NCBI GenBank assembly: GCA_030426845.1
Contig: JAUHXR010000054.1
Coordinates: 1-36,997 of the forward strand
Direction: 5' to 3'
DNA length: 36,997 nucleotides
From: Polyangia bacterium
Lineage (GTDB): Bacteria > Myxococcota_A > Polyangia > Polyangiales > Sandaracinaceae
In this document: positions 1 through 36,997 of the stretch, one piece after another
How positions within the stretch are numbered: the stretch's first letter is position 1
How the letters are laid out: every line of letters begins with the position of its first letter
Program-made: the position numbers and the translations under genes
Notes under the pieces: generated by a model
What the model was told of the DNA's origin: nothing
What the model saw: only the letters and a program-made list of their open reading frames with translations
Databases searched by the model: none

Positions 1-309
1 GTCGACTCGCACGTCATGAGCGCCGACGAGGCCGAGGAGTCCGACTTCTCCAACGTGCTCGTGAACGCGGTCGGCGGCGACAGCGACGACCTCCGGGTCG
101 AGCTGCACCACGCGCTGCTCTTCCCGGGCGACGTGATCATGCTGTGCTCCGACGGCCTGACGAAGCACGTCTCGGACAAGCGCGTCGCCGAGGTGATGCA
201 CAGCGTCGCGCGCACGGGCAAGGTCGAGGCGGGGGCCAAGGTCCTCATCGCCGACGCGCTCGAGGCCGGCGGCACCGACAACGTGACCGTCGTGCTCGCC
301 AAGTTCTGA
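1..309 (+). CDS. PP2C-family Ser/Thr phosphatase, C-terminal fragment (cut by window start)
   Basis: The frame is open from base 1 and ends with TGA at 307-309, so only the last 102 residues are visible. They hold the C-terminal PP2C motifs: LCSDGLTKHV, with the metal-binding Asp of the SDG motif, and GGTDNVTVVL near the end, with the Asp of the DN motif. PP2C enzymes are Mg/Mn-dependent phosphatases that remove phosphate from Ser/Thr in cytoplasmic proteins. A second, complete PP2C lies at 1297-2067 and a kinase at 3408-4352, so this gene probably belongs to the same signalling block. An internal ATG at position 16 is not the real start, because the domain clearly continues upstream. Family assignment is firm; partner kinase and substrate are unknown. 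Confidence 0.88.
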   Translation, partial: VDSHVMSADEAEESDFSNVLVNAVGGDSDDLRVELHHALLFPGDVIMLCSDGLTKHVSDKRVAEVMHSVARTGKVEAGAKVLIADALEAGGTDNVTVVLAKF

Positions 310-323
310 GCCCCGGGGCCTCC

Positions 324-569
324 TCAGCGGCGCCGGTCGCGCTGGAGCCGCCGGAGGACGCGCTTGAGGAGCTGGACTTCGCTGAGCTCCGGCTCGCGGG
401 AGCGCTCGCCCTCGACGAGTCGACGCGCGACGTCCGGGTCGTGGGTGAGCTTGACCAGCCGCTTCATCAGCGACGCGGGGCTCGAGGCACGACGGGCCGC
501 CCAGCGGCGCCAGAGCCACACCGCCGCGATCCCGAGCGCCGCGCCCACCCCCAGATACACGAGCGTCAT
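324..569 (-). CDS. small membrane-anchored hypothetical protein
   Basis: An 81-residue frame converges on the PP2C fragment, with its stop 14 bases from that gene's stop. Residues 3-20 are hydrophobic (LVYLGVGAALGIAAVWLW) and look like one N-terminal transmembrane helix. The remaining 60 residues are Arg-, Glu- and Leu-rich and probably form a cytoplasmic helix. I recognise no family. The good fit into the gap and the sensible topology favour a real gene, but the upstream Shine-Dalgarno is weak and an overlapping plus-strand frame exists, so this could be a chance ORF. Confidence 0.45.
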   Translation of the reverse strand: MTLVYLGVGAALGIAAVWLWRRWAARRASSPASLMKRLVKLTHDPDVARRLVEGERSREPELSEVQLLKRVLRRLQRDRRR

Positions 570-650
570 GGCGCCACCATAGCAGTCGGCGGCGCAGGCG
601 CCGGGAGGCGCAGAGGGCGCGCCCCACGCGCCCGACGGCGCGAAGCGAGG

Positions 651-1139
651 TCAGGCCCCGACGCGGGCCCGGTGCGCGTCGTCGGCCGCCCGGACCTGCA
701 TGGAGAGTGAGCCGGGATCGCCCTTCACGGCGCCCTGGGCGACCAGCCACTCGAACGCGGCCTCGAGGGTCGAGAACACCTTCACCGGGTAGGCGGGCCG
801 GGCCAGGAGGTTGAGCGCGGTGATCGCGGTGCGCGCGATCGCGGCCGAGAACCCGGGCGTGTCGAGCACGTAGGCGAGTCCGCGGTTGTGGATGATGCCG
901 TCGGGCGTGCCCCTCATGATCTCCGCGAGCTCCTGCCGCACGTCGTCGGGTACCCGCGTCCCGCCCTCGGGGAGCCAGACGAGGGTGCCGGTGGAGTCCC
1001 GCGCGGTCACCTCGCCCATCGCGCGGATGTGCTCCACCGTCACGCCCTCGCGCCACACGACCAGCGAGGCCCGTCCCTCGACGAGCACGCACATCGATGG
1101 CGCCTCGTATCGCAGCTCCACGGCCTCAGGGTACGACAT
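651..1139 (-). CDS. hypothetical protein, possibly SpoIIAA/STAS-like fold
   Basis: This encodes 162 residues if translation starts at the ATG at 1139-1137 (protein begins MSYPEAVELRYEAPSM). The frame stays open 78 codons further upstream, but that stretch is Arg/Gly-rich low-complexity sequence overlapping the promoter and start of the PP2C gene, so I reject the longer form. The body alternates predicted strands and helices (for example CVLVEGRASLVVW, then TGTLVWLPEGGTRV, then a helical end FSTLEAAFEWLVAQ), a pattern resembling single-domain SpoIIAA-like proteins common in myxobacteria. That resemblance is an impression, not a match. The gene is divergent from the PP2C gene (157-base gap) and could share its regulation. 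Function unknown. Confidence 0.7.
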   Translation of the reverse strand: MSYPEAVELRYEAPSMCVLVEGRASLVVWREGVTVEHIRAMGEVTARDSTGTLVWLPEGGTRVPDDVRQELAEIMRGTPDGIIHNRGLAYVLDTPGFSAAIARTAITALNLLARPAYPVKVFSTLEAAFEWLVAQGAVKGDPGSLSMQVRAADDAHRARVGA

Positions 1140-1166
1140 GACCGAACCGCGCCTGAAGCCCCGGGG

Positions 1167-1190
1167 CCCCCGCGCCCCGCCCCCGCCCCC
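1167..1190 (-). other. putative G-quadruplex tract in the 5' leader of the 651-1139 gene
   Basis: Read on the minus strand, this interval has four G runs of 5, 5, 4 and 5 bases separated by loops of 1, 1 and 3 bases. This fits a canonical intramolecular quadruplex pattern. It lies 28-51 bases upstream of the ATG at 1139 on that gene's coding strand, so it could also form in the mRNA. The pattern is seen directly; a function is inferred. In DNA this GC-rich such tracts also arise by chance. Confidence 0.4.
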
Positions 1191-1296
1191 GATCCGGACG
1201 GAGCGGGGCGCGCGCGCCCCAACGTCCGTCGCCCCGGCCCGACGGCCGCGCGACGGCACGGCCCGCGCAAGGGCGACCCCGCAGGAGGTGCCGACG

Positions 1297-2067
1297 ATGA
1301 CCGCATGGGGAGGCTGGTCCAGCCTGACGATCGACGCCGCGGCCGAGACCCACGTGGGCCGACGCGAGAACAACGAGGACGCGTTCTTGCTCGACGACGA
1401 TCTGCGCGTCTACGCGGTCGCCGACGGGATGGGCGGCTACCACGGAGGCGAGATCGCGAGCGCCCTGGTGGTCGACGGCCTGCGCGCCTTCGTCGAGCGC
1501 AACGCGGCCGACGACGAGGTGACGTGGCCCTACGGCCTCTCTCCCGGGCGCAGCTTCGTCGAGAGCCTCCTCACCGTGGGCCTGCGCGCAGCGAACCGCG
1601 CGGTGCTCGCCCGCCGGCGCGGCGAGCTGGCGAGGATGGGCTCGACGGTGGTCGCCGTGGCGATGGACGGCGAGGACGCGGTGCTCGCCCACGTCGGCGA
1701 CAGCCGGATCTACCGCCTCCGTGACGGAGCGCTGCAGCGCCTGACCCGCGACCACTCGCTCGTCGAGGAGCTCCGCGCGATGGGCGCCCACGAGCAGCCA
1801 GAGGGGATCGGCCACGTCATCACCAAGGCGGTCGGCTTCTCCGAGGACACCGTCCCCGACGTGCGCGTCGAGCGAGTGCTCCCTGGGGACGCCCTGCTGC
1901 TCTGCTCGGACGGGCTGAGCGACCCGCTCGACGACGCCACGATCGCCCGCGGCCTGATGCGCCGCTCCGCGCGCGAGGCTTGCGAGGCGCTCGTCCGCGC
2001 CGCCTACGAGGCGGGCGGCTCCGACAACATCACCGCGCTGGTCCTTCGCTTCGTGAAGGCGCGATGA
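1297..2067 (+). CDS. PP2C-family protein Ser/Thr phosphatase (PppA/Stp-like)
   Basis: A complete PP2C phosphatase of 256 residues. The motifs appear in family order: THVGRRENNEDAF near the N-terminus, ADGMGGYHGGE (metal-binding Asp and Gly), GSTVVAVAMD, AHVGDSRIYRLRDG, LTRDHSLVEEL, LLLCSDGLSD and GGSDNITALV at the C-terminus. The start is set by AGGAGG at 1283-1288, eight bases before the ATG; upstream in-frame ATGs only add a low-complexity Arg/Pro extension. It is a soluble cytoplasmic enzyme expected to reverse phosphorylation by the nearby kinase (3408-4352). In the Pseudomonas aeruginosa threonine-phosphorylation pathway, PppA dephosphorylates the FHA scaffold and shuts down T6SS; a similar role here is inferred from context. 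Its 3' end overlaps the convergent sigma-54 activator gene by 38 bases. Confidence 0.93.
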   Translation: MTAWGGWSSLTIDAAAETHVGRRENNEDAFLLDDDLRVYAVADGMGGYHGGEIASALVVDGLRAFVERNAADDEVTWPYGLSPGRSFVESLLTVGLRAANRAVLARRRGELARMGSTVVAVAMDGEDAVLAHVGDSRIYRLRDGALQRLTRDHSLVEELRAMGAHEQPEGIGHVITKAVGFSEDTVPDVRVERVLPGDALLLCSDGLSDPLDDATIARGLMRRSAREACEALVRAAYEAGGSDNITALVLRFVKAR

Positions 2068-3379
2068 GGCCGTGCTTCTGGGCGACCCGCCGCAGGCTCT
2101 TGCGGTCGAGCCCCGCGTCGCGGGCGGCCGCGGTGAGGTTGCCGTCGTGACGCGCGAGGAGATCGGCGACGTAGCGGCGCTCGAACGCGTCGACGACCTC
2201 CTGCTTGGCCTCGTGGAACGGGAGGTCGGCGCGGACCGCGAGGGGCTCGGCGCCCATCGTCGCCTCGACGCGGACGCGGAGCTGCCCGAAGCTCTCCGCC
2301 TCCGGCGACAGGACGCGCGCGCGGTCGAGCACGTTGCGCAGCTCGCGCGCGTTGCCCGGCCAGTCGTGCGCGATCAGCCGCTCGAGGTTCGGCCCCGCGA
2401 TCGGACCAGGGTCGCGCATGCCGCGGCGGACCAGGATCTCCCGCACCATCGGCGCGAGGTCCTCGCGGCGCTCGCGCAGCGGTGGGATCCGGACGCGCAT
2501 CACCGAGAGCCGGTAGAACAGATCGGCGCGGAGCTCGCCGTCCGCGACCATCGCCGCGAGATCGCGCCGCGACGCGGCCACGAGCCGCACGTCGACCGCG
2601 CGCTCCTCGTCCGCGCCCACCGGCCGGACACGGCGCTCCTCGAGCGCGCGCAGCAGGCGCGTCTGCACGTCGGGCGAGACCGAGTCGAGCTCGTCGAGGA
2701 ACAGCGTGCCGCCGTCGGCGCGGACGAACGCGCCCTCGCGCGCCCCGGACGCCCCGGTGAACGCGCCCCGCAGGTGACCGAAGAGGGCGCTCTCGACCAG
2801 GGTGGCGGGCAGCGCCGAGCAGTCGAGCGCGACGAAGGGGCCGCCGCGGCGCGGGCTCGCCTCGTGGATGGAGCGGGCCGCGAGCTCCTTGCCGACCCCC
2901 GTCTCGCCCTCGAGCAGCACGGTCACGTCGGCGCGCGCCGCGAGCGCGAGCACCGCGAAGACCTCCCGCATCGTCAGGCTCTCGCCGACCAGCTCACCGA
3001 AGCGACGCGACTGCGTCGGCGGCACCTCGAGGGGCTGAGGGCTCGGCGCGACGCGGAGGAACGTGCGACCGACCTTCAGGGTCGCGCCGGAGCCGACCGT
3101 GACCTCGGCGACGCGCGAGCCTTCGAAGAGCGTGCCGTTCTTGCTGGCGAGGTCCTCGACCCGGTAGCGACCCCGACCGGCGGGGCTGATGCGCGCGTGG
3201 CGGCGGCTGACGCGATCGTCGGTGAGCGCGAGGTCGCAGCTCGGGTCGGACCCCACGAGGCGCGCCGCGTCGAGGCGCACCGCACGCCCCGCGTCAGGCC
3301 CCTCCACCACCACGAGCTGCTGCGCGAGGGGCGCGCCCGGGGGGAGCGCGTCGCTGTGGATGGTGGCGATCGTGGACAC
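2030..3379 (-). CDS. FHA-domain sigma-54-dependent transcriptional activator
   Basis: A 449-residue protein starting at GTG 3379-3377, with GAGGAG (3391-3386) six bases upstream. The frame extends further upstream, but only as sequence antisense to the kinase. Domains in order: an FHA domain (about 22-110), with the phospho-threonine-binding signature GSDPSCDLALTDDRVSRRH and SKNGTLFEG; an AAA+ sigma-54 domain (about 128-360), with Walker A GETGVGKE (158-165), GAFTGA (205-210) that contacts sigma-54, Walker B GGTLFLDELD, and WPGNARELRN; and a Fis-type helix-turn-helix at the C-terminus (NLTAAARDAGLDRKSLRRV). There is no receiver domain, so the input is probably phospho-Thr binding. The divergent neighbour is a Ser/Thr kinase. 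I infer that it converts kinase activity into transcription, perhaps of T6SS genes; target promoters are not identified. Confidence 0.95.
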   Translation of the reverse strand: MSTIATIHSDALPPGAPLAQQLVVVEGPDAGRAVRLDAARLVGSDPSCDLALTDDRVSRRHARISPAGRGRYRVEDLASKNGTLFEGSRVAEVTVGSGATLKVGRTFLRVAPSPQPLEVPPTQSRRFGELVGESLTMREVFAVLALAARADVTVLLEGETGVGKELAARSIHEASPRRGGPFVALDCSALPATLVESALFGHLRGAFTGASGAREGAFVRADGGTLFLDELDSVSPDVQTRLLRALEERRVRPVGADEERAVDVRLVAASRRDLAAMVADGELRADLFYRLSVMRVRIPPLRERREDLAPMVREILVRRGMRDPGPIAGPNLERLIAHDWPGNARELRNVLDRARVLSPEAESFGQLRVRVEATMGAEPLAVRADLPFHEAKQEVVDAFERRYVADLLARHDGNLTAAARDAGLDRKSLRRVAQKHGLIAPSRSEGPAR

Positions 3380-3407
3380 GCGCGGCTCCTCGCAGGATCG
3401 TAGCAGG
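3380..3407. promoter_or_regulatory. 28-base divergent spacer between sigma-54 activator and kinase genes
   Basis: Only 28 bases separate the two GTG starts. The spacer holds the activator's Shine-Dalgarno (GAGGAG on the minus strand, 3391-3386) and a likely kinase Shine-Dalgarno (AGGA 3394-3397, ten bases before the GTG). There is no room for two conventional promoters, so each gene's promoter must lie inside the other's coding sequence, or the leaders are very short. Opposed transcription here would give overlapping 5' ends. Confidence 0.5.
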
Positions 3408-4352
3408 GTGGAGCTCCCCTCGCGGATCGGCCCGTACCGCGTCGTCGCCCGGCTCGGGCACGGCGGGATGGCGGAGGTGTTCAAGGCGCTCGCGCTCGGG
3501 GCGAGCGGCTTCGAGAAGGTCGTCGCGATCAAGGTGCTGCGCGAAGAGCACCGCGGCGACGCGGAGCTCGAGCGGATGCTCATCGACGAGGCCCGGCTCG
3601 GCGCAAAGCTCGCCCACCGCAACCTGCTGCAGGTGCACGACCTCGGAGTGGACGAGGGCGTCTACTACGTGCGCATGGACTACGTGAACGGGGCGGACCT
3701 CGACGCGCTCCGCCGCCGCGCGCTCCCGAGCGCGCCCCTCGCCCTCGCGATCGCCGAGGAGATCGCGCTCGCCCTCGGCTACGTGCACTCGCTGACCGAC
3801 GACGACGGACGCCCGCTCGGGCTCGTCCACCGCGACGTGAGCCCGTCGAACGTGCTCGTCTCGCGCGACGGCGAGGTGAAGCTCGCCGACTTCGGGATCG
3901 CCAAGGCCACGCGGCTCGCGAGCAACACCCAGGCGGCGATCCGCCGTGGCAAGTACGCGTACATGTCGCCCGAGCAGATCGCGGGCGCGCCGCTCTCGTC
4001 GAGGAGCGATCAGTTCGGCTTCGGGGTCATGCTCCACGAGCTGCTCCTCGGGGAGCGCCCGTTCGACGGCGCGTCGCCGCTCGAGACGATGGACCGGATC
4101 CGCGAGGCCGCGCCGCCCGACCTCGGAGCCCTCGACGCCGACCTCGCCGCGATCGTCTCGACGTGCCTCGCGCGCGACCCGGACGAGCGGTTCGAGACGG
4201 CCGAGGCCCTGCAGCGGGCCCTCGGGGCCGCGCGGCGCCTCCGCGACGCGGCGGGGAGCGGCGACCTCGGCCGCTGGGTCCGGGCGCACGTCGACGGACC
4301 GAGCGTGCCCCGCGCCCGCACCGCCACGCTGCCGATCACCGACGAGGCCTGA
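3408..4352 (+). CDS. cytoplasmic Ser/Thr protein kinase (PpkA/Pkn-like)
   Basis: A 314-residue Hanks-type kinase. Visible motifs: glycine-rich loop LGHGGMAEVFKA, VAIKVL with the ATP-binding Lys, catalytic loop HRDVSPSNVLV, DFG, the activation segment with RRGKYAYMSPEQ, and the F-helix Asp in SDQFGFG. The kinase domain fills nearly the whole protein; there is no transmembrane segment or extracellular sensor, unlike PpkA of Pseudomonas. I chose GTG 3408 because the conserved IGPYRVV segment begins six residues later; an ATG at 3360 would overlap the divergent regulator's start. The adjacent PP2C and the FHA proteins at 2030-3379 and 34577-36010 form the expected partners (writer, eraser, readers). 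Its role in T6SS control is inferred from location. Confidence 0.93.
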   Translation: MELPSRIGPYRVVARLGHGGMAEVFKALALGASGFEKVVAIKVLREEHRGDAELERMLIDEARLGAKLAHRNLLQVHDLGVDEGVYYVRMDYVNGADLDALRRRALPSAPLALAIAEEIALALGYVHSLTDDDGRPLGLVHRDVSPSNVLVSRDGEVKLADFGIAKATRLASNTQAAIRRGKYAYMSPEQIAGAPLSSRSDQFGFGVMLHELLLGERPFDGASPLETMDRIREAAPPDLGALDADLAAIVSTCLARDPDERFETAEALQRALGAARRLRDAAGSGDLGRWVRAHVDGPSVPRARTATLPITDEA

Positions 4353-4487
4353 GCCGCCCCAGGCAACCAGGCAAGGCTTGCTCGATCGCGCAGGCGTCGC
4401 CGGCGGCGCGGGCGTAGGGAGCGCCCGTTGGCCCGCCGACGCGGGTGCGCACGGTTCCTGCTCTGGAGGCCCGGGCGGAGGAAACCC

Positions 4488-6746
4488 ATGCAGCGACCGA
4501 CCCAGGTGCCCGACAGCGCGCGATGGTCCGAGAAGGACAACGAGTGGATCGAGGGCGACGAGCAGAACGGGCTGACGACCTACTGGCGACCGGACGGGAC
4601 CCTCGTCTGCCAGGCCTACTTCAACGACGGCGCGCTCCACGGCTCGAACACTCGCTACCACCCCGACGGCACGATCGCGTCGGTCGGCGTCTGGGTCGAG
4701 GGCGTCCTCACCGTCGCGACCAACGTCCGGAGCGCCCACCCGACGACCGAGCCGTTCAACGAGGGCGCGCCGGCCGAGATGTGGGTGACGCAGATGTTCC
4801 TCGAGGGCGGCCAGCCGGTGGCCGCGCGCGGCTTCGACCGCCAGCTCCAGGTCGTCATCACCCCCGGCATGCCTCAGCCGCCCGAGGGCGTCCCCCGGGA
4901 CGCGGTCGGGTTCCGCGACGGCACGTGGCTCCACGGCGCCTTCATCGACTATGTACCGGAAGGTGAGTGGACGCGCTTCGACGCGTCTGGGCGGCCGCGC
5001 GAGACCCTCGTCTACGAAGGCGGAGTGGTCGTCGCGGCCCGCGCGATCGAGACGCCGCGCCCGGCCGGGGTGCCCGCGTCCGCGGTGTTCGACGACGAGG
5101 GCGAGGTCTGGGTCGAGGGCGAGGAGCGCGACGGCGAGCCGCACGGGACACGCACGTTCTGGGACACCGACGGCGCGCTGCTCGGGCGGCAGGAGCACGA
5201 CCGCGGCCTCCAGACGCGCGAGCAACGCTACCTGCCCGACGGTTCGCTCGCTTCGGACTGCGTGTGGCAGGGGGGGATGCCCGCGCACCGCTTCTTCCGC
5301 CGAACGGAGTCGCACACCGGCGGCGACTTCCCCAACGTGCTCGGCGCGCAGCCGACGGCCGAGGAGGTCGAGTACTGGTTCGACGACCACGGCTTCATGA
5401 CCCGATTCGAGATCCGCGGCCCCGGCGGCGCGATGCTCGAGGCGCGCGACATATACGCCGGGCCGGGCGCGAGCGGCGACCAGCAGCGGTTCACCTCGAT
5501 CGAGGAGGCCTCGCGAGCCTGGCGCGCGGAGGGCGAGCGCTTCACCTCGGGGCTCAACCGCTGGCTCGAGGAGCTCTACGCCTCCGACGATCCGCCGGGC
5601 TGGGAGGAGCCGACCCACGACCGCGAAGACCTGCAACGGGGCTTCCTCGAGGGAGTGGCGGCGCTGAACGCCCAGGGTCAGTCCGCGCGGGAGCTGTTCC
5701 CCGTCTTCCACGACGCGATCGACGGGAGCTTCTGGCGGAACTACGGCCGCGACGTGGACCAGGTGCTCCACCTCGGCGCGGCGCGCTACTGCCGCGTCGA
5801 CGGCCTGCACGGGCGCGAGGTCTACCGCGTCACCGACGAGGACGTGGTCCTCGTGCCCGACGTCGTCGCGCTCGGCGCGTCGGCCGACAAGCGCTTCGTC
5901 GGCCTCGCCAGCGCGGCGGGCCTGCACGTCCGCGGGCGCGACGGCGTGCCCTTCGAGACGCTCGCCTGGCCGACCGTCCCCGGCTTCGACCCGACGAGCG
6001 TGAGCCAGATCCAGGTCACCGCGACCGGTCGCGGCGCGATCGTCGCGTGCGCCGAGGGCGTGTTCGCGCTCGGCTCGGCAGGCTCGGCGCGGCTCTTCCC
6101 GATCGAGGCGGAGGTCCCGGGCGACGGCGAGCCCCTCGAGCTCGAGCGAGTGTGCTTCTCCGTGAGCCCGAACGAGGCGCTCGTGGCTTGCGGCGGGATG
6201 CGCTGGGGCACCACCACGTCGATGGCCCTCCTCGAGCGGCGTCCCGGCGAGGGCTACCGGGTGCGGGCGACGAGCCAGGACGACGCGTTCTTCCCGGGGC
6301 CGTCGGTGATCACCGAGGAGGCGGTGCTCTTCGCGCCGACGCTCTACGCGAGCCTGCGGCACAACCTGCAGAACTTCGTGGGCGCGCTCGCGCTCGACGA
6401 CCTGCCGGAGGGCGAGTTCGACGCGTTCGAGATGGTCTGGCAGCGCTCCGCGGTCGTGAACACGATGACGCGGCTCGGAGGCGGCGCGGTCGTGGGCCTC
6501 GACGACGGCTACCTCGGCGGGGTCCGTGGGGCGCTCGGCAACGGCCAGGTCTACGTCGGCGGCTCGATCCTCGCGCTCGACGCGAGCCCCGACGGCCAGG
6601 AGCTGCTCGTGGGCAGCGACACCGGCCTCCTCACCCGCCTGCGCCTCGGCGCCGGGCGCGCCTCGAACCTGATCGTCGTGGACCTCGAGGTGCAGGACGC
6701 CGGCCGGGTCGCGTTCTGGCGCTCGTACCCGCCGCTGCGCTGCTAG
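4488..6746 (+). CDS. YwqK/MORN_2-repeat protein with propeller-like C-terminal half
   Basis: A 752-residue soluble protein. The start is ATG 4488 with GGAGG at 4477-4481; a TTG 60 bases upstream keeps the frame open but has no better support. The N-terminal third contains several repeats of the form GxxxG-x-aromatic-x-x-DGxL (for example LTTYWRPDGTLVCQAYFNDG, RYHPDGTIASVGVWVEG and GTRTFWDTDGALLGRQEHD), typical of MORN_2/YwqK antitoxin-like repeats. The middle (about 380-450) is helical. The C-terminal 300 residues show repeating strand blocks such as ALGASADKRFVGLAS and ALDASPDGQELLVGSDTG, resembling WD40-like propeller blades. No signal peptide is seen. Related repeat proteins occur as immunity or antitoxin partners, and its position by a T6SS suggests a possible link, but the function is unknown and no toxin gene is adjacent. 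A weak hairpin at 4410-4426 precedes it. Confidence 0.85.
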   Translation: MQRPTQVPDSARWSEKDNEWIEGDEQNGLTTYWRPDGTLVCQAYFNDGALHGSNTRYHPDGTIASVGVWVEGVLTVATNVRSAHPTTEPFNEGAPAEMWVTQMFLEGGQPVAARGFDRQLQVVITPGMPQPPEGVPRDAVGFRDGTWLHGAFIDYVPEGEWTRFDASGRPRETLVYEGGVVVAARAIETPRPAGVPASAVFDDEGEVWVEGEERDGEPHGTRTFWDTDGALLGRQEHDRGLQTREQRYLPDGSLASDCVWQGGMPAHRFFRRTESHTGGDFPNVLGAQPTAEEVEYWFDDHGFMTRFEIRGPGGAMLEARDIYAGPGASGDQQRFTSIEEASRAWRAEGERFTSGLNRWLEELYASDDPPGWEEPTHDREDLQRGFLEGVAALNAQGQSARELFPVFHDAIDGSFWRNYGRDVDQVLHLGAARYCRVDGLHGREVYRVTDEDVVLVPDVVALGASADKRFVGLASAAGLHVRGRDGVPFETLAWPTVPGFDPTSVSQIQVTATGRGAIVACAEGVFALGSAGSARLFPIEAEVPGDGEPLELERVCFSVSPNEALVACGGMRWGTTTSMALLERRPGEGYRVRATSQDDAFFPGPSVITEEAVLFAPTLYASLRHNLQNFVGALALDDLPEGEFDAFEMVWQRSAVVNTMTRLGGGAVVGLDDGYLGGVRGALGNGQVYVGGSILALDASPDGQELLVGSDTGLLTRLRLGAGRASNLIVVDLEVQDAGRVAFWRSYPPLRC

Positions 6747-6752
6747 AGCGCC

Positions 6753-6774
6753 CGGGCCAGCGCCCGCTGGCCCG
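6753..6774. terminator. perfect 10-bp hairpin between convergent genes
   Basis: CGGGCCAGCG (6753-6762) and its exact complement CGCTGGCCCG (6765-6774) are separated by two bases. The hairpin sits six bases after the stop of the MORN-repeat gene and 15 bases from the stop of the convergent aldehyde dehydrogenase gene, so it could serve both. No T tract follows on either side, so a classical intrinsic terminator is uncertain; it may instead block RNA decay or pause polymerase. Confidence 0.55.
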
Positions 6775-6789
6775 TAGCGAATCAAGCTC

Positions 6790-8178
6790 CTAGGCGTGCC
6801 GGAGGTGAAATGACTTGGGCCTCGTGAGCTGCTCGTACCCGAGCCTCGACAGCGTGCAGCCACGGCCCGAGTCCTTCACCCCCACCCACGCCAGGTCAGG
6901 GTCGAGGTAGTCGCACCGGTTCATGAAGACGGTGCCCGTCTCGACGCGGTGGCCGATGCGCGCCGCGCGCTCGAGGTCTGGCGTGTAGATCGCGGCGGTG
7001 AGGCCGTAGCGGCTGTCGTTCATGAGCGCGACCGCCGCGTCGTCGTCGTCGACCGGCATGATCCCGACCACCGGGCCGAAGGACTCCTCGCGCATCACGT
7101 CCATCGTGTGATCGACGTCGATCAAGATCTGCGGGGCGAGGTATGGGGCGCCGCGCTCCTGGGCCGCGGGGAAGCGTGCCGGATCGATGAGCGCGCGGGC
7201 GCCCGCCGCCACCGCCGCGTCGATCTGGCGCTGGACGTAGCCCGCGGCCGAGGCGCGGACGACGGGCCCGAGGGTGGTCGCGGCGTCGGTCGGATCGCCG
7301 AGCCGGTAGCTCTCCACGAGGGACACCGCCTTGTCGACGAACGGCTGAAACAGGGCGCGCGCGACGTAGATCCGCTCGATGCCGCAGCAGCTCTGCCCCG
7401 CGTTGAAGAACGCGCCGTCGATCAGGCCCTCCGCCGCCGCCTCCGGGTCCGCGTCGTCGCAGACGTAACCCGGATCCTTACCGCCGAGCTCGAGGCCGAA
7501 GCCGAGGAAGCGCGAGGCGCCCGCCTCGTGCACCGCCCGGCCGCCCTCGACGCTGCCGGTGAACGCGACGAAGTCGACCCGCGGGTCGGCGACCGCCCGC
7601 CCGACGTCGTCGTGGCTGAGGTGGAGGAACGCGAAGAGGCGCGGGTCGAGGCCGGCCGCGTGGGCGTGCTCCACCATGCGCTCGGCCACGAGCGGCGTCT
7701 GGCCGGAGTGCTTGAGGATCACCGCGTTGCCCGCCATCAGCGCCGGCACCACGGCGTTCACCGCGGTGAGCCAGGGGTAGTTCCACGGCGCGAGGACGAG
7801 CACGACGCCGAGCGGCTCGCGGCGAATGTAGCGCGTGAAGCCCGCCTTCTCCGGCACCGCCTGATCGCCGAGCGCCTCGAGCCCGAGCTCGATCATCCGG
7901 CGGCCGCGCTCCTCGAAGCCCCGGACCTCGCCGGGCGAGTGCGCGATCGGCCGGCCCATCTGCCAGGTGAGCTCCTCGGCGATGCGGTCCTTGTCGTCGA
8001 CCACGCGGTCGACGAAGGCGCGCAGGAGCGTCGCCCGATCCTCGAGCGAGGTCGCGCGCCAGGCGCCTTGCGCATCCCGAGCCGCGTCGAGCGCGCGGCC
8101 GAGATCTTCGAGGGAGGCGAGCGGCCGCTCCACGTACACGCGGCCGTCGACGGGAGAGAGGGTCTTCTGCGTGGTCAT
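6790..8178 (-). CDS. NAD(P)-dependent aldehyde dehydrogenase
   Basis: A 462-residue ALDH-superfamily enzyme that oxidises an aldehyde to a carboxylate. Hallmarks: PWNYP with the oxyanion-hole Asn133, the cofactor-loop FTGSVEGG, the general base Glu230 in LELGG, and the catalytic Cys264 in GQSCCGIERI. The ATG at 8178-8176 gives a normal family N-terminus and length; the 91-codon upstream extension is antisense to the transporter gene and is rejected. It lies 41 bases downstream of an MFS transporter on the same strand, so the two are probably co-transcribed for uptake and oxidation of some substrate. The substrate cannot be read from the sequence. No obvious functional link to the surrounding T6SS. 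Confidence 0.95.
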   Translation of the reverse strand: MTTQKTLSPVDGRVYVERPLASLEDLGRALDAARDAQGAWRATSLEDRATLLRAFVDRVVDDKDRIAEELTWQMGRPIAHSPGEVRGFEERGRRMIELGLEALGDQAVPEKAGFTRYIRREPLGVVLVLAPWNYPWLTAVNAVVPALMAGNAVILKHSGQTPLVAERMVEHAHAAGLDPRLFAFLHLSHDDVGRAVADPRVDFVAFTGSVEGGRAVHEAGASRFLGFGLELGGKDPGYVCDDADPEAAAEGLIDGAFFNAGQSCCGIERIYVARALFQPFVDKAVSLVESYRLGDPTDAATTLGPVVRASAAGYVQRQIDAAVAAGARALIDPARFPAAQERGAPYLAPQILIDVDHTMDVMREESFGPVVGIMPVDDDDAAVALMNDSRYGLTAAIYTPDLERAARIGHRVETGTVFMNRCDYLDPDLAWVGVKDSGRGCTLSRLGYEQLTRPKSFHLRHA

Positions 8179-8219
8179 CGGTGAGCCTCGGTTCTCGCGA
8201 CCGACGGTCGCGGTGGCGT

Positions 8220-9527
8220 TCAGAACTCGGTGGACGCGGGCGGGTCGTCGGGGCTCGGGCCGAGCGCGGCCGTCTCCTCGAGAGAGCGACCGGAGGTCTC
8301 GGGCAGCCAGAGCAGGATGAGGAGCATGGCCGCGACCGGGCCGATCGCGGTGACGGCGACGGCGGGTCCGTAGCCGAAGCTCGTCGCGGCGAAGCCCACC
8401 GCCACTGGCGCGAGGACGTAGCCTACGCGCCCGAGGAGGTTGTTGCTCCACGCGAAGGCGTCACCTCGCAGGTGGGTCGGGAAGAGCTCCGAGGTGAACG
8501 CGTTGAGCACCGGGAGCACCGCGCTCGCGCCGAAGATCGCGCCGACCACCGAGACGAATAGGAGCGCGGGGTGGTGGGCGGTGTAGCAGCCGACGCAGCT
8601 CGCTGCCGTCACGAGGAACACGAGCACCGCGCTCTTCTTTCGACCGAGGGTGTCGAGCAGGAAGCCGACCCCGAACACGAGCGGCATCGCCAGCACCGCC
8701 CCACCCACGATGTAGCCGCCCACCTCGCCCTCGCTCAGCAGCAGGCTGGAGACGGGGTTCTCGATGGGGCCGAGGGTCTTGGGCGGCTGGACGATCGCGT
8801 AGGCCTTCCAGAACGTCACCGCGGTCTGCGAGCACAGGTAGGTCAGCAGCCAGATCGCCGCGAGCTGGAGGACCCGCGTCCGGTAGGGTGTGCTCCAGAT
8901 CCGGAACATCGGCGGCGGCTCGGGCGCCTTCTCGATGCTCTCGAAGCGCTTGCTCTCCTTGAGGCCACGACGCGCGAAGGCGAGGAGGACCAGGGGAACG
9001 GTGCCGACGAAGTAGACCGTGCGCCATCCGGTCGGCGCCTGGACGAGGATCGGCACCAGCCCCGCGCAGACCACCGCGCCGAGGCTCGAGAAGGCCTGGA
9101 TGAGGCCGATCATCAGGCCGCGCCGGTGCTTGGGGAACTCCTCGGCCGCGTAGACCATGCTGATCGCCCACTCCCCGATGAGGAAGATGCGGGCGACGAG
9201 CTGGCAGGCGGCGAAGAACCACAGGTTCGGCGCCAGGGCGCTGATGAACGAGAAGACGGTGTAGCCCGCGATCGTGATCGTCAGCACGCGCTTGCGGCCC
9301 CAGCGGTCGGCCTTGCGGACGAGGAAGTAGGCGAGGATCGTCCCGACGTTGGTCAGCCCGACCGCGATCCCGCCGAGGTCCTCGTCCACGCCGAAGGCGG
9401 TCTGGATGTTCGGCAGGAGCTGGCTCAGCGCGATGTGATCGTAGCCCTCGAAGAAGGTGGCCACCCCGAGGAAGCCGAACAGCTTCCAGTGGTAGGGGGT
9501 GAGCTTCTCGGGTTCGGCGGACGCCAC
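8220..9527 (-). CDS. MFS transporter (sugar/metabolite:H+ symporter type)
   Basis: A 435-residue inner-membrane permease of the major facilitator superfamily, with about 12 hydrophobic helices. Family signatures: the helix 1 segment FFEGYDHIALSQLLP, the loop 2-3 motif DRWGRKRVL, a second copy LDTLGRKKSAV after the central loop, and FPTHLRGDAFAWSNN resembling the helix 10-11 FPTxxRG motif of AAHS- and sugar-porter-type members. The start is GTG 9527, with a GAGG a few bases upstream. The C-terminal tail (LPETSGRSLEE) is also typical. It precedes the aldehyde dehydrogenase gene and likely forms an operon with it. Substrate unknown; an aromatic or organic acid is plausible from the motif style. 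Confidence 0.93.
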   Translation of the reverse strand: MASAEPEKLTPYHWKLFGFLGVATFFEGYDHIALSQLLPNIQTAFGVDEDLGGIAVGLTNVGTILAYFLVRKADRWGRKRVLTITIAGYTVFSFISALAPNLWFFAACQLVARIFLIGEWAISMVYAAEEFPKHRRGLMIGLIQAFSSLGAVVCAGLVPILVQAPTGWRTVYFVGTVPLVLLAFARRGLKESKRFESIEKAPEPPPMFRIWSTPYRTRVLQLAAIWLLTYLCSQTAVTFWKAYAIVQPPKTLGPIENPVSSLLLSEGEVGGYIVGGAVLAMPLVFGVGFLLDTLGRKKSAVLVFLVTAASCVGCYTAHHPALLFVSVVGAIFGASAVLPVLNAFTSELFPTHLRGDAFAWSNNLLGRVGYVLAPVAVGFAATSFGYGPAVAVTAIGPVAAMLLILLWLPETSGRSLEETAALGPSPDDPPASTEF

Positions 9528-9545
9528 GCGGCCTCGAAACTAGCA

Positions 9546-9575
9546 GAGCCGGCGCACCGTTTGGTACGCCGGCTC
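9546..9575 (-). terminator. GC hairpin downstream of tssC
   Basis: GAGCCGGCG (9546-9554) pairs exactly with CGCCGGCTC (9567-9575); after a C/A mismatch the inner ACC/GGT adds three more pairs around a GTTT loop. It lies 31 bases after the tssC stop and before the MFS gene start, on the strand transcribed through both. There is no clear U tract. It may end or attenuate the tagF-tssA-tssB-tssC transcript before the transporter operon. Confidence 0.55.
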
Positions 9576-9606
9576 CGTCAGGGGAGCGCTTTCTTGCGCG
9601 CGCGGG

Positions 9607-11088
9607 CTACTGCTTGTCGAGCTTGCCGACGAGGCTGAGCGTGAAGCTCGCGCCCATGTACTTGAAGTGGGGGCGAACCTTGAGGCCGCAGCGGTACCAG
9701 CCGGGCTGGCCCTCGACGTCCTCGACGACCACCTGCGCAGCGCGCAGCGGCTTGCGCGAGCGCACCGCGGGGGCCGGGTTCTCCATGTCCACCACGTACT
9801 GACTGATCCACGTGTTCAGCTCGCGCTCGAGATCGGAGCGCTCCTTCCACGTCCCGATCTGCTCCCGCTGCATGACCTTCAGGTAATGCGAGAGGCGCGT
9901 GATGATGAACATGTAGGGGAGCTGAGTGCCGAGGCGGTAGTTCGTCTCGGCCGCCTTGCCCTCGGGCGTGTTGGCGAAGATCTTCGGCTTCTGGGCGCTG
10001 TTCGCGCTGAAGAACGCCGCGTTGTCGGAGTCCTTGCGGAACGTAAGGCCGATGAAGCCCTGCTCGCTCATCTCGTACTCGCGACGCTCGGTGAGCTGCA
10101 CCTCGGTCGGGCACTTGGTCTGGATCTCGCCCATCGCCTCGTACTGATGGAGCGGCAGGTTCTCCACCGCGCCGCCCGCCTGCGGGCCGATGATGTTCGG
10201 GCACCAGCGGTACTTGGCGAAGGAGTCAGCCACCCGGGTCGCGAGCGCGATCGCGGTGTGACCCCAGAGGTAGGAGTCGTGCTGCCCGATCACGTCCTCC
10301 TGGAAGTTGAACGACTTCACGGGGACGGTGTCGGGGCCGTAGGGCAGGCGCAGGAGGAAGCGCGGCGAGCACATCCCCACGTAGCGGCTGTCCTCGCTCT
10401 CGCGGAACGAGTGCCAGCGCGCGTACTGCGGACCCTCGAAGAGGCTCTGCAGGTCCTTGAGCTTCGGCAGCTCCTGGTACGAGTCGCAGCCGAACATCTG
10501 CGGCGAGCTGTTCGTGAGGAACGGCGCATGGGACATCGCGGAGACGCTCGCGATGTTCTGCATGAGCTGCATGTCCTGCGGGCCCGGGCCGAACTCGTAG
10601 TTGCCGACGAGGAGGCCGAACGGCTTGCCGCCGAAGGTGCCGTACTCGTTGGAGTACACGTGTCGGTAGAGACCGGACTTGACGATCTCGGGGCTGTCCT
10701 CGAAGTCCTCGAGGAGCTGCTCCTTGCTGATGTTGAGGAGCGAGACGCGGATGTTCTCGCGGAAGTTCACGTTGTCGATGAGGTACTTGAGACCCCGCCA
10801 CGTGGACTCGAGCCGCTGGAACTCTTTGTGGTGGAGGATCGCGTTGATCTGCGCGCTCATGCGCTGATCGATCTCCGCGATCATCGCGTCGACGACCGCC
10901 TTGTCGACGCGCTCGCCCTTGCGTGAGGGGGCGAGCATCTCCGTGACGAACGCCTGGATGCCGCGTCGCGCGACGTCGTAGGTCTCGTCCTCGGGCTTGA
11001 TCTTCGCCTCGGCGAGCATGCTCTCGAGCAGGGAGGCGTCCTCGGCGACCGCCTCCGCTCCTGCTTGTTGCGCTTCTTCTTCAGCCAT
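9607..11088 (-). CDS. tssC: T6SS contractile sheath large subunit TssC (VipB)
   Basis: At 493 residues it matches the usual TssC length. Recognisable segments: EFQRLESTWRGLKYLI, NISKEQLLEDFEDSPEIVKSG, FGLLVGNYEF, APFLTNSSPQMFG, the SPRFLLRLPYG block, and the conserved C-terminal half with NYRLGTQLPYMFIITRL. TssC co-assembles with TssB into the cytoplasmic sheath whose contraction drives the Hcp tube outward. tssB lies 40 bases upstream in the same direction, the normal tssB-tssC arrangement. The residues ahead of the conserved core form an Ala/Glu-rich tail. A hairpin follows the gene. Confidence 0.98.
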   Translation of the reverse strand: MAEEEAQQAGAEAVAEDASLLESMLAEAKIKPEDETYDVARRGIQAFVTEMLAPSRKGERVDKAVVDAMIAEIDQRMSAQINAILHHKEFQRLESTWRGLKYLIDNVNFRENIRVSLLNISKEQLLEDFEDSPEIVKSGLYRHVYSNEYGTFGGKPFGLLVGNYEFGPGPQDMQLMQNIASVSAMSHAPFLTNSSPQMFGCDSYQELPKLKDLQSLFEGPQYARWHSFRESEDSRYVGMCSPRFLLRLPYGPDTVPVKSFNFQEDVIGQHDSYLWGHTAIALATRVADSFAKYRWCPNIIGPQAGGAVENLPLHQYEAMGEIQTKCPTEVQLTERREYEMSEQGFIGLTFRKDSDNAAFFSANSAQKPKIFANTPEGKAAETNYRLGTQLPYMFIITRLSHYLKVMQREQIGTWKERSDLERELNTWISQYVVDMENPAPAVRSRKPLRAAQVVVEDVEGQPGWYRCGLKVRPHFKYMGASFTLSLVGKLDKQ

Positions 11089-11128
11089 CGTGATCTATCC
11101 CTCGTTCGCTGTTGAGCCGCCGAGCGGT

Positions 11129-11629
11129 CTACTCGTCCCCGCCCTCGTCGCCCATCCCGAGCTCGCCCATGAGGCGCTCGCGGGCGGCGTCGTCACCGAG
11201 CAGGCCCTGGATCTTCTTCCGGAACTTGGGGATGTTGCCCAGCGGCCCCTTGAGCGCGGTGAGCGCGTTGCGGAGCTGCATGAGCTGACGCAGCTCCGGC
11301 ACCTGCTCCGCGATGCCCTCTGGCGAGAAGTCCTTGAGCGTGTCGAACTTCAGGCTGACGGCCATCTCGTTGCCCGAGTCGCCCGAGAGCCGATCGTCGA
11401 CGTTGATGTCGAGGGAGAGCTTCTGCTCCGCCATCACCTCGGCGAAATTGTCCTTGTCGATGTTGATCGGCTTGCGCTCTTCGAGGGGCGTGTCGTCCGG
11501 CTTCCCGGTGTAGTCGCCCATCATCATGATGCGGAGCGGGAGCTCGACCTCTTCCTGCTGGTCGCCCGTCGCCGGCTTGTAGGTGATGTTCACGCGCTCC
11601 TTCGGCGCGACGGAACCCTCTTTGCCCAT
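11129..11629 (-). CDS. tssB: T6SS contractile sheath small subunit TssB (VipA)
   Basis: A 166-residue TssB. Diagnostic features: RVNITYKPATGD near the N-terminus, the ELPLRIMMMGDYTGKPDDTP block followed by RKPINIDKDNFAEVM, LKFDTLKDFSPEGIAEQVPE, and the C-terminal helix LRNALTALKGPLGNIPKFRK that interlocks with TssC and carries the ClpV-accessible region. The upstream GAGG lies next to the ATG. The 117-base gap to the upstream tssA stop is the largest in this operon and contains an imperfect palindrome at 11689-11700, so tssB-tssC may also have their own promoter. Confidence 0.98.
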   Translation of the reverse strand: MGKEGSVAPKERVNITYKPATGDQQEEVELPLRIMMMGDYTGKPDDTPLEERKPINIDKDNFAEVMAEQKLSLDINVDDRLSGDSGNEMAVSLKFDTLKDFSPEGIAEQVPELRQLMQLRNALTALKGPLGNIPKFRKKIQGLLGDDAARERLMGELGMGDEGGDE

Positions 11630-11688
11630 CCTCGTTCTCCAGTACGCGGAATCGTCGATGCCCCGCTCTACGGCGGTATCGCAGTCTG

Positions 11689-11705
11689 CCCAATATCGGG
11701 TTGGG
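11689..11705 (-). promoter_or_regulatory. candidate operator upstream of tssB
   Basis: CCCAATATCGGG (11689-11700) is a palindrome with one mismatched pair, and CCCAA (11689-11693) also pairs with TTGGG (11701-11705). It lies 60-76 bases upstream of the tssB start. ATATCGGGT from this element recurs in the hcp leader at 27575-27583. In such GC-rich DNA an AT-centred palindrome stands out, but no regulator is identified and chance cannot be excluded. Confidence 0.3.
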
Positions 11706-11746
11706 AAGGAACCCCTAGTTTTGCGGGGTCAGAGGCGTCCGGCGGC

Positions 11747-14047
11747 TCAGAGCGCGGTCTTGGACGCGGCCAGCGGATCGACCCGGCACAGCCGCCGGAA
11801 GACGGCCTGCGCGCGCTCCGGCGAGGCGCTCTCTTTCTTGAGCTGCTTCAGGCACGCGAGGTGACCTCGGTAGCAGCTCGCGGCGAGCTCCGGCTCCCAG
11901 CGTTCGAGGGCGACCGCGTCGATCTCGGCCTCGAGGCCCTCGTAGATCCCGTCGGCCGCGGCCGCGGTCGCGCCGCTCGAGAGCGCCTGCGCCATCGCGA
12001 GCCGAGCCCGGAACCGCGCGCGCCCGCTCCGCCCCGTCCCCGCGAGCTCGTCGAGCAACGCGAGCGCGTCGTCGAGCTTCCCGCTGGCCGCGAGCGAGCG
12101 CGCCTCCGAGAGGACCGAGGCGCCCTCTCCGTCCTCGCCGCCGCCGCCGCCGCCGCTCGGGATCACCTCCTGGCGGACCCACTCCTTGGTGAGGTCGCCC
12201 GCGAAGGGCATCCCGCCCGCGAAGGTCATCTCGAGCGTCTCGGGGAAGCGCAAGACCCAGTACGCGGTGCCCGCGATCGCCGCCGCCCGCGCCTCCTGGA
12301 ACTCCTTGCCCAGGTTGCCGAGCGCGAGCGCGGTGTACCGGTGCAGGTCGAACCAGAACGGCTTGGTCGCGAGCGCGGCCTCGGCCGCGATCACCAGGGG
12401 CTCCCACCGCTCGTTCTCGAGGTGCCCGGTGATCGCGCGGAGCGCCGGGTCGGGGGGCGGAGGCACCCGCGTCTCGACGCCCGCGTTGATCACCGGCGGC
12501 CGCGCGCCCAGCCCGAGCCCGAGGCGCACGAAGACGTAGGAGTGGGGATCGGCGAGGGTCGCGTCTCGCAGATCGCGCGCCGCCTTGCCGAGGGTGTGGG
12601 ACAGCTCGCGCGTGAACTTGGTGACCTCCTGCGGGTCCGCGAGCTGCGCGCTGACCCCGCCGAGCGAGACCGACGCCGCGGCCGCGGGAGGAGCCGCGGC
12701 GGCGCGGGGCGCGGGGGCGGGGGCCGCGGCTGCGGCCGGCTTGGGGGGCTCCGGCGCCTTGGGCGCGGGGAGCGACATCTTCAGCCGCTGCAGGTTGTCC
12801 GAGAGCGAGCGCGTGCTCGGCGCGGCGTCCTCGAACTTGTCGCGCACGACGTCGGTGAAGCGCTTCACCGCCACCTCGAGCCGCTCGATCGCAGGGCCGT
12901 CCTCGGCGCGCAGGGCGAGCTCGGGGAGCGGCGCCTCGAGCCGATCGATCAGCCAGCTCAGCGCGTTCGCTCGCCCGCGGAGTCGGCGGGCCGGCGGGTA
13001 GCAGTCGTCCCAGAAGCGCTCGCAGATCTGCGTGATCACCTCGAGGCCGACCGCGAGCCCTTCGAGCTGACGGAGCTCCCAGCCCGCGAAGGCGAGGTAG
13101 GCGGCGATCAGCAGGTCCTTGGACTTCTCGCGGAGCAGCGAGGTCGCGCGGCGCTCCACGTCCTCCCAGTCGACGCTCCCACCGGTCGGCGAGTCGAGGC
13201 CGATGATGTCGTTGCGGAGGCTCTCGTGGTTCGGCTCGTACTTGGCGTCGATCCCGGCCGGCGCCTCGCCGGGGATCGGCTGGACGAGCGGCGCGACCCG
13301 CTCGTCGAGCCAGGCGCGCGGGTCGTCGCCCTTGGGCGCGGCCTGAGCCGCGGGAGGGGCCGCGGCGGGAGGAGCCGCGGCGGGAGGAGCCGCGGCGGGA
13401 GCGGGCGCCGGATCGGTCGCTCCGGCGGGCGCGGCGGGGGGCGGCGTCGTGTCGGAAGCCGGAGCGGGCGCGGCGTCACCGGCGCGCTCGGGGAGCGTGA
13501 GCCGCATGCGCTCGAGCGCGTCCGCGACCGGGCGCAGGGCCGGGGCCTGGTCCTCGAAGCGCTCGGCCACCACCGCGCGCAGACGCTTCACCGCGGCGTC
13601 GAGCGCGTCGACCCCGTCGTGGTCGGTCGCGCCGATGGGGCGGTCCGGCAGGACGGTCTCGAGCCGATTCGCGAGCCAGTCGACCGCGTTCACCCGCGCG
13701 CGCACCCGACGGGCCGGCGGGTACATGCCGTCCCAGTAGCGGTCCATCGACTCGGCGAGGAGGAAGATCCCCGCGGCCAGCCCCACCAGGCCCTCGGTCT
13801 CGTAGAGCGCGTACGCGAGGTAGGACTCGATGAGCAGGTCCTTGCACTTGCTCGCAGTGACCTCGCCGCCCTCGGCGACGATCTTCTCCCAGTCCGGCAG
13901 GCCGCTCGCGGGATCCTCGAGCTTCGCCGCCTCGGCGCGCACCGACTCGTGCATCGGGTCGTAGCGGGCGTCCTCGCCGACGGGGTTCGCCTCCGAGATG
14001 GGCGCGAGCCAGGCCTCGATGCGCGCGCGTGCCGCTGCCTCGGTCAT
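11747..14047 (-). CDS. tssA: T6SS TssA-like baseplate/cap protein with duplicated ImpA_N module
   Basis: A 766-residue TssA homologue, longer than the usual 350-550. Two related ImpA_N modules are visible. Residues 10-188 contain GEDARYDPMHES, CKDLLIESYLAYAL and YPPARRVRARVNAVDWLANR; residues 243-426 contain GIDAKYEPNHES, SKDLLIAAYLAFAG and YPPARRLRGRANALSWLIDR. A Pro/Ala linker (190-240) separates them and another (428-460) follows. The C-terminal 300 residues resemble the helical VasJ-type TssA end. TssA proteins recruit the baseplate and guide or cap tail-tube/sheath growth. The ATG at 14047 is 21 bases after the tagF stop, consistent with an operon. The duplicated N-module is unusual; see findings. 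Confidence 0.93.
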   Translation of the reverse strand: MTEAAARARIEAWLAPISEANPVGEDARYDPMHESVRAEAAKLEDPASGLPDWEKIVAEGGEVTASKCKDLLIESYLAYALYETEGLVGLAAGIFLLAESMDRYWDGMYPPARRVRARVNAVDWLANRLETVLPDRPIGATDHDGVDALDAAVKRLRAVVAERFEDQAPALRPVADALERMRLTLPERAGDAAPAPASDTTPPPAAPAGATDPAPAPAAAPPAAAPPAAAPPAAQAAPKGDDPRAWLDERVAPLVQPIPGEAPAGIDAKYEPNHESLRNDIIGLDSPTGGSVDWEDVERRATSLLREKSKDLLIAAYLAFAGWELRQLEGLAVGLEVITQICERFWDDCYPPARRLRGRANALSWLIDRLEAPLPELALRAEDGPAIERLEVAVKRFTDVVRDKFEDAAPSTRSLSDNLQRLKMSLPAPKAPEPPKPAAAAAPAPAPRAAAAPPAAAASVSLGGVSAQLADPQEVTKFTRELSHTLGKAARDLRDATLADPHSYVFVRLGLGLGARPPVINAGVETRVPPPPDPALRAITGHLENERWEPLVIAAEAALATKPFWFDLHRYTALALGNLGKEFQEARAAAIAGTAYWVLRFPETLEMTFAGGMPFAGDLTKEWVRQEVIPSGGGGGGEDGEGASVLSEARSLAASGKLDDALALLDELAGTGRSGRARFRARLAMAQALSSGATAAAADGIYEGLEAEIDAVALERWEPELAASCYRGHLACLKQLKKESASPERAQAVFRRLCRVDPLAASKTAL
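13347..13403 (-). repeat. 15-bp tandem repeat coding the Ala/Pro linker of TssA
   Basis: Three successive 15-base units of GCCGCGGCGGGAGGA (13359-13373, 13374-13388, 13389-13403, the last ending GCG) follow a shorter related unit at 13347-13358. On the coding strand they give PAAAP-type pentapeptides in the linker between the two ImpA_N modules. The in-frame length means copy number could vary without frameshift. Confidence 0.8.
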
Positions 14048-14068
14048 GGTGCCTCCGCGGGGTTCGGT

Positions 14069-15022
14069 CTACCGAAGGGTGCCGGCCGTGGCGCGCTGCG
14101 CGAGCGTGTCCATCAGCCCGGAGAGCGGGGTGCTCTCGGAGACGTCGGCGAGGGCCGACGCCAGCGCCTCCTTGGCAGCCGTGACCGCCTTCTCCCGCTC
14201 CGTCGTCAGGGGCCACAGGCGCCCATGCTCGAGCTCCGGGTTGCTCAGGAACTGGAGAATGTTGAGCGGCGCGGGCCCGAGCGACAGCAGGAGGCGCGGC
14301 GCCGGGTCCTCCATCCAGAAGTACTGCGGGTGCGCGGGCGGGAAGCCGAAGACCCGCTTGGACAGCTCGAGCCACACGAAGAGATCGACGTCGACCTGCA
14401 CCGGGCAGTCGAGCACCGTCGACGGCTTGCCCGGATCCGACGAGGCCGAGTCCTGACAGGCGGTGAGGAACGTCTGGTAGGCGTAGAAGTGCATGCCGTC
14501 TTCACCGTCGAAGACGCGCTGGTGCACCTCGGCGGTGAGAGGATGGGCGAGCGCCTTGCGGGTGAGGTCCTCGGCGTGCGCCTGCTCGGGCTGTCCCGGC
14601 GCGGGGAGCGATCCGAGCGCGCTGCGCAGCGCGTCCCACTCCATCCCCGGCCGCTCGGGCGTGGACTGCGCGCCCTGCCCGAGGCTCGCCGCGGCGTCGA
14701 GGAACCGCGAGAACGCCATGGGCAACGCGCTGAAGCGCTGCGGCAGCGTGGCGGAGTCGGTGAGCGCGAAGAACACGATCGGGAACTTGCGCCCGACCTT
14801 GTCCTGACTCGGCACCATCACCGCGACGACCGTCTTCGCCGAGCCCGGCGGCGTGAACACGACGCGCACGGGGTGAGCCGGCATGTCGCCGCCCGCCCCG
14901 CGCAGGGCGTCGTTCGACTCGTTCACCCATTGCTCGAAGCTTCGGGCAGCGTCGTCCACCACGTTGTGGCGGACGAAGTCGCCCTTGGCGGGGATCTTTC
15001 CGAACAGCCCGAGCTCCGACAT
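14069..15022 (-). CDS. tagF: T6SS-associated protein TagF (ImpM family)
   Basis: A 317-residue protein beginning MSELGLFGKIPAKGDFVRHN, the classic TagF/ImpM N-terminus (G-x-GKxPxxGDF). The ATG at 15022 is chosen because this motif starts there and a GGAGAG lies just upstream; the longer frame adds 35 unrelated residues. Later segments include FEQWVNESNDAL, PVRVVFTPPGSAKT, GRKFPIVFFALTD and PAHPQYFWMED. In Pseudomonas and Agrobacterium, TagF is a post-translational repressor that acts through the FHA protein, independently of or alongside the PpkA/PppA kinase cycle. Here it heads the tagF-tssA-tssB-tssC operon, and both an FHA protein (34577-36010) and kinase/phosphatase genes are present, fitting that model. 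The length exceeds the short N-terminal domain, so extra C-terminal function is possible. Confidence 0.95.
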   Translation of the reverse strand: MSELGLFGKIPAKGDFVRHNVVDDAARSFEQWVNESNDALRGAGGDMPAHPVRVVFTPPGSAKTVVAVMVPSQDKVGRKFPIVFFALTDSATLPQRFSALPMAFSRFLDAAASLGQGAQSTPERPGMEWDALRSALGSLPAPGQPEQAHAEDLTRKALAHPLTAEVHQRVFDGEDGMHFYAYQTFLTACQDSASSDPGKPSTVLDCPVQVDVDLFVWLELSKRVFGFPPAHPQYFWMEDPAPRLLLSLGPAPLNILQFLSNPELEHGRLWPLTTEREKAVTAAKEALASALADVSESTPLSGLMDTLAQRATAGTLR

Positions 15023-15208
15023 CGACTCTCCCGGTGGAGGCGCCCGCGATGGAACCCCAAAAAGGGTCGGCAGGTCAATCGCGCGTGCCATCGACCTTCG
15101 ATACAGCCCCTCTTTGCCCCATCCCATGGACAGGCAGACCCCGGACCTGGCAGCCTCGCCTGCCCCGTTGGGGCGATGGACATCGGATCACGACCGACAC
15201 GCGCGCCC

Positions 15209-15236
15209 TTGCAAGAATCCCCTATTCGTGTACTTT
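15209..15236 (+). promoter_or_regulatory. weak promoter-like sequence before the kinase-receiver gene
   Basis: TTGCAA (15209-15214) and TACTTT (15231-15236) are spaced 16 bases apart in the most AT-rich part of the 15023-15244 divergent gap. The -10 match is poor and lies only eight bases before the ATG, so any transcript would be nearly leaderless. No convincing sigma-54 element was found for tagF on the other strand; a TGGCAC-like sequence there has the wrong spacing. Confidence 0.25.
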
Positions 15237-15244
15237 TCCACAAG

Positions 15245-16936
15245 ATGACCTCGGCCTCGCATCCTCGACCCATCCTGCGCGTCGCCGACAGCGCGCGGCC
15301 CGAGCGGGACCGGTCGGGGGACGTGGAGCTCGGCAGCTTCCGGCTCCTCGGCCTCCTCGGGCGCGGGTCCTTCGCCTCGGCGTACCTCGCCGACCAGCTC
15401 GGGACCGACCGCCAGGCGGTGGTGAAGATCGCCCACGCCGACCTGCTCCGCGACGGGCAGACCGAGGCGGTGAAGGCCCGCTTCCAGGACGAGGTCCGGG
15501 CCTCGACCCGGTGTCAGCATCCCAACCTGGTCACGCTCTACACCGCCGGTCAGACCGCCGACGGGCTGCCCGCGATCGCGATGGAGTTCGTCCCCGGCGA
15601 TCCGCTCGAAGCGCTCCTCGTCCGGTCGGCGCCGCTGCGGACCAGCTACCTGTCGTACTTCGCGCAGCTCACGAGCGTGCTCGCGACGATCCACCGGATG
15701 GGCATCGTCCACCGCGACGTGTCCCCCGGCAACGTCATCGTGACGCGCGACCACGACGGATCCCCGCGCGCCAAGCTCCTCGACTTCGGCATCGCCACGA
15801 TCCCGGGGGCCGCGGCCGGCACCGGCGCGATGGGGACCCCGCGCTACGCCGCCCCGGAGCAGATCCGCGGCGAGGCCCAGGCCGCCTCGGACATGTTCGC
15901 GCTCGGCGCGTGCCTCTGGTGGGCCCTCACCGGACGGCAGTACCTCGACGAGCTGGACTCCATCGACCGCATCGTGGCTCACCAGATGGAGCAGAGCCGC
16001 GCACCGGATCCGCGCACCATCAACCGCGACATCCTCCCCGCGCTCGCCGAGGTGACGTCCCGGCTCCTCAGCCCGCAGCCGGCGGACCGACCGACCTCCG
16101 CCGATCTCCTCGCGCAGTGGCCCCGGCTCATCGCCGAGGCGCGCCGCCACAGCCGCCGGATCGGGCGGACCAAGGTGTCCGTGTTCGGCTTGGACCCGCG
16201 GCGCAGGCCGCTGCAGGTCGTCATCGTCGACCCGAGCTCCATCAAGCGGCACCTCATCGGGAGCTACGCAGAGCGCCTCGGCTGCGAGGTCACGGTCGCC
16301 GACGACCCGCGCTCCCTCACCCGCGGCGAGATCGGCCCGTTCGACGTCGCGATCCTCCCGACCGAGCTGCCGAAGGTGGACGCGGCCGGGGTGTCGCGGC
16401 ACCTGCGCGAGCACTTCCCCGGCATGCGGGTGGTGCTGATGAGCAGCCACGGCGAGCGCGTGCTCGATCACGCGGACGCGGGCGCCGACATCCACCTCAC
16501 GGTGCCCGGCGAGCTGTCGCGCCTCGGCGAGTACCTCGACAGCCTGCGCCGCTCCGCCGGCCAGGACGGCGGTACCCCGATCAACACGCTCGAGCTCCAC
16601 GAGGCGGTCAGCTCGACCGTGCTCTCGTCGTGGCTCGCGCGGCCTCGACCGGAGCTGCAGGGCGCGGTCCGCGAGTTCGTCGGGGCGATGCCGACCCTCC
16701 TCGTCCAGCTCGACGGCATCGACCCGAACGCGGACCTCACCGACAAGTACGCGACGTGCGCCTCGATCGAAGAGCACGCGTCCTCCATCGGCGCGCTCCA
16801 CCTCGCGCGCCTGGCCAAGTCGCTGCGCCTCCTCCTCGAGGCGGGCGAGCTGCCCGATCCCGCCGGCTTCATCGCCGAGATCGAGGCCGAATACCAACGC
16901 GCCTTCCGAAGCCTTGTCCCGTATCTACGAACCTAG
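15245..16936 (+). CDS. Ser/Thr kinase fused to degenerate receiver and HPt-like domains
   Basis: A 563-residue protein, with ATG 15245 the first sensible start. Residues 30-290 form a Hanks-type kinase: LGRGSFASAY, VVKIAH with the ATP-binding Lys, HRDVSPGNVIV (His156/Asp158), Asp180 of DFG, and APEQ. Residues about 323-445 look like a response-regulator receiver (VVIVDPSS with Asp329; DVAILPTELP), but the phospho-acceptor Asp position is Pro372. Residues 460-563 resemble an HPt four-helix bundle (SIEEHASSIGALHLARLAKSL), with Ala506 where the phospho-His should be and Glu509/Glu510 in place of Lys-Gly. The kinase therefore looks active and the relay domains look like binding modules. It heads an operon with the TusA/DsrE protein (9-base gap) and a rhodanese. 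Domain calls beyond the kinase come from motif inspection. Confidence 0.88.
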   Translation: MTSASHPRPILRVADSARPERDRSGDVELGSFRLLGLLGRGSFASAYLADQLGTDRQAVVKIAHADLLRDGQTEAVKARFQDEVRASTRCQHPNLVTLYTAGQTADGLPAIAMEFVPGDPLEALLVRSAPLRTSYLSYFAQLTSVLATIHRMGIVHRDVSPGNVIVTRDHDGSPRAKLLDFGIATIPGAAAGTGAMGTPRYAAPEQIRGEAQAASDMFALGACLWWALTGRQYLDELDSIDRIVAHQMEQSRAPDPRTINRDILPALAEVTSRLLSPQPADRPTSADLLAQWPRLIAEARRHSRRIGRTKVSVFGLDPRRRPLQVVIVDPSSIKRHLIGSYAERLGCEVTVADDPRSLTRGEIGPFDVAILPTELPKVDAAGVSRHLREHFPGMRVVLMSSHGERVLDHADAGADIHLTVPGELSRLGEYLDSLRRSAGQDGGTPINTLELHEAVSSTVLSSWLARPRPELQGAVREFVGAMPTLLVQLDGIDPNADLTDKYATCASIEEHASSIGALHLARLAKSLRLLLEAGELPDPAGFIAEIEAEYQRAFRSLVPYLRT

Positions 16937-16945
16937 CGAGGTCCC

Positions 16946-18616
16946 ATGCCCAGCACGCAGATGATCGATTGCCGTGGTCAGCAGTGCCCCGCGCCCATCC
17001 TCGCGACCGCACGCGCGGCCAAGAGCCTCGGCCGCGACGGCGGCACGCTCGAGATCCTCGCGGACGACGACGCCTTCCCGCTGGACCTCGAGAGCTGGTG
17101 CCGCAGCTCGGGCGCGTCGCTCCTCGACCTCCAGAACCGGGACGGCGCGCATCGCGCCCTCGTCCGGGTGGGCGCGCCGACCGTGAAGGCCGCGCCGCCG
17201 CCTCCGCCGCCGCGCCCCGCGGCCGGGACCCAGGTCGTCGACTGCCGCGGCATGGAGTGCCCCGCGCCGATCCTCGAGGTCGCGCGCGCCGCGCGGGCCA
17301 ACCCGGGGATCGAGCTCGAGGTCCTGGCCGACGACGACGCCTTCGAGCTCGACATCGCGAGCTGGTGCCGCAGCGCCAAGGCCGACCTCGCCTCGATAAC
17401 GCGGACGGACGGCGTGTACCGCGCGGTGGTGCGCACGGCCGGCGCCGCGCCCCAAGTGGCTCCGCCGAGAGCGCCGCAGGCCGCGGCCCCGGCGGCGGCT
17501 CCCGCAACGTCTCAGGTCCGCGAGGTCACGCAGCAGATCGACTGCCGCGGGATGGAGTGCCCCCAGCCCCTCCTCGAGGTCGCGCGCGCGGCGCGCCAGC
17601 ACCCTGGCGCCACCCTCGAGGTGCTCGCCGACGACGACGCCTTCGAGCTCGACATCGCGAGCTGGTGCCGCAGCGCCAAGGCCGACCTCGTCTCCATCGA
17701 GCGGGTGTCCGGCGTGTTCCACGCGCGTGTGCAGCTCGCGGGCGGCCAGCCCCCCGTGGCGAGCGCGCCTCCCGCCTCGCTCACCCCGGCCACGCCGCCG
17801 CCCAGCCTCGCCGCGCCGGACCTCGTGCCGGGCGACGGAACGACCTTCCGGCTCGACCTCGGCGCGCTCGACCCGAGCCGCTACGACGACGAGCTCGAGC
17901 GGTCCTACCGCCAGACGCGCGCGAGTCGGCTCGCGGTGATCGCGCCCGACCGCCGCGCCAACGCGACCCTCCTGAAGTGGTGCACCGACGGTGGCCACGT
18001 GCTCGAGAGCCTGTCGGGTGCGGGGCCCGTCACGGCCGAGATCGCGCTGGCCCGCAGCCCCGAGCCAGCCGCCGCGTCCACCGCGCTCGCGCTCGCGCCG
18101 CAGTCGGCCGCCCTCGCCGCCCCCCGGCAGAAGCGCGCGGTGCTCCTCGTGCTCCACAACGACAAGGAGGCGCTCCTCGCCGCCCTCCTCGTCGCCAACG
18201 GCGCGGCCGCGCAGGGGATGGACGTGACGCTGTTCTTCACGTTCTGGGGCCTGAACCTGCTGCGCGGCGACGACCCGAACGGGATCTACCCGAAGGAGAA
18301 GGTCTCCTGGGCGCAGCGGCTCTTCAAGTGGCTGATGCCGGCCGGTCCCAAGCGCCAGGGGCTGGGCAAGCTCAACTTCGGCGGTATGGGCGCGAGCATG
18401 ATGAACACGCTGATGCGCAAGAAGAACATCATGGACCTGCCCGCGCTGCTCGAGAGCGCGCAGGATCAGGGGGTCCGCTTCGTCGCGTGCACCATGAGCA
18501 TGAACGTCATGGGAATCACCAAGCGCGACCTCCACCCTTACTCGACCCTGGTCTACGGTGGCGTCGCGACGTTCGTCGAAGATGCGGGGAACGCCGAGCT
18601 CAGTCTAGTCTTCTGA
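16946..18616 (+). CDS. poly-TusA sulfur-carrier protein fused to a DsrE/DsrF-like domain
   Basis: A 556-residue fusion. Three TusA modules each start with DCRGxxCPxP: Cys14 (QQCPAPIL), Cys105 (MECPAPIL) and Cys205 (MECPQPLL). Each continues with an ADDDAF block and a WCRS motif. A fourth module (about 297-370) keeps the second half (LAVIAPDRRANATLLKWC) but lacks the CPxP cysteine. Pro/Ala linkers join the modules. The C-terminal 160 residues are DsrE-like: AVLLVLHNDKEALLAALLVA, LFFTFWGLNLLRG, and the Cys-containing ACTMSMNVMGIT. TusA proteins carry sulfur as a Cys persulfide, and DsrE-type proteins act as partners in sulfur transfer. The gene is followed after three bases by a rhodanese, a usual sulfur donor, so the pair likely forms a cytoplasmic relay. 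Acceptor unknown. Confidence 0.9.
   Translation: MPSTQMIDCRGQQCPAPILATARAAKSLGRDGGTLEILADDDAFPLDLESWCRSSGASLLDLQNRDGAHRALVRVGAPTVKAAPPPPPPRPAAGTQVVDCRGMECPAPILEVARAARANPGIELEVLADDDAFELDIASWCRSAKADLASITRTDGVYRAVVRTAGAAPQVAPPRAPQAAAPAAAPATSQVREVTQQIDCRGMECPQPLLEVARAARQHPGATLEVLADDDAFELDIASWCRSAKADLVSIERVSGVFHARVQLAGGQPPVASAPPASLTPATPPPSLAAPDLVPGDGTTFRLDLGALDPSRYDDELERSYRQTRASRLAVIAPDRRANATLLKWCTDGGHVLESLSGAGPVTAEIALARSPEPAAASTALALAPQSAALAAPRQKRAVLLVLHNDKEALLAALLVANGAAAQGMDVTLFFTFWGLNLLRGDDPNGIYPKEKVSWAQRLFKWLMPAGPKRQGLGKLNFGGMGASMMNTLMRKKNIMDLPALLESAQDQGVRFVACTMSMNVMGITKRDLHPYSTLVYGGVATFVEDAGNAELSLVF
17327..17690 (+). repeat. 64-bp exact direct repeat, 300 bp apart, within TusA modules 2 and 3
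   Basis: Bases 17327-17390 are identical to 17627-17690; the span given covers both copies. They encode the same ADDDAF...SWCRSAKADL segment in the second and third TusA modules. Flanking sequence has diverged, including synonymous changes immediately upstream. This suggests recent internal duplication or gene conversion. The 300-base period keeps the frame, so unequal crossing over could add or drop a whole module. Confidence 0.95.
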
Positions 18617-18619
18617 GAC

Positions 18620-19258
18620 GTGACCCTCGACTCCCTCACCCCCATCGACGTCGTCGGCGCCGAGCAGCGCATCTTGCTCGTGGACATCCGCCCCCGCGAG
18701 GAGCGTCGCGCCGAGCTCGGCTACGTGCCGGGCAGCCTGGCGTTCCCCCTCGAGGAGCCGACCCCCGGCAAGCTCCTCGCGCTCGACGCGGAGCTGCTCG
18801 CCGACGAGCTCCCCGTGTTCGTGTGCACCTCGGGCCGGCGCAGCGGCCTGCTGCTCGCCGCGGCGCGCGAGGCCTTCGGGCGCCCGATCAGTCACCTCGC
18901 GGGCGGCGTGCTCGCCTGGCGCGCCGAGGGCTACGCGACCTGCGGCGTCAACGAGGTGGCCGAGGACGGGCTGCTCCGCCGAGTCGGCTCGACGACCGAC
19001 TTCGTCAAGGCCCTCCGCTCGTGCTTCGTGGCCGAGATGGTCGAGCGCTCGCTCGCCGTTCCCGATCCGATCGACCCGATGTCGCTCCTGACCCACTGCT
19101 TCGAGGCGGAGGGCGTGAGCAGCGACAACCCCGCCTACGACGACCTGCTCCGCGTGATCGACCGCATGGGGGTCGAGTCGTGGCGGCGGGGCAGCCCCGC
19201 GGACAAGATCGCCGAGAACACCGACCGGATGCGGGCCGCGCTCGCCCAGCTCGTCTGA
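18620..19258 (+). CDS. rhodanese-domain sulfurtransferase with uncharacterised C-terminal region
   Basis: A 212-residue protein starting at GTG, three bases after the stop of the TusA-DsrE gene, so translation is probably coupled. Residues 8-108 form a single rhodanese domain: VDIRPREE (Asp22), the active-site loop CTSGRRS with persulfide-forming Cys69, and HLAGGVLAWRAEGY near its end. The remaining 105 residues are helical, contain Cys residues (SCFVAEM, THCFEAEG) and match no family I know; the spacing resembles a small helical bundle. Rhodaneses take sulfane sulfur and hand it to carriers such as TusA, so the upstream poly-TusA protein is the likely acceptor. There is no signal peptide, so it is expected to be cytoplasmic. 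Confidence 0.9.
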   Translation: MTLDSLTPIDVVGAEQRILLVDIRPREERRAELGYVPGSLAFPLEEPTPGKLLALDAELLADELPVFVCTSGRRSGLLLAAAREAFGRPISHLAGGVLAWRAEGYATCGVNEVAEDGLLRRVGSTTDFVKALRSCFVAEMVERSLAVPDPIDPMSLLTHCFEAEGVSSDNPAYDDLLRVIDRMGVESWRRGSPADKIAENTDRMRAALAQLV

Positions 19259-19298
19259 GGTCGGAACACCCGAGGTCACCCGGTCGGTATCAGGCGGC

Positions 19299-20780
19299 AT
19301 GCGCGCCCTCGCCACTGCGCTCGTTCTCCTGGCGGCCTGCGGGTCGCCTCCCCCCTCCCCGCCGCCCCAGCGCACCGAGACGCGCCCGAAGGCCCCGGTC
19401 GCCGCGCCGACCAGCGACCAGGACGAACCGGCGGCGTGGGCAACGCGGGCGATCCGGACATGCCCCGGCGGCCCTTGGGCGAGGCCACTCGCGACGGACA
19501 CCCACGTGTTCGCGTGCGCGGGGGCGATCTACGACATCGCCACGACTCGGCTCACGTCGGCGAGCGCCGAGCGAGGGATGAACCTCGCGGCCACGAACAA
19601 CCGGATCGTCTGGCAGGACGACCGGGACGGCCGCCTGGTGGTCCGCGACGCCACCCAGGAGCTGGCGCGATTTCGAGCCCGCGACCAGCTGCACGGGGGC
19701 GTGGCCACACCGGACGGGCAGCGCGTGATGTTCGTTCGAGAGGCCGCGGGGCGCGCGCGGCAGCCCTACCTCGTCGAGCTGAGCTCCGGCGCGGAGACCG
19801 TCCCCCGCGACTGGCGACGCTGCGCCCGGGCCGGGTCGTTCGGTGTGCGGCAGGACGGCGCGATCCAGTGCATCGAGCGGCGCTTCGGGGCCCGAGGCGA
19901 GCCGCCGGACCCGGGCTTGCTGATCACCCTCGGGGAGCCGGGCGAGGCCGAGGTCGGTCAACTCGAGGATCCGGCGCAGTGGGTACCAGGTCGCGACGTG
20001 ATCGTGATGCGCGAGCGGGGCGCGATCCGGTGGAGGACGACCGCCGGAGAAGTCATCGCGGAGCGCCCGTCGACCGACCAGCACCAGGTCCGAGGGGTCC
20101 GCGGCGACGGCAGCGCGCTGGTGAGTGTCTCTCGCCGGGAGGTCGGGACGAGCACGCTCGAGCGCTGGTGGCCCGAGGACGGCGACGTCCGGACCGAGCC
20201 GGTGTGGGAGGGCGCGGTGTCCGACGCGATCTTCGCCGGCGACGACGTCGTGGTGTCGCGGGAGACCCAGATCGTCTGGCTGGGCCGCGGCGGCACCTGG
20301 GAGACCCCGCTCGCGCCGCCGGTGCCCACCCCGGAGGGCTACACACCCGCCGTCGCGAATGGACATTGGTTCGCGTACGACAGCGGACGGCGCGCCCCGC
20401 GCGGGCCCGAGGACGTCGCGATGTTCTTCAAGGACTGGCGGACGCTGCTCCGCGTGTCGCGAACGGACGCGGCCGAGCTCGCGGGCCTCGGGCGCCTGGA
20501 GGACTGGGCGCGCGCGGCGATGACGCGCTACCTGGAGACGGGCACCGACCCCGACGAGCGCTGGGCGAGGGCCTGGGAAGACGCCGACGGCAACCGCGTG
20601 CTCCGCGGGCACGCGTACAACCGCTTCGACGAGAGCCACATCGACGTGGTGGTGCGCACGCGCGGCGAGGTCCTCGAGCGCTACCGCGCCTCGGGCCACG
20701 AGCCGACCTCGGTGGACCCCTTCGGGGTCCCGCCCGAGGGCGCCATCGTCGTCACCGACGGTGGCGCCCAGGCGGAGTGA
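19299..20780 (+). CDS. putative lipoprotein with propeller-like repeats
   Basis: A 493-residue protein with a short signal peptide and lipobox LLAAC (acylated Cys14), then a Pro-rich low-complexity stretch (residues 16-40) that looks like a cell-envelope tether. The body has repeating strand pairs such as NNRIVWQDDRDGRLVVRD, DGQRVMFVREAAG and AGDDVVVSRETQIVWLG, suggesting a beta-propeller. I do not recognise a family or a catalytic site. It starts 40 bases after the rhodanese stop on the same strand and may be the last gene of the kinase/sulfur operon, although the larger gap allows a separate promoter. It converges on tssM. A role in T6SS envelope assembly is possible but unsupported. Confidence 0.85.
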   Translation: MRALATALVLLAACGSPPPSPPPQRTETRPKAPVAAPTSDQDEPAAWATRAIRTCPGGPWARPLATDTHVFACAGAIYDIATTRLTSASAERGMNLAATNNRIVWQDDRDGRLVVRDATQELARFRARDQLHGGVATPDGQRVMFVREAAGRARQPYLVELSSGAETVPRDWRRCARAGSFGVRQDGAIQCIERRFGARGEPPDPGLLITLGEPGEAEVGQLEDPAQWVPGRDVIVMRERGAIRWRTTAGEVIAERPSTDQHQVRGVRGDGSALVSVSRREVGTSTLERWWPEDGDVRTEPVWEGAVSDAIFAGDDVVVSRETQIVWLGRGGTWETPLAPPVPTPEGYTPAVANGHWFAYDSGRRAPRGPEDVAMFFKDWRTLLRVSRTDAAELAGLGRLEDWARAAMTRYLETGTDPDERWARAWEDADGNRVLRGHAYNRFDESHIDVVVRTRGEVLERYRASGHEPTSVDPFGVPPEGAIVVTDGGAQAE

Positions 20781-20791
20781 GCGGCGCCCGA

Positions 20792-20842
20792 CCTCCCGTG
20801 CCGCTCAGCCTCCCGTGCCGCTCAGCCTCCCGAGCCGCTCAG
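20792..20842. repeat. 17-bp tandem repeat, three copies, between convergent genes
   Basis: CCTCCCGTGCCGCTCAG occurs at 20792-20808 and 20809-20825 and, with one T-to-A change, at 20826-20842. The array fills most of the 58-base gap between the lipoprotein stop and tssM. The tssM stop codon (20841-20839) lies within the third copy. Because the unit is not a multiple of three, expansion into tssM would alter its C-terminus. No hairpin or T tract makes this an obvious terminator. Confidence 0.9.
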
Positions 20843-23800
20843 CGGACGCGGCAGGTCGTGCGACCGGAGACGATCTCGCGCGGCGGGTCGACGTTGCGGC
20901 CGCGGACCGGCTGCATCAGCGGCGCCGAGCGGGTACGGCCGAAGACCCCGAAGAAGGGCGCGTCGCCGCGCACCGGGCGGATCTGGACCGCGACGTCGAC
21001 CTGGTGGTCGCGCAGCCGCCACGTCTGGGTGAACACCCGGTTGCCCCGCGACCGCGTGGTGACGGTGCCCTGCTCGAGGAGGCGGAACAGCCCCCACTCG
21101 CCGGTCTGCTCGAGCCGCTCGTGGATGCCGCCCTCGCCGCGGACCTCCAGGCTCGCCCCCGCCTCCGGGCTCTCGCCCGGCCAGGTGTAGCGGACCCAGC
21201 GCTCGGGCCCGTTGTGGTGCTCGTAACAGGTGCCACCGACGCAGAGCTCCTGGGTGGCGACCCGCGGCGACGGCACGATGCGCGCGTCGAAGCGCACGGT
21301 CGGCCCCTCCGCGTTGGGCGGGAAGAACACGTTGGTGATGTCGTTTGCGCGCTCCAGGTACTGCAGGAGCTGGCGGCGGTAGGCGTTGGACGCCTGCTGC
21401 CCGAGCGCGGTAGCGAACACGAAGGTGTCGCCCTCCTTCGGGATGCGGCGCTGGAGGACCTCGTTGTAGAAGGCCCAGAGCGTCCCCTCCTCCGGCATGT
21501 AGAAGGCGCCGAAGTCCTCGAGCGAGACGTCGTGCCCGCTCGGGTTCATCGGGTACCCGTTCAGGATGTTCCGGTGGTACGGCATGTACACCTCGGTGCA
21601 CCACGAGCGCCCCGCGCCCGCCGCCTGGCCCATCGCCACGCTGCTCGAGGAGCCCTCGATCGGCGGCCACAGCAGCGCCTCGATGCGAGGGCGCCAGCCG
21701 ATCTCCTGGCTCTCGATGAGCGCCCGGGTCGTCGTCCGCGCGGTCTGGAGCGCGGTCTGCAGCGCCTCGTCCGTGCCCTCGGGCGTGTCGAGGTGCGCCT
21801 GGAGCGCGTCGCGGACCTGGTGGAGCTGCTCCTCGTAGGTGCCGATGGGGACCTCCGGCGGCGGAGGCGGCTCCTGACCCTCGGGCGGGCTCTCCGGCGG
21901 CGGCGAGGCGCCGACCTTCGTGAAGCCCTCGAACGCGAGGTAGACGTGCTCGGGGGTGAGCTCCTCCTCCTGGTCCTCGCCCTCCTCGTCACCCCCCATC
22001 AGGTTGGTGCCCTGGAGGATGCGCGAGACCGTCTGGCCCCCGCGCACGCGCCGCACGCGACGCCAGAAGATGTCCCACGCGGTGTCGCTCAGGGCGTCGT
22101 CGCTGCCCTCGCCTTCCTCCGCCTCGGCGTTCGGGTCGGGCAGGAGCGTGTTGTAGAGGACCTGCTGGAAGAGCAGCCGATAGGGCTCGGGCGTGCCGCG
22201 CGTCAGGTCGCGCAGCCCACTCAAGGTCTGCACGTTTCCTTGCGGAGGAACCACGCGGATCGAGCGCAGGAAGTCGCGCCACTCGGTGATGTAGGCGCGG
22301 AAGAACTCGTTGCGGAGCTCCCGCATGTCGGCCGCGGCCTGCTCCTGATCCTGCTGGGCCTGCGCGCCCTCCGCGCCGAGGACCCAGGGCTCGCCGAAGA
22401 CGCCGGAGTCGGGCGACTCGAGCATCTCGCGGACCCGCGTGTCCCACGCGCGGCGGGTGAACGCGCCGCGGACCGTGCCGTCGGACTGCATCGGCCGGAC
22501 GGTGTTGCCCACGAGGTTCGCGAGCGTGAGGTCGTAGCCCATCGGCTCGATGTCAGCGATGATCCGCTCGAGCGCCATGTCGGTGCGCGAGACCCGGGTG
22601 AGGGCCCGCCGTACGCGCTGCACGGTGTCGTCGTCGCGCGGGAAGCGCAGCGACGCCTCGGGGGGCACGGAGTCGGGGTCGTCCGCGCGGCGCTCGTCCT
22701 CGCGGGCGAGCAGCGACGTGAACAGCTCCGCCTGGCGCTGCATCTCCTCGCGCGTCGCCTCCTCGACCTCCTCCTCGCCGCCCATCGACTCGAGCCAGCG
22801 CTCGGCGATGTGCGCGGAGAGCCACTCGGACGCGTCGTCGTCGTCGTCGAGGTTCGGCTCGCCGTCCTCCACCGGCCGGGTGACCAGGAGGTGCATCTTG
22901 AGCCGGTCGTACATGTCCGAGTGCTCGGGACCGGTCGGGATCGAGTTCCGCAGCGCCTCGTAGTTGCGCCCGAAGGTGTTCATCTCCGACTGGTCGTCGG
23001 CCACGATCGGCTGCACGACCTCCTCGCGGAGGAGCCCGGTGTAGTAGTCGCTCACCGGGTCGAGCAGATCGTCCTGGTACATCCCCAGGCGCATCATGAT
23101 CGGGGCGCCGGTCGAGTCGTAGGTCCGCATCAGCTCGACGCGTTGGCGCAGCGGACGCAGCGCGGCCGCGTCGATCGGCTCGCCCTCGGCGTCGCCGCGC
23201 GCGGCCGCGACCCGATCGACGATCTCCTCGGTCTCGTTGATGAACCCGCGGTTGTTCGCCCAGGCGATCGCGGGGAGCACCGAGATGAGGAGCGCGGCGC
23301 CGAAGATCGCGCCCGCCCACATGAACTGGTTGCGTCGCTGGCGGCGCTGCTCGCCCTCGCTGCGGGTGGCCACGTCGCGGTCCGGGAAGACCACGTCGAG
23401 GAACACGTCGCGGAGGAAGTAGCTCTTGGCCTCGGTGACGGGCTCGCCGAGGTTGACCTCGCTGCGGATGCCGAAGGCCTCGGCCATCTTGTGCATCACG
23501 CGGTCGATCGGGCGCCCCTCCTGGGTGCCCGACGAGAAGTAGACGCCGCGGAACATCGGCGTCTCGCCCATCACGCTCGACTCGAAGATCGTCGAGACGA
23601 GGTCGGTGCACGACTTGCGGAGGCTCACGAGCTGCTGCGGGAAGCTGTGGATCAGCTCCCGGTTCTCGATGCGGCGCTCCTCGCCCATCCGGCGGAGCGA
23701 GCGCTTCTCGACGATCGAGGTGAGCTCGTCGAAGCGCTCCTGGAAATGCAGGCCCGCGTCGGCCGGCGGCTCGGCCAGCGGGACGGTGAAGCCCCAGATC

Positions 23801-24606
23801 TGCCCGCGCTCCTGCTTGCTGAGGTCGCCGAACGTCTCGACGAAGCCCGGCACGAGGTCGGACTTCGTGAACAGCACGTAGACCGGGAGCGACATCTGGA
23901 GGCGGTTCTGCACCTCGTCGATCCGGTCGCGCATCCGGCGCGCGAGCGCGCTGACCTCCTCGTCGTGGGCGCCGCCGAGCTGGTCGAGGCCCACCGCCGC
24001 GATGATCCCGTTGAGCGGCTTCTCCGGGCGGAAGCGCTTCACGAGGTCGAGGAAGCCCATCCACTCCTGCTGGTCCTCGTCCTCCGTCGTCCAGCGGCCG
24101 GCCGTGTCGAGGAGCACCGCCTCGTTCGTCAGCCACCAGTCGCAGTTCCGCGTGCCGCCGACCCCGCGGACGCCGCCGCCGGAGGTCGACATGTACGGGA
24201 ACTGGAGGCCCGAGTTCCGGAGCGCGGTCGTCTTGCCAGCGCCGGGCGGGCCGACGATGAGGTGCCACGGGAGCGCGTAGAGCGCGTCCTCGCCGCCGCG
24301 GGCGATCTTGCTCTGCTTGAGCGCACCGATGGCCTTCTGGAACTCCTGCTGCATCTGCAGCAGCTCGGCCTGCATGTCGGGGCGCGCCGTCCGCGCCTGC
24401 TCGGCGGCCTGGGCCGCGAGGGCCTTCTCGAGCTCCTTGGCCGCGCGCCGAGCGCGCAGCCGTCGCGCGATGAACATCGCGAGGAGCACGATGGCCACCA
24501 CGGCGGTGACGATCGCGGGGATCCACCAGAGGTCACCCGGGAGGGCGAAGAGGTAGACCGCCCAGGCGGCGATCACCAGGACTGCGGCGAAAATATACTT
24601 GAGCAT
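20839..24606 (-). CDS. tssM: T6SS inner-membrane core protein TssM (IcmF)
   Basis: A 1255-residue TssM of normal length. Two transmembrane helices lie at about 3-21 and 28-47, followed by a cytoplasmic NTPase-like domain with Walker A GPPGAGKTT (119-127), LLDTAGRW and VYVLFTKSDLVPGF; a third membrane helix follows at about 430-450 (AGAIFGAALLISVLPAIAWA). The long remainder is periplasmic and ends in the beta-rich domain that contacts TssJ. TssM with TssL and TssJ forms the trans-envelope complex that anchors the baseplate. The Walker A is intact, so nucleotide binding is plausible. The start is three bases after the tssL stop. The end lies within a 17-bp tandem repeat. Confidence 0.98.
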   Translation of the reverse strand: MLKYIFAAVLVIAAWAVYLFALPGDLWWIPAIVTAVVAIVLLAMFIARRLRARRAAKELEKALAAQAAEQARTARPDMQAELLQMQQEFQKAIGALKQSKIARGGEDALYALPWHLIVGPPGAGKTTALRNSGLQFPYMSTSGGGVRGVGGTRNCDWWLTNEAVLLDTAGRWTTEDEDQQEWMGFLDLVKRFRPEKPLNGIIAAVGLDQLGGAHDEEVSALARRMRDRIDEVQNRLQMSLPVYVLFTKSDLVPGFVETFGDLSKQERGQIWGFTVPLAEPPADAGLHFQERFDELTSIVEKRSLRRMGEERRIENRELIHSFPQQLVSLRKSCTDLVSTIFESSVMGETPMFRGVYFSSGTQEGRPIDRVMHKMAEAFGIRSEVNLGEPVTEAKSYFLRDVFLDVVFPDRDVATRSEGEQRRQRRNQFMWAGAIFGAALLISVLPAIAWANNRGFINETEEIVDRVAAARGDAEGEPIDAAALRPLRQRVELMRTYDSTGAPIMMRLGMYQDDLLDPVSDYYTGLLREEVVQPIVADDQSEMNTFGRNYEALRNSIPTGPEHSDMYDRLKMHLLVTRPVEDGEPNLDDDDDASEWLSAHIAERWLESMGGEEEVEEATREEMQRQAELFTSLLAREDERRADDPDSVPPEASLRFPRDDDTVQRVRRALTRVSRTDMALERIIADIEPMGYDLTLANLVGNTVRPMQSDGTVRGAFTRRAWDTRVREMLESPDSGVFGEPWVLGAEGAQAQQDQEQAAADMRELRNEFFRAYITEWRDFLRSIRVVPPQGNVQTLSGLRDLTRGTPEPYRLLFQQVLYNTLLPDPNAEAEEGEGSDDALSDTAWDIFWRRVRRVRGGQTVSRILQGTNLMGGDEEGEDQEEELTPEHVYLAFEGFTKVGASPPPESPPEGQEPPPPPEVPIGTYEEQLHQVRDALQAHLDTPEGTDEALQTALQTARTTTRALIESQEIGWRPRIEALLWPPIEGSSSSVAMGQAAGAGRSWCTEVYMPYHRNILNGYPMNPSGHDVSLEDFGAFYMPEEGTLWAFYNEVLQRRIPKEGDTFVFATALGQQASNAYRRQLLQYLERANDITNVFFPPNAEGPTVRFDARIVPSPRVATQELCVGGTCYEHHNGPERWVRYTWPGESPEAGASLEVRGEGGIHERLEQTGEWGLFRLLEQGTVTTRSRGNRVFTQTWRLRDHQVDVAVQIRPVRGDAPFFGVFGRTRSAPLMQPVRGRNVDPPREIVSGRTTCRVR

Positions 24607-24609
24607 GTC

Positions 24610-25311
24610 TTATTGCCCGTCTGGCTCCCCCGAGCCCGACGTCCCGCCGGTCTCCTCGATGTGCTCGATGAGGTCATCGGCCTGCGAGCTGACGCTCCAC
24701 TGGAGCCCGAAGTAGATCCCGAGAGAGAGGACCACCGCCGCGATGCTGATGTAGACCAGCGGCATGTGGCTGCGGACCCCGCCCAGGTTCTCCTGCGGCC
24801 GCGCGGCGTGCGGCGACAGCGCGCTGTCCCCGATCATCCCCGCGCGAGACAGCGTCGAGCCGACCTCGTCGACGATGGAAGCGAGCTCGATCTCCCCGCC
24901 GCGTACGCGGTACTGCCCCTGGAAACCGAAGAGCAGGCAGAGGTAGTAGACCTTGAGCACTTCCATGCGTGAAGGATCGTGCCGGAGGTTGTTGAGGTTC
25001 GTGAAAAAACCTTCACCTGCGACGTTGGTGTTGAAGAGCTGCAGCTGCAGCGAGCGGGGCAACCAGTAGTCCCTCAGCTCGCCGCCCTTGCTCATCACCA
25101 GCTCGTCGGTCAGCGCGACGAGGGCGTAGCCGATGTCCTGCACGTCCTGCTGGGGGAACCCCACCTCGGACGCGCGACGCATCGCGCGGTCCACGAACGA
25201 GCGCATCCGCTGGTAGAGCATCTCGGGCATCGGCTGCGCGCGCTCGTCCGCGCGGCGGATCTGCGCGAGCGCGTTGAAGACTTCCTTGGTGACCTCGTTG
25301 ACGCGGTCCAT
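24610..25311 (-). CDS. tssL: T6SS inner-membrane protein TssL (DotU-type, short form)
   Basis: A 233-residue TssL. The N-terminal cytoplasmic domain carries the DotU signatures YALVALTDELVMSKG, LQLQLFNTNVAGEGFF and LKVYYLCLLFGFQGQYR. One C-terminal transmembrane helix (about 183-207, PLVYISIAAVVLSLGIYFGL) anchors it. There is no peptidoglycan-binding OmpA domain after the helix, only about 30 acidic residues, so cell-wall anchoring, if any, must come from another protein. The gene lies four bases after tssK and three before tssM, a compact operon. TssL links the membrane complex to the baseplate through TssK and TssE. Confidence 0.97.
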   Translation of the reverse strand: MDRVNEVTKEVFNALAQIRRADERAQPMPEMLYQRMRSFVDRAMRRASEVGFPQQDVQDIGYALVALTDELVMSKGGELRDYWLPRSLQLQLFNTNVAGEGFFTNLNNLRHDPSRMEVLKVYYLCLLFGFQGQYRVRGGEIELASIVDEVGSTLSRAGMIGDSALSPHAARPQENLGGVRSHMPLVYISIAAVVLSLGIYFGLQWSVSSQADDLIEHIEETGGTSGSGEPDGQ

Positions 25312-25315
25312 GGCA

Positions 25316-26674
25316 TCAGCCCTTTCTGGGGATCCCCAGTAGCTCGACCTTGGTCCCCTTCGGCTCGAACGGCCGGGGCAGGTACACGGCGACCTGACGG
25401 TCGGTCAGGATGTTCCGCCAGTAGTTGTTGCCCGTGGAGATCATGAAGTAGACGACGCCCGCCTTGATCGGGATCTCCGGCGGCGGGCGGTAGGTCACCT
25501 CGACCGCAGCGCCCGGCGTAGCCGCGCTGAGGATCGAGTTGATGTCGCCCCAGGAGGCCATCTTGCTCAGCCGCGGGAGCGTGGTCGCGATCTCCTGCTC
25601 GGGCAGCTCGGCGCGGATGCCGATCAGGTACTTCTCGCAGCCCATCAGGCGGTCGTCGGTCAGCTGGCCGAGGTACATCCCGTCCTCGCGTCCGTCGAGG
25701 AGGAGCGAGACGTAGTGCTCCTTGACCGTCGCCTGGAGCAGCTCGGTGAGGCGCGCGAAGAGCGGCTCGAAGGTGCTGCGCAGGTCGTTGTAGTTGAACT
25801 TGGGGAAGTTCGACGGGTCGAACTCGGCGCTGAACGTCGCGAGCTGGCCGCCGAGCGTGATGAGCCAGACGTAGGCGGTGCGCGGCGAGACCTCGGGCAG
25901 GTCCACGAAGTGGTTGAGCGCCGGCAGGTACGAGTTGATCGCGTTGAGCAGGAGGAAGCGCGTGATGTCGCGCGCGTTGTACTCGACGGTCGCGTCGCCG
26001 CGCTCGCGCTGCGCCTCGGCGAGCGCGCGCCGGCGCGTGCTCATCAGCCGCAGCAGGCGGCGCATCCCTGCGAGGATGAACTGCGAGGCCTCGATCCGGA
26101 GGACCGGCGGTATGTAGGGCTCGTTGATCGCGAGGTTGCCCGACGCGTCCCGGCAGACCTCGGCGACCTTGAGGGTGACGTAGTCGTCCTTGGGCTCGCT
26201 GCCGAAGAGGATCTGAAGGTTGCGCTGCCCGAAGGCGAGCTCGAGGCTCTGGCCCTCGCCGGTGAGGTCCGGCACCTGGCGGTTGGCCATCACGAAGCGC
26301 GCCCGGCCGCCGGCCTCCGTCGCGTAGTTCGCGACCCCGTCGCGCTCGCGCGGCACGCCGACGTAGACCTCGAGCACGTCCTGCGTGTGCGGGAAGTGAC
26401 CCTCGACCGGCCGCGACGCGGGCAGCTCGGGGTCGCCCGAGTCCGCGTTGATCACGAGGCCGTCGGGGAGCACGCCGGTCAGGCGGTGCACCCGGACCTG
26501 CCCGCTCTCGAGCGCGCGCCGATCGAGCTCCGCGTGCACGACGCCCCAGTTGAGCGGCTCGAGCGCGTCGAGGCGCGAGGACACCAGGTTCTCGTGATAG
26601 AGGTCCTGCTGCTGGAGGTGCTGGGGGCTCATCAAGAGCCCCTCCGACCAGACCACTCTCAGCGGTGTCTTCAT
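25316..26674 (-). CDS. tssK: T6SS baseplate protein TssK
   Basis: A 452-residue protein matching TssK in length and motifs: the N-terminal VVWSEGLLMSPQHLQQQDLY, DALEPLNWGV, ARDITRFLLLNAINSYLPAL, TAYVWLITLGGQLATF, and the C-terminal MISTGNNYWRNILTDRQVAVY. TssK forms trimers that connect the TssEFG wedge of the baseplate to the TssL/TssM membrane complex. It follows tssJ by 22 bases and precedes tssL by four, the conserved J-K-L order of many T6SS loci. I see no truncation or missing block. Confidence 0.98.
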   Translation of the reverse strand: MKTPLRVVWSEGLLMSPQHLQQQDLYHENLVSSRLDALEPLNWGVVHAELDRRALESGQVRVHRLTGVLPDGLVINADSGDPELPASRPVEGHFPHTQDVLEVYVGVPRERDGVANYATEAGGRARFVMANRQVPDLTGEGQSLELAFGQRNLQILFGSEPKDDYVTLKVAEVCRDASGNLAINEPYIPPVLRIEASQFILAGMRRLLRLMSTRRRALAEAQRERGDATVEYNARDITRFLLLNAINSYLPALNHFVDLPEVSPRTAYVWLITLGGQLATFSAEFDPSNFPKFNYNDLRSTFEPLFARLTELLQATVKEHYVSLLLDGREDGMYLGQLTDDRLMGCEKYLIGIRAELPEQEIATTLPRLSKMASWGDINSILSAATPGAAVEVTYRPPPEIPIKAGVVYFMISTGNNYWRNILTDRQVAVYLPRPFEPKGTKVELLGIPRKG

Positions 26675-26696
26675 GTCCTGCCTCGTCGTTCTCGGG

Positions 26697-27401
26697 TCAC
26701 GGGGTCGGCGCGGACGGGGCGCTGGGAGCCGAGGGCGCGCTCGGCGCGTCGGGGGCCGACGGAGCCTCGGGCGCCTCCGGCTGGGCGTCCTCCGCCGTGG
26801 CCGCCGCCTCGCGCTCCGCGATGCAGATCAGGTCGTCATCCGCGCACGGGGGCGGAGGATACTCGAGGCGCACGGCGCCCTCGATCTGATAATCGTCGAG
26901 CTCGAACCGCAGGAAGACGGTGGGCGGCTCCGGCGGGGCCGACTCCGGATCCTCCTGCAGCGCCGCGCACTGTGCCTCCTGAGCGGGAGGCGGCAGCTCG
27001 AGGATCGTCCGCCACGAGACGCCCGTCGGGCGGCGCACGATCGCGACGCCGACGATGAAGTTCGCGTCCGGATCGCGCTCGAACTCCCGCGTGATGCGCG
27101 AGTCGGGGTAGACCGTGACCTCGTCCTTGCCGAGCATGGCCTCGCCGAGGGTCTCCTCGTCGTTCTGCCAGATCTCCTCGAAGGTCGCGGTCTCCATCAC
27201 GTTGATGTTCGACAGCTGGTAGATGCGGACGACGGTCGGCAGGGGCCGGCTGTCCTCGTCCGGGTTCATTCGGTCGGTGGACTCGATGCGCAGCTGCGCG
27301 TCTTCCTGCACGTCGCAGGAGGGGCGCGCGTTGTTGCCGCCGCAGCCGGCGCCCAGGAGGGCGCCGATCAGGCCGATCAGGCAGGGCTTGGTGACCGTCA
27401 T
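26697..27401 (-). CDS. tssJ: T6SS outer-membrane lipoprotein TssJ with extended C-terminal tail
   Basis: A 234-residue lipoprotein. The signal peptide ends in the lipobox LGAGC (acylated Cys20; Gly at +2 is compatible with outer-membrane sorting). TssJ features follow: PLPTVVRIYQLSN, then ATFEEIWQNDEETLG, EVTVYPDSR and NFIVGVAIVRRP, the strand pattern of the transthyretin-like TssJ fold. The last 30 residues are an Ala/Pro/Ser repeat of the APSAPSAPSAP type. TssJ is usually 150-180 residues, so this copy has a Pro-rich tail plus an acidic, Cys-containing insert (PPCADDDLICIAERE). It is first in the tssJKLM operon and divergent from hcp (234-base gap). TssJ holds the tip of TssM in the periplasm. 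Confidence 0.93.
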   Translation of the reverse strand: MTVTKPCLIGLIGALLGAGCGGNNARPSCDVQEDAQLRIESTDRMNPDEDSRPLPTVVRIYQLSNINVMETATFEEIWQNDEETLGEAMLGKDEVTVYPDSRITREFERDPDANFIVGVAIVRRPTGVSWRTILELPPPAQEAQCAALQEDPESAPPEPPTVFLRFELDDYQIEGAVRLEYPPPPCADDDLICIAEREAAATAEDAQPEAPEAPSAPDAPSAPSAPSAPSAPTP

Positions 27402-27547
27402 CCGGGCTGGCCTCTTTCGAACGTGGACATCCGTGGTGTCTCGGAAACCTCGAGGAACCCGCCGCGCGATCGCAGGGAAAGGCGATGGATCCGGGCCGAA
27501 GCGTGCCTGACCCCAGCGGCGAAGGGCAACAAACCGAGATGCGGCGG

Positions 27548-27575
27548 TTTACAAGACCCGCCCGGTGGTTATCCA
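27548..27575 (+). promoter_or_regulatory. candidate hcp promoter
   Basis: TTTACA (27548-27553) and TATCCA (27570-27575) are spaced 16 bases apart, the best sigma-70-like pair in the 234-base hcp/tssJ divergent region, ending 60 bases before the hcp ATG. The -10 half is a weak match. I looked for a GG-N10-GC sigma-54 element here and found none convincing, although an FHA-type sigma-54 activator is encoded in the window. Confidence 0.35.
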
Positions 27576-27578
27576 TAT

Positions 27579-27598
27579 CGGGTCGCCGCGGTGACCCG
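27579..27598 (+). promoter_or_regulatory. inverted repeat in the hcp leader
   Basis: CGGGTC (27579-27584) pairs with GACCCG (27593-27598) across eight bases that can extend the stem. It lies just downstream of the candidate -10 and 37 bases before the ATG, so it could be an operator or an mRNA 5' stem-loop that stabilises the abundant hcp message. Confidence 0.35.
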
Positions 27599-27635
27599 CG
27601 GGACGCCAGAAGAGAACGAACAAGGAGAACCAACC

Positions 27636-28142
27636 ATGGCCGAGATGATTTTTGCGACCCTCACGATGAACGGCACCGAGATCAAGGAGTCCCCCGATGT
27701 AACCACCGTCCACTCGATGGCGGGTGATGAAGTAGGCGAGTGCATCGAGGTCCTCGAGCTGTCGTACGGCACGGTCGTCCCGATGGAGAGCGCGACGGGG
27801 GCCCACGCCCGCGGCGCTCGCCAGCAGGAGCCGATCTCGGGCACCGCCCGCCTCGGCAAGACGGGCCCGATGCTCCAGCAGGCGCTGACGGAGAACCAGG
27901 AGATCGCGGGTACGTTCAAGATGTACCGCCAGAACGCGACCACCGGTGAGACCGAGCTCATGTACACCGTCGAGGTCGCGGGCGCGCGCTTCGCCCAGGT
28001 GATCACCGAGAGCCCGAACTGCCTCAACCCCGACACCGCCTCGCTCCCCGCGCTCATCCACTTCAAGCTCGTGGCGCACACCACGACCTACACCAGCTCG
28101 GACGGCACGGAGTACGTGGACAACTGGTCCGAGCGTCGCTGA
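27636..28142 (+). CDS. hcp: T6SS tail-tube protein Hcp (TssD)
   Basis: A 168-residue Hcp. The ATG at 27636 has a strong Shine-Dalgarno (AAGGAGA, 27622-27628) seven bases upstream, the best in the window, as expected for an abundant structural protein. Conserved features: the N-terminal strand IFATLTMNGTEI, CIEVLELSYGTVVP, the ARQQEPISGTARLGKTGP loop, and the C-terminal strands with LMYTVEVAGARFAQV and LIHFKLVAHTTTY. Hcp hexamers stack into the tube inside the sheath and are secreted. It is a single-gene transcription unit by appearance: a hairpin and then a strong terminator follow. No vgrG is adjacent, which is unusual for an hcp locus. Confidence 0.97.
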   Translation: MAEMIFATLTMNGTEIKESPDVTTVHSMAGDEVGECIEVLELSYGTVVPMESATGAHARGARQQEPISGTARLGKTGPMLQQALTENQEIAGTFKMYRQNATTGETELMYTVEVAGARFAQVITESPNCLNPDTASLPALIHFKLVAHTTTYTSSDGTEYVDNWSERR

Positions 28143-28154
28143 GCCGAGCCCTGG

Positions 28155-28185
28155 TCATGACGCGTCGCGACGCGGCGCGTCATGA
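28155..28185 (+). terminator. 10-bp perfect hairpin just after hcp
   Basis: TCATGACGCG (28155-28164) pairs exactly with CGCGTCATGA (28176-28185) around an 11-base loop, starting 13 bases after the hcp stop. There is no T tract. Placed directly before the classical terminator, it probably protects the 3' end of the hcp mRNA or reinforces termination. Confidence 0.6.
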
Positions 28186-28205
28186 GACCGGGCCCACCCG
28201 AAAGA

Positions 28206-28236
28206 GGGTCGCCGACCAACGTCGGCGGCCCTTTTT
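28206..28236 (+). terminator. Rho-independent terminator of hcp
   Basis: GGGTCGCCGAC (28206-28216) pairs with GTCGGCGGCCC (28221-28231), with one T-G wobble and a CAAC loop, followed directly by TTTTT (28232-28236) and preceded by an A-rich AAAGA. This is the clearest intrinsic terminator in the window. It separates hcp from the tssE operon. Confidence 0.93.
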
Positions 28237-28242
28237 CATGTC

Positions 28243-28312
28243 CGGTTGGATAGAGTCGGTTGGATAGAGTCGGTTGGGTAGAGTCGGCTGGGCAGAGCCG
28301 GCTGGGTAGAGC
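28243..28312 (+). repeat. five tandem 14-bp repeats upstream of tssE, each with a -10-like box
   Basis: The unit CGGTTGGATAGAGT occurs at 28243-28256 and 28257-28270, then with changes at 28271-28284, 28285-28298 and 28299-28312. Copies 1-3 contain TAGAGT, close to a bacterial -10 hexamer; the fifth has TAGAGC. The array lies between the hcp terminator and tssE, so it should hold the tssE promoter. Single related copies occur before tssF (28729-28741) and before the lipoprotein gene (36061-36073). The repeat structure is certain; promoter function is inferred. Confidence 0.85.
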
Positions 28313-28334
28313 CGGCCCTCAGGGTAAGGAGCGC

Positions 28335-28715
28335 ATGTCGTCGAACCGGGGACTCCTCTCCCGCCTCTCGAGCGGGAGGCGGCAGAACGACACCGTGAGC
28401 TCGGTGGTCGACCACCTGCGCGACATGCTGAACACCCCGATGGGCGAGTCGGTGACCGTCCCTGACTACGGACTCATCAACTTCTCGGACGTCTGCCACA
28501 ACATGCCCGAGGCCATCGGGGCGATTCAGCAGTCGATCCGCGCCACGATCCTGAAGTACGAGCCGCGGCTCAAGAACGTCAGCGTGCGGTTCGTGCCCAG
28601 CGAGGATCCGCTGGCGGTGCGCTTCGAGGTGGTCGCGCGCCTCAGCGACTCCCGCCGCAGCGTGGTCCGGCTCCGCACGTCCATGAGCTCGGGCGGTCAC
28701 ATGACCGTCGAATGA
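28335..28715 (+). CDS. tssE: T6SS baseplate protein TssE (gp25-like)
   Basis: A 126-residue TssE of usual length. It has the gp25/lysozyme-like pattern: LLSRLSSG, VVDHLRDMLNTPMGESVTVPDYGLI with the P-x-x-YG-hydrophobic element, SIRATILKYEPRLKNVSVRF with the EPR signature, and RFEVVARL. The ATG at 28335 has GGAG closely upstream; the longer frame would translate the 14-bp repeat array and is rejected. TssE is part of the baseplate wedge with TssF and TssG and starts sheath assembly. It is the first gene of the tssEFGH-tagH unit. Confidence 0.97.
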   Translation: MSSNRGLLSRLSSGRRQNDTVSSVVDHLRDMLNTPMGESVTVPDYGLINFSDVCHNMPEAIGAIQQSIRATILKYEPRLKNVSVRFVPSEDPLAVRFEVVARLSDSRRSVVRLRTSMSSGGHMTVE

Positions 28716-28728
28716 GGCGCCCGAAGTA

Positions 28729-28757
28729 GGGTAGAGTCGGTCGCCCCGAGGCGACCG
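28729..28757 (+). promoter_or_regulatory. GGGTAGAGT motif and hairpin covering the tssF ribosome-binding site
   Basis: GGGTAGAGTCGG (28729-28740) repeats 12 bases of the array before tssE and contains a TAGAGT -10-like box. Overlapping it, CGGTCGCC (28738-28745) pairs exactly with GGCGACCG (28750-28757) around a CCGA loop. The likely Shine-Dalgarno of tssF, GAGG (28748-28751), lies partly in that stem, immediately before the TTG start at 28759. This could lower or regulate tssF translation. Confidence 0.45.
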
Positions 28758-28758
28758 C

Positions 28759-30507
28759 TTGTTCAGCAAGTACTACCAGAGCGAGCTGAGCTACCTGCGC
28801 GAGCTCGGCCGCGAGTTCGCCGAAGCGAATCCCTCGCTCGCCGGGCTCTTCGCGGAGCAGGGCGGCGATCCCGACGTGGATCGCCTGCTCGAGGGCTTCG
28901 CGTTCCTCACCGCGCGCATCCGCGAGCGGATCGACGACGCGGTCCCCGAGGTCATCGACGCGCTCGCGGAGATGATCGTCCCGCAGTACACGCGGACGCT
29001 GCCCGCGGTCTCCGTCGTCGAGTTCCTGCCGCAGCAGACCGCGCTGCGGGGGCGCCACAAGCTCCCCGCCGGGACCGAGGTCGGCTCGCGCCCGGTCGAG
29101 GGGACCTCGTGTCTCTTCCGCACGACGGTGGACCTCGAGCTGCTCCCGCTCACCCTCCAGGAGTTCACCTTCGACCACTCGGTGGAGGCGCACCCCGAGA
29201 TCCGCCTCGGCTTCCGGACGACCCAGGCGGCCGACGCGCTGCTGCGCGAGACCCGGAACCTGCGCCTGTTCCTCAACGGCCCCCTCGGCCTGACGACCAC
29301 GACCTACCTCTGGCTGATGCGGCACCTCTCGAGCGCCACCTTCAAGGCGAGCGACGGGTTCACGATGTCGCTGGGCACCGACCCGGTGCACCCGGTGGGG
29401 GTCTCTTCCGAGCAGCCGATGCTCCCCTGGCCGCCGCTCGCCCCCGACGGGCTGCGGGTGATGCAGGAGTACTTCACGCTCACCCAGAAGCTGCTGTTCT
29501 TCGACATCCGCGGCCTCGACCGCGTCCCGGCCGAGCACGCGACCGAGCAGTTCGTCATCACGTTCCGCTTCGATCGCCCGCCCAAGCTCCCGGAGCGGCT
29601 CGACAAGGACAACTTCCGCCTCCACTGCGCGCCGGTCGTGAACCTCTTCGACGTGGGCGCCGATCCGATCGCGCGCGACCACCGCCAGCACGAGCACCTG
29701 CTGCGCGCGAGCGGGATCAACCCGCTCCACATGGAGGTCTACGACATCAAGAGCGTGACCGGCCTGCTCGCCAACCGGCGCGGGCGCCGCGAGTACACGC
29801 CCTTCTACAGCTACGAGCACGTGCAGCGGCCGCGCTCGGACCAGGCGTTCTTCCTGACCCGCCGCGCGCGTAGCCCGATCGACGACGGGCTCGACACCTA
29901 CCTCACGGTGCTCACGCCCGCGGACGTCGAGCCGGACTTCGAGGAGGAGACGCTGTCGATGGAGCTCGTCTGCTCCAACCGGACCCTCCCCGCCGAGCTG
30001 CGCGCGGGCGACATCTCCGTCCCGACGCCGCGCTCGCCGACGATCGCGCGCTTCCGCAACCTCACCCAGGTCACCCGGCCGGTGCGCCCGCCGATCGGCT
30101 CGGAGCTGCACTGGCGCCTCGTCGCCCACCTCGCGCTCAACGTGCGCACCCTCGGGAACACCGAGTCGCTGCGCTCGCTGCTCGGCCTCTACAACTTCCA
30201 CGAGGAGGCCGACCAGCAGCTCGGCCGCCAGAACCGCCTCCGCGTCGAGTCCATCCGCGACGTGGCGGTGCGTCCGGCGCGGCGGCTGATCGATCGCATC
30301 CCGGTCCGCGGCCAGCACACCACGGTGGAGGTCGACCAGGCGGCGTTCGCCTCCGAGGGCGACGTGTTCACCTTCGGCAGCGCGCTGGACTGGCTGTTCG
30401 CGACCGAGACCCCGCTCAACTCCTTCCACCAGCTCACGGTGCTGCTCCACCCCTCCGGGGCGCGGATGGAGTGGAACCCGCGCACCGGCACCCAGCCGAT
30501 CTTCTGA
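28759..30507 (+). CDS. tssF: T6SS baseplate protein TssF (VasA)
   Basis: A 582-residue TssF starting at TTG 28759, which gives the family N-terminus MFSKYYQSELSYLRELGREF. Further markers: FAFLTARIRERIDDAVPEV, MIVPQYTRTLPAVSVVEF, HKLPAGTEVGSRPVEGTSCLFRT in the typical place, and the C-terminal LNSFHQLTVLLHPSG. TssF, with TssG and TssE, forms the baseplate wedge. The rare TTG start and the stem over the ribosome-binding site (28738-28757) suggest restrained translation. tssG starts eight bases after the stop. Confidence 0.97.
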   Translation: MFSKYYQSELSYLRELGREFAEANPSLAGLFAEQGGDPDVDRLLEGFAFLTARIRERIDDAVPEVIDALAEMIVPQYTRTLPAVSVVEFLPQQTALRGRHKLPAGTEVGSRPVEGTSCLFRTTVDLELLPLTLQEFTFDHSVEAHPEIRLGFRTTQAADALLRETRNLRLFLNGPLGLTTTTYLWLMRHLSSATFKASDGFTMSLGTDPVHPVGVSSEQPMLPWPPLAPDGLRVMQEYFTLTQKLLFFDIRGLDRVPAEHATEQFVITFRFDRPPKLPERLDKDNFRLHCAPVVNLFDVGADPIARDHRQHEHLLRASGINPLHMEVYDIKSVTGLLANRRGRREYTPFYSYEHVQRPRSDQAFFLTRRARSPIDDGLDTYLTVLTPADVEPDFEEETLSMELVCSNRTLPAELRAGDISVPTPRSPTIARFRNLTQVTRPVRPPIGSELHWRLVAHLALNVRTLGNTESLRSLLGLYNFHEEADQQLGRQNRLRVESIRDVAVRPARRLIDRIPVRGQHTTVEVDQAAFASEGDVFTFGSALDWLFATETPLNSFHQLTVLLHPSGARMEWNPRTGTQPIF

Positions 30508-30515
30508 GGCCGCAC

Positions 30516-31691
30516 GTGTCGGACGGCCCGAGCTGGAGCGACGAGACGGACCTCGGCCGGACCGAGGAGGCGGCCGAGGAGACGCCGGCGTCACCGCTCG
30601 CGGAGCTCGAGGCGCTCGCCGCGCCGGTCCTGCGCGCGGCGCCGCAGTCGACCTTCTTCCACATCGTCGCGCTGCTGGAACGGCTCAGCGCACGCGCGGT
30701 GCGGGTCGGGGGCGACGGTCCGCCGTCCTCGGAGATGATCCGCTTCCGGCACGACTACGAGCTGGGCTTCAGCGCGGGCGACATCTCGGCCGCCGCGGTG
30801 GCCGCGTTCCCCCGCAACGCCGAGGGCTTCCTCGAGGAAGACAAGCCCTACTTCAACGTCAAGACGACGTTCCTCGGGCTGACCGGCATCGTGTCTCCGC
30901 TGCCGCTCTACATGGCCGAGGAGATCCTCCACGAGGAGGAGGCCAACCCGGTCCGGCGCGACTTCCTCGACGTCTTCCACCACCGGGTCATCTCGCTGCT
31001 CTACCGCTCGGTCCTCAAGTACATGCCCGCGCGGGAGCACGTCTCGCACCGCCGCGACCCGTGGATGACGCGCGCGCTCTTCCTCACCGGCCTCGACCCG
31101 GAGATCCAGGCCCGCGAGCTCAACGTCCACCCGTCCACGCTCGTCCGGCTGGCGCCGCTCCTGGCGGGCCGCGGCCGAAGCCCGCGGATGCTCGCGCTCG
31201 CGCTCCGGGAGGCGCTGCGCGACGGCCTCGCGCCGGACGGAACAGTCCACATCCGCGAGTTCGCCGGCGGCTGGATCGAGGTCGACGAGGATCAGCGCAT
31301 GAGCCTCGGCGAGTCGAACAACGTCCTCGGCGTCGAGGCGATCCTCGGCAAGCGCGCCTACGATCAGTCGGGCCGCTTCTGCGTGGAGATCGGGCCGCTC
31401 CACCGGCACAACTACCACCGCTTCCTGCGCGACGGAGATCTGCTGCCGGTGGTGCGCGACGTGGTCGAGCTGTGCGTCCGCGAGGCGCTCGACTTCGACG
31501 CCGAGCTGCACCTCGCGCCGGACGCGGTGCCGAGCTTCCTCCTCTCCGCCGGCGGCGGCGGCTCGGCCCTGGGCCGCGACACGCGCCTGCGCGGGACCGA
31601 GGCGGCGCCCGAGGTGATGCGCATCCCGGACGTGGGCAGCATCGACTTCTCGCGGCCGCCCGAGGCAGCGGCCGCCAAGACCCCCGCCTGA
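30516..31691 (+). CDS. tssG: T6SS baseplate protein TssG (VasB)
   Basis: A 391-residue TssG starting at GTG 30516 (VSDGPSWSDE), eight bases after the tssF stop; an in-frame ATG at 30471 would overlap tssF by 37 bases. TssG motifs: FFHIVALLERLSARAVRVGG, IRFRHDYELGFSAGDI, FNVKTTFLGLTGIVSPLPLYM, FLDVFHHRVISLLYR, and GESNNVLGVEAILGKRAYDQSGRF. The N-terminal 40 residues are acidic and not part of the usual domain, and the last 60 are low-complexity. TssG bridges TssF and TssK in the baseplate. Confidence 0.96.
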   Translation: MSDGPSWSDETDLGRTEEAAEETPASPLAELEALAAPVLRAAPQSTFFHIVALLERLSARAVRVGGDGPPSSEMIRFRHDYELGFSAGDISAAAVAAFPRNAEGFLEEDKPYFNVKTTFLGLTGIVSPLPLYMAEEILHEEEANPVRRDFLDVFHHRVISLLYRSVLKYMPAREHVSHRRDPWMTRALFLTGLDPEIQARELNVHPSTLVRLAPLLAGRGRSPRMLALALREALRDGLAPDGTVHIREFAGGWIEVDEDQRMSLGESNNVLGVEAILGKRAYDQSGRFCVEIGPLHRHNYHRFLRDGDLLPVVRDVVELCVREALDFDAELHLAPDAVPSFLLSAGGGGSALGRDTRLRGTEAAPEVMRIPDVGSIDFSRPPEAAAAKTPA

Positions 31692-31765
31692 GGGGTTCCC
31701 GATCGCGGGTCGGCCCCGTATGCTCGCCCTCCGCTCCCCCGCCGGAGCGTCGAGGAGGACTGCCC

Positions 31766-34492
31766 GTGTCGATCCAGCCGAAGACCTACGTCAACCGGAT
31801 GACGCCCACTGCGCGGCAGATGCTCGAGGCCGCGATCGGGCGCGCCGCGAGCTCGCAGCACTCGGAGGTGAGCGTCGAGCACCTGCTCGCGCAGATGGTG
31901 GCCCCCGACGACGGAGACGTCGCCGCGATCTACCAGCACCTCGGCATGAACCGCGCGGGCCTCCAGAACCGTGTCGAGAAGCTCATCAACCACATGAAGA
32001 CCAGCACCGCGGGGCGGCCGGTCTTCTCCGCGAACCTGTGGCGCTGGGCCCAGGACGCGTGGGTACACGGCTCGCTGATCTTCGGGAGCACGCTGATCCG
32101 CACGGGGCACCTCTTCTACGTGCTGGTGGCCAACCCGGGCCGCTACATCGGCGAGACCCTCCCCGAGCTCGAGGACTTCGACGTCACCGAGCTCGAGAAG
32201 GAGCTGCCCGACGCGCTCAGCGTGACGCGCGAGGAGTTCGAGTCCGCGCCCGCGCCGACCCAGAGCGGGGGCAAGGCGTCGCCCGGCGGGGGGCCTGCGC
32301 CGCGCGGCGGCGACACCGCGCTCGGCCGCTTCTGCGTGAACCTCACCGAGGAGGTCCGCGCCGGCCGGCTCGACCCGATCTTCGGGCGGCACCACGAGAT
32401 CCGGCAGTGCATCGACATCCTCAGCCGGCGCCGCAAGAACAACCCGATCATCGTCGGCGAGCCCGGCGTCGGGAAGACCGCGCTCGTCGAGGGCCTGGCG
32501 CACGCGATCGTGAGCGGCGACGTCCCCAAGCACCTCGCACGCTGCGACGTGATGGCGCTCGATCTCGGCGCGCTCCAGGCGGGCGCGGCGGTCAAGGGCG
32601 AGTTCGAGAACCGCCTCAAGGCGGTGATCAACGAGGTCAAGAGCTCGGACAAGCCGATCATCCTCTTCATCGACGAGGCGCACACCCTCATCGGGGCCGG
32701 CGGCCAGAAGGGCGGCGGCGACGCGGCGAACCTCCTCAAGCCCGCGCTCGCCCGCGGCGAGCTGCGGACCGTCGCGGCCACGACCTGGGCCGAGTACAAG
32801 CAGTACTTCGAGAAGGACGCGGCCCTCGAGCGGCGGTTCCAGCCGGTCAAGGTCGACGAGCCTAGCGAGGACAACGCGATCGTCATGCTCCGCGGCCTGC
32901 GCGAGCTCTACGAGAAGGCCCACAAGGTCCGGATCAAGGACGAGGCGATCGTCGCCGCGGTGCAGCTCTCGAACCGCTACATCGCCGGCCGGCTCCTGCC
33001 CGACAAGGCGGTTGACCTCATCGATACGACGGCGGCGCGCGTGCGCGTGGGGCGCGGCACGAAGCCGGAGGAGCTCGCGAACATCGAGGCGAACATCGCC
33101 GCCCTCGAGCGCGCGACCGCGGCGATCGGCCGCGACGTGGACGCCGGCGAGGAGAAGCGGCGCGAGGAGCTCGAGGCGCGGCTCGCCGAGCTCGAGGCGG
33201 CCAAGGCGGCGCGCGAGGAGGTCCACGCGCGGTGGAAGGCCGAGCTCGACTACGTCGAGGCCGTCCTCAAGGCGCGCGGCGAGGAGCTGCAGGCCTCCGA
33301 GGAGGAGGAGCCGAAGGCGGAGGGCGACGGCGAGACCCCGGCGCAGGAGGAGGACCCCGACAAGGTCAGCGACAGCGCCAAGGCGGAGCCGCCTCGGGTG
33401 GGCGACGAGCCCGCGGCTGACGCGGCCGAGCTGCCGGCCGACCCGGTCCCCGAGGGCGACGAGCGCCTGGTTCACATCGACGTCGACGAGGACGCGGTGG
33501 CGGCCACGGTGTCGTCCTGGACCGGCGTGCCGCTCGGGAAGATGAAGCGCAACGCGGTTGGCAACGTGCTCGCGCTCGAGGACAAGCTGCGCGAGCGCGT
33601 GAAGGGCCAGGAGCCAGCGGTCGGCGCGGTGAGCGAGGCCTGCCGGATGGCCTTCGCGGGCGTGCGCAACCCCGACGCGCCGGTGGGGGTGTTCCTCTTC
33701 GTCGGCCCCTCGGGCGTCGGCAAGACGGAGACCGCGCTGGCGCTCGCGGACGAGCTCTACGGCGGCGAGCGCTTCGTCACCCAGATCAACATGAGCGAGT
33801 ACCAGGACAAGTCCTCGGTCTCGGGCCTGATCGGCTCGCGCGCCGGCTACGTCGGCTACGGTGAGGGCGGCATCCTCACCAACGCGGTGCGCCAGCGCCC
33901 CTACTCGGTCGTGCTCCTCGACGAGGCCGAGAAGGCCGACCCCGAGGTCCTCAACGTCTTCTACCAGACGTTCGACAAGGGCGAGATGAACGACTCCGAG
34001 GGTCGGCTCATCAACTTCCGCAACACGATCATCATCCTCACCAGCAACCTGGCGACGGACGAGATCATGAACGCCTACGCGGGTGACGAGCCCCCCGAGA
34101 CCAAGGACGTGGTCGAGCAGATCCAGCCGATCCTGAGCAAGTGGTTCAAGCCCGCGCTGCTCGCCCGGATGACGGTCGTGCCCTACCGGCCGATCGATCC
34201 CGACACGATGAAGATGATCGCGAAGCTCAAGCTGAACCGCCTGGTGAAGCGGATCCGCGCGTCGCACAACATCGAGACCACCTTCGACGAGGAGCTGATC
34301 GACGAGCTCGCGCGGCGCTGCACCAACAGCGAGGCCGGCGCCCGCAACGTCGACCACATCCTGCGCAGCAGCCTCACCCCGCTCATCGCGCGGGGGCTCC
34401 TCGAGAAGATGGCCGACGACCTCGAGCCGACGGGCATCGAGGTGAGCATCGCCCCGAGCGGCGAGTGGCGCGTCGACGTCGACGCGGTCTGA
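31766..34492 (+). CDS. clpV: T6SS AAA+ ATPase ClpV (TssH)
   Basis: A 908-residue Clp/Hsp100 ATPase, starting at GTG 31766 with a GAGGAGGA Shine-Dalgarno (31752-31759). Domains: an N-terminal domain (1-160; PTARQMLEAAIGRAAS and SVEHLLAQM) that binds TssB; AAA1 with Walker A GEPGVGKT (231-238); a middle coiled-coil region (about 425-565); AAA2 with Walker A GPSGVGKT (647-654), INMSEYQDKSSVSGLIG and VVLLDEAEKAD; and the C-terminal domain. ClpV disassembles contracted TssB/TssC sheaths for recycling. Residues 510-565 are an acidic Glu/Pro/Ala/Asp-rich insertion between the middle region and AAA2 that I do not expect in ordinary ClpV. tagH follows after 84 bases. Confidence 0.97.
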   Translation: MSIQPKTYVNRMTPTARQMLEAAIGRAASSQHSEVSVEHLLAQMVAPDDGDVAAIYQHLGMNRAGLQNRVEKLINHMKTSTAGRPVFSANLWRWAQDAWVHGSLIFGSTLIRTGHLFYVLVANPGRYIGETLPELEDFDVTELEKELPDALSVTREEFESAPAPTQSGGKASPGGGPAPRGGDTALGRFCVNLTEEVRAGRLDPIFGRHHEIRQCIDILSRRRKNNPIIVGEPGVGKTALVEGLAHAIVSGDVPKHLARCDVMALDLGALQAGAAVKGEFENRLKAVINEVKSSDKPIILFIDEAHTLIGAGGQKGGGDAANLLKPALARGELRTVAATTWAEYKQYFEKDAALERRFQPVKVDEPSEDNAIVMLRGLRELYEKAHKVRIKDEAIVAAVQLSNRYIAGRLLPDKAVDLIDTTAARVRVGRGTKPEELANIEANIAALERATAAIGRDVDAGEEKRREELEARLAELEAAKAAREEVHARWKAELDYVEAVLKARGEELQASEEEEPKAEGDGETPAQEEDPDKVSDSAKAEPPRVGDEPAADAAELPADPVPEGDERLVHIDVDEDAVAATVSSWTGVPLGKMKRNAVGNVLALEDKLRERVKGQEPAVGAVSEACRMAFAGVRNPDAPVGVFLFVGPSGVGKTETALALADELYGGERFVTQINMSEYQDKSSVSGLIGSRAGYVGYGEGGILTNAVRQRPYSVVLLDEAEKADPEVLNVFYQTFDKGEMNDSEGRLINFRNTIIILTSNLATDEIMNAYAGDEPPETKDVVEQIQPILSKWFKPALLARMTVVPYRPIDPDTMKMIAKLKLNRLVKRIRASHNIETTFDEELIDELARRCTNSEAGARNVDHILRSSLTPLIARGLLEKMADDLEPTGIEVSIAPSGEWRVDVDAV

Positions 34493-34514
34493 GGTCTCGC
34501 TTCACCGGCCTCCC

Positions 34515-34554
34515 GCCGGCCCCGGCCTGAGCCGTTGCCACGGCTCGGGCCGGC
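34515..34554 (+). terminator. GC hairpin between clpV and tagH
   Basis: GAGCCGT (34529-34535) and ACGGCTC (34540-34546) form a stem with a TGCC loop. Outer arms GCCGGCCC (34515-34522) and GGGCCGGC (34547-34554) extend it past a six-base bulge. No T tract follows. It may partly terminate or attenuate transcription before tagH, or stabilise the clpV mRNA end. Confidence 0.45.
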
Positions 34555-34576
34555 GTGAGAGGATGCGGCCGCTCGG

Positions 34577-36010
34577 ATGCTTCCCCTCCTCGTGCGGATC
34601 AGCAACACCCAGACGGGTGAGACCGACCACGCGGCGTTCGCCAGCTCGCCGGTGCGGATCGGGCGCAACCAGCTCAACGAGCTGTCGCTGAACGAGCCCT
34701 TCGTCTCGCAGTGGCACGCGGTCGTCCGCTTCGATGAGCACAAGGTGCGCTACGTCGACCTCGGGTCGACCAACGGCACGATGATGAACGGGCGTCGGCT
34801 CGCCCGGCACATCCAGGTGGAGGTGACCCCGCAGGTCGACCTGCGGATCGGGCCGATCCAGCTCTCCTTCGCGCGGGCGCAGGTCACGCCCGACATGTAC
34901 GCGGCGCCCAAGACCACGATGTTCAACCTCGAGGACCTCAGCCGCTCCAGCGACGGCGGCGGGGTACCGAGCGCGACGATCGCGTTCAACCCGAACGACC
35001 CCGCGACCCTCGAGCAGAACACGCTGTTCCTCAGCCCTGGCCAGCGCCCCGGCGCGGCCGACGGCGCGGCCACCGGCCCGGCCAGCGTGGACATGCAGCA
35101 GCTGATCGCGGTCGCCGAGCAGACCAAGCCGTTCTACGAGCAGTACCGCCAGGGCTTCCGGCAGCTCCTCGATCAGCTCCGCGGGCACCTCGAGCGGATC
35201 CCGCCCGCGCACCGCGAGAGCATCGTGCTCGTCCTCTGCCAGCAGTTCCCTCAGCTCCCGCGCGAGCCCGAGTTCCGCGACATGGTCAGCGGGCTCGGGG
35301 TGGGCCCGGCCGCGCTCGGCGAGGTCGACGCGGCGGAGTGGATCAAGCGCCTCGCGGGCGCGAGCCAGCTCCCGCCGGGGACGCAGATCAACACCGCGGT
35401 GGCGATGGAGCGGGTCGGCGCGCTCCTCGAGTCGTACAGCCAGGCCTTCGTCGAGCTGCGCAAGGGCTACGAGCAGTTCGGCGAGGAGATGGCCCTGACC
35501 CTCGTGACGGAGCGCAGCCCGCTCCACGACGCGCAGAGCGCGCAGGACGTGCTGCGCTACCTCCTCGACTGGACGAGCGACGGCAACGAGCGGGCGCGAG
35601 AGCTCAACCGGGCCTTCGCGGACCTCGCGATGCATCAGGTCGCGCTGCTCAGCGGCGTGGTCGAGGGCGTGCGCGGGGTCCTCCATGGCATCTCGCCGGT
35701 GCAGCTCTCCGGCCAGCGCAACCACCAGCTCGCGCGCGCGGGCGGCGGCGGGTTCTTCGAGAGCCTCTTCAACTCGCGCAAGGCCGCGCTGTGGCGGGCG
35801 TTCACCGACGCCCACCAGCGCCTAGTGGAGGAGGACCGCTTCAGCCGGGAGATGTTCGGCCGGGCCTTCGCGCGCGCCTACTACATGGTGAGCGGCGGGC
35901 ACGTGCAGGGGGACGAGGCGACCGGCGCCCACCCCACCCAGCCGGCCAGCGCGGCGGGGGCGCCCCAGTTCACCCCGCCGCCCTCGAACCCTCCGCCCGG
36001 CCACCGCTGA
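34577..36010 (+). CDS. tagH: T6SS FHA-domain scaffold TagH (Fha family)
   Basis: A 477-residue protein. Residues 20-105 are an FHA domain with GRNQLNELSL, SQWHAVVRF and GSTNGTMMNGRRL, covering the phospho-Thr-contacting Arg, Ser-x-x-His and Asn. A linker follows, then a long helical region (about 175-440; FYEQYRQGFRQLLDQLRGHLERI and FGRAFARAYYMVSGG) typical of TagH/ImpI proteins, and a Pro-rich tail. In known systems Fha is phosphorylated by PpkA, dephosphorylated by PppA, and promotes T6SS assembly, while TagF opposes it; homologues of all four are in this window. It ends the tssEFGH unit, just before a strong terminator. The start is ATG 34577; its Shine-Dalgarno (GAGAGG) is more distant than usual. 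Confidence 0.95.
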   Translation: MLPLLVRISNTQTGETDHAAFASSPVRIGRNQLNELSLNEPFVSQWHAVVRFDEHKVRYVDLGSTNGTMMNGRRLARHIQVEVTPQVDLRIGPIQLSFARAQVTPDMYAAPKTTMFNLEDLSRSSDGGGVPSATIAFNPNDPATLEQNTLFLSPGQRPGAADGAATGPASVDMQQLIAVAEQTKPFYEQYRQGFRQLLDQLRGHLERIPPAHRESIVLVLCQQFPQLPREPEFRDMVSGLGVGPAALGEVDAAEWIKRLAGASQLPPGTQINTAVAMERVGALLESYSQAFVELRKGYEQFGEEMALTLVTERSPLHDAQSAQDVLRYLLDWTSDGNERARELNRAFADLAMHQVALLSGVVEGVRGVLHGISPVQLSGQRNHQLARAGGGGFFESLFNSRKAALWRAFTDAHQRLVEEDRFSREMFGRAFARAYYMVSGGHVQGDEATGAHPTQPASAAGAPQFTPPPSNPPPGHR

Positions 36011-36011
36011 G

Positions 36012-36044
36012 CTGCCGCCGGTCGACGCCGGCACGGCAGTTTTT
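36012..36044 (+). terminator. Rho-independent terminator after tagH
   Basis: CTGCC (36012-36016) pairs with GGCAG (36035-36039) and CCGG (36018-36021) with CCGG (36028-36031), a long GC stem with a small internal bulge, followed directly by TTTTT (36040-36044). It begins two bases after the tagH stop and closes the tssE-tagH transcription unit. Confidence 0.85.
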
Positions 36045-36060
36045 GGTGATCGCCGCGGGC

Positions 36061-36073
36061 GGCTGGGTAGACT
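36061..36073 (+). promoter_or_regulatory. GGCTGGGTAGACT motif, candidate -10 region of the lipoprotein gene
   Basis: GGCTGGGTAGACT matches 11 of 13 bases of the fifth repeat before tssE (28300-28312) and carries TAGACT, a -10-like hexamer. It lies seven bases before the ATG at 36081, directly after the tagH terminator, so the transcript would be nearly leaderless. Function inferred from the recurrence of the motif. Confidence 0.4.
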
Positions 36074-36080
36074 GCCGCCC

Positions 36081-36997
36081 ATGTCACGCTCCGCCCAGAC
36101 CCTCGCGCTCACGCTCGGGCTCATGACCGCGTTCGCGCTGTTCGTGGTCGCCGCGTGCGGTGGCTCGGACACACCCGAGGATCCGCCCCCGGTCTGCTAC
36201 GCGAGCCACCCGGTGCCCGACGGCGGGTTCATCCGCAACCTGAGCTCGGAGGACTGGGCCAACCTCGCGGTGCGCGGCTACCGCGAGGGCCAGGCGAGCA
36301 ACCAGAACTGCGTCGGCGATCCCGTACAGTGGCGCCCGACCGATCGCGCATGCGACGTGCACGAGCCGGACAACGAGGCCCCCCCCGACGCGACCCCGGT
36401 GACCGAGGAGTCGGTGGTGATCGGGCGCTCCGACAGCGCGATGACCCGGCCGGTGTGGGTGGTGACCCACCGCTTCGAGGACGGCGACGGCTTCGGCCCG
36501 GTGATCCTCACCGACCGCGACGCCGAGGGCGTGGCGGTGCGCGCGATCGGGAGCCTGCGCATGCCGGTCGAGCGCGCGCGGCTGCGGCTGCGCGAGACGG
36601 GCGGCCGGCGCGTGGTGGTCGCGGACGGCGAGCGCTGCCCCGAGGCGGACGAGGACGAGGACGGCGAGCCCGCGGCCGACGTGGCCGACGGCGAGCAGAC
36701 CGAGGAGCGCGAGCCCACGTGCCTCCGCTACGCGCGCATCCTGCCCGTGATCGGTGACCGACTCGACAACGCCGAGGTGCGCACCGAGGGCGGGCGCTGC
36801 CTCGGTCCGGCGCAGGTCTACCTGTCGCGCGAGACGACCGTCGCGCTCGAGAACGGCTGGGAGCGTACGTTCCGCCTCGCGGCGTCGATGGAGTACCGCG
36901 GCGGCGCGGTGATCGTGCACGAGCAGGTCGTGGTCGAGGACGCGGACCCGCGCGATCCGGGGCGCCCGGCGCGGCTCTTCCGGACGAGCGACGCCGA
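36081..36997 (+). CDS. putative lipoprotein, N-terminal part (cut by window end)
   Basis: The frame runs from ATG 36081 open to the window end, giving 305 residues. Residues 4-26 are a signal peptide with lipobox VAAC (Cys26), followed by GGSDTPEDPPP, a short tether; the protein is therefore probably an envelope lipoprotein. Several Cys residues follow (VCYASH, QNCVGD, RACDV, ERCPE, TCLRY, RCLGP), compatible with disulfides outside the cytoplasm. There is an acidic low-complexity segment at about residues 190-215. I recognise no family. It is separated from tagH by a terminator and probably has its own promoter, so a T6SS role is not implied. Confidence 0.85.
   Translation, partial: MSRSAQTLALTLGLMTAFALFVVAACGGSDTPEDPPPVCYASHPVPDGGFIRNLSSEDWANLAVRGYREGQASNQNCVGDPVQWRPTDRACDVHEPDNEAPPDATPVTEESVVIGRSDSAMTRPVWVVTHRFEDGDGFGPVILTDRDAEGVAVRAIGSLRMPVERARLRLRETGGRRVVVADGERCPEADEDEDGEPAADVADGEQTEEREPTCLRYARILPVIGDRLDNAEVRTEGGRCLGPAQVYLSRETTVALENGWERTFRLAASMEYRGGAVIVHEQVVVEDADPRDPGRPARLFRTSDA

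Follow-up and report, generated by a model that had tools for sequence, protein, structure and literature searches.

A Ser/Thr kinase gene recurs beside TusA/DsrE2 and rhodanese genes across Myxococcota families

What do a Ser/Thr kinase and a set of sulfur-transfer genes have to do with each other, and with the T6SS genes that surround them? The question arises from a window of 36,997 nt, the whole stretch of Polyangia DNA analysed here, which belongs to a 9.4 Mb draft genome. Using ORFs and Pfam matches, we were able to confirm that a kinase gene, a poly-TusA/DsrE fusion gene and a rhodanese gene lie together at 15245-19258, as a reading made from the sequence alone had proposed, with intergenic gaps of 9 nt between the kinase and the TusA/DsrE2 gene and 3 nt between the TusA/DsrE2 gene and the rhodanese. 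The placement of the three genes between the tagF-tssABC and tssJKLM operons was likewise correct. To this we add that the block is encoded on the strand opposite to both flanking T6SS operons and is therefore not co-transcribed with the T6SS genes. The features of the locus are as follows.

9607..15127, - strand: tssC, tssB, tssA and tagF, left of the block and judged to be outside it
15245..16936, + strand: Ser/Thr (Hanks-type) kinase gene, 563 aa (PF00069, catalytic motifs, PknB-like model)
15344..16114, + strand: kinase domain, residues 34-290 (Pfam)
16202..16564, + strand: degenerate receiver domain, about residues 320-440 (PDB profile matches, beta-alpha pattern in the model)
16613..16933, + strand: degenerate HPt-derived helical bundle, residues 457-563 (Pfam Hpt in homologues, PDB HPt domains, helices in the model)
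16946..18616, + strand: poly-TusA/DsrE2 fusion gene, 556 aa (PF01206 three times, PF13686, alignment)
16958..17173, + strand: TusA domain 1, CPAP motif, Cys14 (Pfam)
17231..17440, + strand: TusA domain 2, CPAP motif, Cys105 (Pfam)
17531..17737, + strand: TusA domain 3, CPQP motif, Cys205 (Pfam)
17837..18055, + strand: TusA-like domain without CPxP and without Cys, residues 298-370 (hhalign)
18128..18607, + strand: DsrE2 domain, Cys515 in CTMSM (PF13686)
18620..19258, + strand: rhodanese with a helical C-terminal extension, 212 aa (PF00581, invariant Cys69, model)
18971..19246, + strand: helical extension of the rhodanese, motif SCFxAE (alignment, model)
20839..27401, - strand: tssM, tssL, tssK and tssJ, right of the block and judged to be outside it

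Whether these three genes form a unit can be judged from their relatives. We searched 96 near relatives, 289 genomes of the class and 282 genomes of the phylum (overlapping sets), together with genome contigs, and found the TusA/DsrE2 gene of the block in 24 Myxococcota genomes. Four loci are cut by contig ends, and 22 have enough upstream sequence to be informative. In 21 of them the gene immediately upstream, on the same strand, encodes a kinase, with kinase-TusA/DsrE2 gaps of -32 to +62 nt that include 4-nt overlaps, and these 21 loci represent nine families by the labels of the search tool. Plesiocystis pacifica SIR-1 is among the carriers and has the kinase and TusA/DsrE2 genes (L036). 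The sole kinase-less locus (L148, itself a further copy in G275) consists of TusA/DsrE2 and rhodanese. The rhodanese gene comes next after TusA/DsrE2 in 12 of the 20 loci that can be judged and is missing in the other 8, which comprise the majority of the Plesiocystis-like family as well as a few loci from elsewhere. When all flanks were compared against all, only the kinase, TusA/DsrE2 and rhodanese genes were held in common, apart from scattered generic kinases; the flanks yielded neither a conserved fourth partner gene nor a linked assimilation or oxidation partner gene. Additionally, a search with the kinase tail only picked up a single additional strong match beyond the known blocks, a kinase that likewise has a TusA gene directly downstream (a second kinase-TusA pair, in G168).

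At least 148 kinase matches were counted in the host genome (with up to 370 first-look candidates), so that a kinase neighbour would be met by chance in 2-5% of cases, a figure from which a binomial probability is an illustration only, the loci being related by descent. Such a kinase is absent from the vicinity of all 75 more distant TusA/DsrE2 loci compared, most of which belong to other phyla. The distances between kinases correlate with those between DsrE2 sequences (r=0.67, p<0.001), but chiefly because the kinases divide into two types; for the main type taken separately, r=0.31 (p=0.08). The kinase, TusA/DsrE2 and rhodanese genes are thus a real recurring unit across Myxococcota families. 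The sequence-only reading had treated the kinase and sulfur genes as one unit and had asked how often kinase and TusA genes are adjacent in relatives; adjacency is far from rare. We found no description of a kinase-TusA/DsrE2-rhodanese block in the open-access literature, and a kinase-linked sulfur relay is apparently a previously undescribed system.

A few loci carry more than one kinase. In L116 (5638-12918, -) the genes run in tandem as kinase-TusA/DsrE2-rhodanese-kinase-rhodanese, and the kinase placed second shares about 65% identity with that of L118. A second kinase of the same type adjoins the block at L169 10663-11796 (+), L170 10641-12128 (+) and L145 11865-13379 (-), either after TusA/DsrE2 or before the first kinase.

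The sulfur-transfer proteins of the window retain their active sites. The fusion protein matches PF01206 three times (E 6e-56) and PF13686, the DsrE2 family, at E 1e-40 (139.6 bits against a cut-off of 25). Cys14, Cys105 and Cys205 each stand in a CPxP motif, the mark of a TusA sulfurtransferase. The poly-TusA/DsrE fusion was therefore described correctly, and we add to it a fourth copy that has no CPxP Cys and that resembles the TusA-1 profile with an hhalign probability of 97.8% (E 1e-12). A TusA-like domain without CPxP lies ahead of DsrE2 in most members, and the number of TusA domains with a CPxP Cys varies from one to four per protein across homologues. Cys515 of DsrE2 is invariant in an alignment of 17 sequences. 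The rhodanese (PF00581) has the loop CTSGRRS, which fits the CxxGxR active-site pattern, and its active-site Cys69 is invariant in 13/13 sequences. Its structure model has a pLDDT of 91. A PDB comparison of the whole model gave matches taken up by the rhodanese domain and not by the tail, in which the Cys of the SCFxAE motif is kept in 11/13 sequences; the helical tail is apparently new.

The closest known arrangement is rhd-tusA-dsrE2, an established sulfur-transfer gene set of sulfur oxidizers such as Allochromatium vinosum and others (PMC4175335). The block shares with it the same three sulfur-transfer modules, their tight linkage and their active Cys residues. It differs in that TusA is multiplied (1-4 active copies plus the copy without CPxP) and fused to DsrE2, in that the rhodanese comes last, and in that a kinase is added. 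The DsrE2 part is also divergent, scoring 59.6 bits against a cut-off of 210 for the NCBIfam equivalog NF047629. No SoxB or DsrA match exceeds the cut-off in the 24 block-positive genomes, which are draft assemblies, and this speaks against dissimilatory sulfur oxidation as the role of the block. Other bacteria and one Myxococcales MAG also use Rhodanese, TusA and DsrE2 as one unit, fused to a CoA-disulfide-reductase-like enzyme (e.g. L039 and L038, about 865 aa). The partner in those fusions is an FAD/NAD(P)H disulfide reductase (Pyr_redox_2); in the block a Ser/Thr kinase takes its place, the rhodanese has a gene of its own and the proteins have no Pyr_redox domain. A kinase-regulated variant of rhd-tusA-dsrE2 is our best reading of the block.

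The kinase itself looks active, as had been proposed. The window kinase matches PF00069 (E 9e-35) and keeps all the catalytic motifs of a Hanks-type kinase, namely the Lys (VVKIAH), HRD (HRDVSPGN) and DFG. Its model resembles PknB both in fold and in catalytic residues (Z 29.6, 257 aligned, rmsd 2.2). It is unlike PknB in its tail, which consists of a degenerate receiver and HPt; the PknB equivalog gives 153 of 450 bits, short of the cut-off, and no PASTA or sensor domain was found in the block kinase. At two loci, L151 7106-8824 (+) and L171 1638-3383 (-), the HRD/DFG residues are lost, leaving pseudokinases that keep the tail and the position. Family f5 and G272 have a second kinase type with an extra degenerate kinase domain and an unplaced C-terminal domain. 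That this position can be filled by either of two kinase types speaks for a requirement for a kinase as such. For the C-terminal domain of the second type (L116-L118, L154), which has no PDB match, we do not claim homology to the receiver-like tail (hhalign E 0.09). PADLOC gave only generic kinase-domain matches and none for TusA or rhodanese, and we set aside a reading of the block as a defence system.

The tail of the kinase was described as receiver-like and HPt-like, and this stands as ancestry. Residues 325-428 match PF00072 at 29.4 bits, slightly below the cut-off, and profile comparison with PDB receivers gives E 1.7e-10. The following helical part matches PDB HPt domains at E 4.7e-7, and Pfam Hpt is found in 7/11 homologues (best E 1.4e-7). 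A function in phosphotransfer does not stand. The receiver phosphoacceptor position, an Asp at the end of beta 3, is Pro372 in the window kinase, and the Asp is absent in 9/10 kinases with the receiver-like domain, being present only in L152. The HPt His site is Ala506, and none of the 12 kinases compared has a phosphoaccepting His there. Phosphotransfer is not expected from a tail that has lost both acceptors, and this rules out a phosphorelay through it. On our best reading of the sequences, the tail would be a docking tail. Directly before the lost His, the window kinase has Cys505, and a Cys is found at this position in 9/12 kinases, though not in all; we speculate that it could be a redox or sulfur site.

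How might the parts work together? Our tentative reading, just short of probable, is that the block encodes a cytoplasmic relay for sulfane sulfur whose regulatory partner is the Ser/Thr kinase beside it. The rhodanese would take sulfane sulfur from a low-molecular-weight donor and pass it as a Cys-persulfide to the TusA array, whose one to four active domains on flexible linkers could act as a buffer or as a multi-site carrier. From the array the sulfur would move to the Cys of the fused DsrE2 domain and on to an acceptor. The kinase is predicted to use its degenerate receiver/HPt tail for docking on the relay, and it would either gate the relay by phosphorylating it or be switched by the relay's sulfur load. 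The direction of sulfur flow, the phosphorylation target and the physical contact are here what we infer. Coupling of the kinase to the sulfur genes is strengthened by an adjacency that is conserved in 21/22 loci while no other flanking gene is kept. Against it stand the kinase-less L148, the rhodanese missing in 8/20 loci, the distance correlation that comes mainly from the split between kinase types, and the fact that the kinase could act on other targets. Since the module persists at two loci where the kinase is catalytically dead, gating or scaffolding by the kinase is somewhat more likely than an output through kinase activity.

Sulfane-sulfur relays are known as metabolic carriers, and here one is kept beside a eukaryotic-type kinase across nine families. 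That the relay and the kinase stay together while other neighbours change predicts a direct link from sulfur chemistry to protein phosphorylation. A broader proposal, conceivable and held with less confidence than a kinase-regulated relay, is that this is a Myxococcota signalling system in which control runs both ways between the Ser/Thr kinase and a TusA array that carries persulfide. The receiver/HPt tail would then have been converted from phosphotransfer to docking on the sulfur relay, possibly with the Cys beside the lost phospho-His as a switch. Because the active-site Cys and kinase residues are clear, a direct test is feasible both in vitro and in a cultured strain.

The roles could also be reversed, with the relay as the sensor and the kinase as its output: the kinase would be switched toward targets elsewhere by sulfur loading of the TusA array or by persulfide formation on its own tail (e.g. 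at Cys505). Myxococcota signal with many kinases, the Cys beside the lost HPt His is there in 9/12 kinases, a TusA copy number that varies (1-4) is fitting for a load sensor, and no assimilation or oxidation partner gene is linked. We nevertheless regard this as unlikely, given that the pseudokinases at L151 and L171 could give no kinase output and that Cys505 is not universal.

It is improbable that the adjacency is passive, the remnant of an old operon whose kinase and relay have no functional contact. The kinase-relay interaction is a prediction, and L148 does without a kinase; yet the adjacency has been kept across nine families while all other neighbours change, and the second kinase-TusA pair in G168 and the second kinase-rhodanese pair in L116 also speak for a working connection.

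In E. coli, 2-thiouridine synthesis draws on TusA and DsrE-type proteins. By this precedent the relay could supply a biosynthetic acceptor, through tRNA thiolation or a sulfur-containing cofactor, with the kinase tuning it to the growth state. TusA with IscS is covered in PMC2854127. We consider a biosynthetic role quite improbable for the block, which has no further conserved gene beside it and a patchy distribution (41/289 genomes with any match at 1e-20, and fewer with the block) that is unsuited to a core tRNA modification.

This leaves the T6SS genes. The sequence-only reading had speculated that the relay modifies or protects a T6SS component or effector, and here the evidence is against it. 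We found no T6SS genes in the flanks of the other block loci, so that linkage with tss genes, which should be conserved for a T6SS accessory, is confined to the window among the loci examined, and the block is widespread at loci without T6SS genes. TssC is present in 12/18 block-positive and 27/61 block-negative genomes, a difference that is not significant (Fisher p=0.11; p=0.28 without a weak G008 match), and several block-positive genomes have no TssC, e.g. G112, which is 99% complete. G005, of the same family, has an orthologous T6SS locus (TssC 92% and TssM 76% identical) whose tagF-tssM slot is about 3 kb long and holds no block gene; the G005 block is on another contig. Several other T6SS loci have tagF and tssM adjacent or almost adjacent, and the slot between them is variable. 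In the window (15127-20839) it holds the block and a lipoprotein-like ORF without a Pfam match (19299-20777, between the rhodanese and tssM), and in G005 (L181 5809-8786) it holds a different lipoprotein-like ORF and low-complexity DNA. On synteny, co-occurrence and the blockless orthologous locus together we reject T6SS coupling, and the position of the block inside the T6SS cluster of this genome is accidental. The interpretation of the locus is corrected accordingly: the coupling of kinase and sulfur genes stands, and that to the T6SS falls.

The T6SS locus of the window has a PP2C phosphatase (886-2064, +), a second Ser/Thr kinase near it (3189-4349, +), TagF (14069-15127, -) and an FHA protein (34577-36007, +), which resemble a threonine phosphorylation pathway set (PpkA/PppA/Fha/TagF) independent of the block kinase. 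A kinase, a PP2C phosphatase and an FHA protein are known components of this pathway (PMC5995506, PMC6082577). That the block kinase is itself a PpkA-like threonine-phosphorylation kinase, with the sulfur genes as passengers, is very improbable, for although it adjoins tagF in a window that also has the PP2C and FHA genes, its orthologues adjoin TusA/DsrE2 and not T6SS genes in every other genome, block kinases are unlinked to the T6SS at the other loci examined, G005 lacks such a kinase in the tagF-tssM slot of its orthologous T6SS locus, and the window has its second kinase near the PP2C.

Two further observations concern contractile systems. A weak Hcp match (E 6e-5) falls in the C-terminal part of a long ORF (26673-28139, +) that overlaps tssJ on the opposite strand, and there is probably a shorter hcp gene near 27.7-28.1 kb within this ORF. 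Divergent second sheath-like proteins of the VipB family, about 619 aa, are found in G005 (C75:27036-27782) and G008 (C368:8768-9514), where they are perhaps part of another contractile system.
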